64,000 bases of DNA from Thermobifida alba (GTDB lineage: Bacteria > Actinomycetota > Actinomycetes > Streptosporangiales > Streptosporangiaceae), in NCBI RefSeq assembly GCF_023208015.1, contig NZ_CP051627.1, positions 3,516,422 to 3,580,421 on the forward strand. Direction: 5' to 3'. The position numbers and the translations under genes are program-made. The notes under the pieces were generated by a model. That model searched no databases. It had not been told where the DNA came from and saw nothing but the letters and a program-made list of their open reading frames with translations. Below, one piece after another: positions 1-64,000 of the stretch. Position 1 is the stretch's first letter; each line of letters opens with the position of its first letter.

Positions 1-135
1 CCGTGGACGGTGCCGCTCGCGTTCGCCACGATGGTGGTGGTCTCACTGCGCGGCCAGGCTCCGCCGTGGTCGCGGACCGCGATGCTCCGCCTGCACCTGG
101 ACGAGCCTCCCCGCAGCGATCCTCCGAACCGTTAG
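1..135 (+). CDS. C-terminal end of a probable sodium:solute symporter (5' end outside window)
   Basis: Frame 1 is open from the first base to a TAG at 133-135 and encodes 44 residues. They begin with a hydrophobic stretch (PWTVPLAFATMVVVSL), then a short basic/polar tail ending near MLRLHLDEPP. This looks like the last transmembrane segment and cytoplasmic tail of a solute:sodium symporter (SSS family). The next two genes are a DUF485 protein and a complete acetate-type symporter, and actinobacteria often carry two such symporters side by side. Only the tail is visible, so the family call rests on character and context. Confidence 0.5.
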   Translation, partial: PWTVPLAFATMVVVSLRGQAPPWSRTAMLRLHLDEPPRSDPPNR

Positions 136-408
136 GGCCCGGCGGGCGTCCACTCCTGCGGGAGCCCCCGCCGCCACGGCCCTGCGCACCCCTGTGCGCC
201 CGCCTCCCCGACGGCGACCGGGGGTGGTCCCACCGCTGCGGACCGCTGCGGCACGTTCGTATGCCGTTCGTCGACCGTTGGTCGTGCGCCTCGTCGCACC
301 TCTCGTCCTTCGAGCTTCCGGGTCTTATCGCCCCTACCCCGGCACGCCTACTGTGGCGCAAGCCACATGTGTTCTCCCGCACATCCTCACTGCTGGGGAG
401 GTCCACCC

Positions 409-759
409 GTGACCCATACCGAGTACGGAAAACCCGTCCGACAGCGCCCCGAACCCGACTGGGAGGCGGTGCAGGCCAGTCCCGACTTCGCGGAACTACG
501 CCGGCGGCTGCGCGTCTTCGTGTTCCCGATGACCGCCTTCTTCATCGTCTGGTACCTGCTCTACGTGCTGGTCGCCGCCTACGCGTCCGACTTCATGGCG
601 ATCAGCCTCGTCGGCAACATCAACGTCGGCCTCGTCTTCGGCCTGCTCCAGTTCGTGTCGACCTTCGTCATCACCGGCCTGTACGTGCGCTACGCCGGCG
701 GTCGCCTCGACCCCATCGCGGACAAGATCCGTCACGAGATCGAAGGTGAGGACAAGTGA
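409..759 (+). CDS. DUF485 membrane protein, partner of the acetate symporter
   Basis: This 116-residue protein has a polar N-terminus (about 1-40) and two predicted membrane helices (about 44-65 and 75-100), followed by a short charged tail. This is the DUF485 layout, small membrane proteins encoded just before ActP-type symporters. I chose the GTG at 409 because GGGGAGG lies 7 bases upstream; a longer reading from 367 has no comparable ribosome site. Its TGA overlaps the GTG of the next gene in GTGA, so the two are probably translationally coupled and act together in monocarboxylate uptake. The precise role of DUF485 is not established. Confidence 0.85.
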   Translation: MTHTEYGKPVRQRPEPDWEAVQASPDFAELRRRLRVFVFPMTAFFIVWYLLYVLVAAYASDFMAISLVGNINVGLVFGLLQFVSTFVITGLYVRYAGGRLDPIADKIRHEIEGEDK

Positions 760-2369
760 CCGACATGCAGTTCGCGCAGGTCCTGGACTCCGTCAACCCT
801 GCCCTCAACTTCAGTGTCTTCGCCGCGTTCGTCCTGATCACCCTGGTGATCGTGTTCCGGGCGAGCCGCAACTCCAAGACCGCCGCCGACTACTACGCGG
901 CCGGCCGGTCCTTCAGCGGCGCGCAGAACGGTCTGGCGATCGCGGGCGACTACCTGTCCGCCGCGTCCTTCCTCGGCATCTGCGGCGCCATCGCCGTCAA
1001 CGGCTACGACGGCTTCCTCTACTCGATCGGCTTCCTGGTGGCCTGGCTGGTGGCGCTGCTGCTCGTCGCCGAGCTGATGCGCAACACCGCCAAGTTCACC
1101 ATGGGCGACGTGCTGGCCTTCCGCATGCGGCAGCGTCCCATCCGCGCCGCGGCGGCCATCTCCACCCTCGCGGTCTCCTTCTTCTACCTGCTGGCCCAGA
1201 TGGCCGGTGCAGGCGCGCTGGTCAACCTGCTGCTGGGCATCGAGGGCGAAGCCGCGCAGAACGCGATCATCGCCACCGTCGGCGTCGTGATGATCCTGTA
1301 CGTGCTCGTCGGCGGCATGCGCGGCACCACCTGGGTGCAGATCATCAAGGCGGCGCTGCTCATCGCGGGCGCGGCGGGGATGACCCTGTGGGTGCTGGGC
1401 ATGTACGGGTTCAACTTCTCCTCCCTGCTCGCCGACGCGGTGGCCATGGAGGGCGGCAAGGGCGAAGCGCTGCTGGCCCCCGGCGCCCAGTACGGCGTCA
1501 ACGCGCTCACCAAGCTCGACTTCCTGTCGCTGGGCCTGGCGCTGGTGCTGGGCACCGCCGGCCTGCCGCACGTGCTGATGCGCTTCTACACGGTGCCCAC
1601 CGCCAAGGAGGCGCGCCGCTCGGTGGTCTGGGCGATCAGCCTGATCGGCCTGTTCTACCTGTTCACCCTGGTGCTGGGCTACGCCTCGGGCGCGCTGGTG
1701 GGCGCCGAGGAGATCGCGTCGGCCCCCGGCGGCGTGAACTCGGCGGCTCCGCTGCTGGCGCTGGCCCTGGGCGGCCCGGTGCTGCTCGGCTTCATCGCCG
1801 CGGTGGCCTTCGCCACCATCCTCGCGGTGGTCGCGGGCCTGACCATCACCGCGTCGGCGTCGTTCGCGCACGACGTCTACTCCAACGTGGTGAAGAAGGG
1901 CAACACCACCCCCGGCAGCGAGGTTCGGGTGGCCCGGATCACCTCCCTGGTGATCGGTGCGGTGGCCATCGTCGGCGGCATCTTCGCCAAGGAGCAGAAC
2001 GTGGCGTTCCTGGTGGCGCTGGCCTTCGCGGTCGCCGCCTCGGCGAACCTGCCGACCATCCTCTACACGCTGTTCTGGAAGCGCTTCAACACCCAGGGCG
2101 CGCTGTGGAGCATCTACGGCGGTCTGATCGTCACGATCACGCTGATCGTGTTCTCCCCGGCGGTGTCCGGCTCGGAGAAGGCGATGTTCCCGGACCTGGA
2201 CTTCGCGTTCTTCCCGCTGTCCAACCCGGGTCTGGTCTCCATCCCGCTGGCCTTCTTCCTCGGCTGGCTCGGCACCGTGCTCTCCAAGGAGCACGACGCC
2301 AAGAAGCAGGCCGAGATGGAGGTCCGGTCCCTCACCGGCGCCGGAGCGGAGAAAGCCGTCTCCCACTGA
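756..2369 (+). CDS. actP: Cation/acetate symporter, ActP-like (SSS family)
   Basis: A 537-residue integral membrane protein with about 13 hydrophobic segments. Early features are typical of the SSS family: the A-A-D-Y-Y-A-A-G-R sequence near residue 42 and the G-D-Y-L-S-A-A-S-F segment that follows, matching the ActP acetate/glycolate permease group. The C-terminus is a charged cytoplasmic tail rich in Lys and Glu. It should import acetate or another short monocarboxylate with a cation. The start is the GTG overlapping the DUF485 stop. A strong terminator hairpin follows 13 bases after the stop, so this gene closes the operon. Confidence 0.88.
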   Translation: MTDMQFAQVLDSVNPALNFSVFAAFVLITLVIVFRASRNSKTAADYYAAGRSFSGAQNGLAIAGDYLSAASFLGICGAIAVNGYDGFLYSIGFLVAWLVALLLVAELMRNTAKFTMGDVLAFRMRQRPIRAAAAISTLAVSFFYLLAQMAGAGALVNLLLGIEGEAAQNAIIATVGVVMILYVLVGGMRGTTWVQIIKAALLIAGAAGMTLWVLGMYGFNFSSLLADAVAMEGGKGEALLAPGAQYGVNALTKLDFLSLGLALVLGTAGLPHVLMRFYTVPTAKEARRSVVWAISLIGLFYLFTLVLGYASGALVGAEEIASAPGGVNSAAPLLALALGGPVLLGFIAAVAFATILAVVAGLTITASASFAHDVYSNVVKKGNTTPGSEVRVARITSLVIGAVAIVGGIFAKEQNVAFLVALAFAVAASANLPTILYTLFWKRFNTQGALWSIYGGLIVTITLIVFSPAVSGSEKAMFPDLDFAFFPLSNPGLVSIPLAFFLGWLGTVLSKEHDAKKQAEMEVRSLTGAGAEKAVSH

Positions 2370-2382
2370 CCAGCCACAACAC

Positions 2383-2421
2383 GAGACCGCCCCGGAGCCT
2401 CCTCCCCTCCGGGGCGGTCTC
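2383..2421 (+). terminator. Intrinsic terminator after the symporter gene
   Basis: A perfect 15-bp inverted repeat (arms 2383-2397 and 2407-2421, loop 9 bases) lies just after the stop of the acetate symporter and is followed by a short CCCTTT run. Confidence 0.8.
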
Positions 2422-2573
2422 CCTTTCCCGACCGTCTGTTCTGACACCAGGGCCATGCCCGACGCGCAGTGTGACTCCGGGGACATGATCGCGACGGTGG
2501 ACCAGGGCGCCCCGAAGAGACGAAGTTTCGCGAACCGCCACCTCGACACGCCAACCCGTGGTCAAATTACCCT

Positions 2574-3803
2574 ATGCAATCGGGAGATTACTCTTATGCG
2601 ATAAGCCCAGCTCACAGACTCTCCCATAGCGGTACCGCCCCCCTGGTGGCCCTGTGCGTCACCGTCACCCTCAGCCGCGGCGTGCTGTACTACGCCTTCC
2701 CCGTACTGGCCCTGCCCATCACCGCCGACACCGGTTGGCCGCTCGCGGCGACCACGGTCGTGTTCTCCCTCTCCCAGGTCGTGGCGGCGGTGACCGGAAT
2801 CCCCGTGGGCCGGTGGCTGGACCGGCGGGGCCCGCGCGTGGTCATGACCCTCGGCGCCGCCGTCGCCGCCCCCGCCCTGGTCGTCGTCGCGCTCGCACCG
2901 GACCTGTGGTGCTTCGCCGCGGGATGGCTCGTGGCGGGCTCGACGATGGCCGCCCTGTCCTACTCCCCCGCGTTCGCCGCGCTCACCCGCTGGCACGGCC
3001 CCGACCGGTTACGGGCGCTGACCACGCTGACCCTGACCGCCGGGCTCGCCAGCACGATCTTCGCGCCCCTGGCCGCCGCCCTGGAAGACTGGCTGGGCTG
3101 GCGGGGCACCTACCTGGTGCTGGCGGCGGCCCTGCTGGTCACCGCCGTGCCACTGCACGCCCTCGCGCTGCGCCTCCCCTGGCCGCCGCTCCCCGCTCCC
3201 CCGCCGGAAGAGGCCGCACCCGACTCCGACACCGTCCGCTCCGTCCTGCGCAGCCGCGCCTTCGTCGCCCTGACCGGCGCACTGGCCCTGGCCGCCTTCG
3301 GCGCCTACGCGGTCCCGATGAACCTGGTGCCGCTGCTGGCCGAGCGCGGCCAGGACACGGGCGTCGCGGCGTGGGTGCTGAGCGTCGGCGGACTCGGCCA
3401 ACTGCTCGGCCGGATCGCCTACGGCCCGCTGCACCGGCGCACCGGCGTCCGCACCTGCTCGGTCGCCGTCCTCGCGCTCTGCGCGTCCACCGTTCTGCTG
3501 TTCGCCGCGGTCCCCGGCCCGGCCGCGGCGCTGTTCGCCGTCTCCGCGCTGGCGGGCGCCGGACGCGGACTGTTCATCCTGTTCCAGGCCACCGCCGTCA
3601 GCGACCGGTGGGGAACCGCCCGCTACGGGACCCTCAGCGGTGTCCTGCACACCCCGGCGACCATCGCCATCGCCCTGGGCCCCGGGGCGGGCACGCTGCT
3701 CGCCGACCTCCTCGGCAGCTATCCGGCACTCTTCGTCCTGCTCGCGGCGGTCACGGCGACCGGAACCGTCCTGGCGGCGTGGTCGCTCCCCTCCCGCCGC
3801 TGA
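2574..3803 (+). CDS. MFS transporter
   Basis: A 409-residue protein with 12 hydrophobic segments and a proline-rich central loop at about 200-218, the usual 6+6 major facilitator layout. The loop after helix 2 reads G-R-W-L-D-R-R-G-P-R, the MFS signature between helices 2 and 3. The substrate cannot be told from sequence; the shape resembles small actinobacterial drug or metabolite exporters. The ATG at 2574 lies in a locally AT-rich stretch with no clear ribosome site, so the message may be leaderless. The gene converges on the flavoprotein gene below. Confidence 0.85.
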   Translation: MQSGDYSYAISPAHRLSHSGTAPLVALCVTVTLSRGVLYYAFPVLALPITADTGWPLAATTVVFSLSQVVAAVTGIPVGRWLDRRGPRVVMTLGAAVAAPALVVVALAPDLWCFAAGWLVAGSTMAALSYSPAFAALTRWHGPDRLRALTTLTLTAGLASTIFAPLAAALEDWLGWRGTYLVLAAALLVTAVPLHALALRLPWPPLPAPPPEEAAPDSDTVRSVLRSRAFVALTGALALAAFGAYAVPMNLVPLLAERGQDTGVAAWVLSVGGLGQLLGRIAYGPLHRRTGVRTCSVAVLALCASTVLLFAAVPGPAAALFAVSALAGAGRGLFILFQATAVSDRWGTARYGTLSGVLHTPATIAIALGPGAGTLLADLLGSYPALFVLLAAVTATGTVLAAWSLPSRR

Positions 3804-3870
3804 CGGCGCCGCCGCGGCCCCGCCCACCGGCCCCGGCGTCCCCCGTGCCGTCGCGGACCGGTGCCGAGCG

Positions 3871-4950
3871 TCAGGGGTCCGCCCGCAGTGCCGCGGTGAT
3901 CTCGGCGACCGCGTTCCTGGCGGCCCGGCCCGCGCCGATGATCGTGGCCGACGCCGGACCGGTCCAGTCGCCGTAGCCCACCAGGTGCAGCCGCGGTTCG
4001 GCCGTGCTGCGGGTCCCCTCCGTGGCGATCCGCCCGTGCGGGCCGCGCAGCCCCAGCGGCGCCAGGTGGTCCAGCACCGGGCGGAACCCGGTGCACCACA
4101 GCACGGCGTCGAAGTCGTGGGCGGTTCCGTCCGGCCACACCGCCCCGCGCTCGGTCAGCCGCGCGAACACCGGTTCGGCCTTCAGCACGCCCCGCTCGCG
4201 CGCCTCCCGCACCGGGGGCACCACCACGATGCCACCGGGCTGCTCCCCCGTCCCGCCGTCGCCGTCCGCTCCCGCGGCGCGGGCCCGCAACTGCCGGGTG
4301 GCGGCGTCGAACAGCACCCGTCCGTCCACGTCGTCGGGGAGGAAGCGGGGCGGACGCAGCGTCGCCCACACGGTGTCGGCGACCAGCGACAGCTCGGCGA
4401 GGATCTGCGCCGCCGAGTTGCCGCCGCCCACGACGAGCACCCGCTGCCCCGCGAACGGGTCGGGACGCCGGTAGTCGACCGTGTGCCACTGCCTTCCGGC
4501 GAAGACGTCGCGGCCCGGATAGTGCGGGACGTACGGGGCACGCCAGGTCCCGGTGGCGCTCACCACGGCACGCGCCCGCCACGTCCCCGCGTCGGACTCC
4601 ACGGCCAGCCGCCGCCCGGCGCGGCGCACCGCCGTCACCCGCACCGGGCGGCGCACCGGCAGCGCGTAGCGCTTCTCGTAGGCGGTGAGGTAGCGCACCA
4701 CGTGGTCGGCGGTCGGATACTCCTCCCCCTCCTGCTCCGGCATCCACCAGCCGGGCAGCGGGCTGTGCTCGGCGGCCGAGAACAGCCGCAGCGAATCCCA
4801 GTAGTGCTGCCAGGACCCGCCGGGGCGGTGCTCGGCGTCGAGGATGACGTGGGTGAGGCCGGAGCGGCGCAGGAAGTACCCGGCGGCCAGGCCCGCCTGG
4901 CCGCCGCCGACCACGACGACGTCGTACTCCCCGGGCTCCGGCGTCAGCAC
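3871..4950 (-). CDS. FAD/NAD(P)-dependent flavoprotein monooxygenase-like (CzcO/YUCCA type)
   Basis: About 359 residues. The N-terminus has a classical FAD-binding Rossmann motif ([15 protein letters not shown]), and a second dinucleotide motif ([12 protein letters not shown]) about 150 residues later should bind NAD(P)H. A W-C-T-G-F-R-P segment near the C-terminus is typical of the same class. These enzymes are single-component flavin monooxygenases, sometimes annotated as K+ transport-linked flavoproteins; the substrate is unknown. I use the GTG at 4950, right before the Rossmann fold. The frame stays open to 5130, but that extension is Arg/Pro-rich and overlaps the 3' end of the erm gene, so it is probably not translated. 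Confidence 0.8.
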
Positions 4951-5107
4951 GGCCGACGGGAGCCGCGCGTCCGGCCGGGGGCGCGGCGGCCCCGCGGCCC
5001 GGGCTCCAACGGCGTCGTCGGGTGGCACAGGCCGGTCCGCCCCGGGGCACGCAGCGGGCCGCCGGACAGCTCGACCACGGCTTCGTCGCCGCCTCGACCA
5101 GCGGAGA

Positions 5108-5947
5108 TCACCATTCTTCGATATGACCATCCCGCCGCGAGGCCGTCAAACCCCTGGGCCGCGGCCCGGCCGGGTCCGCGTCCGGCCGCACCCGCGTCCA
5201 CAGGTCGGCCCACTGCCGCGCGGTGAGGTCCCTGGGCAGCGCGTGCGGGGACACCCGGTGGGCGCGCAGCCAGCCGCGCAGCACGGGACGGGGAACCTGC
5301 CCGGTCCGGAGGAGGATCTCGCCGAGGCCGCGGCCCGGCCCGGTGAACACCCGGGACACGAACCGCTGGTACCCCTTCCGGTCAGCGACCAGGGGCTCGG
5401 GTCTGCGGGTGGCGGTGAGCAGGCCGCCGTCGACCGAGGGGACCGGCCGGAACGCGCGGGCGGGAATCCGCGCGTGGACGGCGAACTCGTACCAGGGCCA
5501 CCAGGAGGCGGTCAGCAGCGTCGCGCCGCCGACCCCGGCCCGGCGGCGCGCGACCTCCCACTGCACCACCAGGACCGCGGTGCGCCAGTGCGGCGCCGCG
5601 AGCAGGCGCCGCAGCGCGGCCGTGGTGAGGTGGAACGGGAGGTTGCCGACGACGACGTGCGGGACGTTCGGCAGCCGGAACCGCAGCAGGTCGTCGTTGA
5701 CGACGGTGACGTTCCCGGTGACGCGCCGCCGCAGCCGCCGGGCGCGCCGGGGGTCGAGTTCGACGGCCGTGACGGGGCGGCCCAGCCGGCCCAGGGGGAC
5801 GGTGAGGGCGCCGTCGCCCGCGGCGAGCTCGACGATCGGCCCGCGGGTCGCGGCGACGAGGCGTTGGATGTCGGCGATGACCGCCCGGTCGGTGAGGAAG
5901 TTCTGACCGAGTTCGTGGCGTCCGCCGTGACGGGAAGGAGAGGACAT
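5108..5947 (-). CDS. erm: 23S rRNA (adenine-N6)-dimethyltransferase, Erm family
   Basis: A 279-residue class I SAM methyltransferase. It has the Erm/KsgA opening L-G-Q-N-F-L-T-D (residues 13-20), SAM motif I around 39-50 ([12 protein letters not shown]), the acidic V-E-L-D end of strand 2 (62-65), and the catalytic N-L-P-F at 102-105. Erm enzymes mono- or dimethylate A2058 of 23S rRNA and give macrolide-lincosamide-streptogramin B resistance. I prefer Erm to KsgA because of the H-E-L-G-Q-N-F-L start, the F in NLPF and the basic Arg/Pro-rich C-terminal tail seen in actinomycete Erm proteins. It seems to be a single-gene unit; about 100 bases upstream could hold a leader, but I cannot show attenuation. 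Confidence 0.85.
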
Positions 5948-6096
5948 GGGTGTGGCTCCGCGTGGCAGGTGGAGCCGGGCAGCGTGAGGCGCCGCACCGG
6001 CGTGGGACCCGGATGCTGCGAATGCACCCATGCGAGGCATCGTAACAGGACCCCGGGGCGGCGGCACCTCGTTTTTCCGCCGCCCGGACCGCGTGG

Positions 6097-6846
6097 TCAG
6101 CCGCCGTGCGGCGGCTGCGGGTACTGCGGGTGGGGGCCGCCGTACGGGTGCGGCGGGTGCGGGGGGAAGGCCGGGGGCTGCGGCGGGTAGAGGGCGTGGA
6201 GTTGCTTCTCGTCGATGACCACGGTCTTGACGAGTTTGTCGTGCAGGCACTGCCGCCCCGGCCGGTCCCACAGCATCCACAGCACGTTGAGCTGGGCGAG
6301 CACGGGAAACCAGCTGATCGGATAGTAGATGCTCGGGGAGTAGCACAGCGCCCGCAGCGCGGCCCGCCCGGAGGGGAGGCGGCCTCCGTCGGCGGCGTCG
6401 ACGATCCGCAGGCCCAGCAGGCGCTTGCCGACGGTCTGGCCGGCCGCGCGGACCATCAGCCACTCGTAGCAGAACCCCGAACCGACCAGCGCCCCCACCA
6501 GGATGGGCGCCTGCCACAGGGGCGCGTTGTCCATGTCGCCGCCGTTGAGCAGCAGGAGGCCGGCGGTCGCCGCCAGTCCGGCCACGATGTTGCAGAAGAA
6601 CGCCACGAATCCGTCGATGATGCGGGCGAGCAGGCGCATGAAGGGGTCGGCGAGCGGCAGCACCGGCGGATGCCCCGGCGCGGGGGACGGCACCTGGTAG
6701 AGCCGGTCCGGGGGCGTCTGCGCCGCCACGACCCGGGGGTGGGCCGCCGCGGGCGGTCCCGGCGGGTGGGGGGCCGGAGGCGGCGGGGTGAACTGCGGTA
6801 CGCCGTCCCCGGGCGGGGGCGGCGGTGTGGGCTGTTGGGGATGCAC
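6097..6846 (-). CDS. RDD family membrane protein with proline-rich ends
   Basis: About 249 residues. The first 65 or so are almost entirely Pro, Gln, Ala and His. Then comes an RDD domain with three or four hydrophobic segments, the characteristic R-I-I-D pair near its start and G-Q-T-V-G-K-R-L-L-G-L-R in the middle. The C-terminus is again Pro/His/Tyr-rich. RDD proteins are small inner-membrane proteins; some have been linked to cation exchange, but the function here is unknown. I use the GTG at 6846, which has GGGAAAG at a good distance; an upstream GTG at 6894 would add 16 residues without a visible ribosome site. Confidence 0.75.
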   Translation of the reverse strand: MHPQQPTPPPPPGDGVPQFTPPPPAPHPPGPPAAAHPRVVAAQTPPDRLYQVPSPAPGHPPVLPLADPFMRLLARIIDGFVAFFCNIVAGLAATAGLLLLNGGDMDNAPLWQAPILVGALVGSGFCYEWLMVRAAGQTVGKRLLGLRIVDAADGGRLPSGRAALRALCYSPSIYYPISWFPVLAQLNVLWMLWDRPGRQCLHDKLVKTVVIDEKQLHALYPPQPPAFPPHPPHPYGGPHPQYPQPPHGG

Positions 6847-7300
6847 GGGTTTCTTTCCCTGTGTTCTCGGGGTGAGGGGCGGTCCGCCGTTCACGGGGTG
6901 CGGCGGCGCGGGCGGCCGACTCGAAACCGCGGTGGTCGTCCCCGGCCGGTGGCGCCCCCGGGGCGGACCCGGGCGTCGCGGCGGTGCCGGGCGTGACCGG
7001 GACCGCCGCGGTGTTCGGCGCCCCGCCCGGACAGTGGGCGGTGTCCTCTCCGGACCGTCCCCGCGCCGTCTTCGCGGGAGCCGGCGCGGGAGTCGGCGCG
7101 CTCCCCACCGTAACGTTCACGATTCCGGCGTCCAACGCCGCTGACCGCATGCGGCCAGGTGGGACCGCGTGGCGCCGCCGTGCCCTGACCTTCCTCTTCG
7201 GAAGGCACAACCCCGGTCTTACGCCCCCGGATGCCGCATCCGGCCCGAAAACCCGTTACGCTTAAGGGACGTGTATGGCACCCTGGGCGGTGCGGCACGC

Positions 7301-7376
7301 GGGCCATTAGCTCAACTGGCAGAGCAGCGGACTTTTAATCCGCGGGTTCAGGGTTCGATCCCCTGGTGGCCCACCA
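7301..7376 (+). tRNA. tRNA-Lys (anticodon TTT), CCA encoded
   Basis: A complete cloverleaf can be drawn. The acceptor arms GGGCCAT and GTGGCCC pair with one G-T wobble; the D-loop carries TAGCTCAACTGGCAGAGCA; the anticodon loop is CTTTTAA, giving TTT; the T-arm is GGGTTCGATCCCC. The CCA is encoded at 7374-7376. It is the last clearly core feature before the accessory region, and tRNA 3' ends are common integration points, but I found no repeat of this 3' end further right. Confidence 0.97.
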
Positions 7377-7378
7377 CA

Positions 7379-7425
7379 AAACCCCAGGTCAGAGCCGGTT
7401 TCGTCGGCTCCGCGGCCTGGGGTTT
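7379..7425 (+). terminator. Branched hairpin behind tRNA-Lys
   Basis: A perfect 10-bp outer stem (7379-7388 with 7416-7425) encloses a perfect 6-bp inner stem (7392-7397 with 7405-7410). The 3' arm ends in GGGGTTT. Its position two bases after the tRNA suggests a terminator for the tRNA transcript. Confidence 0.7.
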
Positions 7426-7510
7426 CGCGCTGTGTCGGCTCCGTGTCGGCTCTTAAGTTCGCACCTCCAACGTCCGCGCGGGCCGACCCCTTACTCGCGG
7501 GTTCTCCACG

Positions 7511-8041
7511 TCATCGGAGGCAACCGGCAGCGGCCATCCATGTGCCCTGTTCTGCCGCGATCAGGTAGGGGCGGACGAGTGGTCCGGGGTCGTCGTCTTC
7601 GACGCCCGCGGATCGGCGGGGGGTGGGAACCGCGGCCGGTTCGGTTCCGCGGTGGCGTCCCCGGTAGGGCTGTCTGTTCGGCCCGGGGCCGGGAGCAGGG
7701 TTTTGGTGGTCGCGCTGGGCGGCCCACTGGCGGATCAGTGCGGCGAGTTGGTGGTCTGCCGGGTCCTGGCCCGGCTTCTCGACCGGTCGCTGGATGGGCG
7801 GGGCGCCCTCGACCGTCGCGGAAGGAACGCGGCCGCGCGGGACTCGCACCGGCGTGGGCTGTCGGATTTCGGCTGCGATGTCCGCTGCCCGGGTCCTGGC
7901 TCTTGGGCGGGGCTGCTGGGTCGCGGCGGGTTCGTTGACGAAGAGGTGTCGCAGGAGTGCGCCCAGCCACTGGCAGGCCCGCCAGAACGGACCTGGCGGT
8001 TTCGGTTTCCGATGCCGGGCAGCACCGATACGCTGTGCCAT
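7511..8041 (-). CDS. Hypothetical protein, Pro/Arg-rich
   Basis: A 176-residue protein I do not recognise. It has a short hydrophobic stretch at about 19-35, then a long Arg/Pro/Ala-rich, probably disordered middle, and ends with a more ordered segment R-P-Y-L-I-A-A-E-Q. Start ATG at 8041 has AGGTGG a few bases upstream. It lies 88 bases downstream of the aminotransferase-like gene on the same strand and is probably the last member of that three-gene set. The opposite strand is also open here, so some doubt remains. Confidence 0.55.
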   Translation of the reverse strand: MAQRIGAARHRKPKPPGPFWRACQWLGALLRHLFVNEPAATQQPRPRARTRAADIAAEIRQPTPVRVPRGRVPSATVEGAPPIQRPVEKPGQDPADHQLAALIRQWAAQRDHQNPAPGPGPNRQPYRGRHRGTEPAAVPTPRRSAGVEDDDPGPLVRPYLIAAEQGTWMAAAGCLR

Positions 8042-8129
8042 GTCACCACCTGTGCTCTCAGGTCGGAGGCCGTGCCCCGGAGGCGGTTGCTGCGCCTGCC
8101 GGGGTCTTGGTTTTTCTCGGGTCGGGGGT

Positions 8130-9307
8130 TCAGCGGCCGCCGTGCGCCGTCTCGGCGCAGGCGTGGTCGAAGGCTGCGGCCAGGTGCTCGGCGATGGCCT
8201 CCAGTTGTTCGCTGGTACTGGTGAGCGGCGGGGTCAGGCGCAGGCCCGTCTGCCCGTGGGTAAGGCCCAGGAGCAGGTCGCGGTCGCGGCCGCCGCGACC
8301 ACCGCCTCGACCGGGGGTGCGGGGGCGGTGTCGGTGGCCAGCGGTACCACCTGCAGGTCCAAGCCGTAGCGGGTGGTGTGGATGCGGTCGGCCAGGCGGC
8401 GTTCGATCTGGTCGGCGAGGAAGGCCCCGGCCTTGGCGGCCTGCGCGCTCAGCGCGTGGCCGGTGAGGTGGTGCAGGACCTCGGCGGCCACGCTCGCGGC
8501 GAAAGGATGCGGATCCTGGTCGGGACAGTGGTCGGCCGCGTGCTCGACGGCGGCGGCCAGGCGCGGGGCGGCCAGGAGGACGCCGCAGGCGCCGTAGCCG
8601 GCCACCAGGCTGTCGCCCAAAGCCGCCGCGTCGGGGCGCGCATCAGCGGGCAGGCCGCCCAGCAGGGTCAGCGCCCCGGAACGCCCCAGACCCACAGGGG
8701 TCTCGTCCCAGGCCAGGACAAGACCGTACTCGTCGCACAGTCCCCGCAGCTTTCGCATCGTCTCGACCTCGGGCGGCACGGCGGTCAGCAGGCGCACCAC
8801 GATTCCTTGGACCGGTGTGCCGGTGGCGTGTGCGCGGTCGATGGCCCAGCGCACCCGCTCCACCAGATCTCCTGTGGTGACCGGGGCCGGCACGGCGGAT
8901 GCGTCCCGGCTGCTGCTTCCGGTGAGGCGGAGGCGGGCCGGGCCGTGGTCGAACACGACGTGCACGAGTGCACCGCTTTGCCCGCCGGGGCCGGTGGCGG
9001 CGATGCGGGCCAGGCTGTCGGCCGCCCGCGTCCCGGAGGCCACCAGGACCGCGTGCGCCATCCCGGTCACGGCGTGCAGGTCCGCAACCAGCAGCAGTTC
9101 GGCCAGGGCCGTGTACCCCTCGGGCAGCAGCGGCAGCCGGGCGGTACGGGCCAGAGCACGCAGCGGATCCCAGCCATAGCCCAAAATCACCCGGTCACCG
9201 GCGGCGGTGGCATCCAGCAGCCACCGCCCGTCCACGGTGCACACACAGGCCCCGTCCCCACCAGCAGCCACCCGCCGCTGCTCGGCGGGGCGTGTCTTCA
9301 GGGTCAT
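8130..9307 (-). pseudogene. Class-III aminotransferase-like gene, no PLP lysine, frameshifted near its 3' end
   Basis: From the ATG at 9307 the frame runs 357 codons to a stop at 8234. It carries a class III (ornithine/diaminobutyrate type) aminotransferase fold, including the D-E-T-P-V-G-L-G-R-S-G segment that binds the cofactor ring. The segment that should carry the Schiff-base lysine reads A-L-G-D-S-L-V-A-G-Y-G, with Asp at residue 232. The normal C-terminus (L-R-L-T-P-P-L followed by an amphipathic helix) is present but in another frame that ends at 8130, so one frameshift lies at about 8270-8300. Loss of lysine and a frameshift together suggest a dead or repurposed gene; a sequencing error could explain only the frameshift. 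The start overlaps the previous stop in ATGA. Confidence 0.7.
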
Positions 9308-9939
9308 GGCCGACTCCCCAAACCGACGGCAGTGGCAGGAGAGACAGCCCATGTGACGGGAGGGCAGTCCAAACTTTTGAGGAGGCTCTCGACCTGCTGT
9401 GGGGCCAGCACGGCGCTGTCCAGGATGGGCAGCATGAACCACACGCCTTTCTCTCCCGGTGCTATCAGGCAGCCCAGTCGCCCTTGGCTGATCGCCGCGA
9501 CGGTGGAGAGCCCGCGTCGGTGTTCGATCTCCGGTGCGTCGAAAGGCAGAGCGTCGATGTCGTCCAGGCCCAACTCAAGCGGAGAGGCGGCGTGGAGTTG
9601 GATGTCGACAGGACTGGGAAGCCCATCGGTGACACACACGGTGATGCTCTTTCCCGTTGTTCCGTGGAGGCGGAGCCGGTGAGGTCGTGTGGCGTGGCGG
9701 ATGGCGTTGCCGACGAGTTCGGAACTGGCCCAGCCCGCGTTGTGGGCGGTGTCCGCGTCGAGTCCCAGCTTCCGCATGACGCCTTCAACGAAGGCGTATG
9801 CAATCTGCTGCGCCCTTGAAAGACCGGTGAGGTCCACCTCAACCCAGGGAGGAGGGAGCCACCAGTCAGTCATCGGGCTGTGCTCGGAACTGCTCAGCGA
9901 CTCGGGGATGCGGGCCCGGTGTGACATCAGCTCACCCAC
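9304..9939 (-). CDS. ATP-binding protein, RsbW/SpoIIAB-like (HATPase_c_2)
   Basis: A 211-residue protein with a GHKL ATPase-like core. N-box residues lie in the segment S-S-E-L-V-G-N-A-I-R-H-A, followed by V-C-V-T-D-G-L and R-R-G-L-S-T-V. This is the anti-sigma-factor/serine-kinase-like class that actinomycetes encode beside XRE and DUF397 genes. The likely role is a regulatory switch protein working with the XRE-DUF397 set read in the opposite direction. The ATG at 9927 (M-S-H-R) is an alternative start. Its stop overlaps the ATG of the aminotransferase-like gene, so the two are coupled. Confidence 0.8.
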   Translation of the reverse strand: MGELMSHRARIPESLSSSEHSPMTDWWLPPPWVEVDLTGLSRAQQIAYAFVEGVMRKLGLDADTAHNAGWASSELVGNAIRHATRPHRLRLHGTTGKSITVCVTDGLPSPVDIQLHAASPLELGLDDIDALPFDAPEIEHRRGLSTVAAISQGRLGCLIAPGEKGVWFMLPILDSAVLAPQQVESLLKSLDCPPVTWAVSPATAVGLGSRP

Positions 9940-9959
9940 TCGGGAAGAGGCACCTCAAA

Positions 9960-10060
9960 AGACGGCGCAACAAGGAACTCGTTCACTTAGAATCTTGAAC
10001 TAGGAAGTTCATAGTTTTCAAGTCACTGTTCAATGTTTCCGATATGTCCCGTTCGGAGCT
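9960..10060. promoter_or_regulatory. Divergent promoter region with GAAC/GTTC inverted sites
   Basis: This AT-rich gap separates the RsbW-like gene (minus) from the XRE gene (plus). It contains GAAC-N2-GTTC at 9975-9984, GAAC-N6-GTTC at 9997-10010, and another GTTCAA at 10028-10033. Repeated half-sites in a divergent gap next to an XRE gene make a plausible autoregulatory operator. Confidence 0.4.
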
Positions 10061-10104
10061 TGGTGTGAAGATCTATGATCGACACAGAAGCAAGGGAGGC
10101 TGGT

Positions 10105-10959
10105 GTGGCGAGGCAACCGGTGATGCCAACCGTGGGCAAACGGCAACTCGGGCGTGAACTCCGGTCACTGCGTGAGGCGTCGAAGTTCACCCTCGACCGG
10201 GTCGCGGAGGAGTTGGACTGGGCCAAGACCAAGGTGCACAACCTGGAGAACGGCCACTGGACCCGCGGCAACCTCACAGACCTGCGCGCCCTGCTCGACC
10301 TCTACGGCGTCACCGACCCGCAGCGGCGCACCGCCCTGGAAGACCTCATGCGCAACGCCAAGAAGCGGGGCTGGTGGGTGGAGTACGGCGACGCGCTCGA
10401 TGGTGCACTGCCCGCATTCGAAGACGAGGCCTCCCAGATCAGCAGCTATGAGCCCGCCGTCATTCCCGGCCTGGTGCAGACACCCGAGTACACCGCCGCG
10501 CTACTGCGCACCTACCCGTTCCTCACTGCCGGCGAGGTCGAGCGCAGGGTGGAGGCGCGGATGCAGCGCCAGCGGATCCTCGACCGCGACACCCCGCCCG
10601 AAGTCTCGTTCGTTATCGAGGAAGCCGTGGTGCAGCGCCTGGTCGACACACCGGTCGCCCGAGCTCAGATCCAGCACCTGATCGACGTGGCCGAGGCAGC
10701 CAACCGCGTCACCCTCCAGGTCATGCCACTGCGGTCGGGCCTGCACGGTGCGCTGGGACCGTCGTTCACCCTCCTCGACTTCGCAGGCGACTTCGATCTC
10801 TCGATCGTCTACACCGAGTCAGCGGCACGCAGCGCCTACCTTGAAGACAAAGCAGACGTAGCCCTGTACCGCACCATGTTCACCCACGCCTGCGGCAGGG
10901 CGCTTCCGCCGGAGAAATCCATCGAGCTACTGAGCGGCCTGCTCAGACAGTCTTCCTAG
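10105..10959 (+). CDS. XRE-family regulator with DUF5753 domain
   Basis: A 284-residue protein. An N-terminal helix-turn-helix (about 12-65, with L-G-R-E-L-R-S-L-R-E and K-V-H-N-L-E-N-G) is followed by a DUF5753 domain (about 90-275), which includes P-G-L-V-Q-T-P-E-Y, the usual first signature, and R-M-Q-R-Q-R-I-L. Such proteins pair with a DUF397 gene directly downstream in many actinomycetes and are thought to form toxin-antitoxin-like or developmental switches; Streptomyces BldB and WhiJ belong to this network. The GTG at 10105 has GGAGG five bases upstream and is preferred over the ATG at 10075. Confidence 0.88.
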   Translation: MARQPVMPTVGKRQLGRELRSLREASKFTLDRVAEELDWAKTKVHNLENGHWTRGNLTDLRALLDLYGVTDPQRRTALEDLMRNAKKRGWWVEYGDALDGALPAFEDEASQISSYEPAVIPGLVQTPEYTAALLRTYPFLTAGEVERRVEARMQRQRILDRDTPPEVSFVIEEAVVQRLVDTPVARAQIQHLIDVAEAANRVTLQVMPLRSGLHGALGPSFTLLDFAGDFDLSIVYTESAARSAYLEDKADVALYRTMFTHACGRALPPEKSIELLSGLLRQSS

Positions 10960-10972
10960 AGAGCCGACTTCC

Positions 10973-11182
10973 ATGGACCTCTTCCCCACCGACTACGAAC
11001 CCCTGTTCCGTAAGTCCAACTACTCCACCGCCGCCGCCAACTGCGTCGAGATCGCCGACCTTCCCGACGGTCAACACGCTGTTCGCGACAGCCAGAACCG
11101 CCACCTCGGCGGCTTCCTGTTCCCCACGCAAGCATGGGGAGCGTTCCTCGCAAGCGTAAAGACCGGCGAGTTCGACGCCTGA
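10973..11182 (+). CDS. DUF397 protein, partner of the XRE regulator
   Basis: A 69-residue DUF397 protein with F-R-K-S-N-Y-S near the start, N-C-V-E-I in the middle and V-R-D-S then A-W-G-A-F-L near the end. It begins 13 bases after the XRE/DUF5753 stop, the usual pair arrangement. The function of DUF397 proteins is unclear; they are believed to interact with the XRE partner. Confidence 0.88.
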   Translation: MDLFPTDYEPLFRKSNYSTAAANCVEIADLPDGQHAVRDSQNRHLGGFLFPTQAWGAFLASVKTGEFDA

Positions 11183-11222
11183 CCGCCCTACCGGAGAAGG
11201 GACCTGACGCAGACTGCGCAGG

Positions 11223-11675
11223 TCCCCCGACCAGATCGAAGGCCGGGTCACCGTGCGGATGCGGCGACAGCAGCGGCTCACCGACGACCCTCCGCTCGCC
11301 TTCAACGTGGTGGTCAACGAAGCCGCGCTGCACCGCAGCGTCGGCGGCACCGACGTGATGCGCGAACAACTCAAGTTCCTGCTGGAACGGATGGAGCTTC
11401 CCAACGTCGACGCACGCATCCTGCCGTTCGAATCCGGAGCGCACACGGCCAGCGAGGGCTCCTTCGTCATCATGAAGTTCCCCAGCCTGCTGGAGAACGT
11501 CACCTTCGGAGATGTCGTGCTGATCGAGTACCGGGTCGGCGCGCTCTACCTCGAAGCAGAACAGGAGACCCAGCCCTTCTCCAGAGTCTTCGAACGGCTG
11601 CAGGCAACCGCGCTGGACCCCCGCGAGTCGGCCAAGCGCATCCAACACCTGCTGAACAGCAGATACGGAAGATAA
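11223..11675 (+). pseudogene. C-terminal remnant of a second XRE/DUF5753 regulator
   Basis: The frame matches the second half of a DUF5753 protein: R-M-R-R-Q-Q-R-L aligns with R-M-Q-R-Q-R-I-L of the intact copy upstream, and then N-E-A-A-L-H-R-S-V-G-G and the C-terminal S-A-K-R-I-Q-H-L-L segment follow. The helix-turn-helix and the first half of DUF5753 are missing, and the sequence before 11223 is unrelated. A GTG at 11253 could start a 140-residue product, but it has no ribosome site. The copy still sits next to its own DUF397 gene, so this looks like a tandem duplication followed by an internal deletion. Confidence 0.75.
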
Positions 11676-11686
11676 GGAACAGACAA

Positions 11687-11890
11687 GTGACGCTCGACGG
11701 CTCCCCGCTCATCTGGCGCAAGTCCTCCTACTCCGGAGGTGCCGGCGGCAACTGCGTCGAGGCGGCTCGCCTGCCCTCCGGCGGCATGGCGCTGCGCGAC
11801 TCCAAACACCCCGAAGACGCGGTCCTGCACTTCACCCGCGACGCATGGACAGCCTTCCGGAAAGCCCTGTGCGACGGCGGACTCTTCTGA
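11687..11890 (+). CDS. DUF397 protein, second copy
   Basis: A 67-residue DUF397 protein with W-R-K-S-S-Y-S-G, G-N-C-V-E-A, L-R-D-S-K and A-W-T-A-F-R. GTG start with AAGGAAC upstream. It is intact although its XRE partner has lost the N-terminal half. It converges on the end of the FxLD lanthipeptide operon. Confidence 0.85.
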   Translation: MTLDGSPLIWRKSSYSGGAGGNCVEAARLPSGGMALRDSKHPEDAVLHFTRDAWTAFRKALCDGGLF

Positions 11891-12027
11891 GACCGCCGAG
11901 GCCGCATTCGCTCAGGGCTCACGGGGTTTCTTGCAGCCCGTATTCCGGCATTCCCGCCCCGGGACACACGAGGCCGGACTCGGTCAGGAGGCCTGCCCTT
12001 CGTCCAGGGAAGCCAACGTTCCCCTTC

Positions 12028-13200
12028 TCAACGGCTGACTATGCGTGTGATGGTCTCTTCGGCACTGGTCAGTGCGGTTGTGAGGTCGTCCAGCAAAGCT
12101 GCGGGCAGTGTGCCGCGGCCGAGCGCGCACGTGTCGACCAGGGCGTTCAGTTCCTGCGCTTGGGCGGAGGTCAGGAGATTGCGGCAACCGCCGTGGTCGA
12201 GTAGGTCGCGGGCGGCGTATCCGTCCTGTGAAGCAGCGGTGCGGCGGATGAGGCCGGCGGCGATCCGGTATGCATGGGGATTGTCGGCAGTGCCGAGGGC
12301 ATCGATGAAGGACAGGCCCAGCCGGGTGTGGAAGACCGCCAGGCCCGGCGCCGAGGTGTCGAGCATGTAGTACAGGTCCAGCAAGGGCCCCAGACCCGCG
12401 TCGTCTGAACCGCTGCGTCGACACCGGATGGTGAGGCAGGCGGTCACGGCGTTCTCCCAGGGCTCTCCTGGCTCGGTGTCTTCCAGAAGAGCGAGGGCCC
12501 CGTCGCCGTCTCCGGATGCGGCGTGAGCGATGACGGCGACCTGGCGGCCGTCGAGCATGCGGCGGCCGATGCCCCGGTGGTCACGCAGGCGTTTGTAGGC
12601 CTCCTGCCAGAGTCCGGCCGTGGCGAGTGCTCTGGAAGTGGTGGCCAGCATGACCGCCCACAGCCAACGGCGTACTTGCTGGTGCGCCTCTCGCGAGTCG
12701 GTGAGGCGAGCGGGGAGCTCGACGCTGTCGACAGTGGCGCTGGCGCAGGAGGAGACCGCGGTGTAGAGGGTGTCGATGAGGTCGGAAGCGCACCCGCCCC
12801 GGCCGTCACGGATGTGGAGGCGGGCGAGGTTGATCAGTGGTTCGAGGGCATGACGTGCCGCTTGGGCCCCCAGAGGGTGAGCGCGGAGGTAGACGTTCGC
12901 GTGCCGATGACACCACTGCCGGGCCAGATCTGGCAGACCGCAGTCCGAAGCGAGGAGCGCTGCCAGGTTGTGTACGGCTGAGGCAGCGGCCAAGTCGCTG
13001 TCCCGTTCGGCTGCGCGGGCCCGGTCGCACAGGTCCGCCACGCGCTGGGCAAGAGGAGTGCAGACCGGGCGAGGGCGAGCGACGAGCGGGAAACGGGAAG
13101 CGAACAGCTCAATGGGGTGTACTTCTTCACGTCTCTGGTGCCTGCTGTCCGGGGTGGCACTGTGTGCGGGGGCCGCCGTGGTGGCGTCACTTCCTGTCAC
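12028..13200 (-). CDS. Helical-repeat (TPR-like) protein at the end of the lanthipeptide operon
   Basis: A 390-residue, almost entirely alpha-helical protein with Ala/Leu-rich repeats resembling degenerate TPRs and no helix-turn-helix. I do not recognise a named family. It resembles the TPR tails of actinobacterial regulators and may be a scaffold or regulator for lanthipeptide production. The GTG start overlaps the preceding gene by 14 bases and has AGGAG six bases upstream, so it is part of the operon. Confidence 0.7.
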   Translation of the reverse strand: MTGSDATTAAPAHSATPDSRHQRREEVHPIELFASRFPLVARPRPVCTPLAQRVADLCDRARAAERDSDLAAASAVHNLAALLASDCGLPDLARQWCHRHANVYLRAHPLGAQAARHALEPLINLARLHIRDGRGGCASDLIDTLYTAVSSCASATVDSVELPARLTDSREAHQQVRRWLWAVMLATTSRALATAGLWQEAYKRLRDHRGIGRRMLDGRQVAVIAHAASGDGDGALALLEDTEPGEPWENAVTACLTIRCRRSGSDDAGLGPLLDLYYMLDTSAPGLAVFHTRLGLSFIDALGTADNPHAYRIAAGLIRRTAASQDGYAARDLLDHGGCRNLLTSAQAQELNALVDTCALGRGTLPAALLDDLTTALTSAEETITRIVSR

Positions 13201-14095
13201 CGCGGGCTCCTGGAAGTCTCAGCGGCGTCATAGTGGTAGGCCATTCGTCACGATCCAGGACTACTGTCTTGGCGGTGTGGGCGATCAGGCTTTGCACGGT
13301 GTATGGCAGGCCGAGCCGGTTCCAGTGGAAGATGATCTGGTGAGCGAGGACGGCTCGTAATCCGCGGGTGAGTAGACCGTTTCGAGCAAGGCCACCTAGT
13401 CTCTGACCGGCTTCAGCGAAAGCGACAGCCCATTCGGTCAGAAAAGCCAGCGGTCCGTTCTCGCGCAGGAGAGGGCTTGTGGGGCCTGCGTCCACGGTCA
13501 TCAGCCGCCGTAAGTCGGCTTCCAACCTGTTCATCCGCTCCGCAGGGATGTCGGGAGGATCCGGACGGATTCCGGCGACGCGTGCCCAGACGTCTCCTTG
13601 TTCGTACCAGTCCTGTCCTGCCCCGCGCATCAGCATGCTGCACAGCAGAACAGACAGTTCGCGCCGCTGGTCGCCGTGGCCGGTGGGCGGGACGTCCTGA
13701 CGGCCGAGGTAGGCGAGGACGTGTCGGCTGTCGACGTGGAAGAGACGGTGGGTCAACTCCATGCCCAACGGACCGCCGAAGGCGTGTATCTCCGGCTCGT
13801 AGATGGTTGGGGCCCAGCCGGCGATGTGACCGCCGTCTCGCAACGCGTCGAGTCTTTCGTGGAGGAAAACCACTGTTTCCTGGCCGGTGCCGTGTGCTAC
13901 CAGGAAACGAATCCGCCAGCAGGGGGCCTTTCTGACGAAGAACCATGCCCTGGTCCTTCCAGCGGTCTCTGCGCCGGTCATTATCGGACCGATGTGGACG
14001 GCACCGACGTGTTCGGCCACGGAGTAGTCGGCGAAGTTGACGGTCACCTGGTGCCACAGGGCGTCTTCCCGTACCCTTTCGGGGGCGTGGTTCAT
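13187..14095 (-). CDS. Thiopeptide-type bacteriocin biosynthesis protein (stand-alone LanB C-terminal-like domain)
   Basis: A 302-residue protein resembling the glutamate-elimination (SpaB_C) domain of split lanthipeptide/thiopeptide dehydratases; the segment W-F-F-V-R-K-A-P-C-W-R-I-R-F is the family hallmark. In split systems this domain removes glutamate from glutamylated Ser/Thr. Here the operon also has a LanB that already carries its own C-terminal domain, so this copy may act on another step or be a specialised elimination or cyclisation partner. The ATG at 14095 follows AAAGGA; the longer frame overlaps lanC and is not needed. It starts 31 bases after the lanC stop. Confidence 0.8.
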   Translation of the reverse strand: MNHAPERVREDALWHQVTVNFADYSVAEHVGAVHIGPIMTGAETAGRTRAWFFVRKAPCWRIRFLVAHGTGQETVVFLHERLDALRDGGHIAGWAPTIYEPEIHAFGGPLGMELTHRLFHVDSRHVLAYLGRQDVPPTGHGDQRRELSVLLCSMLMRGAGQDWYEQGDVWARVAGIRPDPPDIPAERMNRLEADLRRLMTVDAGPTSPLLRENGPLAFLTEWAVAFAEAGQRLGGLARNGLLTRGLRAVLAHQIIFHWNRLGLPYTVQSLIAHTAKTVVLDRDEWPTTMTPLRLPGARGDRK

Positions 14096-14126
14096 GCGCT
14101 CAGGGGTCCTTTCATCCGGTTCCCGA

Positions 14127-15374
14127 TCAGATGAGAAGCAGACAGGCGTCCCAACGGCTGATTGGGGCGGTACCGGTTCCAGCGGTGTGCAGGGCGAGCG
14201 CCACGCCTGCGTGCCCGTCGAGGAATTCGACATCTTCGGGCAGGGATGGGAGCTGGGAAAGCAGTCGCGCCGCAAGCCTGGGCAGCTCCTGTGCGATGTC
14301 CGGTGTGCTGGCGTCATCCGCCATCCGCCACGCGGCCTGGAGCAGTCCAGCCGTGCCGTGGCACAAGCCGGCGTCTGGGAGCAGGTTGAGCTGCGCGGGG
14401 TCGCGGAGGCAGCCGAGCATAGCGGCCTCGGCTGTGCGTTGCCGTTCGAGGTCACCAGTGGCCAAGCCCGCAAGTTGCTGGGCTCTGGCGAGCCCGGGTG
14501 TTCCGTAGCACCACGACGGACGTTGGCGGCTGGATGCCTCTACGTGCTTTCGACGGGCCTGTTCACGGGTGACGAATCCCGGCCACCACGGGCCGCAGGG
14601 GTGTTCCTGCTGCCATACGTCCAACCAGGCGCAGATACGACCGATGGCCTCGGTGTGCCCTTCGACTGTGATTCCTTTCAGCGCAGCCAGTGACAGCAGT
14701 GCCAGCGGGGCCGCGATGCCGTGTGACATGCCGAGGTTGCCGTGGCCTCCGGGAAAGTCCGGTGCAGGATCACCGTTGAGGGAGACGTCGGTCCACCATC
14801 CCGGTAGGTCGTCGGCGTGCTCCGGAAGCGGTTCAGTCAACCTGACGAGGTAGGCCAGCACGGCCTGTGTGATCTCATGATCGGGGTGGCGTAGCAGGTG
14901 GTAGACGCCGAGACCGGTCAGGCCGCGAACCAGATCGAACTCGGCCATACGGGGCCGGATTCCCTGGTCGATGCGGGTGTGGGCTTGGCTGAGGCGATGA
15001 CGGGTCATGGCCGTGATGGCGGTGTCGAGTTGGGTGAGAGCATGCCTGTACCTGCTGGACCGGCCTGCGGCGGCACGGATCACGAACGCCAAGGCGGGAA
15101 CTCCGAAGTACAGTCCGGCGTTGGGACCAGCGCTCAACTCCTCGTGCACGGCAGCGGACAGCCATGTGTGCACGGTCGTCCAGTCACCATGGCCGGTATA
15201 GGCGCGTTCAATGTGCAACAGGGCGATTCCCGCCGCTCCCCCGGCCAGTGACTGGGGACGCCGACGTCCTCTCCCCCCTGAAGCGACGCCACGACTACCG
15301 ATTACGGACGGATCGACCAGGCGTGAGGCAACAGCGCTGGCCGCGGCCAGCGCTTCCGAACAAGGGCTGTTCAT
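14127..15374 (-). CDS. lanC: LanC lanthionine cyclase
   Basis: A 415-residue LanC protein. The zinc and catalytic residues seen in NisC are all present: His218 in G-M-S-H-G, Cys289 in W-C-Y-G-T-P-G, and Cys338-His339 in L-C-H-G-T-A-G. LanC binds zinc and adds cysteine thiols of the dehydrated precursor to dehydroalanine or dehydrobutyrine, forming lanthionine rings. Its ATG overlaps the lanB stop in ATGA, so translation is coupled. With all ligands intact it should be active on the FxLD precursor encoded upstream. Confidence 0.93.
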   Translation of the reverse strand: MNSPCSEALAAASAVASRLVDPSVIGSRGVASGGRGRRRPQSLAGGAAGIALLHIERAYTGHGDWTTVHTWLSAAVHEELSAGPNAGLYFGVPALAFVIRAAAGRSSRYRHALTQLDTAITAMTRHRLSQAHTRIDQGIRPRMAEFDLVRGLTGLGVYHLLRHPDHEITQAVLAYLVRLTEPLPEHADDLPGWWTDVSLNGDPAPDFPGGHGNLGMSHGIAAPLALLSLAALKGITVEGHTEAIGRICAWLDVWQQEHPCGPWWPGFVTREQARRKHVEASSRQRPSWCYGTPGLARAQQLAGLATGDLERQRTAEAAMLGCLRDPAQLNLLPDAGLCHGTAGLLQAAWRMADDASTPDIAQELPRLAARLLSQLPSLPEDVEFLDGHAGVALALHTAGTGTAPISRWDACLLLI

Positions 15375-18300
15375 AGGGCTCCTTGGGTTCGCGCTGTCCA
15401 GCTCAGGGCGGCGGCGCGGGACAGACGACGGCAGGCCCACTCCGAGTCCGGGGAAATGCCCACCATGCGGGCATGGTGCAGGTGCAGAAGGTCTGCAAGC
15501 ACCGTGTCCGGGGAAATCTGCTTCTCGGCGGTGAGTGCCGCGCGGTACCGGAGAAGCGCCGCGCGCCGCAGTTCCCACGACGCCGCGATGTCTTCACCAC
15601 CTGGCACCTCCAGAAGCGCGGACCGTCCGCGACTCGGGTCTGCCAGGCGGATCATCTGGTCGCGTGTTTCGCGAGACGGTGCGGGAGCTGAAGATGCGCG
15701 CCAGTGACGAATCAGCCAGCGCATTCCGTCACTGACGCTGCCTGCGACCGTGACGGCGATGTCGACCATGCTGGCGGCAGTGACGGCGTGCAGATGCGGG
15801 CCCTCACGGTGGTCGACCGCTCGCAGTTGCGCGACTGCTGCGGCAGAATCGGCGGCAAACACCGACTCTGCTGCAGCCATGGCCACGTCCTGTCCGAAGC
15901 GCCCGGTCTCCGGATAGTAGGTGTCGAACTGCACCTGGCTCACGAGGCCACGCTCGTACAGCTCAGTCGTCCACGCGGTGACCCGAGCAGCGACCTGCCC
16001 GAAGTCGTCGGCTTCCCGAAGTCGGATACGCAAGCGCAGATGCTTGTCCGGATCGTGGTAGCGGAGAAACCACCACTCGGGTTCCTTTTCCCACGCGGCC
16101 AGCAGGGCTGGCAGATGCGAGGTCAAAAGAGCGGTCTGCCGGCCGGGGTTCCCGTACAGCTTGACGTAGAGCCACTCACTGCTTCCGGGAAGGTGCCCGT
16201 GGGCACGGCTGAGCACGCACCTCGACCAGGTTCGCTGCGGTGCAGCGGGTGGAGCTGTGGCGGCTAGGGGGATGACGATGTCGTGAGCGCGTCCGTCGAT
16301 CCACCCCATCTCATCTTCTTCCGGTGCCTCGCGTATGGTTGCGTGTCCGTTGCGCGCCAGGTCGGCCCGGAGCACAGCAAGATGGGCGGACTCGTCCAAG
16401 TCCAGGCGGATTCGGCGATCACCGTCGCCGAGATAGACCGAGGCGGGCACACGAAACTGGTCCCGCCACGCGTCCCACCTGTCCTTCCAGTTCCGCCATG
16501 GTTCGGCAGAACCGGGAAAGTCTGTCGCAGTCAGCGTCCACATAGCCGGAGACAGAATCGAACGCCGGTAGCGGATTCTGGGCAGGAACGGCAACCTGCT
16601 GGCCGCTCCCCAGGAAAACGGAACGCACGCTGCCGTACGAGCCGTAGAGATCTCGCAGAGGAACCGCAGGAGCGGTTGAGCGTGGTGGGTGAGTTCCACA
16701 GCGCTGAACAGGATCGGCTCCACCGGCTGTCGGCGGGACACAGAGACCAGGTAGAGCCGCTGGGCATCAGCGGTCACCGCGAGGTCGTCCAACGAGACGG
16801 CTTCCTTGCCGTCCGGGCACTGTTCGGCCAAGGGGACCAGGAGAGGCAGCACAGCGGGACTTCTTGTGATGTTCTCGGCCCGCCGGGACACCGTTGGGCC
16901 GGACACCTGCACCCGCAGTGCGTTCTGACAGACTGCGGGTAGTTCGGCGTAGGCCCGGAACATTCGTTCCTGGTCACCCGTGTCGAACAGGTCGAGAAAC
17001 CGCCCGGCCGTGGTGCCAGCCGCGCGGGACATTCCGGTGACCGCAAGTCGGAACTCGCCTCGACCGAGCGCACCGGTACTGGGCGAGTAGATGCGGCACC
17101 GGAGTTCGGTATGCGGCTGCACCCGGTACTCGCCAAGGCTGGCAGCCGCAAGGTTGTCGACCAGTGCGTCGTCGATGACGACTTCGGTGTGCTGCTGCAC
17201 CGCGGCGTTCTGCGCCAAGACGAGCAGGGCCATGTCGCGTTTGGACAGGCCGGGAACGCTCGGAGGAGCCAGACGTGAATTCCGGTAACCGTGGGGGAAA
17301 CCGAGACCGCTGTCGGCATCGAGCAGTTCCCGGATGCCGACCAGGGAGCCGAGTCCGTACCGTTCGCAGAACCTTCGGTGGTAGTCCTGCCAGGCCGGAG
17401 TTCCGTGGGGGTGCGGTCCCAGCCTGGCCAGCGCCTCCGCCGTACGCTCGGCTTCCCGCACCACCGCATGCGGCAGGACCAAGTCACCGTCGAGCCGAAG
17501 ATCCACCGCGATCGGCCGCTCTGCGGTACAGAGGGCAGCCATTCTCCGGGAGACATGCGATCGAAGACTGCGTCCCCGCAGAGGAGGGGTCGCGTTGTGG
17601 TGGAGCAGATCGGCGTGGATCCCGCACAACTCGTCCAGCAGACCTGCCGCCCCCTGCACCGTGTCGGCTTGTACCGCGGTCAGCGCTTCAATGACGTGGC
17701 CCAGCGGGTCGGTGACCGTCATCGGTGGACGCAGACTGGTGACCAGGAGACGATGTTCCACCAGCCTGGTCAGCATTTCGTTGATCACAGAGTCCGGCTT
17801 GTCCGGAAAGTTGGATGCCAGTTTGTCGGCCAGGTCCCCCAGACGAACCGGGGTCTGAGCAGCCTGAAAAACGGTGTGAACCGCTTCGGTGTAGCGGACC
17901 GATACTTCTGCGGGCCCGGTTCCGTGCACCGCTCCGCTCTGCCAACATCCCACCACCAGCCGTCCGTCCCGAACGAACGCAAGGTTGTTGCGCACGACCA
18001 GTAGTCGGTACCTCAACTCGGGGATGGCTTCCAGACGCGTGATCACTCCGTCGAGCCAGGTGGAGTCGACCCGCGCGACGGCGCGATGCCCTCCACCGAA
18101 CCGCACCGCAGGTGTGTGACCGAGCCGGACAGGTGCCACCCCGGAGAACAGACCGAACGGTGTCGCCCGGCTTGTCGACCGTAACAGGTACCGAATCAGC
18201 GACAGCACCGCTCGGCGGACCTCTTGCCTCCGCACTCGGCTCCCCTGACACACCTCTTGGACTCGACGAGCCAGGTCTGGGCTGGCGATCTCGACACTCG

Positions 18301-18454
18301 CCGCGAACCCGTCGGATGCCCACACCTGCCGCAGCCAGTCCACCCAGGACGTCAGGTTTTTCTCCGCGTCATCGGTCAGGTCCGGCCACGGTGGCACGCT
18401 TCCGGGGCAACGGGCTGCTGCTCGCACCACGGCCGCGTCCACGAACCTGTACAA
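15371..18454 (-). CDS. lanB: LanB lantibiotic dehydratase, full length
   Basis: About 1027 residues with both halves of a class I dehydratase: an N-terminal glutamylation domain, including the diagnostic R-A-T-P-F-G-L-F-S-G near residue 100, and a C-terminal elimination domain from about residue 760 (W-L-Y-V-K-L-Y-G). LanB uses glutamyl-tRNA to activate Ser/Thr of the precursor and then eliminates glutamate to give Dha/Dhb. The frame opens at a GTG at 18460, but AGGAG overlaps that codon; the TTG at 18454 has the proper 5-base spacing and is probably the true start, with an in-frame TGA just upstream. It follows lanA after a strong hairpin. Confidence 0.93.
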   Translation of the reverse strand: MYRFVDAAVVRAAARCPGSVPPWPDLTDDAEKNLTSWVDWLRQVWASDGFAASVEIASPDLARRVQEVCQGSRVRRQEVRRAVLSLIRYLLRSTSRATPFGLFSGVAPVRLGHTPAVRFGGGHRAVARVDSTWLDGVITRLEAIPELRYRLLVVRNNLAFVRDGRLVVGCWQSGAVHGTGPAEVSVRYTEAVHTVFQAAQTPVRLGDLADKLASNFPDKPDSVINEMLTRLVEHRLLVTSLRPPMTVTDPLGHVIEALTAVQADTVQGAAGLLDELCGIHADLLHHNATPPLRGRSLRSHVSRRMAALCTAERPIAVDLRLDGDLVLPHAVVREAERTAEALARLGPHPHGTPAWQDYHRRFCERYGLGSLVGIRELLDADSGLGFPHGYRNSRLAPPSVPGLSKRDMALLVLAQNAAVQQHTEVVIDDALVDNLAAASLGEYRVQPHTELRCRIYSPSTGALGRGEFRLAVTGMSRAAGTTAGRFLDLFDTGDQERMFRAYAELPAVCQNALRVQVSGPTVSRRAENITRSPAVLPLLVPLAEQCPDGKEAVSLDDLAVTADAQRLYLVSVSRRQPVEPILFSAVELTHHAQPLLRFLCEISTARTAACVPFSWGAASRLPFLPRIRYRRSILSPAMWTLTATDFPGSAEPWRNWKDRWDAWRDQFRVPASVYLGDGDRRIRLDLDESAHLAVLRADLARNGHATIREAPEEDEMGWIDGRAHDIVIPLAATAPPAAPQRTWSRCVLSRAHGHLPGSSEWLYVKLYGNPGRQTALLTSHLPALLAAWEKEPEWWFLRYHDPDKHLRLRIRLREADDFGQVAARVTAWTTELYERGLVSQVQFDTYYPETGRFGQDVAMAAAESVFAADSAAAVAQLRAVDHREGPHLHAVTAASMVDIAVTVAGSVSDGMRWLIRHWRASSAPAPSRETRDQMIRLADPSRGRSALLEVPGGEDIAASWELRRAALLRYRAALTAEKQISPDTVLADLLHLHHARMVGISPDSEWACRRLSRAAALSWTARTQGAL

Positions 18455-18478
18455 ATCCACTCCTCAGGGTTGGGTACT

Positions 18479-18504
18479 CGCGGGGTGGCGTCCGCCACCC
18501 CGCG
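18479..18504 (-). promoter_or_regulatory. Hairpin between lanA1 and lanB
   Basis: A perfect 12-bp inverted repeat (18479-18490 and 18493-18504) with a 2-base centre fills the gap between precursor and dehydratase genes. No T-run follows on the minus strand, so it probably stabilises the lanA message end or attenuates read-through, giving more precursor than enzyme. Confidence 0.7.
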
Positions 18505-18530
18505 GCGTATGGGAGTCGAGGCTGGAGGGG

Positions 18531-18698
18531 TCAGCAACCGCTCTGGGCCGGGCAGGCACTCTCGCAGGTGGTCCCGCACCCGTCGTCGGTGAGCCGCATC
18601 AGGTCGTTGATGACGGGACCGGACTCGACGATGCTGATGTCGAGGTCGAACTGGGTGTTTTCCCCATCGATCGCGGTCTGAGGGGTCTGGACGGTCAT
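18531..18698 (-). CDS. lanA: FxLD-family lanthipeptide precursor 1
   Basis: A 55-residue precursor. The leader carries the FxLD box as F-D-L-D at 17-20, the motif that LanB-type enzymes of this group use for recognition. The C-terminal core has four cysteines (41, 45, 49, 55) among Thr37, Thr43, Thr44, Ser47 and Ser53, enough for up to four rings. It contains D-D-G-C-G-T-T-C; Asp39 before Gly40 is a natural target for the isoaspartate-type methyltransferase encoded next to it. The ATG at 18698 has GAGGAGGA at proper spacing; the longer frame upstream runs into the methyltransferase. Cleavage site and ring pattern cannot be read from sequence. Confidence 0.92.
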   Translation of the reverse strand: MTVQTPQTAIDGENTQFDLDISIVESGPVINDLMRLTDDGCGTTCESACPAQSGC

Positions 18699-18762
18699 GC
18701 ATTCCTCCTCGTAGTGACGTTGCCCGAAATGTTCCAGGGCTTCCGGCCCGGCTTCCCTGCGG

Positions 18763-20007
18763 TCAGGGCCAGGAGACGACGATGCGGGTGTGCTTCTTGT
18801 CGACGACCCTTCCGGCGGGAAGTGCGGCATCGGGGGTGGCTGCGGGAAACACCTCGATGCGCGCTCCCGGTCCCCCGCGGTGGTCGCGGTCCCAGGTCCG
18901 GATGTGGTCGATGTACTCCTCGGCGAGGCGTTCGGAGTCGGGGCCGTGTGCGTAGGCGCCGAACTCGAACCTGGTGCGGCTCTCGTCGACCGGACGTGCC
19001 GAGGCCCGGTAGACGAAACTGCTCCCCGACACGATCGCTTTGCCGCCGTACAGCGCAGACCTGCTGGTCAGCCCGCTGTCGACCGCCTCTTTCGTGGCTT
19101 TGACCAAGCCGAAGCCGTCGGCCACGGTGGCGATCCACAGGTCCAGGTCGTGGAGTGGCTCGCTGTCGCCGAACTCCATGCCTCCCCAGCGCTCGGTCCG
19201 CGGTCCGAGCAGGGCCTTGCGCAGGCCGTCGGTGTCAACGGGCCGGTCGGTGTCGATCAGCAGGCTGACCCTGTCCTCGTCCAACGTGACCACCTGCTCG
19301 CTGTGGGCCTCGGCTCCCTGCATCGGCACGAAGGAGCAGAGCTGGTAGTCCCGGCTCACCAGGCGCTCACCTGCACGCTCGAAGGCCACCGAGCGCGTCA
19401 GCCCGCGCAGCCGCAGCGGAACGACGAGCCTTCCGTCCTCGGTGAGCTGCTCGATCCATGCGGGTGGGATGTCCCATGCGCCCGCGGTGACGATGATCCG
19501 GTCGAACGGGGCGTGTTCTGGAACACCGTGGGCGGCGTCGCCCAGCGCCACGTCGACCCACCCGTATCCGGTGGCGTCGAGGTAGCGTCGGGCTCGGCCG
19601 GTGATCTCCGGATCGATGTCGACGGAGACCACTCTCCCGGTCCGACCGACCAGTTCGGCGATCAGTGCCGCGTTGTAGCCGCCGGAACCGATCTCCAGTA
19701 CCCGCATGCCCGGTTCGATCCGGGCCTGCTCCAGCATCACGGCCTGGATCTCCGACGCGGACACCACGCTGGTGGCCGTCCCCGCACCGTCCTGCTTCCG
19801 GTGCAGCGTGGTCATGGTGGCGTAGGCCCGCTCCAGCGGCTCGCCCGGGGCGAACAGGTGCCGCGGCACCACGCTGAAAGCAGCAGCGACCGGATCGCTG
19901 CGGACCGCTCCCAGATCACGCAGTTCACCCACCATCTTCTCGCGCAGGTACTCAGCGCGGTCGGTCTCGCCGGTGCTGCTGGTCTTCGTATCTTGATGTT
20001 CTCTCAT
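18763..20007 (-). CDS. FxLD-system methyltransferase (protein-L-isoaspartate O-methyltransferase-like)
   Basis: A 414-residue protein. Residues 20-215 or so form a PIMT-like SAM methyltransferase: S-V-V-S-A-S-E-I-Q-A-V-M-L-E-Q at 80-94, SAM motif I V-L-E-I-G-S-G-G-Y-N at 103-112, and V-D-I-D for the ribose contact. A further 200 residues form the C-terminal extension typical of the FxLD subgroup. Related enzymes in lanthipeptide clusters methylate an Asp side chain of the modified peptide, which then cyclises to aspartimide and opens to isoaspartate. I use the ATG at 20007 with GGAAGA upstream; a longer frame to 20187 lacks homology. It is the first gene of the operon, 64 bases before lanA1. 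Confidence 0.9.
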   Translation of the reverse strand: MREHQDTKTSSTGETDRAEYLREKMVGELRDLGAVRSDPVAAAFSVVPRHLFAPGEPLERAYATMTTLHRKQDGAGTATSVVSASEIQAVMLEQARIEPGMRVLEIGSGGYNAALIAELVGRTGRVVSVDIDPEITGRARRYLDATGYGWVDVALGDAAHGVPEHAPFDRIIVTAGAWDIPPAWIEQLTEDGRLVVPLRLRGLTRSVAFERAGERLVSRDYQLCSFVPMQGAEAHSEQVVTLDEDRVSLLIDTDRPVDTDGLRKALLGPRTERWGGMEFGDSEPLHDLDLWIATVADGFGLVKATKEAVDSGLTSRSALYGGKAIVSGSSFVYRASARPVDESRTRFEFGAYAHGPDSERLAEEYIDHIRTWDRDHRGGPGARIEVFPAATPDAALPAGRVVDKKHTRIVVSWP

Positions 20008-20711
20008 TCGGTGGTCTTCCGCGTTCTGGGGCCGGCGGGAGAAGTCCACCGGCTGGAGGTGCACGGGGAATCCGGTCTTCGTGAAATTGGGTTCCCTCTC
20101 CTCGTCTTCACCGAAGTGGTACGCGGAGAGGTGACGTGAAAACGAGTTTCTGGGCACGGGGCATGGAGGTCCATGCCGAGCTGTCATAAATTTCGGCGTA
20201 CTTCTTCACACCACCAAGAAAGAGCCGCTTTTCACACCATTTGACCAGTTTGCCGCTTTTCTGGCCTCAAGGGTTCCCTGTGAAGACGGAAGAACCTATG
20301 TGGAGAAACCTTCGACAGAATTGAGAGGATCTGGCAGGCGGCTCCATCATCGTGGCAGGCCACGCCAGCCCCGAAGGCCCTCCGGTGGTGCCTTCCCGGT
20401 AGCGATCTGACCCTCAGGCATCAGCGCTGTAGAAAGCCTGGGCAAGGACATGAGTGGTCGAAGGCCCTGCCAGGACACTTGCCCGGCGCTCGAAACACCG
20501 AGCGACGGAACTCCGGGCAGGCCGGAAGTAGAAGTCGGACATCACAGCCACGGCTTCACCCCGCTCTCACGGCAGGGCCACGCCGTGACCGTCCGGTGCC
20601 CTTGGCGGACAGACGACTCGACGACCATCCTTGGACAGCCGATCCGCAGAGCCTTCCCCCTGGGAGCCCTTTGGTCTTCTGGCGCTGTTCACCCCTGGCG
20701 GGTCCGGGTGA
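20008..20711. other. Intergenic stretch upstream of the FxLD operon
   Basis: No gene is recognisable here. The part nearest the methyltransferase (about 20160-20280) has lower GC and probably holds the operon promoter on the minus strand. It contains two direct copies of TTCACACCA (20205-20213 and 20231-20239, 26 bases apart) and two copies of GCCGCTTTT (20224-20232 and 20252-20260). The right half looks like decayed sequence. Confidence 0.5.
20205..20260 (-). promoter_or_regulatory. Direct repeats in the FxLD operon promoter region
   Basis: TTCACACCA occurs at 20205-20213 and 20231-20239, and GCCGCTTTT at 20224-20232 and 20252-20260. Repeats spaced 26-28 bases, about 200 bases before the methyltransferase start, could be activator sites, though this is only a pattern and no exact copy was seen upstream of the second FxLD locus. 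Confidence 0.35.
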
Positions 20712-21476
20712 CAAGTTGGAGGGAAGGAGTTGCTCGCAGCGGAACAACTGTTGGCTTTGAGCGCACAAGCGGCAGCGATGATTCTGACGAAGCTCGGAGA
20801 AACCGACCTGGCTTGGATCGCGGCGGAGCGTGGACTCCAGGCAGCGCAACGATCCGGGGATACTGCCGTCATAGGTTCGCTGTTGAGGTCAGGCGTGCAT
20901 TCGCTCCACTCTTATGGGCAGGGCGCAACCTCCGTGGAGATGGCCGAGCAGGCCGCTGCTTACCTTCGAGGAGAAATGGACTGGTCATCTCCTAAAGAAC
21001 TCTCCGTGTACGGAACTCTTCTGCTGCCCGGAGCCGTTGCCGCCGCACGCGAAGGAGACCGACGCGCGGCCCGTGACTACCTGGAAGAGTCCGAGAAGGT
21101 GGCTTTGCGTCTGGGGATAGATCGAAACGACCTGTGGACGTCTTTCGGGCCGACAAACGTCGCTGTCCACCGTGTAGTGGTGGCTAACTCCCTCGGTGAC
21201 GTGGACGCCGCTATCCAACTCGGTCGAAGAATCGATCCTTCAGGGCTCCCCATTGAACGACAGGTGCGGCACGCGCTGGAGTTGGCTTCAGCCTACGTTA
21301 AGCGCAACCAGATCGATGCGGCGGTAGGCCAGGTACTCGAAGCAGAAAAGCTGTCCCCCGAACAGACTCGGCGACACGTGATGAGCCGTCAGATAGTCAC
21401 AGCGATGCTGCAGACCAAGTCCGGAAAGCGAAACCGCGACCTGGTGTCGCTGGCCATACGGATGAAAGCTCTCTGA
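20712..21476 (+). pseudogene. TPR tail of an XRE-type regulator, N-terminus missing
   Basis: About 250 helical residues including K-L-G-E-T-D-L-A-W-I-A-A-E-R, the typical start of the TPR sensor half of large actinobacterial XRE regulators. The DNA-binding half is absent and an in-frame TGA (20709-20711) sits just before the homology. The only early start is a TTG directly touching GGAAGGAG, which is not a usable spacing. I read it as a 5'-truncated remnant. Confidence 0.6.
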
Positions 21477-21497
21477 CTGTGCCGTTAAGGTCTTCGT

Positions 21498-21968
21498 ATG
21501 AGCGTTGATCCCGCAGAGTCCTTTGCTCGGCCCCGGGTGGCTGCCGGGGTGTTGTTCTTCGACGAGCAGGACCGAGTGCTGTTGGTGGTGCCCTCCTACA
21601 AGCACTACCGCGATATCCCCGGCGGCTACGTCGAACACGGCGAGACTCCCCGTCAGGCGGCGCAGCGCGAAGTCCGCGAAGAGTTGGGCATCACCCCACC
21701 CCTGGGCAGACTACTGGTCGTCGACTGGGCCCCCACCCCCACCGAAGGCGACAAGCAGCTCTTCGTCTTCGACGGCGGCCCGCTGGAGCAGGAGTACCTG
21801 GATGCGATCGCCCTCGATCCGGCCGAGCTGACCAGCTACGAGTTCTGCGACGCCACCCGAATCCACGAACACACCATCCCCCGACTGGCCCGCAGAATCA
21901 CCCAGGCCATCCAGGCCCGCGTCGAGAACACCACCCGCTACCTGGAAAACGGTGCACCGGTCGGATAG
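21498..21968 (+). CDS. Nudix hydrolase
   Basis: A 156-residue protein with a complete Nudix box, G-G-Y-V-E-H-G-E-T-P then R-E-V-R-E-E-L-G, at about 39-62. All catalytic Glu residues are present. Nudix enzymes hydrolyse nucleoside diphosphates linked to another group; the substrate is unknown. ATG at 21498 is 22 bases after the XRE-TPR remnant. It seems the only intact gene in the decayed stretch between the two FxLD loci. Confidence 0.88.
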   Translation: MSVDPAESFARPRVAAGVLFFDEQDRVLLVVPSYKHYRDIPGGYVEHGETPRQAAQREVREELGITPPLGRLLVVDWAPTPTEGDKQLFVFDGGPLEQEYLDAIALDPAELTSYEFCDATRIHEHTIPRLARRITQAIQARVENTTRYLENGAPVG

Positions 21969-21998
21969 CCATCAGCGAAAGTACCAAAGGCAATCCCG

Positions 21999-22373
21999 GT
22001 GGAGCCTGATGCGGCCGACACCGGGCAGAACATCGCCTTCTCCCGGCGGGTGCTGGCCGGGGCGGGCCTCCGCCCGGCCTCGGTGATGCTGGCGACCATG
22101 CCCTCCATGCAGCGGCGCGGCTACGCCACCACCCGCAAGGTCTGGCCCGAGGTGGAGGTGGTGTGCGCCTGTGAGCCGGTGGCCTTCCGCGACTCCCTGG
22201 TGGGCATCGGCGACGACCGGCTCGTCATCGACACCATGGTCGGCGACCCGCAACGGATCATCGAATACCCCGACCGCAGCTTCGCCGTCGAACAGCACGT
22301 GCCCGACGACGTCCACACCGCCTACCAGGCGCTCGTCAAAGCCGGATGCACCAGCCGCCTCATCGGAGCCTGA
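21999..22373 (+). pseudogene. C-terminal remnant of a DUF218 (YdcF/SanA-like) protein
   Basis: The 124 residues match the second half of a DUF218 domain: E-P-D-A-A-D-T-G-Q-N-I-A-F-S corresponds to the conserved E-x-x-S-x-N-T-x-E-N stretch, followed by the helix with R-R-G-Y-A-T and a conserved C-terminus. The first half of the domain, with its early GG-containing strand, is missing, and the sequence before it belongs to no recognisable gene. A GTG at 21999 with a weak AAAGG could still start a product. Confidence 0.55.
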
Positions 22374-22433
22374 CCCGGTACACAGACCAGCGACCCTCGA
22401 GTCCAGATCGTCTCCACAGTGGGGGAGAACACG

Positions 22434-22797
22434 GTGTCTACACTGCCGGGCATGGCCGATCAGCGTGTCTGCTCCCTCGTCGTCTCCGGCTCCTCGGCTC
22501 CCGAGGGCGTTCCCGAATTGGTGGAACTCTTCCAGGAAGACGGGTGGCGGATCACCGTGCTGTCCACACCCGCCGGAACCCGCTTCCATGACCTGGACCG
22601 GCTGGCGGAGCTGACCGGGGAACCGGTGCGGGTGGACTTCCGCAGGCCCGGTACCGGAAAGAGCCTTCCCCCTGCCGACGTGGTGCTGGCGTGCCCGCTG
22701 ACCTTCAACTCGACCAACAAGTTCGCCCGCCGACTGCTGGCATTGCTGCCCGCAGGCAGCCAGACGTGGCTGCTGGCGGACCTCTACCCCACCGCGA
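22434..22797 (+). pseudogene. N-terminal fragment of a flavoprotein (phosphopantothenoylcysteine decarboxylase-like)
   Basis: The GTG at 22434 has GGGGAG six bases upstream. About 120 residues follow that look like the start of a flavin-binding HFCD-type protein: a first strand (V-C-S-L-V-V-S-G-S-S-A-P), then V-L-A-C-P-L-T-F-N-S-T-N-K-F, the flavin-contacting segment. Homology stops near 22797, where a DUF397 sequence begins in another frame. The flavoprotein frame continues to 23156 only as out-of-frame translation. Confidence 0.55.
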
Positions 22798-23131
22798 CCG
22801 CCCGTGGACGAAGTCCTCCTTCTCCACCACCGGAGAGGGATGCGTCCAGGTACGCGCCACCGGCAACGGGCACGTCATCGTCGGCGACACCAAGAACCCC
22901 AACGGCCCCGTCCTCACCGTCACCAACACCGACTGGACCACCTTCCTCGACCAGGTCGCCACCGGAACTTCCGACTACTCCGGCCGCCTCATCCCCGTCT
23001 TCCAACCCGACGGCGGCTTCATCCTGCGCGACACCGCCACCCAAGCGACCCTGGTCTTCACCCGCGCCGAATGGGACGCCTTCCACGCCGGAGTCGTCCA
23101 CGGCGAACTCCGCCCCCTGGCTGCGCTCTGA
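22798..23131 (+). pseudogene. DUF397 protein fragment fused onto the flavoprotein remnant
   Basis: From about 22800 a frame reads W-T-K-S-S-F-S then G-C-V-Q-V and D-T-K-N-P-N-G, a DUF397 domain lacking its own start. A second, partial DUF397-like half follows, with L-R-D-T-A and E-W-D-A-F. The frame opens further upstream only inside the flavoprotein sequence and without a ribosome site, so the gene lost its 5' end in the rearrangement that truncated the flavoprotein. Confidence 0.6.
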
Positions 23132-23156
23132 GACTCCCGCGTTGGCAGCCCTCTGA

Positions 23157-24055
23157 AGCACAGACAGCACCGACAGGAGCCGGGGGAGGGAACGGGCGTG
23201 CACCCGCTCGTCCATTCCCCGCCCAACCGGCAGCGGGGCCGAACAGCATGATTGATGGGACGGGCACGACGACAGCCTCGCCCGACTTCTCCGCCCGGAG
23301 GGCGCACCAGGCGCCCAGACACCGCCGTCCGAGTCCTGCCGCTGAGCGCCGGTGCCACACGCTTGGTGCCCACCAGGGCTTCACTCTCTGCCCCTGAACG
23401 GACAGCCTTCCAGAAGGCCCTGCGTGGCACCGGCTTCCGCTCGTCGTACCACCGGGCCCAGTCTGCTCACGCCTGCCGACCGCAGCCTTGGGCTGCCTGG
23501 ACTGGACACAGGCGAAGCAGCAGTCACCAGGCACCTCCTGCCTGCCCGACTGCCCGTGCGCTGACGACCACGCGGCGATCACTGCCAGGTGTCCCATCCT
23601 TGGACCGGCGCGGTGGACGCCTCCCGCTCCGCGCCCGGTGGCCCAGCGGGGCAGGCACGCTGCCGGACATCCTGACCGTCTCCGCCAGCCCCCGTCCCGC
23701 TGCCTGCTCCAGGGCTTTCAGACACCTTCTGGAAAACTGCTTCCCACTGCCTTTTCCCTGCCCTCACCCCTGGCTATTTCCCCGGCATCCTCCAAAGAAG
23801 CCAAGGATGGATTTTCAGTCCGACCTTGGAACAGCTCTCCTTTTTTACCCTTTCAGGACCCGCTTTCCACAAAGAGGACAGCGGTACATCGATACTGGTA
23901 GAAGCTGTTTTCTCCATTCCCGTTTACGCATTGGCTCCGGGGGATGTACATTGGTCCACGCAATCGCACGGCGAAAAAAGGCGGCATCGAAATCCGCGTG
24001 TCTTCGCTGTCCGCGCCGCCAATCTTCACCGACTCCCAACAAGCAAAGGAAGCCC
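23157..24055. other. Long intergenic stretch upstream of the second FxLD locus
   Basis: About 900 bases without a convincing gene; the open frames here have no recognisable domains. From about 23750 the base composition becomes more AT-rich, with runs such as CTTTTTT, so the promoter of the second FxLD locus is probably at 23800-24030. Confidence 0.5.
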
Positions 24056-25333
24056 ATGACTGATGTGGCCGCCGATCCCGAGAACGCGGCAGAACTAAGG
24101 GACCAGGTCGTGGACACCCTCATCCGGGACGGCGTGATCGTCTCCCCACAGGTCGAGGCGGCGATGCGCAGGGTTCCACGGCACCGGTTCACGCCGGAGG
24201 CAACCGTGGAGGAGGCCTACCGCCCCTATGCGGCCGTAGTCACCAAGAAGAATGAGCACGGGATCTCCATCAGTTCGGTCTCAGCTCCCCAGATCCAGGC
24301 GATGATGCTTGAACAGGCCGCCATCGAGCCGGGAATGCGGGTTCTGGAGATCGGTTCGGGCGGCTACAACGCAGCCCTGATCGCTGAACTCGTCGGCGAT
24401 TCCGGCCAGGTCACCACTGTCGACATCGACCAGGACGTCACGGCCCGGGCCGAGCGGCTGCTGGCGGAGAACGGATACCCGCAGGTGCGCGTCGTCCTCG
24501 CCGATGCTGAGGACGGACTCGCTGCCCACGCCCCCTACGACAGGATCATCGTCACCGCCGGGGCGTGGGACATCCCTCCGGCGTGGATCACGCAACTGAC
24601 CGAGCGGGGGCGGCTCGTGGTGCCGCTACGGCTGCGGGGCCTGACCCGTTCGATCGCGTTCGAGCGCCGCGGTGGCCACCTGCTCGGCCTCTCCGCCCGG
24701 GCGTGCGGATTCGTCCCCATGCAAGGCGCCGGCGCCCACCAGGAGCAACTGCTACTGCTGTGCGGCACGGACGAGATCGGCCTGCGTTTCGACGACGGGC
24801 TGCCGGGGGACCCGAGCCTGCTGGACAACACCGTGCGCACCCCCCGGCTGGAGGTGTGGACCGGGGTGGTGGTCGGGCGCACCGAACTGGTCGACACCCT
24901 GCAGTTGTACCTGGCCACGGCCCTGCCCGGGTTCTGCATCATGGCTGTCGACCCCGCACTGGACACGGGCCTGGTCGAGCCCAACCACCCCTCGTTCTCC
25001 CTCGCGGCAGTCGACGGCGGCAACTTCGCCTACCTGCGGGTCCGTCCCACAGCCGACGACCGGTCCGTGGAGTACGGCATCCACGCCTTCGGCCCGCAGC
25101 GGGAGGCGTTCGCCGAGAAGATGGCCGGACACGTGCGGACCTGGGCCCGCGAGCACCGCGGCGGTCCCGGCCCGCAGATCCGCGTCTTCCCGGCCCGCAC
25201 CCCCGACGAGCAACTGCCGGGACACCTGGTCCTCGACAAGAAGCACAGCCGCGTCACGTTCTCCTGGCCCTCGGCAACAGCCGCGGACCAGGCCGTTCCA
25301 CCCGCCTCTTCGGAAGGAGACGATCACCGGTGA
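24056..25333 (+). CDS. FxLD-system methyltransferase, second copy
   Basis: A 425-residue paralogue of the methyltransferase at 18763-20007, with the same layout: S-S-V-S-A-P-Q-I-Q-A-M-M-L-E-Q at 73-87, SAM motif I V-L-E-I-G-S-G-G-Y-N at 96-105, V-D-I-D, and the long C-terminal extension ending in K-K-H-S-R-V-T-F-S-W-P before a short tail. Large blocks are nearly identical to the first copy, so the two are recent paralogues or came from related clusters. ATG at 24056 follows AAAGGAAG. The open frame further upstream has no homology. The TGA overlaps the precursor ATG by one base. No truncation or missing motif is visible, so it should be functional. Confidence 0.9.
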   Translation: MTDVAADPENAAELRDQVVDTLIRDGVIVSPQVEAAMRRVPRHRFTPEATVEEAYRPYAAVVTKKNEHGISISSVSAPQIQAMMLEQAAIEPGMRVLEIGSGGYNAALIAELVGDSGQVTTVDIDQDVTARAERLLAENGYPQVRVVLADAEDGLAAHAPYDRIIVTAGAWDIPPAWITQLTERGRLVVPLRLRGLTRSIAFERRGGHLLGLSARACGFVPMQGAGAHQEQLLLLCGTDEIGLRFDDGLPGDPSLLDNTVRTPRLEVWTGVVVGRTELVDTLQLYLATALPGFCIMAVDPALDTGLVEPNHPSFSLAAVDGGNFAYLRVRPTADDRSVEYGIHAFGPQREAFAEKMAGHVRTWAREHRGGPGPQIRVFPARTPDEQLPGHLVLDKKHSRVTFSWPSATAADQAVPPASSEGDDHR

Positions 25334-25533
25334 TGAGCACCAGCCTCGCTGGCGGTAGCACGGCACTGGCCGATCCCCCCGGAATCGACGACGAGTTCGC
25401 GCTCGATGTGAAGGTCGTCCTGGCCACCCACCCCAACGGCAAGCTGCAGTGCAGCACCAGTGACGGCTGCGGCAGCACCTGTAACGACGGCGCCTCGGCC
25501 TGCAACTCCAGCATCGAGCCTCCCCTGTCCTGA
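25333..25533 (+). CDS. lanA: FxLD-family lanthipeptide precursor 2
   Basis: A 66-residue precursor with the FxLD box as F-A-L-D at 22-25. The core has Cys40, Cys46, Cys50 and Cys57 with many Ser/Thr (41, 42, 43, 48, 49, 55, 59, 60). It shares D-G-C-G-[S/T]-T-C and a following S-A-C with precursor 1, and Asp44 corresponds to Asp39 there. A GTG at 25330, in frame and directly before the ATG, has the better spacing from AGGAG (10 bases) and may be the true start, adding one residue. The local lanB is destroyed, so maturation would need the enzymes of the other locus. Confidence 0.9.
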   Translation: MSTSLAGGSTALADPPGIDDEFALDVKVVLATHPNGKLQCSTSDGCGSTCNDGASACNSSIEPPLS

Positions 25534-25548
25534 TCACTTGTTCGCAGT

Positions 25549-25583
25549 GCTGGTGTGCCGGACGTCCTGTGCGGCACACCAGC
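25549..25583 (+). promoter_or_regulatory. Hairpin between lanA2 and the lanB remnant
   Basis: A perfect 12-bp inverted repeat (25549-25560 and 25572-25583, loop 11) lies between precursor and dehydratase genes, just as in the first locus. The sequences of the two hairpins differ, so the structure rather than the sequence is shared. Confidence 0.65.
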
Positions 25584-25608
25584 GCTCCACCTGAGGAAGG
25601 GAGCCGCA

Positions 25609-26539
25609 GTGCGACGGTCAGCGGTCGGCTACCGGTGGCGAGGCGGGGCGCTGCTGCGGGCCAGCACTGCACCCCCTGGACTGGACGTGCCCCGCGACCC
25701 GGCTCTGCTCGACGACGGGGCCGTGCCCCGGCAACGGGCCTGGATCGCTGACGTCTGGGCTCGCAAGGACGTACGGGACGCCTTGGCTGCCGCCAGCCCG
25801 GCACTGTGTCGGCAGGTCGAGGCCGTGGTGTCAGGAGCATGCACGGAACCGCGGCGAGTGCGCAGAACCGTCCTTTCGCTGGTTTCCTACCTGCTGCGCT
25901 GGCAGCGGCGCGCTACCCCCTTCGGTCTGTTCGCGGGCGTCGCCCCCGTAGGAACCGCACACGAACCCAGTGTGGCCTGGGGTGGAAAACACCAGGTGTC
26001 AGCCCGGCCGGACGGCGAATGGCTCACCGACGTCATCAGCCGCTTGGACCAGTGCCGTGAGCTGCGTGAACGGCTGCATGTCGTTGCCAACGACACCGGG
26101 CAGGCACGGGGCGACCGGTTCGTGGCGCCTGGACCGCCCGCTGACGGCCGCGCACGGCACATGGCTCCGCTCGAAGTATCGGTACGCCGCACTCGCCCTG
26201 TGGCAGCGGCCCTAGAAGAGGCCCGTACCCCGATCCGTTACGGGGAGCTTTGCGCTCGTCTCGCCCGACTGTTCCCCACCGCGGGAGAGGACCGGATCAG
26301 GGCGGTCCTGGACGGCCTGATCGACCAGAACCTGCTTGTGAGCAGCCTGTGGCCGCCGATGACCTGCCTGGACACCCTGGGCTATGTGTGCGCTGAACTG
26401 GACGCCGTCCGTGCCCAGGGCATCGACGCGATCGCGCCCCTCGTGGCGGAACTCCGCACGATCCGCGACGACCTCGCCGAACGCAGCCCTGGGGCCCTTG
26501 CAGAAAGCAGCCGGGACTCCGTAGTGGAGCGGTTATGGA
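25609..26539 (+). pseudogene. Truncated LanB dehydratase, cut off at a CRISPR array
   Basis: About 310 codons collinear with the first third of the intact LanB, including R-A-T-P-F-G-L-F-A-G and the later N-L-L-V-S-S-L-W-P-P-M-T segment (compare R-L-L-V-T-S-L-R-P-P-M-T). The GTG at 25609 follows AGGAAGGGAG. Homology ends at V-V-E-R-L-W, directly before the first CRISPR repeat, and no further LanB sequence exists to the right. The frame then reads through two repeats, which appear as [10 protein letters not shown], to a stop at 26835. About 70 percent of the gene is missing, including the whole elimination domain, so it cannot dehydrate a peptide alone. Confidence 0.9.
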
Positions 26540-26723
26540 GTTGCGATCCTCAGCCACCCCGGAGGGTGGCTGCCACACGCTCCCGCACGACGACGCCTTG
26601 GTTCTGTAGTGGGGTTGCGATCCTCAGCCACCCCGGAGGGTGGCTGCCACACCTGTCCCGTGTACACGCTGCAAGCCGGTGCGGGGTTGCGATCCTCAGC
26701 CACCCCGGAGGGTGGCTGCCACA
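26540..26723 (-). CRISPR. Short CRISPR array: three repeats, two spacers, no cas genes
   Basis: Three identical 38-base repeats at 26540-26577, 26614-26651 and 26686-26723 are separated by unrelated spacers of 36 and 34 bases. Each repeat has a perfect 9-bp stem with a 4-base loop (CAGCCACCC / GGGTGGCTG). Read on the minus strand the repeat ends in GAGGATCGCAAC, a 3' end like the 5' handle of type III and some type I repeats, so I infer transcription leftward with a leader to the right. No cas gene is present in the window. Confidence 0.92.
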
Positions 26724-27150
26724 GCACCTGAAGTGCGCAAACACCACATTGCTTGGCGACGCTCACGACTCAAAAAAGGGTGAAAGTTCCCAAGCAGACA
26801 CAAACCTCCTTGAGAACCCCCCTGTAAATCCATGACCACTTCAGGTTCCCAACCACAGCACCAACAAGACCGCCCCGGGGAAGAAGCCAGGCCGGATGCT
26901 ACTCCACTCCTCCGACACAGACCTGGGAACCGACTCTTGAATCCAAGAGAGCAAAGATCCCCGGCCGACGCGGACCGTGGTCACACCGTCCCCTGAACCT
27001 CCTCACCCGCACCATCCGCACCCCCGCCCCCGACCCCCCCGGTGGGTTCCCGATGATCTTGGCCCCAGTGCCCTCCTCGGTCGCGTTCATGGCTCTGGGG
27101 CCATAGCCGCCAGCGGCTCTGGGTGAGGCGCCCGTGCGGACGCTTCCGTA
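26724..27150. other. Gene-free stretch right of the CRISPR array, candidate leader
   Basis: No gene is visible. The first 120 bases are clearly less GC-rich than the surroundings (for example ACTCAAAAAAGGGTGAAAG near 26770) and lie where the leader of a leftward array would be. The rest looks like ordinary intergenic sequence before the tetR gene. Confidence 0.45.
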
Positions 27151-27162
27151 TCTGTACGATCC

Positions 27163-27774
27163 GTGACCATGACGACGGACGCCGACCGGCTGCCCGGAAC
27201 GGCCGCCGCGGTCCCCGTGCCGGGCCGACGCGGGCGGCGCAACGACCCCGGACGTCGCGACCGGATCATCGACGCCTGCCTCGACGTCATCGTCGAGCAG
27301 GGGGTGGCGGGGGCGTCGCACCGCAAGATCGCCGCGGCTGCCGGGGTGCCGCTGGGGTCGATGACCTACCACTTCACCGGGATGGACGAGTTGCTGCGCG
27401 AGGCGTTCCGCCGGTTCGCGCTCGGCGTGTCCGCCCGGTTCGAGCGGCGCATGCTCGACGCCCGCGACGCCGAGGAGGCGAAGGCCGCGGTGGTCGCGCT
27501 GATCACCGCCGACCTCCTGAGCTCCCGGCGCGACCTGGTGCTGACCAGTGAGCTGTACACCCTCGCGGCCCGCAAACCGGAGTTCCGGGACCTGACCAAC
27601 CGGTGGATGGCCCGTTCCCGGGCCGCCCTGGAACGCCATTTCGACCCGGTCACCGCCCGTCTGCTGGACGCCCTGATCGAGGGGCTGACCCTGCACCGCG
27701 GCCTGGACACCGAACCGCACGACACCGCCGCCGTGGTCGAGGCCGTGGACCGGATCACCCGGTGCGGGAACTGA
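27163..27774 (+). CDS. TetR-family regulator
   Basis: A 203-residue TetR protein. The N-terminal helix-turn-helix (about 27-72) includes R-D-R-I-I-D-A-C and then H-R-K-I-A-A-A-A-G-V-P-L-G-S-M-T-Y-H-F, the family recognition helix. The remaining all-helical part is the ligand-binding domain. It probably represses the MFS gene downstream: a perfect palindrome GTACGATCGTAC sits at that gene's start, and the half-site GTACGAT sits just before this gene's own start (27154-27160), which suggests autoregulation. GTG at 27163 or ATG at 27169 may be the start. Confidence 0.88.
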   Translation: MTMTTDADRLPGTAAAVPVPGRRGRRNDPGRRDRIIDACLDVIVEQGVAGASHRKIAAAAGVPLGSMTYHFTGMDELLREAFRRFALGVSARFERRMLDARDAEEAKAAVVALITADLLSSRRDLVLTSELYTLAARKPEFRDLTNRWMARSRAALERHFDPVTARLLDALIEGLTLHRGLDTEPHDTAAVVEAVDRITRCGN

Positions 27775-27902
27775 GGGGCGGCCGCGGCCTGTCGCCGGTC
27801 CGGCGGCCGGTTCCGGCACGCCGCCCCGCCCCGGTGCCAGACGGGCCTGCGTGCCGGGCCCCGGGCGTTCCCCCTCCCTCATAGGAACGCTCCCACAAGT
27901 AT

Positions 27903-27914
27903 GTACGATCGTAC
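27903..27914. promoter_or_regulatory. Probable TetR operator
   Basis: A perfect 12-base palindrome, GTACGATCGTAC, ends two bases before the ATG of the MFS gene. A matching half-site, GTACGAT, is at 27154-27160 just before tetR. Confidence 0.65.
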
Positions 27915-27916
27915 TC

Positions 27917-29299
27917 ATGCCTGCCCCGCTCCGGCGCCTCCGCCTGTCGCTGTTCGCCCTGACCCTGATCGTGGGCCTGGGAATCTCCTCGTGGGTGACC
28001 CGCACCCCCGCCATCCGCGACGCGGTGGACGCCTCCACCGCCGGGATGGGAGTCCTCCTGCTCGGCCTCTCAGTCGGCTCGATGGCCGGAGTGCTGACCG
28101 CGGGGCCGTTCGTGCGCCGCCTGGGCGGCCGTCCCGTGATCGCGGTCGGCACCGTGCTGGCGGTCGCCGGAGTCGGCGTGGTCGCCCTCGCCACCGCCGC
28201 GTCCCTGACCGCCGGGGTGTTCGTCGGGCTGCTGCTGGTGGGGGTCGGCGGGGGACTCGGCGAGATCGGCCTGAACATCGAGGCCGCCGCGGTCGAGGCC
28301 GCCACCGGCCGTCCCGTCCTGCCGATGCTGCACGGCAGCTTCAGCCTCGGCACCGTGATCGGCGCCCTGGTCGGCATCGGTCTCACCGCCGTCCGCTTCC
28401 CCGTGGTCTGGCACCTGCTGGCCGTCGCCCTCCTCATGGCGGTGCTCGCGCTCTGGGCCCTGCCGGGCGTTCCCGCCGGCACCGGCCGGACTCCCGCCGC
28501 GGCCCCGGCCCGCGCGGACGCTCCGGCCGGGCGGCGGCCGAGCGTGTGGCGCGACTCGCGCCTGCTGCTCATCGGTGTCGTCGTGCTCGCCATGGCGTTC
28601 GCCGAGGGGGCGGCCAACGACTGGCTGCCCCTCCTCATGGTCGACGGTTACGGGGCGTCCGAGAGCGGGGGCTCCCTGGTCTACGCGGGCTTCGCCGTCG
28701 CGATGACCGTCGGCCGGTTCGCGGGCGGTCCCGTCCTCGTCCGGTTCGGCCGCGCCGCCGTGCTGTCGGCCAGCGCGCTGTGCGGCGCGGTCGGGGTCAC
28801 GGTCGCGGCGCTGGCGTCCCATCCCGTGGTCGCGGGCGTCGCGGTGGCGCTGTGGGGGCTCGGGGCGTCGCTCGGGTTCCCCGTGGCGATCTCCGCGGCC
28901 GGCGACGACCCCGAGCGCGGCGCCGAGCGGGTCAGTGCCGTCGCGACCAGCGGGTACCTCGCCTTTCTCGTCGGCCCACCGCTGCTCGGCCTCCTCGGCG
29001 AGCACGCCGGGCTGCGCCGGGCCATGTTCGTCGTCGTCGCCCTGCTGCTGGCCGCCGCGGTCGCGGCCAGGGCCGCTGTTCCCGGGCGGCGGGCGGAGCG
29101 GGACGGTCGCGGCCCGGTGAAGTGGTCCGGACCGCCCCCGCCTCCGGTGCCGTCCTCGGCGGCGGACAGCCCCGGGGAGGCCCCGGTGCCCGGGGTGGCC
29201 GGCCGGACGGCTGACCGCGCCGCCGCCCGGCCGACCGCCGTCGCTAGTACGGGAACACGCCGTCGGTGGCGGCGCTCCCGCTGCAGTGGTCGCCCATGA
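27917..29299 (+). CDS. MFS transporter under TetR control
   Basis: About 460 residues. The first 385 form 12 hydrophobic helices with an acidic E-I-G-L-N-I-E segment in the first half and N-D-W-L-P-L in the second, resembling the YbjJ-type fucose permease-like/drug exporter group of MFS. The last 75 residues are a Pro/Arg-rich, probably disordered tail of uncertain reality. The ATG at 27917 lies right after the operator palindrome, so the transcript must have a very short or no leader. With its TetR neighbour it forms a ligand-inducible efflux pair. Confidence 0.83.
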   Translation: MPAPLRRLRLSLFALTLIVGLGISSWVTRTPAIRDAVDASTAGMGVLLLGLSVGSMAGVLTAGPFVRRLGGRPVIAVGTVLAVAGVGVVALATAASLTAGVFVGLLLVGVGGGLGEIGLNIEAAAVEAATGRPVLPMLHGSFSLGTVIGALVGIGLTAVRFPVVWHLLAVALLMAVLALWALPGVPAGTGRTPAAAPARADAPAGRRPSVWRDSRLLLIGVVVLAMAFAEGAANDWLPLLMVDGYGASESGGSLVYAGFAVAMTVGRFAGGPVLVRFGRAAVLSASALCGAVGVTVAALASHPVVAGVAVALWGLGASLGFPVAISAAGDDPERGAERVSAVATSGYLAFLVGPPLLGLLGEHAGLRRAMFVVVALLLAAAVAARAAVPGRRAERDGRGPVKWSGPPPPPVPSSAADSPGEAPVPGVAGRTADRAAARPTAVASTGTRRRWRRSRCSGRP

Positions 29300-29657
29300 T
29301 CCGCGAGTAGTAGAGGCCGTCGCCGTCCCAGTGGCCGGCAGCGGTGAACCGGACCGGCCAGTACACCGGAGGGCAGGGAACGAAGCGGGTCGGCAGCGCC
29401 TCGAAGTCGCCGTCGACCGCGCGCAGCGAGTCGCAGGCTTCCTCGGGGGTGGGGTGGGTTCCCCCGTCGGGGCCGCACTCCAGGGTGAAGAAGTGGAAGG
29501 AGCCGCCGGAGCCCTCCAGCGGCTGGATGATGAGGCTGAGGAAGGCGTTGGGTCCGTCGGGCGGGGAGTCGGCGGCGGCCGGGGCCGCGGTGAGGGGGAG
29601 GACGCAGGCGGCGACGGCGAGGGCGGCCGCGGTTCGACGAAGTGCCGGTACACGCAT
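29244..29657 (-). CDS. Secreted subtilisin inhibitor-like (SSI family) protease inhibitor
   Basis: A 137-residue protein with a signal peptide (residues 1-29: R-R, hydrophobic core, A-A-P-A-A-A). The mature part shows the SSI pattern: four cysteines at 61, 75, 95 and 125 for two disulphides, and C-P-P-V-Y-W-P-V around the reactive site where Streptomyces SSI has C-P-M-V-Y-D-P-V. The P1 position is therefore Pro97, unusual for an inhibitor and perhaps altering target choice or abolishing inhibition. ATG at 29657 with GGAAAGG upstream. It overlaps the tail of the MFS frame on the other strand, which casts doubt on that tail. Confidence 0.87.
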   Translation of the reverse strand: MRVPALRRTAAALAVAACVLPLTAAPAAADSPPDGPNAFLSLIIQPLEGSGGSFHFFTLECGPDGGTHPTPEEACDSLRAVDGDFEALPTRFVPCPPVYWPVRFTAAGHWDGDGLYYSRIMGDHCSGSAATDGVFPY

Positions 29658-29918
29658 GGGGGGACCTTTCCGCTGGGACGGCGGGACTGCGTCGTGGGTG
29701 CTCCCACCGCCTCGGCGGCGCCCGTCGCGCCCCCGGGGCGGTCCACGGCACGCCTCCACTGTAGTAAGGCCCCTGCCGGGAGGGGAACCCTCCGCAACCG
29801 TGCTTCTCCCCCGCGTCACGGGAGGCCGGTTCCCGGCCCGGCCGCCCGCGCGGCAGGCGTGCCCGGGGCACGGTTCTGCGAACGCGGACTTTAGGCGCGC
29901 CGCGCCAGGCTTCGGGGC

Positions 29919-30539
29919 ATGGCCGCCTCCTACTGGAACCACAACACGCATTACCACCGGCTCGTGCTGGACGAGGTGCCGGACGGCTGCGCCGCGGCGC
30001 TGGACGTGGGCTGCGGCGACGGCCTGCTGCTGGAGAAGCTGGCCGGGCGGGCCCGGCGGGTGACGGGGGTGGACCGCTCCCCCGAGATGGTCCGCCTGGC
30101 CCGCGAGCGCACCGCCGGCCTGGGGTCGGTGACCGTCCTGGCGGCGGACTTCCGCGACGCCGTGGGGAGCCTGCTGCCGGAGGGCGGGTACGACTTCGTC
30201 AGTGCCGTGGCGGTGGTCCACCACTGGGACTTCGCCGAGGCGGTCCGGGGGATGGTCCGCCTGCTCGCGCCCGGCGGCCGACTGGTGGTCGTCGGCCTGG
30301 CGCGCAACCGCACCCCGGTGGACTGGGCGGTGAGCGGCCTCGGGGTGCCCGCGGCGCGCTGGCTGGCGTGGCGGCACGGCGGCGAGCACGATCCGGTCGG
30401 CATGCCCGTCGCCGACCCGGTCCTGTCGTGGGGCGAGGTCCGGGCGGAGGCGCGGCGGCTGCTCCCGGGCTGCCGGTTCCGCCGCCACCTGCTGTGGCGG
30501 TACTCGCTCACCTGGCGCAAACCGCTCCGCAGCCGCTGA
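29919..30539 (+). CDS. Class I SAM-dependent methyltransferase
   Basis: A 206-residue protein with SAM motif I L-D-V-G-C-G-D-G-L-L-L at about 28-38, acidic V-D-R-S and a post-motif with H-H-W-D-F and L-A-P-G-G-R-L. It resembles small-molecule methyltransferases of the Methyltransf_11 type. The substrate is unknown, and the neighbours do not suggest a pathway. Confidence 0.82.
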   Translation: MAASYWNHNTHYHRLVLDEVPDGCAAALDVGCGDGLLLEKLAGRARRVTGVDRSPEMVRLARERTAGLGSVTVLAADFRDAVGSLLPEGGYDFVSAVAVVHHWDFAEAVRGMVRLLAPGGRLVVVGLARNRTPVDWAVSGLGVPAARWLAWRHGGEHDPVGMPVADPVLSWGEVRAEARRLLPGCRFRRHLLWRYSLTWRKPLRSR

Positions 30540-30633
30540 GACAGCGCTGTTTGCCAGGGAGCGATCCGGGGGAAGCGCATTACGATGTTGATCATCTTCC
30601 CCCGCTCCCCCTACGTGGACGAGGATCGCGCTG

Positions 30634-31455
30634 ATGAGTGACGACCGCTACGAGACCGTGTGGCCGCCCCCCGAACTCGACTTCAACAAGCCCACCATCG
30701 CCCGCGCCTACGACGCACTGCTCGGCGGCAAGGACAACTTCGCCGCCGACCGCGCCCTGGCCGACTACGCCTGCCAGCACATCCCCGGGCTCAAGGAGTC
30801 CGCCGTGGAGAACCGCAAGGTGCTCGTCCGCGGGGTGCGGTTCCTCGCCGGCGAGGCCGGCATCGATCAATTCCTGGACCTGGGCAGCGGGCTGCCCACC
30901 GTGCAGAACACCCACGAGGTCGCCCAGGCGGTCAACCCCGACGCGCGTGTCGTCTACGTGGACATCGACCCGATGGTGCTCACCCACGGCCGGGCGCTGC
31001 TGGCGAAGAACCCCAACACCTCGGTGTTCACCGGCGACGTGCGGGAGCCGGAGGTCATCCTCGGCCACCCCGACGTGACCCGCATGATCGACTTCGACCG
31101 TCCCGCCGCGATCATGCTGGTGGGCATGCTGCACTACCTGTCCCCCGAGGTCGTCGACCCGGTGGTGGCGGCCTACCGGGAGGTGCTGGCGCCGGGCAGC
31201 TACCTGTTCATCACCTCGCTGGTGGACACGGGGCTTCCCGCGCAGCAGGAGCTGGCCCGTATCACCCGGGAGAACCTGGAGGAGGGCTGGGCGCGCACCC
31301 CGGCCGAGATCGAGCGCCAGTTCGGCGACTTCGAACTGGTGGAGCCGGGTGTCGTCTACACCGCGCTGTGGCGTCCCGACGAGCCGGTCGATCCCGACAG
31401 CCTCACCCCCGGGGAGCAGTTGGGAATGGCCGGAATCGCCCTCAAGAAGTCCTGA
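30634..31455 (+). CDS. SAM-dependent methyltransferase, DUF574 type
   Basis: A 273-residue protein of the actinobacterial DUF574 (Methyltransf_19) group. It starts with the signature N-K-P-T-I-A-R-A-Y-D-A-L-L-G-G-K-D-N-F, then the SAM site F-L-D-L-G-S-G-L-P-T and V-Y-V-D-I-D-P. These occur in many copies in streptomycetes; substrates are mostly unknown. A terminator shared with the lsr2-like gene follows. Confidence 0.87.
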   Translation: MSDDRYETVWPPPELDFNKPTIARAYDALLGGKDNFAADRALADYACQHIPGLKESAVENRKVLVRGVRFLAGEAGIDQFLDLGSGLPTVQNTHEVAQAVNPDARVVYVDIDPMVLTHGRALLAKNPNTSVFTGDVREPEVILGHPDVTRMIDFDRPAAIMLVGMLHYLSPEVVDPVVAAYREVLAPGSYLFITSLVDTGLPAQQELARITRENLEEGWARTPAEIERQFGDFELVEPGVVYTALWRPDEPVDPDSLTPGEQLGMAGIALKKS

Positions 31456-31536
31456 ACGGAGCCTCCCGCCGGTCTCCGCCGTTTCCGCGCGGCGGGCCGA
31501 GGAGTCCGCCGCACAGCAGTACAACGGTTTCCCAAA

Positions 31537-31576
31537 AACCGTGAAGGGGACGGTATATCACGTCCCCTTCACGGTT
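31537..31576. terminator. Bidirectional terminator between methyltransferase and lsr2 paralogue
   Basis: A perfect 16-bp inverted repeat (31537-31552 and 31561-31576, loop of 8) sits between convergent genes. Confidence 0.85.
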
Positions 31577-31591
31577 GCCGGGCGCCACCGC

Positions 31592-31924
31592 TCACCCGTG
31601 GACGGCCTCGTATTCCTCCACGATGGCCTTCGGGATGCGGCCGCGTTCACTGATCTGCTTGCCCTGCTGTTGCGCCCAGGCACGGATCTGCGCACTCCTC
31701 TCCCTGCTGAGTACCGTCCGCTGCTTGCTCTTGGGCGCACTTCGCCTGCTCGGAACCCTGCGGGCGGCCTCGATGAACGGAGCGAGTTCCTCACGCAGCC
31801 GCTTGGCGTTGGAACTGCTGAGGTCGATCTCGTAGGAGGAGCCGTCGAGCGCGAACGTGACTGTCTCCTCGGCCTCACTCCCGTCAAGGTCATCAATGAG
31901 AAGGACCTGGACTTTCTGTGCCAT
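31592..31924 (-). CDS. Lsr2-family nucleoid protein, paralogue 1
   Basis: A 110-residue Lsr2 protein. Residues 1-58 form the dimerisation domain (M-A-Q-K-V-Q-V-L-L-I-D-D-L-D-G, conserved I-D-L). A basic linker follows, and the C-terminal AT-rich-DNA-binding domain contains the essential R-G-R loop (E-R-G-R-I-P). Lsr2 is the H-NS-like silencer of AT-rich and horizontally acquired DNA. ATG at 31924 with AGGAGA upstream. The second, more Ala-rich paralogue is 14 kb to the right. Confidence 0.92.
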   Translation of the reverse strand: MAQKVQVLLIDDLDGSEAEETVTFALDGSSYEIDLSSSNAKRLREELAPFIEAARRVPSRRSAPKSKQRTVLSRERSAQIRAWAQQQGKQISERGRIPKAIVEEYEAVHG

Positions 31925-32351
31925 GAATCTCTCCTGAGAAAACCGGAAAGCAATTGGCCTCGTCGGCCAGTACTCCCCCTTCATCCCCTGAGCACGGAGC
32001 TCAAACCTGGGAGGGAGATCCACTGGTCCAGTACCCCTGAAAACAACAGAATTGTTGCACGTGTTCCGGCCCCGCGGATACCGGGTTCCGTGGCCGGGAG
32101 ACCGGCTTCCCGCTTTGCGGTGTCCTCGGGCCCGGTCTTGGGCCGCCGGAACGGATCCCGCTGATCGGCCGCGCCGGACGGTCCGTCGCGGCTTTCCGTC
32201 CGCGATCGGGGTCCGGTGGGGGAAGCGCCGCACCGGACACCGTGTCCCGGAGGCCGGGTTCCCGCGCGGGAAATACGGTCGTCTTCCGCGGTCGCGGATA
32301 TTAGGGTGATCGCCCGGAACCCCGTATCGAGGAATGCCGTGAGGAGCGTTC

Positions 32352-33542
32352 GTGGGCACCGATGGATTCTCGCCCTCCCGTCTCGGCCGTCTGCGCCGGG
32401 CCCTGTCCGCCCATGTCGCGCGTGGTGCGCTGCCCGGCCTGGTGGCGCTGGTGCACCGCCGGGGCGAGACGCACGTCGAGGTGGTCGGCACGACGGCGGT
32501 CGGGGGGACGGTTCCGATGCGCCGCGACACGGTTTTCCGCATCGCGTCGATGACCAAGCCGATCGTCGCGGCGGCCTCGATGGTCCTGGTGGAGGAGTGC
32601 CGCCTGCGCCTGGACGACCCGGTGGACCCGTTCCTGCCCGAACTGGCCGACCGCAGGGTGCTGCGGCGGGTCGACGGCCCGTTGGACGACACCGTTCCCG
32701 CGCGGCGTCCCCTCACCCTGCGGGACCTGCTGACCTCCCGGTGCGGTTTCGGTCTGGTGGCCGATCCGCCGGACACGCCGATCCAGCGGGCGATGGACGA
32801 GGCCGGGCTCTCTCCCGGTCCGGTTCCGTTCCCGCACTCCGCCGACGAGTTCCTGCGGCGGCTGGGGGAGCTGCCGCTGGCGTGCCAGCCCGGTGAGGCG
32901 TGGCTGTACCACACCGGCTTCGACGTCCTGGGGGTGCTGATCGAGCGTGCCGCCGGCCAGCCGCTGGAGTCCTTCCTGCGGGAACGGGTCCTCGACCCGC
33001 TGGGGATGCGCGACACCGGCTTCCACCTGCCGGCGGAGCGGACGGAACCGCTGCCTCCGTGCTATCTCACCGATCCGCGCACCGGCACGCCCGTGGAGGT
33101 GGCGGACGCCCACGACTGGCACCGTCCGCCGGTCTTCGCCTCGGGCAGCACCGGGCTCCTCTCGACCGCCGACGACTGTCTGGCGTTCCTGCGGATGCTG
33201 CTGGACGGGGGCCGCCACGGGGACGAGCGGGTGCTGTCCCGCCGTTCGGTGGAGTTGATGACCACCAACCAGCTCACCCCGGAGCAGCGGGCGGGTGCGA
33301 GGGTGGTGCTGGACGACCACGCCGGGTGGGGCTTCGGGCTGGCCGTGACGCTGCGCCGTGACCTGCTGGAGGGGTCTGTGGGCCGGTTCGGCTGGTCGGG
33401 CGGCTGGGGCACCACCGGCTACGCCGACCCCGAGGAGGGCCTGGCAGGCGTCCTGCTGACCCAGCTGGGCCTGGACTCCCCGCATTCGCCCCGGCTCTTC
33501 TCCGACTTCTGGGTCTCGGTCTACCAGGCGATCGAGGACTGA
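32352..33542 (+). CDS. Serine beta-lactamase-like hydrolase (class C/esterase family)
   Basis: A 396-residue protein of the beta-lactamase (Pfam Beta-lactamase) superfamily. The nucleophile motif S-x-x-K appears as S-M-T-K at about 67-70, followed by a Y-H-T segment in place of Y-x-N near residue 183. No signal peptide is seen, so it is probably a cytoplasmic esterase or D-aminopeptidase-like enzyme rather than a resistance beta-lactamase. GTG start with GAGGAG upstream. Confidence 0.82.
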   Translation: MGTDGFSPSRLGRLRRALSAHVARGALPGLVALVHRRGETHVEVVGTTAVGGTVPMRRDTVFRIASMTKPIVAAASMVLVEECRLRLDDPVDPFLPELADRRVLRRVDGPLDDTVPARRPLTLRDLLTSRCGFGLVADPPDTPIQRAMDEAGLSPGPVPFPHSADEFLRRLGELPLACQPGEAWLYHTGFDVLGVLIERAAGQPLESFLRERVLDPLGMRDTGFHLPAERTEPLPPCYLTDPRTGTPVEVADAHDWHRPPVFASGSTGLLSTADDCLAFLRMLLDGGRHGDERVLSRRSVELMTTNQLTPEQRAGARVVLDDHAGWGFGLAVTLRRDLLEGSVGRFGWSGGWGTTGYADPEEGLAGVLLTQLGLDSPHSPRLFSDFWVSVYQAIED

Positions 33543-34244
33543 GGGCGGTTCAGCCGCCGGTCCGTCTGGCGGCCGCGGGCCCGTTCGCTGCCCCGGCACC
33601 GCGGTCCGGCGACCGCGTGGTCCCGAAGGCCGAGGAGTGTCCTCCGCCGCGGGCCTTTCGGTCCGGGCTCCGGGTCCGTTCGGGGGCGTGGGATCGGGAG
33701 GCGCCCCCTTTCGGGCCGCGCCGTGTCGGGCGCGGTCGTCGCCGCGTCGGAAGGGGAAATCCGGGCTGTTCCAGTCACCCGGAAAACACCATAGGGTCGT
33801 ACCGTAAAGGGTTCCGCTCTCCTTCGTTTTTGTTTCGTGCCATCTTCAACCGATCCGCTCCGCCCGCGCAGCCCACGGACGGCACGGAACTCTTCAGAAC
33901 GCATTCGGACAGAATCGGACACCTCGGAGCACCGACGTGCACGGATACCGGCGCCGCTGAACCGGCTACGCGGACCGGCCGCCCCGCCCAGCGAATATTC
34001 AGACCGGACATAGCGGACTCATCCCTTGTGCCGGGGATTGCGTCGCACGACCGTTCCGGTAACTTCTTTCCCACGGCTCAACTTTTCGTGAAGGGATTCA
34101 CCGTCTCTTCCTCACGGCGACGGCCCGCCCTTTCCGGGTCGTGTCCGGGCAGGCGACCCATTCACTTTCACGACCAAGGAGTGGAGACTCCGTGATCGTT
34201 TGTCCCAGCACCAGCGCGTCCGCCGGAGTCCGGGAGGTACGAGG
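33543..34244. other. Intergenic stretch, no gene seen
   Basis: About 700 bases without a convincing gene. Parts are clearly less GC-rich (33760-34100), which fits a promoter region for the downstream DNA-binding-like gene. No clear repeat or RNA was recognised. Confidence 0.5.
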
Positions 34245-34811
34245 ATGACCTCCGACCTGCTCAGTCCCAGCGGACCACACCCCTCACTGCGCCGGTCCGC
34301 GCCCTCGACCGTCTACCGGGTCGCGCCCGACGCCCTCCCCAAACGGGTGCGGCGCGGCTCCGACGGGATGTTCTACGGCGAGGTACCGCTGATCCCCGTC
34401 CCCGAGGACGAGGTGAACCGCCGTCCCCGGGACACGCGGGGACGCGGGGAGCCGAGCCGGTCGTCCCCTCCCACGGCAGTCCCCGACCTGGACGGACACG
34501 ACAACCGACCCGACCCCATGACCGCCACCACTCCAGCGGAGTTCGTGGCGGCCATGCGTCTCTTCCGCCGCTGGGCGGGCACCCCCTCCTACCGGAGGAT
34601 GCAGCAGAACTGCGGCAACCGGTGCTCCGCCACCTCGTTCCACACCGCTCTGAGCCAGGACAAGCTGCCTAAACTCCCCCTCGTCGAGGCGTTCATCATC
34701 GCCTGCGGAGGCACCGACGAGGAGTACCGCCGCTGGGCCACCGCCTGGCGCAGGCTGGAACTGGGAGGCGGGGACACCCCCACCCCCGCGTCCCGGCGTC
34801 CCGAGCCCTGA
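34245..34811 (+). CDS. Small helix-turn-helix-like protein
   Basis: A 188-residue protein with a disordered Pro/Arg-rich first half. The last 90 residues (from E-F-V-A-A-M-R-L-F-R-R-W) resemble the short helical DNA-binding module of actinobacterial XRE-related proteins: R-R-W-A-G-T-P-S-Y-R, a middle S-x-x-S-F-x-x-A-L, then V-E-A-F-I-I-A-C-G. The function is unknown and probably regulatory. ATG at 34245 with GGGAGG upstream. Confidence 0.72.
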   Translation: MTSDLLSPSGPHPSLRRSAPSTVYRVAPDALPKRVRRGSDGMFYGEVPLIPVPEDEVNRRPRDTRGRGEPSRSSPPTAVPDLDGHDNRPDPMTATTPAEFVAAMRLFRRWAGTPSYRRMQQNCGNRCSATSFHTALSQDKLPKLPLVEAFIIACGGTDEEYRRWATAWRRLELGGGDTPTPASRRPEP

Positions 34812-34964
34812 GCCGACGCGGCGCCCGTCCCGGCGCCGGTCCGACCGCCGAGTCGCGTGCCCGATCCGTGCCTGTCCGGTCTGCCGCGGCGGCCGTGCGG
34901 ACGGCAGTGCCGCCGGGGGCCTCGCAACCACGGACCCGTCGCCCCCGGCGGCACGTTCAGGGGG

Positions 34965-36377
34965 TCAGGCGCTCCTGGCGGCGACCGCGTCGATGACGAG
35001 GAAGCCCACCAGGGAGACCGTCCAGACGGGCATCAGCCACCCCAGGGCGACGGCCACCGCGACCGCCACGGCCTTCGCCCACAGGGGCAGTCGGCGCCAG
35101 GCGCCCCGCGGGAACGGCCGTCCCAGGGCGAACCGTTCGCGCGTGGTGGGGCGGCGCTGCCACCACATCCGGTAGCCCCACCCGATCAGGAACAGGACGC
35201 CCAGCGCCAGGGCGGTCAGCGCCACCTGGTTGGGCAGGCCGAACAGCAGCCCCATGTGCGCGGCGATGCCCCAGGTGGTCATCTTGGCCATGAACGGGTA
35301 GTCATCGAACCGCAGCACGTCGACGACCTCCCCCGTCATGGGGTCGACCAGGGCCGAGTCCTGCTGGACCGGCCACTCCCGGCCGGTCTCGGCGACCTTG
35401 TACGCCTGGGTCTCCGACGCCGGGTACGTCACCTCGATCGGCCCGTCGAGGCCCGCTTCGCGTACCGCGCCCACCACCTGGTCCACGCTGACGGCGAGGT
35501 GGTGGTGTCCGTGGCCGTCCCCGGCGGCCGCGCCGCCCTCGCCGTGGTGCCCCTCCTCGAAGACCTCCGCGCTCAGCGAGGGGGTCTGCCAGTTCAGCGC
35601 CTGGCGGAGGGTGCCGATGTTCTGCCCGGCGTGGGCGGACCAGGTCAGTCCGGTGGCCGCGAGCGCCAGGACGCCGACCAGCGCCCACACGCCCACGGCT
35701 CCGTGCCAGGACATCGTCCTGCGCCGTCCGGCGGCGCCCCGCTCGGGCAGCAGGACGCGCCGCACCCGGGCGCCGGTGCGGCCGCGTCCCACCCACAGGA
35801 CGACGCCGCCCAGCGCCACCACCCACAGCCAGCTGGCGGCCAGTTCGCTGTAGAGGCGGCCGACCTCGCCCAGGTGCAGGTGGCGGTGGAGCATGCTGAT
35901 CCAGGTGCGCACCGGCAGCGCGCCGCTGTTGCCGTAGACCTCCAGGGTGCCGAGCACCTCGCCGGTGTAGGGGTCGACGAAGACGCTGGAGCGCACGCTC
36001 TCCCCCAGGCCGTCGACGTCGAACATGACCCGGGTGCTGTCCTCGGGGCCGCCGAGGCGGATCGCGCTGAGGCTGCCCTCGGGGTGGGCCTCCAGCGCGG
36101 CTTCGACCTGCATGCTGACCGGGAGCGGCTGCCCCTGGTCCGCCACGCGCAGCTGGTCGGCGTACATCCACTGCTCCAGCTGCGGGGTGTAGGCGTAGAG
36201 CAGACCGGTCACCGCGGCGACCACGATGAACGGCGCGACCAGGACTCCGGCGTAGAAGTGCAGGCGGAGGACGAGCGCTCGGAGCGGTGGCCACACCGAC
36301 GTCGGCGGGGTGTCCCCGGACGGCCGGGAAGCCGTTCCTGTTTCGGAGGGCCGTGGGGCGTGTTCCTGTGTGGACAT
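34965..36377 (-). CDS. PepSY-domain membrane protein
   Basis: A 470-residue protein of the PepSY-associated transmembrane family: four main membrane helices (the first with H-F-Y-A-G near residue 41), PepSY-type extracytoplasmic segments, a His/Gly-rich loop (H-H-G-E-G then H-G-H-H-H) that may bind metal, and W-G-I-A-A-H-M-G before the last helices. Relatives are often linked to iron or copper handling or to flavin reductase activity. The ATG at 36377 has GAAGGAG upstream. It is divergent from pdxH. Confidence 0.82.
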   Translation of the reverse strand: MSTQEHAPRPSETGTASRPSGDTPPTSVWPPLRALVLRLHFYAGVLVAPFIVVAAVTGLLYAYTPQLEQWMYADQLRVADQGQPLPVSMQVEAALEAHPEGSLSAIRLGGPEDSTRVMFDVDGLGESVRSSVFVDPYTGEVLGTLEVYGNSGALPVRTWISMLHRHLHLGEVGRLYSELAASWLWVVALGGVVLWVGRGRTGARVRRVLLPERGAAGRRRTMSWHGAVGVWALVGVLALAATGLTWSAHAGQNIGTLRQALNWQTPSLSAEVFEEGHHGEGGAAAGDGHGHHHLAVSVDQVVGAVREAGLDGPIEVTYPASETQAYKVAETGREWPVQQDSALVDPMTGEVVDVLRFDDYPFMAKMTTWGIAAHMGLLFGLPNQVALTALALGVLFLIGWGYRMWWQRRPTTRERFALGRPFPRGAWRRLPLWAKAVAVAVAVALGWLMPVWTVSLVGFLVIDAVAARSA

Positions 36378-36449
36378 GCTTCTCCTTCGGTATGTGCCCC
36401 CACAGTGGACAGGACGGAATGACTCCGCACGTTCCCCCACACGACGGTC

Positions 36450-36462
36450 ATTCACTGTGAAT
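36450..36462. promoter_or_regulatory. Palindrome upstream of the PepSY gene
   Basis: A perfect 13-base palindrome, ATTCAC-T-GTGAAT, lies in the AT-rich gap between the PepSY gene and pdxH, about 75 bases before the PepSY start. It is a reasonable operator candidate for an unknown regulator. Confidence 0.4.
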
Positions 36463-36566
36463 TGTCGTACAACTACCCAGAGTTAAACAAGGCGTCCGCC
36501 GCCACTGCCGTCCCGCCCCCATGAAAAACGTGTTCTCGGCCGCGGAAAAGGCGAGAATCGGAAACC

Positions 36567-37241
36567 ATGAGCGACCACACCGACCGCGTCCCGCTGCGCG
36601 ACCGTCTGCGCGCGATCCCCACGTTCGCCACCGAACTGCCCGAGTTCGCCCCGGACCGGGCCCCCGACAGCCCGGTGGCGCTGTTCGTCGAGTGGCTGGA
36701 GGAGGCCCTGCGGTCGGGGGTGCCCGAACCGCACGTGGTGAACCTGGCCACCGCCGACGCCGCGGGCCGCCCCTCCTCCCGGTTCCTGATCCTCAAGGAC
36801 GTCGACGAGTCGGGGTGGCGCTTCGCCTCCGACTCCACCAGCCCCAAGGGCCGCGACCTGGCCGCCAACCCGAACGCGGCGATCGCCTGCTACTGGCCGA
36901 AGCAGGGCCGTCAGATCCGGGCCCGCGGACCGGTGGTGCCCGAACCGCCGGAGCGCAGCGCAGCGGACTTCCTGGCCCGCTCCCCCGAGGCGCGTGCCGA
37001 GGCTCTCGTGGGCGGCCAGAGCGAACCGCTCGTCTCGGCGGAGGAGCGCGCCGCGGCGGTGGCCCGGGAACGGGAGCGGATCGCGGCGGCTCCCGACACG
37101 GTCTCGCCCACCTGGACGCTCTACACCCTGCAACCCGAGAGCGTGGAGTTCTGGCAGGCCTCCCCGGACCGTCGGCACATCCGGCTGCGCTACGACCGGG
37201 AGCTGTCCGGGGAGTGGAGGCGCACCCTGCTGCGCCCGTGA
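36567..37241 (+). CDS. pdxH: Pyridoxamine/pyridoxine 5'-phosphate oxidase
   Basis: A 224-residue protein matching the FMN-dependent PNPOx family: S-S-R-F-L-I-L-K-D-V-D and S-T-S-P-K-G-R-D-L for FMN and phosphate binding, Y-W-P-K-Q-G-R-Q-I-R in the middle and the C-terminal W-R-R-T-L-L-R-P, equivalent to the family's conserved end. It oxidises pyridoxine or pyridoxamine 5'-phosphate to pyridoxal 5'-phosphate. Some actinobacterial relatives are atypical, so the substrate is inferred. Confidence 0.87.
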   Translation: MSDHTDRVPLRDRLRAIPTFATELPEFAPDRAPDSPVALFVEWLEEALRSGVPEPHVVNLATADAAGRPSSRFLILKDVDESGWRFASDSTSPKGRDLAANPNAAIACYWPKQGRQIRARGPVVPEPPERSAADFLARSPEARAEALVGGQSEPLVSAEERAAAVARERERIAAAPDTVSPTWTLYTLQPESVEFWQASPDRRHIRLRYDRELSGEWRRTLLRP

Positions 37242-37268
37242 CTCCCTGCCGCGGCCGGGAGCGGCGGC

Positions 37269-38039
37269 TCAGCCGACCAGCAGGAGCAGCAGCCCCGCCA
37301 GCGCCGACACCAGCGCCCCGCCGCCCAGCAGCAGGGCGCCGAGGGGCCGCCCGGTCTCGGCGGGCGGCACGGCCTCGCCGTGTTCGATGCTGAGGCGGCC
37401 GTCGTCGGGCGCCACCAGGACCGGGTGGCCGTCCCGCAGTTCCACCCGGCCCCGCACGACCAGGGGGTCGCCCACCCGGATGGCGCGTTCCCGGTACTCG
37501 AACTCGATCGTCTCGCCCCGGAAGATCCCGGAGATGCGGCCCTTGACCCGGCCCAGCAGGTCGTCGGCCGGGGCGGGGACGCCCCGCTGCGGGCGGCTGA
37601 CGACACGCTGGAGGCACAGGTTCACCCGGGTGGTGTCCGCCTCTCCCGGGTCCACCAGGATCGGCTGCTCGCCCGGCCGCCCCCCGTCGGGGCCGGTGAG
37701 GGCGAACAGGTCCGCGGACCCGTAGTCGGCGATCGAGTCGTCGCCCAGCACCTGCTCCCGCTCGCCGGTCTCCTCCAGGGTGCGCCAGGTGGCGTAGTGG
37801 CGCACCACCTCGTGGCCGTGCCAGACGCACTCCACTCCGGCCAGCCGGGACTCCGTGGTCCCCGTCGGTCCGGCCGCCGCCAGGCCGTGCAGGGTGACCT
37901 CGCTGCCGGCCAGCGCGGTGAACGCCCCGGGCCGCAGCGCGGCGAGCGCGCGCCGCTGCAGCCAGCGCCGGAGGGCGAGGAAGCCTGCGGACGCCAGAAT
38001 CGCCGCGCAGACAAGGAGGGCAATTCCGATCACCAGCAT
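37269..38039 (-). CDS. GIDE-domain membrane protein
   Basis: A 256-residue protein with one N-terminal and one C-terminal membrane helix and a central GIDE-like domain with E-C-V-W-H-G-H-E-V. This is the membrane domain found with E3-ligase-like RING proteins in eukaryotes, here without a RING. Its function in bacteria is unknown. Confidence 0.7.
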   Translation of the reverse strand: MLVIGIALLVCAAILASAGFLALRRWLQRRALAALRPGAFTALAGSEVTLHGLAAAGPTGTTESRLAGVECVWHGHEVVRHYATWRTLEETGEREQVLGDDSIADYGSADLFALTGPDGGRPGEQPILVDPGEADTTRVNLCLQRVVSRPQRGVPAPADDLLGRVKGRISGIFRGETIEFEYRERAIRVGDPLVVRGRVELRDGHPVLVAPDDGRLSIEHGEAVPPAETGRPLGALLLGGGALVSALAGLLLLLVG

Positions 38040-38322
38040 GGAAGCCGCCTCTTCTCCGTTGTCGTTCTGCGCGGGCCGCCCGTGGTCCGTGCTCCTTGTC
38101 CGTTCCCTACTTCTTTACCAGGATCTGTCGCGGGATCGGGCCACAACGGCCTTATCGGCGAACGCCTCCAGTGATACCGGAGACGGGCGACGCCCGCGCG
38201 AATGACGGGTGGACGGCACCGGAGAAAAAGGCGAAGACCGTGGTGGGCGGGATGGTGTCCGCTCCGCCGCGGTACCGCGGCGGGTACGGACGACCGCTCC
38301 GCCACCGCTACCCTCGGACACT

Positions 38323-38862
38323 ATGCAGCCTGAGATTCATCCGGAACTGGCCAAACTGTCGTTCCTGCTGGGCCGGTGGGAGGGAGTCGGCGTCGCGGGC
38401 TATCCGGGCGTCGAGGAATTCCGGTTCGGTCAGGAGATCGAGTTCACCCATGACGGCCACCCCTACCTGAACTACCGGAGCAGGGTGTGGCGGGTCAACG
38501 AGGACGGTTCCCTGGGAGAGCCGGTGACCTCGGAGTCGGGGTACTGGCGGGTCCGGTTGGGCGAATCCGCGCAGCAGCAGGACCCCGAGCAGCCGCCCGT
38601 CCACCTGGAGGCGCTCATCTCCCACCCCGAGGGGTTCAGCGAGGTCTACCTCGGCACCGTCTTCGCGCACCGCGTGGAGATGCGCACCGACGTGGTCATG
38701 CGCACGGAGACGGGGCTTCCGGCCGCCGCGGGCCACCGACTGTACGGGTTGTTCGGCGACAACCGCGAGACCCTGGGGTACGCCTGGGACCTGGCCGCCG
38801 ACGGCAACGAACTCCAGCCGTACATGTCCGCCCAGTTGAAGCGGGTCGCCGCAAGGTCGTGA
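38323..38862 (+). CDS. Nitrobindin-like heme-binding beta-barrel protein (FABP/DUF1794)
   Basis: A 179-residue protein with L-L-G-R-W-E-G-V-G-V near residue 18 (the family's G-x-W-x-G-x-G), a beta-rich middle and H-R-V-E-M-R. Nitrobindins form a 10-stranded barrel that holds ferric heme and isomerises peroxynitrite. ATG at 38323; no ribosome site, and TACCCT 13 bases upstream suggests a leaderless message. A branched terminator lies 24 bases after the stop. Confidence 0.82.
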   Translation: MQPEIHPELAKLSFLLGRWEGVGVAGYPGVEEFRFGQEIEFTHDGHPYLNYRSRVWRVNEDGSLGEPVTSESGYWRVRLGESAQQQDPEQPPVHLEALISHPEGFSEVYLGTVFAHRVEMRTDVVMRTETGLPAAAGHRLYGLFGDNRETLGYAWDLAADGNELQPYMSAQLKRVAARS

Positions 38863-38886
38863 GCGGGAGGCGTCCGGGCATAGGCA

Positions 38887-38951
38887 GACCCTCGGGCGTC
38901 TTGTCCGGCGTGCGCCGGGGCCGGTCGGACAAGGCCGGCCACCCGAGGGTC
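38887..38951. terminator. Branched hairpin terminator
   Basis: An outer 10-bp stem (38887-38896 with 38942-38951) encloses a 7-bp stem (38901-38907 with 38926-38932). It can end both the nitrobindin-like transcript and the short minus-strand transcript from 39036. Confidence 0.7.
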
Positions 38952-38997
38952 CGGGTGTCCACCGTGGATTCGCCTGGGCGATCCGATCGTGGTCGCC

Positions 38998-39036
38998 CTA
39001 GCGGGCGAACACCTCGCGTGTCCGCAAAGAAATCAC
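38998..39036 (-). CDS. 12-residue micro-ORF with a very strong ribosome site
   Basis: On the minus strand AAAGGAGGTGG, an almost perfect anti-SD complement, lies 10 bases before a GTG at 39036 that opens a 12-codon frame, M-I-S-L-R-T-R-E-V-F-A-R, then TAG. A TTGCCC ... TAACGT pair with an 18-base gap lies about 25-60 bases upstream, and a strong hairpin follows at 38951-38887. No larger gene follows on this strand, so it may be a tiny peptide gene or a short regulatory transcript. I do not recognise the peptide. Confidence 0.45.
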   Translation of the reverse strand: MISLRTREVFAR

Positions 39037-39181
39037 TTTCGGACCACCTCCTTTCTCGCGTGCCTCCGACGTTACGCGTACCAGGGTGATCAGGGCAAAC
39101 ACTTTTTTTCCGGGCGGGCTGCCCGGTGTTCGGGCCAGGTGTCCGCCCATCCGGCCGCCGCGGGGGCATAGGCTCACAGAT

Positions 39182-40213
39182 ATGACTTCGCCGCTGCTCA
39201 CGCGTCCCGGCGCGGTGGCCGCCGAGACGCCCGACACCGACATCGCCGCCCACTACGGGGAGCCCGCCCAGGAGCAACGCGCCCTGGAACGCGGCTCGGG
39301 CTGGGTCGACCGGAGCAACCGGGGCGTCGTGCGCGTCGCGGGCCCCGACCGGTTGGGCTGGCTGAACGACCTCACCAGCCAGCACCTCCGGGACCTGGCC
39401 CCCGGGACCGCCACCGAGACCCTGGTGCTGGACGCCAACGGCCGGATCAAGCACCACCTGTCCGTCGTGGACGACGGCACCGCGCTGTGGGCCCACGTGG
39501 AACCGGGGACCGCCGCCGACCTCGTCGCGTTCCTGGAGTCCATGCGGTTCATGCTGCGGGTGGAGGTGGCGGACCTCAGCGCCGAGCGCGCGGTCGTGAC
39601 CGTCGTGGGCCCCGAGCGCGCGACCGTCCTGGACGCGGTCCGCGACGCCCTGCCCGCCGAGACCGTGCTGCGTTCCACCGTGGACGAGACCGACCTCTTC
39701 CTCCCGGCCGAGGCGCTGGCGGCCGTCACCGACGCCCTGACCGCCGCGGGGGCCCGTCCCGCGGGGCTGTGGGCCTACGAGGCGCGCCGGATCGCCACGC
39801 ACCGGCCCCGGCTCGGGCTGGACACCGACCACCGCGCGATCGCCCACGAGATGGGCTGGATCGGCTCGGCCGTGCACCTGGAGAAGGGCTGCTACCCGGG
39901 CCAGGAGACGGTGGCACGCGTGCACAACCTGGGCCGTCCACCGCGCCGCCTGGTGATGCTGCACCTGGACGGCACCGCCGAGCGGCTGCCCGAGCGCGGA
40001 GCGGCCATCGAACTCGACGGCCGCTCCGTGGGGTTTGTCGGCTCCTCCGCCCGCCACTTCGAACTGGGTCCCATCGCGCTGGGACTGGTCAAGCGGACCG
40101 TCCCGGTGGACGCGGAGTTCGTCGTGGACGGCATCGCCGCCGGCCAGGAGGTGGTGGTCAGCCCCGACACCGGCGCCAACGCGCAGATCTCGCTGCGGCG
40201 GCGCCCCAGTTGA
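39182..40213 (+). CDS. ygfZ: YgfZ/GcvT-like folate-binding protein
   Basis: A 343-residue protein with a GcvT-like fold and the YgfZ signature K-G-C-Y-P-G-Q-E near residue 238. It assists maturation or repair of certain Fe-S enzymes in a folate-dependent way. The ATG at 39182 has no ribosome site, so it may be leaderless. Neighbouring a nitrobindin-like gene is common in actinobacteria. Confidence 0.9.
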   Translation: MTSPLLTRPGAVAAETPDTDIAAHYGEPAQEQRALERGSGWVDRSNRGVVRVAGPDRLGWLNDLTSQHLRDLAPGTATETLVLDANGRIKHHLSVVDDGTALWAHVEPGTAADLVAFLESMRFMLRVEVADLSAERAVVTVVGPERATVLDAVRDALPAETVLRSTVDETDLFLPAEALAAVTDALTAAGARPAGLWAYEARRIATHRPRLGLDTDHRAIAHEMGWIGSAVHLEKGCYPGQETVARVHNLGRPPRRLVMLHLDGTAERLPERGAAIELDGRSVGFVGSSARHFELGPIALGLVKRTVPVDAEFVVDGIAAGQEVVVSPDTGANAQISLRRRPS

Positions 40214-40225
40214 CCCGGCCCCGGG

Positions 40226-40975
40226 TCAGTGGAGTCGGAACACCTGGGACCCGGCGGTCTCGTAGTCGCTGTACGCCTTGGCCACGTAGGTGCCGGGAAG
40301 GGCGGAGGAGAAGATCTCCCGGCAGTCCGGCCAGGAGCGGGTGCGGTCCCAGGTGATCTCCACGGTGTGGGGGACGCCCCGGTGCAGTTCCACCGGCTCG
40401 GCGGTCGGCTCCCCGACGCAGTCGACGCTGGACCAGATGCGGTCGTCCCCGGAGGTGATGCGCAGTTCCAGGGTTTCGGTGCCCACCTGGGCCGTGCAGT
40501 TCTCCGGGCTGGTGCTGACCAGGGTGAGGGTGAAGGTGGGCTGGACGCCCGCGGCGTAGTCCTCCCGGTCCGAGCGGACGGTCACGACCACGTCCTCGGG
40601 GCCGCAGGGGGCCGCGGCGGGCCGGGAGCCGCCGCCTGATCCGTCCGAGGCGGCGCCGGAGACGGAGCCGTCCCCGCCGCCTCCGGAGGGGGACCCGCCG
40701 TCGCCCGCGCCCCCCTCCTCGGGGGTGTCCGCGTCCTCCTCGTCGTCGGCGTCGTCCGGAGGAGAGGCTGGGATACTGGGGTCCGCCGGCTCCCCGCCGT
40801 CGGAAGCGGCCCCCGCCTCGATGTCGGAGCCGGAACTCGCCGGGGTGGTCGCCTCCCCCTCGTCGTCGGAGGGGCGGCAAGCGTACACGATCAGCGCCAG
40901 TACCGCGAGTAGCCCCGCCAACAGAAAGACACGCCGCCGCCAGTATGTCGCCCTGCTCACCGGTCCCGAAGCCAT
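40226..40975 (-). CDS. Membrane-anchored or secreted acidic hypothetical protein
   Basis: A 249-residue protein with one N-terminal membrane helix (about 14-32), then a long Asp/Glu/Gly/Ser-rich disordered region, and a C-terminal beta-rich domain (from A-A-P-C-G-P-E-D) with four Cys that may form disulphides. It looks like an extracytoplasmic beta-sandwich of unknown role. It converges on ygfZ. Confidence 0.72.
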   Translation of the reverse strand: MASGPVSRATYWRRRVFLLAGLLAVLALIVYACRPSDDEGEATTPASSGSDIEAGAASDGGEPADPSIPASPPDDADDEEDADTPEEGGAGDGGSPSGGGGDGSVSGAASDGSGGGSRPAAAPCGPEDVVVTVRSDREDYAAGVQPTFTLTLVSTSPENCTAQVGTETLELRITSGDDRIWSSVDCVGEPTAEPVELHRGVPHTVEITWDRTRSWPDCREIFSSALPGTYVAKAYSDYETAGSQVFRLH

Positions 40976-41042
40976 GACCGTAAGTATCCCGGCTTTCGAG
41001 GTTTTACACCTACCCGACCCGCCGTTGGAACTCTGATTGTCT

Positions 41043-41918
41043 ATGACCGAAAACCCCTACTGCACAGCAGTTCTCGCCTGGTATGAGGGCAACGCCCGGG
41101 ACCTCCCGTGGCGCTCCGCCGACGTGACCCCGTGGGGCGTCCTGGTGAGTGAGGTGATGCTCCAGCAGACCCCGGTGGCGCGGGTCCTGCCCGCCTGGCT
41201 GGCGTGGCTGGAGCGCTGGCCGACGCCGGCGGACCTGGCGGCCGACTCCGCCGGTGAGGCAGTGCGGATGTGGGGCCGCCTCGGTTATCCGCGCCGTGCG
41301 CTGCGGCTGCACGCGTGCGCCACGGCGATCGTGGAGCGGCACGGCGGCGAGGTGCCGGACTCGCACGACGCCCTGCTGGCCCTGCCGGGGGTGGGCGTCT
41401 ACACCGCGGCGGCGGTGGCCAGTTTCGCGTTCGGGCAGCGGCACGCCGTGCTGGACACCAATGTGCGGCGGGTCCTGGAGCGCCTGGTGAACGGCAGGCA
41501 GTATCCGCCCAAGGCGCCGACCAGGGCCGAGTACCGGCTCGCCGAGTCGCTGCTGCCCGCCGAGCCCGCGGTGGCGGCGCGCTGGGGGGTGGCGGTGATG
41601 GAGTTGGGCGCCCTGGTGTGCACCGCCCGCTCTCCCCGCTGCGGGGACTGCCCGGTGGTCGACCGGTGCGCGTGGGTGCTGGCCGGGAGGCCGCCGCACG
41701 ACGGTCCGCCGCGGCGCGGGCAGCGCTACGAGGGGACGGACCGCCAGGTGCGGGGCAGGCTGCTGGCGGTGCTGCGGGAGGCTCCCGGTCCGGTGCCCAA
41801 GTCCGTGCTGGACGCGGTGTGGGACGAGGCGGCCCAGCGGGAGCGGGCCCTCGACGGTCTGGTGGCCGACGGCCTGGTCGACCCGCTGGAGACGGGCGAG
41901 TACGCGCTGCCCAGCTGA
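41043..41918 (+). CDS. mutY: A/G-specific adenine DNA glycosylase
   Basis: A 291-residue protein with the helix-hairpin-helix and catalytic segment L-P-G-V-G-V-Y-T-A-A-A-V then D-T-N-V-R-R, the E-V-M-L-Q-Q-T-P-V motif near the start and a [4Fe-4S] cluster loop C-x6-C-x2-C-x5-C (C-T-A-R-S-P-R-C-G-D-C-P-V-V-D-R-C). It removes A mispaired with 8-oxoG. The C-terminal MutT-like recognition domain of E. coli MutY is not obvious, as is common in actinobacteria. Confidence 0.93.
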   Translation: MTENPYCTAVLAWYEGNARDLPWRSADVTPWGVLVSEVMLQQTPVARVLPAWLAWLERWPTPADLAADSAGEAVRMWGRLGYPRRALRLHACATAIVERHGGEVPDSHDALLALPGVGVYTAAAVASFAFGQRHAVLDTNVRRVLERLVNGRQYPPKAPTRAEYRLAESLLPAEPAVAARWGVAVMELGALVCTARSPRCGDCPVVDRCAWVLAGRPPHDGPPRRGQRYEGTDRQVRGRLLAVLREAPGPVPKSVLDAVWDEAAQRERALDGLVADGLVDPLETGEYALPS

Positions 41919-41931
41919 CGGGTCCCGCCGG

Positions 41932-42756
41932 TCAGCTGGGTTGCACGGACAGGCCGCCGGAGCAGGGGGCGCCGGGTTCGGGGGTCTGCGGTCCCCGCTC
42001 GTAGACGCGGAGGAAGTCGACCACCCGGGTGTCCTCGGGGCTGTCCACGGCGAGCTGCTTGCCCCAGGCGGACAGCACCACCGGGGCGGGCAGGTCCGGG
42101 ACCGGGCTGATGATGACGTAGTCCCCCGCCGAGTACAGGCCGTGCAGCAGCGCCACCTGTCCGGGGTCGAGGTCCGGGTCGTGGGTGATCCACACCGCGC
42201 CGTGCTCCAGGGAGTGCACGGCGTTCTCCGCGGGCACCTGCGTGGTGTAGACGCCGCAGTTCAGCCACACGGCGTTGTGGTCGCCGCCGACCGGGGGGTG
42301 CTGCGGGTAGTCCACAATCCCCTCGACGTGGTTGTAGGAGGGGACGTCGAAGGTCTGCGTTCCGGGGACGTCTCCGGACTCCTCCGTCCCCCGGGCGGCT
42401 TCCGGGCGGTTTCCGGGGCCCGGGTCGCCGCTGCCGCCGGCTCCGCCGGTGTCTCTGAGGGCCACGGCGACCACCACCACCGCGACGGCGACGAGGACGA
42501 CCGCGCCCGCCGAGATGCCGATGATCCAGCCGAGCGCTCCGGAACCGCGCCGGGCCGGGGGCTGCTGGTACGGGCCCGGCGGATGCCACCCGTGCGGTCC
42601 GGGCGGCCCCTGGTGAGGGGGAGGCCCCTGGAACGGGGGTCCGGGCGGTCCTCCACCCGGGGGCGGGGGGCCGGGAGGCTGCTGCGCAGGATGGGTCACA
42701 GCCGTCGACCCTACCGCCACTGACCCTTCCCCCGCAGACCGGTTGCCGTCACCCAT
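41932..42756 (-). CDS. DUF3105 membrane protein with proline-rich N-terminus
   Basis: A 274-residue protein: a Pro/Gly-rich cytoplasmic region (1-70), one membrane helix (about 76-100), and a DUF3105 domain (about 135-265) with N-C-G-V-Y and S-L-E-H-G-A-V-W. The function of DUF3105 is unknown. Start ATG at 42756; a GTG at 42699 is possible. Confidence 0.8.
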   Translation of the reverse strand: MGDGNRSAGEGSVAVGSTAVTHPAQQPPGPPPPGGGPPGPPFQGPPPHQGPPGPHGWHPPGPYQQPPARRGSGALGWIIGISAGAVVLVAVAVVVVAVALRDTGGAGGSGDPGPGNRPEAARGTEESGDVPGTQTFDVPSYNHVEGIVDYPQHPPVGGDHNAVWLNCGVYTTQVPAENAVHSLEHGAVWITHDPDLDPGQVALLHGLYSAGDYVIISPVPDLPAPVVLSAWGKQLAVDSPEDTRVVDFLRVYERGPQTPEPGAPCSGGLSVQPS

Positions 42757-42783
42757 CGGTCACGACGGGTGGCGGCCGCGGGG

Positions 42784-42824
42784 ACGAGAGGAGGGGCGGT
42801 CCGTGGACCGCCCCTCCTCCTCGT
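42784..42824. terminator. Terminator after clpC
   Basis: A perfect 14-bp inverted repeat (42789-42802 and 42805-42818) with further matching flanks lies about 40 bases past the clpC stop. Confidence 0.8.
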
Positions 42825-42864
42825 GTGTCGGGTGCGTACCGGTCGGCGCGGGCCGGGTGCGGGG

Positions 42865-45363
42865 TCAGCCCTGCTGGGCGCCCACTTCGGCGGTCTCCGG
42901 CACCGGCTGCGGCTTGGGCACACCGCGGAAGGTGAACTTGGCCTCGGTGCCTTCGCCCTCGGCGTCGACGATGACGATCTGGCCGGCCTTGAGCTCGCCG
43001 TAGAGGATCTTCTCCGACAGGGTGTCCTCGATCTCGCGCTGGATCGTGCGGCGCAGCGGCCGGGCGCCCAGCACCGGGTCGTAGCCCCGCTCGGCGAGGA
43101 TCTTCTTGGCGTTCGGCCGGACCTCGATGCCCATGTCGCGGTCCTTGAGCCGCTCGTCCAGCCGCGCGACCATCAGGTCGACGATGGCGAAGATCTCCTT
43201 CTCGGTCAGCTGGTGGAACACGATCGTGTCGTCCACGCGGTTGAGGAACTCGGGCCGGAAGTGCTGCTTGAGCTCCTCGTTGACCTTGGCCTTCATGCGG
43301 TCGTAGTTGGTCTTGGTGTCGTCGATCCGCGCGAAGCCCATGGGCTGGCCCTTGGAGATGTCCCGGGTGCCCAGGTTGGTGGTCATGATGATGATCGTGT
43401 TCTTGAAGTCGACGTTGCGCCCCTGGGCGTCGGTGAGGCGCCCCTCCTCCAGCACCTGGAGCAGCGAGTTGAAGATGTCGCCGTGGGCCTTCTCGATCTC
43501 GTCGAACAGCACCACCGAGAACGGCTTGCGCCGCACCTTCTCGGTGAGCTGGCCGCCCTCCTCGTAGCCGACGTAGCCGGGAGGCGAGCCGAAGAGGCGG
43601 GACACGGTGTGCTTCTCCATGAACTCGCTCATGTCGAGCTGGATCAGCGCGTCCTCGTCGCCGAACAGGAACTCCGCCAGCGTCTTGGACAGCTCGGTCT
43701 TACCCACACCGGACGGGCCGGCGAAGATGAACGAGCCGCCGGGGCGCTTGGGGTCCTTCAGGCCCGCACGGGTGCGCCGGATCGCCTGGGAGAGCGCCTT
43801 GATGGCGTCCTCCTGGCCGATGACGCGCTTGTGCAGCTCCTCCTCCATGCGCAGCAGGCGGGAGGACTCCTCCTCGGTGAGCCGGAAGACCGGGATGCCG
43901 GTGGCGGTGGCCAGGACCTCGGCGATGAGCTCCTCGTCCACTTCGGCGACGCTGTCCATGTCGCCGGCCTTCCACTCCTTCTCCTTCTGGGCGCGCTTGG
44001 CCTGGAGCCGCTTCTCGTCGTCGCGCAGCGCGGCGGCCCGCTCGAAGTCCTGGGCGTCGATCGCGGCTTCCTTGTCGCGCCGCACCTTGGCGATCTTCTC
44101 GTCGAACTCGCGCAGGTCCGGCGGGGCGGTCATGCGGCGGATGCGCATGCGCGACCCGGCCTCGTCGATCAGGTCGATGGCCTTGTCCGGCAGGTAGCGG
44201 TCGCTGATGTAGCGGTCGGCCAGCTGCGCGGCGGCCACCAGTGCGCCGTCGGTGATGGACACCCGGTGGTGCGCCTCGTAGCGGTCGCGCAGGCCCTTGA
44301 GGATCTCGATGGTGTGGGAGATCGTGGGCTCGTCGACCTGGATGGGCTGGAAGCGGCGCTCCAGCGCGGCGTCCTTCTCCAGGTACTTGCGGTACTCGTC
44401 CAGCGTGGTGGCGCCGATGGTCTGCAGTTCGCCGCGGGCCAGCATCGGCTTGAGGATGGAGGCCGCGTCGATCGCGCCCTCGGCGGCGCCCGCGCCGACC
44501 AGCGTGTGCAGCTCGTCGATGAACAGGATGATGTCGCCGCGGGAGCGGATCTCCTTGAGGACCTTGCGCAGCCGCTCCTCGAAGTCACCCCGGTAGCGGC
44601 TGCCCGCGACCAGGGCCCCCAGGTCGAGCGTGTAGAGCTGCTTGTCCTTGAGGGTCTCGGGGATCTCGCCCTTGACGATCTTCTGCGCCAGTCCCTCGAC
44701 CACCGCGGTCTTTCCGACACCGGGGTCGCCGACCAGGACCGGGTTGTTCTTGGTGCGCCGCGACAGCACCTGCATGACCCGCTCGATCTCCTTGTCGCGA
44801 CCGATGACCGGGTCGAGCTTGCTCTCGCGGGCGGCCTGGGTCAGGTTCCGGCCGAACTGGTCCAGCACCAGGGAGGTGGACGGCGCCGACTCCGAGGCCG
44901 TGCCGGCGGCCTGCGGCTCCTTGCCCTGGTAGCCGTGGAGCAGCTGGATGACCTGCTGGCGCACCCGGTTGAGGTCGGCGCCCAGCTTCACCAGCACCTG
45001 CGCGGCGACGCCCTCGCCCTCGCGGATGAGGCCGAGCAGGATGTGCTCGGTGCCGATGTAGTTGTGTCCCAGCTGCAGCGCCTCGCGCAGCGACAGCTCC
45101 AGGACCTTCTTGGCACGGGGGGTGAAGGGGATGTGGCCGGACGGGGCCTGCTGCCCCTGCCCGATGATCTCCTCAACCTGCTGGCGGACGGCTTCGAGGC
45201 TGATGCCGAGGCTCTCCAGGGCCTTGGCGGCGACGCCCTCGCCCTCGTGGATGAGGCCGAGCAGGATGTGCTCCGTGCCAATGTAGTTGTGGTTGAGCAT
45301 CCTGGCTTCTTCCTGCGCCAGGACAACCACGCGCCGTGCGCGGTCGGTAAACCTCTCGAACAT
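42865..45363 (-). CDS. clpC: ClpC AAA+ ATPase of the Clp protease
   Basis: An 832-residue Hsp100 protein with two N-terminal Clp repeats (about 5-140), AAA+ domain 1 with G-D-P-G-V-G-K-T, the UVR-like middle domain, AAA+ domain 2 with G-P-S-G-V-G-K-T and [13 protein letters not shown], and the ClpP-contact end. It unfolds substrates for ClpP1P2 and is usually essential in actinobacteria. ATG at 45363 with GAGGAG upstream. Confidence 0.97.
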
Positions 45364-45802
45364 GTCTCGTCGCTCCTCACAGAGCGGTCAGGCAGGGACG
45401 GAAGTTCCGACCCTCACTTTTCCGCCTATCGGCCCCCGAGGCGAAAGGGAACCCCCGGGGCACTTTCGCACCCGTCTACACCGCGCCGACCGGCTCCCCG
45501 GACGGCCACACGAATACACCCACCACCGATCTCTTCACACGGTGCTGTGCCAAGAGACTTTCCCCGACGATAGGGCGTTCATCCTCATCCAACTACTGTT
45601 CGCCCCGGATGTGTTCCGAGTACGCCGCAAGCGAACGGCCCGTGCCTCTCCGGGACCAGAGAGAACACGGGCCGTGATGCGGGTTCGCAGGATTATTTGC
45701 TCTGAGCGAACACGCTTCCCGGAGCCCCGGGGCGGGACCGGCCCCCGCGGAGGTGGTTCACGCCCTCAGCGGCGCGGCGCGAAGCCGGTGCGGGGGCGGG
45801 GG
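45364..45802. other. Intergenic stretch between clpC and lsr2
   Basis: No gene. It should hold the clpC promoter next to 45363 and the lsr2 terminator at 45635-45675. Confidence 0.55.
45635..45675 (-). terminator. Terminator after lsr2
   Basis: A 10-bp perfect stem (45635-45644 with 45666-45675) lies downstream of lsr2 on the minus strand; inner CCTCTC/GAGAG bases can extend it. Confidence 0.6.
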
Positions 45803-46132
45803 TCAGCGCTGGGCGGCGTGGTACTCGTCCATGATCGCCTGCGGGATGCGGCCCCGCTCGTTGACCTGCTTGCCCGCGGCCCTGGCCCAGGCGCGGATCT
45901 CGGCGCTGCGCTCGCGACTGGGCGCGCTGCGCTGCTTACCGCGCGTGGCCCGCTTGGTCGGGGCCTTGCGGGCGGCCTTGACGAAGGGTTCGAGCGCGGC
46001 GCGGAGCTTGGCCGCGTTGTCGCCGCTGAGGTCGATCTCGTAGGAGGAGCCGTCGATTCCGAAGGAGACCGTCTCGTCGGCCTCACTCCCGTCGAGGTCG
46101 TCAACGAGAAGCACCTGCACCTTTTGTGCCAT
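45803..46132 (-). CDS. lsr2: Lsr2 nucleoid-associated protein, paralogue 2
   Basis: A 109-residue Lsr2 protein with the dimerisation domain (M-A-Q-K-V-Q-V-L-L-V-D-D-L-D-G) and the C-terminal R-G-R hook (E-R-G-R-I-P-Q-A-I). Position next to clpC matches the usual place of the main lsr2 gene in actinobacteria, so I take this as the principal copy. It silences AT-rich DNA. The 70 bases upstream are strikingly AT-rich for this genome and may be its promoter and an autoregulatory binding region. Confidence 0.94.
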   Translation of the reverse strand: MAQKVQVLLVDDLDGSEADETVSFGIDGSSYEIDLSGDNAAKLRAALEPFVKAARKAPTKRATRGKQRSAPSRERSAEIRAWARAAGKQVNERGRIPQAIMDEYHAAQR

Positions 46133-46159
46133 GCCTGAGTCCTTTCCCGGCAGAGAAGC

Positions 46160-46245
46160 GCGTTAACAAGCCATTGAATATAAAGCTATACCGCACTCAT
46201 AGGAAAGACAATTCACTCGGCCGCGAATAAAGTTACTTTCGACCC
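46160..46245 (-). promoter_or_regulatory. AT-rich lsr2 upstream region
   Basis: A stretch around 46160-46245 is rich in AT steps (TTGAATATAAAGCTATA and GAATAAAGTTACTTT), unlike its surroundings, and lies just upstream of lsr2. It is the likely promoter, and such AT-rich DNA is what Lsr2 binds. Confidence 0.45.
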
Positions 46246-46353
46246 GACCGCAGGATGGCGGGAAAAACATTCACGGCAGGTTCGGGACCGGGCCGGCAGC
46301 TCCGGCCCGGAAGTCCATAACGCGACCCCGGTACGGCATTCCTCGGGTACGGC

Positions 46354-46599
46354 TCAGCTTCCCCCGCTCTCTTCTCCGCGTTCGCGAACCTCTTCGGAAG
46401 CGCTCCGCGCCTCCTTTGCGCGGTCCTCGGCGGCGGCTTTGTCGCCCGGTGTCCGCTGCTCCGCCGATTCCTCCTCGCCCACAGGTCTGCCGTCCGAAGT
46501 CCTGGGCGCCATCTCCTTACGCAGCAGCGTGTAGATGGCCACACAGAACACCGTCGCGACAACAACGGGAGGGATCAGTGCTGACAATACGTCCCACAT
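46354..46599 (-). CDS. Small membrane protein with charged tail
   Basis: An 81-residue protein: one membrane helix (about 6-24), then a highly charged Glu/Lys/Arg tail likely to form a helix in the cytoplasm. I do not recognise a family. ATG at 46599 has AAGGG upstream; longer frames lack support. Confidence 0.6.
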   Translation of the reverse strand: MWDVLSALIPPVVVATVFCVAIYTLLRKEMAPRTSDGRPVGEEESAEQRTPGDKAAAEDRAKEARSASEEVRERGEESGGS

Positions 46600-47125
46600 C
46601 AGACGCACCCTTCTCCTGGCCGTTCCTTTGTCCAGTGATTGCCCCAGGTGGGGGGTGTCCGGCCGGCCCCGTGGCACGACGGCCGTTCAACCGACGGCGG
46701 GCCCAGGTCATCATAGGCGGGCCGGCGGGCTGTTCCACCGGGAACCCTGCCCGTTTAGCCCTCGTGGAGAAGCGGCTAAAGGTCCGTCGGGGATCACACT
46801 CAGCCTAAAACACCCGTACACACAGGACCAAAAGACGACAGCGGGTAGCCGTCACGGAACTCAAACACCCGGCTCCGCGCGCGCCGTATTAAACCGGAGA
46901 CGATCACAAAGCGTTCTGCAACATCCTATCCGGACAAGACCGGACCCACTTCTTGTCCTCATTGCACAGATTACCGCCCCCTATCGCCCCGCGTCCCCAA
47001 CCGGCTTTAAGGTCTGGCCCACCGGGAAGTTGTGGGATCGTTGCAGGGTGACCGGACGGGCCGGCGGGCCCCCGACGCCTGTGCGCCGGGACGCCCACCG
47101 CCTTGGGCATTGAGAGGACCTCGCC
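46600..47125. other. Intergenic stretch, no gene seen
   Basis: About 525 bases between the small membrane protein and the nuclease-helicase gene. It should carry both promoters. No repeat or RNA was recognised. Confidence 0.5.
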
Positions 47126-50259
<3,134 letters not shown>

Positions 50260-50263
<4 letters not shown>

Positions 50264-50829
50264 TCGCGGCCGCCCCGGGGGCCCGGGGTTTCCGGGGTGG
50301 TGCGGGAGTCCAGGTGCAGCAGCATGCGGACGTTGCCGAGGGTGTTGGGTTTGACCCGGTCCAGGCCGAGGAATTCGGCGACGCCCTCGTCGTAGGAGCG
50401 CAGCAGTTCCTCGTAGACGCGGGCGGAGACGGGGGTGCCCTTGATCTCGACGAAGCCGTGCTTGGCGAAGAACTTCGTCTCGAAGGTGAGGCAGAAGACC
50501 CGGCTCACCCCGAGTTCGCGGGCGGTGTCCAACAGCGCGGAGACGATGCGGTGCCCCACGCCGCGGCCCTGGACCTCCGGGTCGACGGCGACGGTGCGCA
50601 CCTCGGCCAGGTCCTCCCAGAGGACGTGCAGCGCACCGCAGCCGACGACCCGCCTGCTCCTGCCGTCGTCGAGCTCGCCCACCCAGAACTCCTGGACGTC
50701 CTCGTACAGGGTGACCGTGCTCTTGGAGAGGACGCGGCGTTCTCCGCTGAACAGGTCGATGAGCCTGCGGATGTGGACGACGTCGCGGGTACGCGCCCGG
50801 CGTATGGTGATCGCTTCTTCTGTCGGCAT
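50260..50829 (-). CDS. argA: Amino-acid N-acetyltransferase (GNAT), ArgA-type
   Basis: A 189-residue GNAT with A-V-D-P-E-V-Q-G-R-G-V-G-H-R-I-V, the acetyl-CoA pyrophosphate loop, followed by the C-F-L-T-F-E-T-K-F-F-A-K-H-G-F segment typical of the stand-alone glutamate N-acetyltransferase of actinobacteria (Rv2747 type). It probably starts arginine synthesis. It converges on the helicase gene with a 4-base overlap. Confidence 0.82.
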
Positions 50830-50982
50830 AGCCGAGTCAGCTTATCCGCATCCCGGACACGGCACGGCGCCGTCCGCCGCCCGTCCGGAACGGTTCCGCC
50901 GCGTTCCGGACGGGGTGGACGGCGCCGGCCTGCGGCGCGGTGGCCGCCTGTCGCGAAGAGCGGTTCCGGCGGGACCGCCGGG

Positions 50983-51300
50983 TCAGATCAGGTGCCTGCG
51001 CGCGGCCCAGACGACCGCTTCGATGGGGGTGTTGACTCCGAGGCGGTCGCAGACCGAGCGGAGACGGCGGCGCAGGGTGCGCGCGCTGAGCTCCAGTCGG
51101 CGTGCCGCCACGTCGGTGGTGACACCGGTGGCGATCTCGGCCAGCATCCGCAGGTCGGCCTCGTTGAGGCCGGCGGCGTGCACGTACCCTTCCTCCAGGT
51201 CGCGCTCCCGGCCCTGGGCGGGCACGAGGCAGCAGTCGCGCAGGGCCGCCCCGTTCAACTCCTTACCGGTCGTCTGACGTACGAGTGTGGCCTGTTCCAC
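50983..51300 (-). CDS. Small LuxR-type helix-turn-helix regulator
   Basis: About 105 residues. The C-terminal half (L-N-E-A-D-L-R-M-L-A-E-I-A-T-G-V-T-T-D-V-A-A-R-R-L to R-R-L-R-S-V-C-D-R-L-G-V-N-T) is a LuxR/GerE-type DNA-binding domain, here without a receiver. The GTG at 51300 has AGGAGG five bases upstream and is preferred over earlier starts. Its target is unknown. Confidence 0.78.
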   Translation of the reverse strand: MEQATLVRQTTGKELNGAALRDCCLVPAQGRERDLEEGYVHAAGLNEADLRMLAEIATGVTTDVAARRLELSARTLRRRLRSVCDRLGVNTPIEAVVWAARRHLI

Positions 51301-51925
51301 TCCGTCCTCCTCATCCATCCCGGTGAGTGCGGAACAACGACTCCATCGCCGCGAAGACACACATTCAGATGAGATCCGAGGGTTTTTGGTTCGCACTTTC
51401 AGTGCTTTTCCCGAAACTCTGTGCCACATCGGACCCGCGCCCTCCCCTGGCACTGGGATGGCGGAACCCTCGGTGGCCGGAGTCTCGCGCACTCACACGC
51501 GGCAGTCTGGGACGGACAGACCTCGCGCGGGCACGTGCTCACCAGGCAGTGATCGAAACGGCCGTGACCGCCTCGCCCCCTCGTTGTCTGCTGTGGCCCT
51601 CCACGACGAACACGTGCGGATTTCTCCGCTCATCGCAAAACGCTAAGCGGACGACGACAGACCGTCAAGAGCCATTTGGCCACAAAGGGTGAAATTATAG
51701 ACGCAAACAGTCACAAAAGGTTGGGGTAAGAACTTCCACAAAAGCTTTGACCTGCGAAGACGACGTTTGTTCCGGTGGCTTCGGAACACCTCGCAAAAGA
51801 CCGGACCACGTTCCCCGGAGGGCTTTCCGGACAGCCCTCCGAAGCGATTCCGACATCTCCGTGGCCGGGGCAGCGGAACGGCCCGTCCGCACCGACCACG
51901 CGCGGACGGGCCGTCGGGAGTCCCG
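51301..51925. other. Intergenic stretch, no gene seen
   Basis: About 625 bases between the LuxR-type gene and the end of lysS. No convincing gene or RNA. It must contain the promoter of the LuxR-type gene. Confidence 0.5.
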
Positions 51926-53410
51926 TCACCCCTGGCGAACCAGCGGGAAGAGGATCGTCTCCCGGATGTTCTTGCCGGTGAAGGCCATCAGCAGCCGGTC
52001 GATGCCCACGCCCACTCCTCCCGAGGGCGGCATGGCGTACTCCAACGCCCGCAGGAAGTCCTCGTCCAGCTGCATCGCCTCGGGGTCGCCCCCGGCGGCC
52101 AGCAGCGACTGCTCGGTGAGGCGGCGGCGCTGCTCGACCGGGTCGACCAGCTCCGAGTAGCCGGTGCCCAGCTCCATGCCGAACCCGATGAGGTCCCACT
52201 TCTCGGTGAGCAGCGGGTCCTCGCGGTGCTGGCGGGTCAGCGGGCTCGTCTCGACCGGGTAGTCGCGCACGAAGGTCGGCTGGACCAGGGTGTGCTCGAC
52301 CAGCTCCTCGAAGAGGTGCTCCACGAGCTTGCCCTGCCCCCACTCCGGATTCCACTCGATCCCGCGCGCGTCGGCCAGCTTGCGCACGGTCTCCACCGGG
52401 GTCCGCGGCGTGACCTCCTCGCCCAGCGCCTCGGAGACCGAGCCGTACAGGGTGGTCTCGGGCCAGTCCCCGCCCAGGTCGATCTCGGTGTCGCCGCGCC
52501 GGACCACCGTGGTGCCGAACACCGCGGTGGCGGCCTCCTGGATGAGGTCGCGGGTGATCTCGGCCATCACGTTGTAGTCCGCGTAGGCCTGGTAGAACTC
52601 CAGCATCGTGAACTCGGGGTTGTGCGTGGAGTCCGCGCCCTCGTTGCGGAAGTTCCGGTTGATCTCGAAGACCTTCTCGACCCCGCCGACCACCATCCGC
52701 TTCAGGTACAGCTCGGGCGCGATGCGCAGGTAGAGGTCGAGGTCGTAGGCGTTGATGTGGGTGACGAAGGGGCGTGCCGTCGCCCCGCCGTGCACCTGCT
52801 GCAGCATCGGCGTCTCGACCTCGATGTAGCCGCGGTCGTGCAGCCCGTCGCGCAGCGCGCGCACCGTCCGGGCGCGGTGCGTGACCATCTCCCGCGCCTC
52901 GGGGTTGACGATGAGGTCCACGTAGCGCTGGCGGACCCGCGCCTCGGGGTCGGTGAGCCCCTTGTGCTTGTCCGGCAGCGGACGCAGGCACTTGGCGGTC
53001 AGCGTCCAGGAGTCGGCCAGGATCGACAGCTCGCCCCGCCGGGACGTGATCACCTCGCCCTCGACGCCGACGTGGTCGCCCAGGTCGACGTCGCTCTTCC
53101 AGTCCGCGAGGCGGTCGGCGCCCACCCGGTCCAGGGAGAGCATGATCTGGATGTCCCCGGACGCGTCCCGGATCGTGGCGAAGCAGAGTTTGCCCCCGGT
53201 CCGGTACAGCATGACCCGTCCGGCCAGCGCCACGCGCTCCCCGGTGTGGGTGTCCGGCGCGAGGTCGCCGTGTTTGGCCCGGACCTCCGCGACGGTCGTG
53301 TCGCGCGGGAAGGTGACCGGGTAGGGGTCGACGCCCTCCTGACGCAGTCGGTCCAGCTTCTCGCGGCGAACCCGCATCTGTTCCGGCAGATCATCCAGTG
53401 CTTCACTCAC
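51926..53410 (-). CDS. lysS: Lysyl-tRNA synthetase, class II
   Basis: A 494-residue class II synthetase: an OB-fold anticodon domain (about 55-160), then motif 1, motif 2 (F-E-I-N-R-N-F-R-N-E-G) and motif 3 (G-V-G-V-G-I-D-R-L-L-M). It charges tRNA-Lys, such as the one encoded at 7301. The GTG at 53410 starts M-S-E-A-L-D-D. Confidence 0.97.
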   Translation of the reverse strand: MSEALDDLPEQMRVRREKLDRLRQEGVDPYPVTFPRDTTVAEVRAKHGDLAPDTHTGERVALAGRVMLYRTGGKLCFATIRDASGDIQIMLSLDRVGADRLADWKSDVDLGDHVGVEGEVITSRRGELSILADSWTLTAKCLRPLPDKHKGLTDPEARVRQRYVDLIVNPEAREMVTHRARTVRALRDGLHDRGYIEVETPMLQQVHGGATARPFVTHINAYDLDLYLRIAPELYLKRMVVGGVEKVFEINRNFRNEGADSTHNPEFTMLEFYQAYADYNVMAEITRDLIQEAATAVFGTTVVRRGDTEIDLGGDWPETTLYGSVSEALGEEVTPRTPVETVRKLADARGIEWNPEWGQGKLVEHLFEELVEHTLVQPTFVRDYPVETSPLTRQHREDPLLTEKWDLIGFGMELGTGYSELVDPVEQRRRLTEQSLLAAGGDPEAMQLDEDFLRALEYAMPPSGGVGVGIDRLLMAFTGKNIRETILFPLVRQG

Positions 53411-53496
53411 ACAGACGATCCTATCGGCCCGGGAAGCACGACCACTCACGAGCGGGACCGCCGGCGGCGGGCGCGGGACGGCCCCGCGGCCGGCGG

Positions 53497-54273
53497 TCAG
53501 GTGTTGCGTTCGAAGACCATGCGCAGGCCGACGAGGGTCAGCCACGGCTCGTGGACGTCGACCGTCTCGCACTCGTCCACCACCAGGGGCGCCAGTCCCC
53601 CGGTGGCCACCACGGTGACGTCGTCCACGTCGTCGGTGAGCTCCTGCGCCATGCGGTCCACGATGCCGTCGACCTGGCCCGCGAAGCCGTAGACGATGCC
53701 GGAGCGCAGCGCCTCGGTGGTGTTCTTGGCGATGACCGAGCGCGGTTTGATGATCTCCACCATGTGGAGCTGCGCCCCGCGGCGGGACAGCGCCTCCACG
53801 GAGATGTCGATGCCCGGGGCGATCGCGCCGCCCACGTACTCCCCCCGGACGCTCACCGCGTCGAAGGTGGTGGCGGTGCCGAAGTCCACGACCACCGCCG
53901 GACCGCCGTACAGGCGCACCGCCGCCAGCGCGTTGACGATGCGGTCGCTGCCGACCTCCTTGGGGTTGTCCATCCGGATCGGCACCCCCGTCTTGACCCC
54001 GGGCTCGACGATGACGGCGGGCACGTCCCCGTAGTGCCGTCGGAACATCTGCCGCATCTCGTTCTGCACCATCGGCACGGTGCAGCACATGGCGATGCCG
54101 TCGATGTGGCTGTGGACCAGCGATCCGGAGTGCACCAGGTTCTGCACGACCACGGCCCATTCGTCGGCGGTCCGCCGCCCCTTGGACGAGACTCTCCAGT
54201 GTTCCAGCAGATCCTCGCCCTCGAACAGACCGAAGACAGCGTCGGAGTTGCCGACGTCGATCGTGAGCAGCAT
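53497..54273 (-). CDS. coaX: Type III pantothenate kinase
   Basis: A 258-residue protein with the actin-like fold of CoaX: D-V-G-N-S at 6-10, the G-S-D-R-I-V-N-A segment near residue 108 and D-F-G-T-A-T-T-F-D near 130. It phosphorylates pantothenate, the first step of CoA synthesis, and fits the panC gene in the same operon. It lies 26 bases after nadBC. Confidence 0.95.
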   Translation of the reverse strand: MLLTIDVGNSDAVFGLFEGEDLLEHWRVSSKGRRTADEWAVVVQNLVHSGSLVHSHIDGIAMCCTVPMVQNEMRQMFRRHYGDVPAVIVEPGVKTGVPIRMDNPKEVGSDRIVNALAAVRLYGGPAVVVDFGTATTFDAVSVRGEYVGGAIAPGIDISVEALSRRGAQLHMVEIIKPRSVIAKNTTEALRSGIVYGFAGQVDGIVDRMAQELTDDVDDVTVVATGGLAPLVVDECETVDVHEPWLTLVGLRMVFERNT

Positions 54274-54299
54274 GGGGGCCTACCAAAGGGGGTTGTCGG

Positions 54300-56903
54300 T
54301 CAGGGGTTCTCGCGGAGATCGAGCGCGATGTCCAGTGCGGGACTGGAATGGGTCAGCGCGCCAACCGCAAGATAGTCCACTCCGGTCGCCGCCACATCCG
54401 CCGCGCGGTCGAGGGTGAGTCCGCCGCTGGACTCCAGTCGCGCCCGGCCCGCCACCAGGGCGACGGCTTCGCGCAGTTCGGGCACGGTGAAGTTGTCGAG
54501 CAGGAGCTCCTGTGCGCCGGCCGCCAGCGCCGGCTCGATCTGGTCGATCCGGTCCACCTCGACCTCCAGCGGCACGTCCGGGAAGCGTTCCCGGACCGCC
54601 CGCACCGCCTCGGCCACTCCCCCGGCCGCGGCCACGTGGTTGTCCTTGATCAGGGCGGCGTCGGCCAGTCCGAAGCGGTGGTTGACCCCTCCGCCGCAGC
54701 GGACCGCGTACTTCTCCAGGACCCGCAGTCCCGGGTGGGTCTTGCGGCTGTCCCGGATCGCCGCGCCGGTTCCCGCCACGGCGTCCACCCAGGCGCGGGT
54801 GGCGGTGGCGATGCCCGACAGGTGGGTGAGGAAGTTCAGCGCGGTCCGTTCGGCGGTGAGCAGGTCCCGGGTGCGGGCGGTGACGGTCATGAGGACGTCG
54901 CCGCGTTTGACGGGGTCGCCGTCGCGGGCGTGGCGGACCACCTCCAGCACACCGCCGCACACCGTGCGGAACACCAGTTCGGCGACCGGCAGCCCGGCGA
55001 CCACCCCGTCGCGGCGGGCCACCACGTCGGCGGTGCGGGTCTGGGCGGCGGGGATGGTGGCGACGGTGGTGACGTCGACCTGCTCCCCCGAGCAGTCCTC
55101 CGCCAGTGCCGCGCGCACCAGTTCCTCGTGCCACTCCACGGCGGCGCGGGACCGGTCGGGCGAGGCCCCGCGCCGCGCGGCCTCGGGCACGTCGATCCGG
55201 TTCAGCTCCTCGACCAGTTCCTCGGGCAGTGTGTGGGGACGCATCGTCGTTTCCTCCCTGATCCCCGAAGCGTCGAGGACGAAGGTCCGGGAACGCGCCT
55301 CGGCGGACGGCTGTTCGTGGTCGGCTCTCCAGTGGGAGCCGCGGGTCTCGCGGCGGCGGGCGGCCGCCCGCACCAGGGCCCAGGCGACGGTGAGCTGGTT
55401 GGCGGCCTGCCAGGCGGGCACGCCCGGCGGCACGTCGGCGGAGGTTCCGCGCGCGGTGAGGTCCGCCAGTGCCGCGGCGGCCTCGGCGAGCCCGGCGGCG
55501 TCGCGGCGCACCCCGACGTGGCGGGACATGACCTCGCGCAGTTCCGGCAGGACGGCCGGGTCCACCAGGCCGGTGGGGCCCTTCCGTCCGGGGGCCGCCG
55601 GGGCGGAGGGGTCGGGGGGCTGCTCGTCGGCCAGCGCGGCGGCGATGCGGTCGGCGAAGACCACCCCTTCCAGCAGCGAGTTGGAGGCCAGCCGATTGGC
55701 TCCGTGCACGCCGGTGCGGGCGACCTCGCCGACCGCGTAGAGCCCGGGGAGGTCCGTGCGTCCGGCGTGGTCGACCCGGATGCCCCCGGAGGCGTAGTGC
55801 GCGGCCGGGGCGACCGGGACGAGGTCGGTGACCGGGTCGATGCCGTGGGTGCGGCAGGAGGCGAGGATGGTGGGGAAGCGGCGTTCCCACTTGTCCGCCC
55901 CGAAGTGGCGGGCGTCCAGGTAGACGTGGTCGGCGCCGGTCTCGGCCATGGCGCGGGCGATGCCGCGGGCGACGACGTCGCGGGGCGCCAGGTCCGCGAG
56001 TTCGTGTGCTCCCGCCATGAAGCGGCGGCCGTGCACGTCCACGAGGAACGCGCCCTCGCCGCGCACCGCCTCCGACACCAGGGGCTGGCGGCCCCGCGCC
56101 TGGGGGCCCAGCCACAGCACGGTGGGGTGGAACTGGACGAACTCCAGGTCCTGGACGCTGGCTCCGGCGCGCAGCGCCAGCGCCAGACCGTCGCCGGTGG
56201 ACACCTCCGGGTTGGTGGTGGAGGCGAACACCTGGCCCATGCCGCCGGTGGCCAGGACGACGGCTCCGGCGCGCACTGCTCCCACCCCGTCGCGTTCCCC
56301 CTCGCCCATGACGTGCACGGTGATCCCGTGGACGCGGGGTCCGCCCGAGTCGTCGGTGCCGAGCAGCAGGTCGGGGACGAAGGCGTGTTCGATCAGCTCG
56401 ATCCGGTCGCGGGCGCGGACCGCGTCGACCAGGGCGCGTTCGATCTCCGCCCCGGTGGCGTCGCCCCCGGCGTGCGCGATGCGGTTGGCGCGGTGGCCGC
56501 CCTCCCGGGTGAGCGACAGCTCCCCCGTCTCGGTGCGGTCGAAGGCGGTGCCCTGGGAGACCAGCCAGTGCAGCGCCTCGGGGCCCTCGTCGACCAGGAC
56601 CCGCACCGCGTCGGGGTCGCACAGTCCCGCGCCCGCCTCGACGGTGTCCACCAGGTGGGCCCACGGGTGGTCGCCGGGGTCCACGGCCGCGGCGATGCCG
56701 CCCTGCGCCCAGCGGGTGGAGCCGTTGGCGAGCAGGTCCTTGGTGACGAGCACGACCCTGCCCGCGCTGGTCCGTTCGACGTAGCGCAGCGCGGTGCTGA
56801 GCCCCGCGATCCCGGATCCGACGACGACCACGTCGGCTTCGATGGTCCAACCGGGTTCCGGCGCGGTCAGCCGGAGCGGTAGCGGGGCAGGGCTCGCACT
56901 CAC
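54300..56903 (-). CDS. nadBC: Fused L-aspartate oxidase and nicotinate-nucleotide pyrophosphorylase
   Basis: A single 867-codon frame. Residues 1-553 are L-aspartate oxidase (FAD motif V-V-V-G-S-G-I-A-G-L-S; H-P-T-V-L and H-Y-A-S-G-G-I for substrate binding), making iminoaspartate. Residues 554-867 are quinolinate phosphoribosyltransferase (N-F-L-T-H-L-S-G-I-A-T; D-S-R-K-T-H-P-G; L-I-K-D-N-H). There is no stop between them, but an internal ATG at 55244 has GGGAGGA upstream, so a separate NadC of 314 residues could also be made. NadA is not encoded here. Confidence 0.9.
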   Translation of the reverse strand: MSASPAPLPLRLTAPEPGWTIEADVVVVGSGIAGLSTALRYVERTSAGRVVLVTKDLLANGSTRWAQGGIAAAVDPGDHPWAHLVDTVEAGAGLCDPDAVRVLVDEGPEALHWLVSQGTAFDRTETGELSLTREGGHRANRIAHAGGDATGAEIERALVDAVRARDRIELIEHAFVPDLLLGTDDSGGPRVHGITVHVMGEGERDGVGAVRAGAVVLATGGMGQVFASTTNPEVSTGDGLALALRAGASVQDLEFVQFHPTVLWLGPQARGRQPLVSEAVRGEGAFLVDVHGRRFMAGAHELADLAPRDVVARGIARAMAETGADHVYLDARHFGADKWERRFPTILASCRTHGIDPVTDLVPVAPAAHYASGGIRVDHAGRTDLPGLYAVGEVARTGVHGANRLASNSLLEGVVFADRIAAALADEQPPDPSAPAAPGRKGPTGLVDPAVLPELREVMSRHVGVRRDAAGLAEAAAALADLTARGTSADVPPGVPAWQAANQLTVAWALVRAAARRRETRGSHWRADHEQPSAEARSRTFVLDASGIREETTMRPHTLPEELVEELNRIDVPEAARRGASPDRSRAAVEWHEELVRAALAEDCSGEQVDVTTVATIPAAQTRTADVVARRDGVVAGLPVAELVFRTVCGGVLEVVRHARDGDPVKRGDVLMTVTARTRDLLTAERTALNFLTHLSGIATATRAWVDAVAGTGAAIRDSRKTHPGLRVLEKYAVRCGGGVNHRFGLADAALIKDNHVAAAGGVAEAVRAVRERFPDVPLEVEVDRIDQIEPALAAGAQELLLDNFTVPELREAVALVAGRARLESSGGLTLDRAADVAATGVDYLAVGALTHSSPALDIALDLRENP

Positions 56904-56937
56904 GACGAAGCTCCCTCTGCGATTCGGAGGAGACGGT

Positions 56938-57828
56938 TCAGAGCGTCAGCGGAACGTTATCAATGAGCCTGGTCTCGCCCACCCACGCGGCCACCGCCAG
57001 CACGGCGTCGCCCCGGTAGTCGCCGTCGACCTCGACGAAGGTGGTCGGGTTGACGAGCGTCAGGTAGTCGACGCTGACCGGGGGCGTGGCGTGCAGCGCC
57101 TCGCCGAGGACCGCGCGGGCCGCGGCGAGCACCGCGGCGGGGCCCGCGGAGGCGGCCTCCGCCCCTGCGAACAGCGCCCGGGACAGGGCCAGGGCGCTGG
57201 CCCGCTCCTTCTCGCTCAGGTAGACGTTGCGGCTGGAGGTGGCCAGTCCGTCGGGGTCGCGCACGGTCGGTGCGGCCAGGATGGTGACGGGCAGGCACAG
57301 GTCCCGGACCATGCGGCGCACCACGGCCACCTGCTGGGCGTCCTTCTGCCCGAAGACCGCCACGTCCGGGCGGACCAGGTTGAACAGCTTGTTGACCACG
57401 GTCAGCACGCCCTGGAAGAAGCCGGGGCGGAACTCCCCCTCCAGGACGCGTCCCATGCTGCCCGGGTCCACGGTGACGATCTGCCCCAGCCCGCCGTCGC
57501 CCGCGTCCGGGTACATGACGTCCACCGACGGCGCGAAGACCACGTCCACTCCCTCTTCGGCGCAGGCGCGCAGGTCGCTGTCGAAGGTGCGGGGGTAGCG
57601 GTCGTAGTCCTCGTTCGGCCCGAACTGCAGCGGGTTGACGAAGATGCTGACGGCCACCGTGTCGGCGTGTTCGCGGGCCGCGGCGATGAGGCTGCGGTGT
57701 CCGGCGTGCAGGGCTCCCATGGTGGGGACCAGGGCGAGGCGGCCCAGTCGCGGGCGTAGGGCCTGGAGTTCCTCGGCGGTGCGGGTCACGACCGGGGTGC
57801 TTCCTGCGGAGGCGGTCGAATCGGTCAC
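56938..57828 (-). CDS. panC: Pantothenate synthetase
   Basis: A 296-residue protein with the PanC motifs [24 protein letters not shown] and S-S-R-N-V-Y-L-S. It joins pantoate and beta-alanine using ATP. GTG at 57828 with GGAGA upstream. It is in line with coaX and the DUF2520 gene, a usual pantothenate/CoA/NAD operon in actinobacteria. Confidence 0.97.
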
Positions 57829-57860
57829 GGCTGGTCTCCGTCGGTCGGGAAGGGTGCGTG

Positions 57861-58751
57861 TCAGGTGAGGACGTCGAGCAGCCGCTCGGCGTCCTGCGGT
57901 CTGAGCAGGCCTGCCGCGAGTGCGCGGTCCGCGGTGAGGCGGGCCAGCGCGACGTAGCTCGCGACGCTCTCCGGGGCGTGCTCGCGTAGCTGGGCGAGGT
58001 GTGCGGCGACGGTGTCGGCGTCGCCGCGCATGACCGGCCCGCTGAGGCCGTCGATGCCGAGGCGCAGCGCGTTGTCCAGGGCCGCTCCCAGCAGCGGCGC
58101 GAGCATCCGGCCCGGGTGGTCGACCCCGGCCAGGGCCAGCAGGGACGCGCTCTCGGCGACGAGAGTGACGAGGTGGTTCGCACCTTGGGCGAGGGCTGCG
58201 TGGTAGAGCGCCCGGTACTCCTCCGCGATCCACACCGGTTCGGCCCCCATCTCCACGACGAGTGCCTCGGCGATGGGGCGGAGCGGTTCGGGTGAGGTGA
58301 CCCCGAAGGAGCAGTTGGCCAGCCGGGTGAGGTCTTCGTCCCGGCCGGTGAAGGTCATCACCGGGTGCAGGGCCAGCGGGAGCGCCCCGGCCCGGGTGAG
58401 GGGGGCGAGCACGCCGTGGCCGTGTGCTCCGCTGGCGTGCGCGACGAGTTTTCCGGCGACGGTGACGCCGGTCGCGGCGAGCCCGCCGGCCAGCGGGGCG
58501 AGGGCGTCGTCGGGCACGGTCAGCAGGACGAGGTCGCTCGCCTCGACCACGTCGGCGGGTTCGCCGATCCGCGCGTTGGGCAGGCGGGCGGTGACCCGCT
58601 GCCGGGACTCCTCCGAGACCGCGGAGGCCGCGACGACCCGGTGTCCGGCGCGTTCCAGCGCCGCACCGAGGACCGATCCGACCCGTCCGGGGCCGATGAC
58701 CCCGACGGCGAGCCGTGCGGGACGCTGGCGTGTGTCGTGCGCCGTGTTCAT
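57861..58751 (-). CDS. DUF2520 Rossmann-fold oxidoreductase
   Basis: A 296-residue protein: an N-terminal NAD(P) Rossmann domain ([11 protein letters not shown] at about 16-26), then a helical DUF2520 domain with H-P-V-M-T-F. It resembles ketopantoate reductases and regularly precedes panC in actinobacteria, so a role in pantoate supply is plausible but unproven. Confidence 0.85.
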
Positions 58752-58925
58752 GGAGTTCGTTCCAGTCCACTCGGGTACCGGACCTGCCGACGGCCGGTGT
58801 GCTCTCCGGACGTGCTCCGAAACGGTGGCTGGACCCCGGAGCCGGAACGGTCCGTCGGACAGGCACTAGGTTACTCACCGGTTGGCCGCTGATCCTACGC
58901 GGGGCGGCCCGCCGGGGAAACGGCG

Positions 58926-58962
58926 ACGGCCGGCGCCGACCGCGGGGGTCGGCGCCGGCCGT
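58926..58962 (-). terminator. Terminator after the chaplin gene
   Basis: A perfect 15-bp inverted repeat (58926-58940 with 58948-58962, loop of 7) lies about 75 bases past the chaplin stop. Confidence 0.75.
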
Positions 58963-59038
58963 TCAGCGGACGCCACCAGGATCGTCCTGACGCCGGTGCG
59001 GCTGTGCGGGCCGGGCCACCGGGTGGTCAGGGGCCGGG

Positions 59039-59287
59039 TCAGTCGATGACGCCGGCTCCGGAGGCCCAGCAGTCGGCGTAGGCGATGCCGAGGATGGCGA
59101 TCGCGTTGCCGCAGACGTTGACCGGCACGTTGGCGTCGACGACGAGCTGGTTGCCGCCCAGGACCGAGCCCTTCCCGGAGGTGATGACGTCGTCTCCGTG
59201 GTGGCTGGAGTGGGCGAGGGCGGTGCCGGTCAGGCTCACGGTGGCGGCGGCGGTGACGGCGGCGACGGCGAGCGTCTTCTTCAGCAC
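59039..59287 (-). CDS. Short chaplin
   Basis: An 82-residue secreted protein: a signal peptide (1-25, ending A-L-A), then a single chaplin domain with G-N-Q-L-V-V-D, P-V-N-V-C-G-N and a second Cys in Y-A-D-C-W, so the two cysteines can form the usual disulphide. Chaplins coat aerial hyphae and spores with amyloid-like hydrophobic layers. It lacks an LPXTG anchor. GTG at 59287 with GAGGAG upstream. Confidence 0.9.
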   Translation of the reverse strand: MLKKTLAVAAVTAAATVSLTGTALAHSSHHGDDVITSGKGSVLGGNQLVVDANVPVNVCGNAIAILGIAYADCWASGAGVID

Positions 59288-59620
59288 AGTCGTTCTCCTC
59301 ACGACGGGCCGGACATCAGGGGGTTCCGACCCGCATTGACGATGGGTGTTTTTCCGAACACGTGTCGTGTTCGGGCTCCATCTAGCCACATCCCCGGTCG
59401 ATCGGTGGCCCTTTTCACGAATGTGAAGAACCGAGGGAAGTTATTCAGTGACCGTTTGTCACGGACATGTCATGACTTGCCGTTGAGAACTTCCCGCCAC
59501 CTCCCCGGTGACGTGATTCAGATCACACATCCTCGATGACCTGCACACAGGCGCCGCCGTCCCGGGAACCCCGCAGCCGCCGGGGATTCCGGCGCCGCCC
59601 CCGCCCCGCCCCGCGGAGCG
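59288..59620. other. Intergenic stretch upstream of the chaplin gene
   Basis: About 330 bases without a gene. The part at 59390-59530 is less GC-rich and likely contains the chaplin promoter. Confidence 0.5.
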
Positions 59621-61996
59621 TCAGGGCTCCGGCTCCCCCTGGGTCGCCCACCGCTCGGGCCCCGCCGTTTCGGCACGGGACCGCCGCGCCAGGGCGACGA
59701 TTCGGTCGAGCGCCGCGCGGGCCTCCTCCGGCCCGCGGTCCGACACGTGGGCGCGCACCGGCCCGGGCGGGGTCTCCACCTCCAGGGTGGCGGTGCCGCG
59801 CCGCCGCTCCACCGGCCCCATCCGCAGCCGCACCGCCTGCATCCGCGCGTGCGGCACGATCTCGACGACCCGGCAGAACCTGCCGCGCCGGGTGACGAAC
59901 AGCGAGTCGTCCAGCCCCATCTCCTCCCGGCTGCCCTCACGCACGCCCGGACTGAACCGGACCGAGTCGACGTCGCTTCCCGGGAAGAGCACCCGCAGCA
60001 GTTCGTAGGCGAGTGCCGCGGGCACCACCGGCAGCAGCGTCGCGGACTCCGTCTGCCGCTGCCCCGCGTACCCGGCGATGTTCGCCTCGACCCGCACCAC
60101 CCGCAGCCACCGCCACAGCAGCGGCTCGACGATGCGCACCGCCTGCACCCGCCCCGGCGGCACCGTCTGCATCCGCGCCTGGAAGACGCCGTAGCGCAAC
60201 CGCAGCCCGTCCGGGGAGAGCGAGGCGTAGAAGTCGATGTAGCGCAGCAGCGGTTCCAGGAAACCGTGGAGCAGTCCCAGCAGCAGCGGCACCGCCCCGC
60301 CGAGCACTCCCGGCTCGTCGAACGCCAGACCGGTCGCGATCAGCAGGCTGAACAGGAGGAAGGCCGCCAGCACCGGGATCCGGAAGACCAGTGCGCCGAT
60401 CAGCAGCGAGAAGCGCAGCTGGTACAGCGGCGTCTCGGGCGCCTCCGGCACCCGTCCCGACAGCCCCGCCGCGTACGCCAGCAGGGTGGCGCGCAGCCGT
60501 TCGGCCCGGCGGCGGCCCAGGTAGCGCAGCCTGATCTCGCCCCGGTCGCCTCCGGCGACCTCCACCCGAAGCTCGGAGAGCCCGACGACCTGCATGAACA
60601 GCGGACGGACCACGTCCACCGCCTGGAGCCGGCTCAACGGGACCTCCCGCAGCCGCTGCCGCAGCAGGCCGGTCCGCACGACGAGGCGGTCCTCCAGCAG
60701 TCCGAAACGGGTGCGGTACCAGGACACCACCGACACCGCGACCGCGCCCAGCACCACCACCAGGAGCGCCAGCAGGGCCCAGCCGAGCCCCAGCTGGAGC
60801 AGGAAGGGGCCGGGCAGCGCCAGGAACACGAGGGCGACGACGGCGACCTGGAGCGCGACCGTGGCCCCGTGCAGCCGGTGCGTACCGGTGGCGGCATCGT
60901 CCTCGGCCGCGTCCGTCGGGACGCTGACCCGGGGCTGCGGCCACGGGGCGGCCCCGGGGGGCCGCGGCGGGGCGAAACGCACCGGGGCGGGCGGCGGCAC
61001 GGGCCCCTGCGGACCGCTCCAGGGCTGCGGGACGGGCGGAGGAGTGCTCCACCCCGGGGCGTTCCCCGGCGCCGGAGCGGGGTGCTGCGGCCACGGGGGG
61101 CGCGGCGGCGCCGCGGCCCCGTGGCCCGCCACCGGGGAGGAGCCCGACAGCGGCACCGGCGGCACGTAGGGACGTCCCTGGGTGACCGAGGCGGCGGGCG
61201 ACACGGGCGGACGGGCGGGCGCGAAACGGGGCTTCCCGCCCCGCCCGGACCGGGCGCAGTGCTGTCCCGCCGGCGGATGCGGCGGCCGGGCGGCGCCCCG
61301 CTCCCCCGGACCGGAGTGGTTCCGGCCGGCGGCCGTGGCGTGCGGTGCGGCCTCCGGCCGGGCCGCGGGGGTGCCCCAGAAGGGGGTGCGTCCGGGCTGC
61401 CGTGCGGTTTCGGGCCGGCTCCGGCGCGCCTCACCGGGGCCGGGGCGGGGTTCGGCCGGCCGGGGCGCGGCCGCGCCGGTCCCCTCCGGGGCCTCCCCCG
61501 GCTGCCGTGCCGCCGCGTCCGGCCGCGGCGGGGACGGCTCGGGCCGGCCGGGCCCGGGATCGGCGCAGGAGGCCCGGCCCGCGGCGTCGCGCAGGTCGGC
61601 GAAGGTCCAGGCCGCGATCGGCCCGGCGGTCTGGTCCTCGCCGCGGTCCCGCTCGTTGGGGGCGGTCACCTCCCGCAGCGGCGGCACGTCGACGTCCCGC
61701 CACCGGTCGTAGCGGACCCACCCGTCCTCGCCGGGCCGTTCGCCGACCGTCTCCTCCCCGGCCGTGCCGTACGGTTCCAGCGGTTCCGGTTCGGGCAGCG
61801 GCTCCCCCTCCTCGCCGTCCGGGGCGCGCTGCGCCGGCTCCACGTCCGGAAGCGGTTCGGGGAGGGGCAGGTCGCCGTCGTCGCGCGGGGGGACGTCGCG
61901 GTCGCGGGACCGGTGCGCGTCCCGGCGCGCACGGTCCTGCGCCGCGTCGGCGTCACGCGGCTGCTGCGGCTCGGGCTCTCGCGTCGGTTCGCTCAC
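59621..61996 (-). CDS. Bacterial PH-domain (YdbT-like, DUF304) membrane protein with long disordered N-terminus
   Basis: A 791-residue protein. The first 360 residues or so are a Pro/Arg/Glu-rich low-complexity region. The C-terminal part has several membrane helices and three bPH2-type segments (for example R-L-Q-A-V-D-V, R-V-Q-A-V-R-I and R-M-Q-A-V-R-L), as in B. subtilis YdbT. YdbS/YdbT have been linked to resistance to certain bacteriocins. It follows the shorter YdbS-like gene by 3 bases. GTG start. Confidence 0.82.
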   Translation of the reverse strand: MSEPTREPEPQQPRDADAAQDRARRDAHRSRDRDVPPRDDGDLPLPEPLPDVEPAQRAPDGEEGEPLPEPEPLEPYGTAGEETVGERPGEDGWVRYDRWRDVDVPPLREVTAPNERDRGEDQTAGPIAAWTFADLRDAAGRASCADPGPGRPEPSPPRPDAAARQPGEAPEGTGAAAPRPAEPRPGPGEARRSRPETARQPGRTPFWGTPAARPEAAPHATAAGRNHSGPGERGAARPPHPPAGQHCARSGRGGKPRFAPARPPVSPAASVTQGRPYVPPVPLSGSSPVAGHGAAAPPRPPWPQHPAPAPGNAPGWSTPPPVPQPWSGPQGPVPPPAPVRFAPPRPPGAAPWPQPRVSVPTDAAEDDAATGTHRLHGATVALQVAVVALVFLALPGPFLLQLGLGWALLALLVVVLGAVAVSVVSWYRTRFGLLEDRLVVRTGLLRQRLREVPLSRLQAVDVVRPLFMQVVGLSELRVEVAGGDRGEIRLRYLGRRRAERLRATLLAYAAGLSGRVPEAPETPLYQLRFSLLIGALVFRIPVLAAFLLFSLLIATGLAFDEPGVLGGAVPLLLGLLHGFLEPLLRYIDFYASLSPDGLRLRYGVFQARMQTVPPGRVQAVRIVEPLLWRWLRVVRVEANIAGYAGQRQTESATLLPVVPAALAYELLRVLFPGSDVDSVRFSPGVREGSREEMGLDDSLFVTRRGRFCRVVEIVPHARMQAVRLRMGPVERRRGTATLEVETPPGPVRAHVSDRGPEEARAALDRIVALARRSRAETAGPERWATQGEPEP

Positions 61997-61999
61997 GCG

Positions 62000-62566
62000 T
62001 CACAGTCCAGTGGGAAAGGTCTCGCCGCGTTCCGTCAACCGGTCCCGCAGCGCGGCGGCGTCCGCCAACCGCAGCCCGGGGACGCGCGCGTCAGCGGTGC
62101 TCGCGGCCGTACGCACCCGGATCGTGGCGATCCCCAGCGCCTGCTCCAGCAGGTTGGCGGTGATGTCCACCACCTGCATCCGGCCGTAGGGGATCACCAG
62201 CAGCTGCCGGATCACCGTCCCGAACGTCAGGTAGAAGTCGCTCTCCCCCTCGGCGTACCCCCATGACAGCCTGGTCCGTTCCGCGGTGGCCCAGGCGACC
62301 CCCGTGCCGAGCAGCGCCAGCGCGGCCACGGCCACGCCCACCGCCCAGTGCAGCCACAGTCCCGCCCCGGTTCCGCCCAGCACGGCGACCGGCAGGGTGA
62401 CGAGTGCCGTCAGCAGCCTGCGGTACCGGGTGAACGCCGGATCCAACCGGCTCCACTCGGTGCCCGGGGGCGGGGCGAAGGCGGTCTCCGTCGGAGAGCC
62501 CTTCGCCTCCGGCAGGTCGGGAGCCACCAACCGCGGCATCTTGGGAGATTCGGCGAAGTCCACCAT
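62000..62566 (-). CDS. Bacterial PH-domain (YdbS-like) membrane protein
   Basis: A 188-residue protein with two membrane helices (about 50-95) and one bPH2 domain containing R-M-Q-V-V-D-I-T. It is the short partner of the YdbT-like protein. ATG at 62566; the frame also opens at a TTG three codons upstream. Confidence 0.85.
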   Translation of the reverse strand: MVDFAESPKMPRLVAPDLPEAKGSPTETAFAPPPGTEWSRLDPAFTRYRRLLTALVTLPVAVLGGTGAGLWLHWAVGVAVAALALLGTGVAWATAERTRLSWGYAEGESDFYLTFGTVIRQLLVIPYGRMQVVDITANLLEQALGIATIRVRTAASTADARVPGLRLADAAALRDRLTERGETFPTGL

Positions 62567-62659
62567 TCCAGTCAACCATCCCCGAACGGACGAACCGCTG
62601 CACTGCGCAATAAATTACTCACCGTCTGTCGGTCAAACCCGTGGCGGGCACGGCACCGG

Positions 62660-63154
62660 TCACCCCTTGGCCCCGCCGTTCTCGTGGCTGTCCGGCGGCA
62701 CCCGGCAGGCGTACTCCAGGAACACCGCGGCGAGCGCCAGCAGCAGCCCGGACAGCGCGGTGCCGCCCGCGACGAGGGCGTCCGTCCGGGCGTGCGGGCT
62801 GTGCAGCCAGTCCAGCAGCGCCAGCGCGAACCCGCCGAAGGCGCCGCAGGCGAGCGCGCCGAGCAGCACGCTGGCCTTGGCGAAAGCCACCAGCCGGGCC
62901 GCGCTGATCGGCTCGATCGGCTCGGTGCCCGACTCCCCCCGGATCCGGCGGCGCACGTGGACCGCCGTGATCAGCTCGCCGAACGCCAGCAGCAGCAGCG
63001 TGGGAATGGCCGTCCACGGCAGCAGCACCAGGCTGGAGTAGGTCTCCCGCACCACCAGGAACATGACGAACCCGGTGACGACGGCGACCGCCAGCGGCAC
63101 CCGCCACCCGGTGGGGCGCACCCGGCCGTTCCGGTCGTTGCTCGGCGAACTCAC
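62660..63154 (-). CDS. DUF3180 membrane protein
   Basis: A 164-residue protein with four predicted helices in a DUF3180 layout, next to folK as usual in actinobacteria. The function is unknown. Its GTG overlaps the folK stop in GTGA. Confidence 0.85.
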   Translation of the reverse strand: MSSPSNDRNGRVRPTGWRVPLAVAVVTGFVMFLVVRETYSSLVLLPWTAIPTLLLLAFGELITAVHVRRRIRGESGTEPIEPISAARLVAFAKASVLLGALACGAFGGFALALLDWLHSPHARTDALVAGGTALSGLLLALAAVFLEYACRVPPDSHENGGAKG

Positions 63155-63675
63155 CGCGGCACCCGCAGCACCAGGTCGTCGCGGCGGCGCAGCTCCTGGT
63201 CGGCCACGCCCGCCAGCAGGTCGCGCACCGCCCCCCGGCCGGCGATCTCGGCGTCGGGGTCGATGTCGGCCCACGGCCGCAGCACGAAGGCGCGCTCGTG
63301 GGCCCGGGGGTGGGGGAGGGTCAACGCCGGGTCGGTGCGGACCAGCCCGTCGTAGGCGATGACGTCCACGTCCAGGGTGCGGGGGCCCCAGCGCACCTCG
63401 CGGACCCGGTGGAACGCCCGCTCCACCTCCTGGACGCGCTCCAGCAGCGCCTCCGGGGTGAGCAGGGTGTCGGCCACCGCCACCGCGTTGAGGTAGTCGT
63501 CCTGCTCCGGGCCGCCCACCGGAGCCGTCTCGTACACCGGCGACAGCGCCACCAGGCGCAGCGGCCCCGGTGCGAAGAGGGTGTCGACCGCGCCCTGGAG
63601 GATGCCGAGCCGGTCGCCCAGGTTGCTGCCGAGGGCCAGGACGACCCGGCCGGCCCGGTTCTCGTTGGTGCTCAC
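63151..63675 (-). CDS. folK: 6-hydroxymethyl-7,8-dihydropterin pyrophosphokinase
   Basis: A 174-residue HPPK: A-L-G-S-N-L-G-D-R near the start, S-P-V-Y-E-T-A-P-V-G-G and the signature R-W-G-P-R-T-L-D-V-D-V. It transfers pyrophosphate from ATP to hydroxymethyl-dihydropterin in folate synthesis. GTG start overlaps the folB stop (GTGA). Confidence 0.96.
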   Translation of the reverse strand: MSTNENRAGRVVLALGSNLGDRLGILQGAVDTLFAPGPLRLVALSPVYETAPVGGPEQDDYLNAVAVADTLLTPEALLERVQEVERAFHRVREVRWGPRTLDVDVIAYDGLVRTDPALTLPHPRAHERAFVLRPWADIDPDAEIAGRGAVRDLLAGVADQELRRRDDLVLRVPR

Positions 63676-64000
63676 GCGCGCCTCCGCGAGACGGTGACGG
63701 ACACGTCGTCGAACCGGTGCCGGATCGGCGCCTCGGGTTTGTGGACCGTCACCTCGGCCTCGACCACCCGGGGAGAGGCCAGGCAGACGTCGGCGAGCCG
63801 CTGGGCGAGCGTCTCGATCAGGTTCACCGGTTCTCCCTCGACGACCGCCACGAGGCGGTCGCTGAGCTCGCCGTAGTCGACGGTGTCGGAGACGTCGTCC
63901 GTGCGTGCGGCCGGACGGGTGTCCACCGCCAGGACCACGTCCACCACGAACTCCTGTCCCTCGCGCCGCTCGAAGTCGAACACCCCGTGCCTGCCCCGGG
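63672..64000 (-). CDS. folB: Dihydroneopterin aldolase (5' end outside window)
   Basis: The visible 109 codons start within R-G-R-H-G-V-F-D-F-E-R-R-E-G-Q, the conserved FolB opening, and run to the stop at 63672. The motif N-L-I-E-T-L-A is present. FolB cleaves dihydroneopterin to the substrate of FolK, its coupled neighbour. The true start lies beyond position 64000. Confidence 0.93.
   Translation of the reverse strand, partial: RGRHGVFDFERREGQEFVVDVVLAVDTRPAARTDDVSDTVDYGELSDRLVAVVEGEPVNLIETLAQRLADVCLASPRVVEAEVTVHKPEAPIRHRFDDVSVTVSRRRA

Follow-up and report, generated by a model that had tools for sequence, protein, structure and literature searches.

An orphan type I-C CRISPR array adjoins a truncated lanthipeptide dehydratase gene in a variable island of Thermobifida alba

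The window analysed here, a 64,000-nucleotide stretch of the genome of Thermobifida alba, contains a short CRISPR array that abuts the remains of lanB2, a gene for a class I lanthipeptide dehydratase (Table 1). Its repeats and its leader mark it as a true CRISPR array of type I-C, located on the minus strand, and as an orphan remnant it is nothing unusual. The most plausible reading of the lanB2 edge is a join made when other DNA of the island met the older array. We assign a probability of roughly 80% to the overall explanation that the leader-bearing array is the remnant of a lost type I-C locus, and that an event in the island joined a segment of the lanB2 cluster to its leader-distal repeat. 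The odd junction would then be the trace that a vanished CRISPR system left in the island.

Table 1. Features of the array, its surroundings and the left edge of the island (window positions)
Feature	Position	Strand	Remark
tRNA-Lys(ttt)	7301..7376	+	left edge of the variable island
PIMT-type methyltransferase (Pfam PCMT)	24056..25333	+	remnant cluster
lanA2, candidate precursor gene	25333..25533	+	same remnant cluster; by eye, no Pfam match
lanB2', first ~310 codons of a class I lanthipeptide dehydratase	25609..26539	+	cut at the repeat
CRISPR repeat 3, 37 bp	26540..26576	-	leader-distal, oldest; adjoins the lanB2 fragment
Spacer 2, 37 bp	26577..26613	-	
CRISPR repeat 2	26614..26650	-	
Spacer 1, 35 bp	26651..26685	-	leader-proximal
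CRISPR repeat 1	26686..26722	-	leader-proximal
Type I-C leader, ~266 bp	26723..26989	-	homologous to the L040 leader (cas2-array interval) and to the leaders of the orphan modules of G001 and G002
Inverted-repeat motif of the leader, TTGGGAACCT ... GGTTCTCAAG	26809..26852	-	by eye

The first-pass annotation had placed a CRISPR mini-array at the break point of lanB2, and this was borne out: three repeats alternate with two unique spacers of even length (37 and 35 bp), and lanB2 is cut there. The annotation had described identical 38-base repeats. The identity of the three 37-bp copies stands, and the 38th base agrees in all three too, but this base differs among relatives, and the unit is better given as 37 bp plus one variable base. 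The array had also been placed inside the gene, but it sits at the end of the gene fragment, and the two point towards each other, lanB2 on the plus strand and the array on the minus strand. The repeat RNA folds well (z −3.6). The T. alba genome is a single contig of 4,903,256 bases, in which the 38-base repeat pattern had three matches at up to three mismatches, all in the window array; the reversed control pattern had none. With one contig and no second array bearing this repeat in it, an assembly collapse between two distant arrays, which the annotation had considered, is not suggested.

Relatives of the repeat allowed its type to be assigned. A first search found it in 6 of 149 genomes, and a degenerate pattern found it in 17 of the 341 genomes of the family, the T. 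alba genome being counted both times; the genome contig collection yielded five stretches from three organisms. Ten of the fetched repeat-bearing loci hold a cas operon, and it is of type I-C in all ten. PADLOC matches were obtained for Cas3c, Cas5c, Cas8c, Cas7c, Cas1c and Cas2c at the locus of Marinactinospora thermotolerans (L040), and for Cas4c, Cas3c and Cas8c at that of Marinitenerispora sediminis (L034). All seven type I-C genes were found by tblastn in the other eight. The repeat and leader of the window array are cognate to these operons.

One end of the array carries a homolog of the leaders of complete loci. The alignment with the M. thermotolerans leader gave 70% over 258 columns, which include the array, and those with the modules of two congeners, G001 and G002, gave 75–82%, the repeats being taken in. 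An inverted repeat (about TTGGGAACCT ... AGGTTCCCAAG) lies ~100 bp upstream of the first repeat. It was seen by eye in most of the left and right type I-C leaders of the family that were aligned, and is possibly an adaptation or regulator site. No clear leader similarity was found at L057, L060 and L065, whose arrays have no cas genes in the fetched stretch. The leader is to the right of the array, which the first-pass annotation had missed; the leader-distal and oldest end is therefore the end that touches lanB2.

In eight of the ten cas loci (L034, L040, L058, L059, L061, L063, L064 and L068), the operon has a co-oriented array on either side. L062 runs off the end of the fetched stretch, and L066 has one array and one weak opposite match. 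Such co-oriented arrays are direct repeats that could excise the operon. For the window locus, cas loss by recombination between the two flanking arrays is not supported: its product would carry the left leader, and those of Thermobifida have higher scores with right leaders (L061_R, L040_R) than with left ones. For G074, this route may still apply.

The only Cas1 locus of the T. alba genome is of type I-E (Cas1e, Cas2e, Cas5e, Cas7e, Cas8e and Cas3e). Cas8c is present in the genomes of M. sediminis (G045) and M. thermotolerans (G047), and was absent from T. alba as well as from G001, G002, G003 and G074. A tblastn search with the seven type I-C Cas proteins found none in the window or at L035–L039, L055–L057, L060, L065 and L067. 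Because the genome-wide searches returned no type I-C Cas1 or Cas8c, we filed the locus as an orphan array and not as a system. Left without cognate Cas proteins, the array presumably no longer functions. Should a type I-C system arrive, then, to judge from the intact repeat hairpins and the leader, the Cas5c of the newcomer could process the array transcript and draw on both guides. A lone repeat-like 37-mer was seen at L067 (7282–7318, G066), upstream of a long frame that by eye resembles a rho gene.

Residues 52–293 of the 310 encoded by the lanB2 fragment match Pfam Lant_dehydr_N at profile positions 2–238 of 649; this domain is partial and the C-terminal domain is missing. At E ≤ 1e-30, lanB2 had matches in 103 of 297 family genomes (T. 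alba counted). Seventy stretches of the genome contig collection fit the lanB2 pattern, and none encodes a relative. The closest relative (L042 of G300, a frame of 1046 aa, 53% identity) covers residues 2–308, to position 26532, and several other matches stop at residues 289–302. In an alignment with LanB1 and 11 relatives, translated as far as fetched (801–871 aa), the last conserved-looking stretch, V-V-E-R-L, ends at residue 309; the last ~15 residues are weakly conserved. The first-pass annotation had the LanB homology end directly before the first repeat, and this held: the gap is 0–8 bp by the longest alignments, and the Pfam profile sets its upper limit at ~52 bp. For the neighbouring methyltransferase, the first Met within the homologous part was taken as the start, and 24137–25333 was scanned against Pfam.

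The rest of lanB2 was not found in the 4.90-Mb genome, neither to the right of the array nor elsewhere. The 480-aa part on the C-terminal side of L042 matched only lanB1 in the window, apart from a chance-level match (E 0.67, the window query being somewhat longer). Compared with the whole T. alba genome, this side matched three places at 36–41%, lanB1 among them, which is paralog level. The first-pass observation that the missing part is not on the other side of the array was thereby confirmed, with paralog-level matches alone turning up genome-wide. The annotation had also envisaged the missing part beside another array with the same repeat; no such array exists in the genome and the part was not found.

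The array lies in an island that is variable among congeners, and whose syntenic right flank begins at 29226. In T. cellulosilytica TB100 (G001), the same flanks enclose a single repeat and leader, whose orientation is unchanged. In the third congener (G002), a three-repeat array in the same orientation is located 7.5 kb from the same tRNA-Lys; beside it, the 3' end region of the tRNA-Lys is present a second time (183 aligned bp), and the right flank follows 24 kb further on. The two copies of this region (L039, 2249–2430 and 10404–10584), one of them beside the array leader, are such as an integrative element leaves. In G003, 5.5 kb separates the outer flanks (window 1–2423, and 30619 on), a tRNA-Lys match on the opposite strand lies in this interval, and the repeat was not found. 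None of G001–G003 has a lanB2 ortholog (best match 43% in G001, 42% in G002 and none in G003). An actinobacterial sRNA, Rfam Ms_IGR-5, was detected at 38880–39061 on the minus strand of the window.

Since a leader–repeat module occupies the same island in the same orientation in G001 and G002 without lanB2, the array was probably there first, with the lanB2 piece joined to its leader-distal end later. The segment 20716–26539 is a mosaic whose pieces match different places of G002 and of the T. alba genome itself. The lanB1 region (11748–20715) is 97.5% identical to G001, as compared with 79–83% for the neighbouring 29226–34826 and 81–92% for the other flanks. An identity so far above that of the flanks means that island DNA was exchanged recently, which weakens dating by shared position.

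The leader-distal repeat ends of related modules were compared by eye in a handful of loci, which is not a full count. At L038 (G002), a regulator gene with 82.5% identity to a G001 gene across 606 bp breaks off 1 bp short of the repeat. At L036 (G074), a frame resembling an integrase by eye begins at the repeat edge; this fragment had no homolog in plasmids or phages. A frame that by eye is a 2H phosphoesterase enters the degenerate distal repeat of L035. The distal repeat of L037 (G001) is a perfect palindrome, and L039 (G002) has no long frame at its distal join. These cases suggest that repeat ends are fragile or preferred for joins. The first-pass annotation had suggested that the repeat could be mobile or rearrangement-prone. 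Mobility was not shown, but rearrangement gains some support from the distal ends of G002 (the join 1 bp off), G001 (the palindrome) and G074 (the degenerate repeat). L038 also contains two leader-plus-one-repeat modules (1620–2405 and 9898–10422), 91–93% alike, in the same orientation and 8.3 kb apart. A ~395-bp element splits one of them, and an inverted copy of this element lies at 7486–7879.

The window spacers had no match in phages (34 of the 37 bases of spacer 2 being queried) and none in viral contigs as exact 22-mers. In plasmids, spacer 2 had no match and spacer 1 had three weak ones (E 0.3–0.9). Across the 341 family genomes, at up to three mismatches, both found the array itself only. 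When compared with the ten type I-C operons, spacer 2 reached 22/37 (shuffle mean 22.9) and spacer 1 reached 23/35 (shuffle mean 22.1, 95th percentile 23). A match to a cognate cas gene with a PAM was seen for the T. cellulosilytica array alone. The only full spacer of this array (L037, 9858–9892) matches cas5c of relatives at 28/35 (L061), 26/35 (L058) and 25/35 (L059 and L040), and TTC occupies the PAM position. The PAM used for type I-C in the relevant part of PMC6519985, GAA, is its complement.

We compared 302 spacers of the fetched loci, the two of the window included, with the ten operons, leaving out the own locus each time. The L037 spacer ranked first; none of 1000 shuffles reached 28 and one reached 26. 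Among the best 14 spacers, it alone has listed matches preceded by TTC. In a scan of operon positions 1500–3600, its best match fell on the same codon-aligned cas5c site, E-F|S-A-S-F, with the TTC Phe codon at the PAM, in eight of the ten operons (scores 20–28); the operons of L034 and L066 have no match at this site. The eight are not independent witnesses, because they are homologous and TTC is a conserved Phe codon. The nine spacers of L035, L036 and L039 gave no convincing match: in cas3 of L064, one L035 spacer had a TTC-flanked match of 24/34, which exceeds its 95th percentile (23) but stays within its null maximum (26). A protein-level comparison of 12 spacers with the cas reading frames did not pick out even the cas5c match of L037. 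Going by the nucleotide match and its PAM, the L037 orphan array probably holds a natural anti-cas spacer. Our literature search found no paper on the window locus or on anti-cas spacers in Thermobifida.

With the above results, we propose the following course of events. A type I-C CRISPR-Cas locus would have stood in the tRNA-Lys-linked island before the compared Thermobifida species separated. Its cas operon would have been lost, and the leader-bearing array would have remained on the minus strand of an island that, as a mosaic, gained and lost segments. One event would then have joined a PIMT-type lanthipeptide segment (the methyltransferase, the candidate precursor and the first third of lanB2) to the leader-distal repeat, and the rest of lanB2 would have been lost. 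The join and the missing part can be read directly from the DNA; their order and the illegitimate recombination behind them we infer. Several points count against this explanation. Loss of lanB2 in G001 and G002, rather than gain in T. alba, also fits; after recent exchange in the island, a shared position is no proof of age. The neighbourhood of the G002 array differs, as it lies far from the right flank and beside a second tRNA-end copy, and no relative with an intact lanB2 at the window locus was seen. The genome-wide search for type I-C cas genes in T. alba, moreover, covered Cas1 and Cas8c.

The alternatives fare less well. That the three repeats are an unrelated tandem intergenic repeat could be argued from there being two spacers only and no cas genes nearby, but the idea is refuted by the relatives, since repeat and leader match complete type I-C loci, and we give it next to no credence. 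Insertion of the array and leader into an intact lanB2, with later deletion of the other half of the gene, would account for a join so close to the repeat edge, and modules of a leader and few repeats do occur at several places in G002 (three) and G074 (two). Yet the missing part lies neither beyond the leader nor elsewhere in the genome, and modules occupy the same island in two congeners that lack a lanB2 ortholog; we regard this course as quite unlikely. The first-pass annotation had offered both options: a CRISPR locus recombining into lanB2 is not supported, and capture of the gene next to an existing array is favoured. A further alternative makes the repeat edge the work of the adaptation machinery. 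Here a long broken DNA would have been attached by one of its ends, through Cas1–Cas2(–Cas4), to the spacer side of the then-first repeat; repair would have fixed the fusion, and later spacers would have been added on the leader side. Coding DNA that ends at the leader-distal repeat edge in the window (lanB2) and at L038 (the regulator), and the integrase-like frame that begins there at L036, are what such joins would leave, and linear targets are described, for one species, as taking one-ended insertions more often than complete ones. However, the intact G001 sequence has no TTC beside the G002 join, other distal ends are degenerate or palindromic (L035 and L037), the L039 join has no coding frame, and the L036 case has no intact homolog. 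Moreover, long DNA does not appear as a substrate in the literature passages on integration. Altogether, an adaptation join seems highly improbable.

The orphan arrays of the genus might also have been kept as a block to incoming type I-C systems, with crRNAs made via the newcomer's Cas5c aiming its Cascade at its own cas genes. The T. cellulosilytica spacer, with its TTC-flanked cas5c match and first rank, fits such a role, and a precedent exists in Escherichia coli, whose orphan type I-F arrays bear anti-cas spacers according to Almendros et al. 2016 as cited in PMC8616872. The two window spacers stay within the shuffled range, though, the spacers of L035, L036 and L039 lack convincing matches, and the recurrence of TTC comes from homologous operons, with L034 and L066 unmatched; on balance we think a barrier role unlikely. 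A bolder combination, in which solo leader–repeat modules are retained as type I-C barriers, the distal repeat edge is a preferred join for foreign DNA and the lanB2 fusion is a product of the array, is very unlikely in our view. For the window array, the barrier role and the role of the repeat edge in joins are open leads.

Under the preferred reading, an older array met by other island DNA, the relatives suggest that the array was at the island before the gene fragment. If confirmed, the cas5c-matching spacer would extend the anti-cas idea from E. coli type I-F to actinobacterial type I-C. The joins at or near repeat edges raise the question of whether repeat ends are break or join points.

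The type I-C loci of M. thermotolerans (L040) and M. sediminis (L034) share with the window the 37-bp repeat family, a homologous leader on the same side and a similar spacer length (mostly 34–38 bp). They differ in having two arrays of 5–26 recognised repeats around a full cas operon, as opposed to three repeats and no cas genes. The module of T. cellulosilytica TB100 has a homologous leader, a repeat with one difference, and the same island and orientation; unlike the window array, it consists of one full repeat and a palindromic distal repeat, holds the cas5c-matching spacer and has no adjoining lanB2. Class I lanthipeptide clusters with a PIMT-type methyltransferase are a known kind, and RiPP-associated PIMTs are mentioned in the literature. 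The window shares with them a PCMT-family gene, a candidate precursor and the start of a lanB gene side by side; unlike them, it has a lanB2 truncated at ~30%, the remainder of which was not found. In comparison with the E. coli type I-F orphan arrays, as presented in the passages of PMC8616872 that deal with them, the window array is of type I-C, actinobacterial and has spacers of its own without an anti-cas match. It resembles them as a small array left after cas loss, and the likeness reaches beyond the window, as the T. cellulosilytica array also has a spacer against a cognate cas gene.
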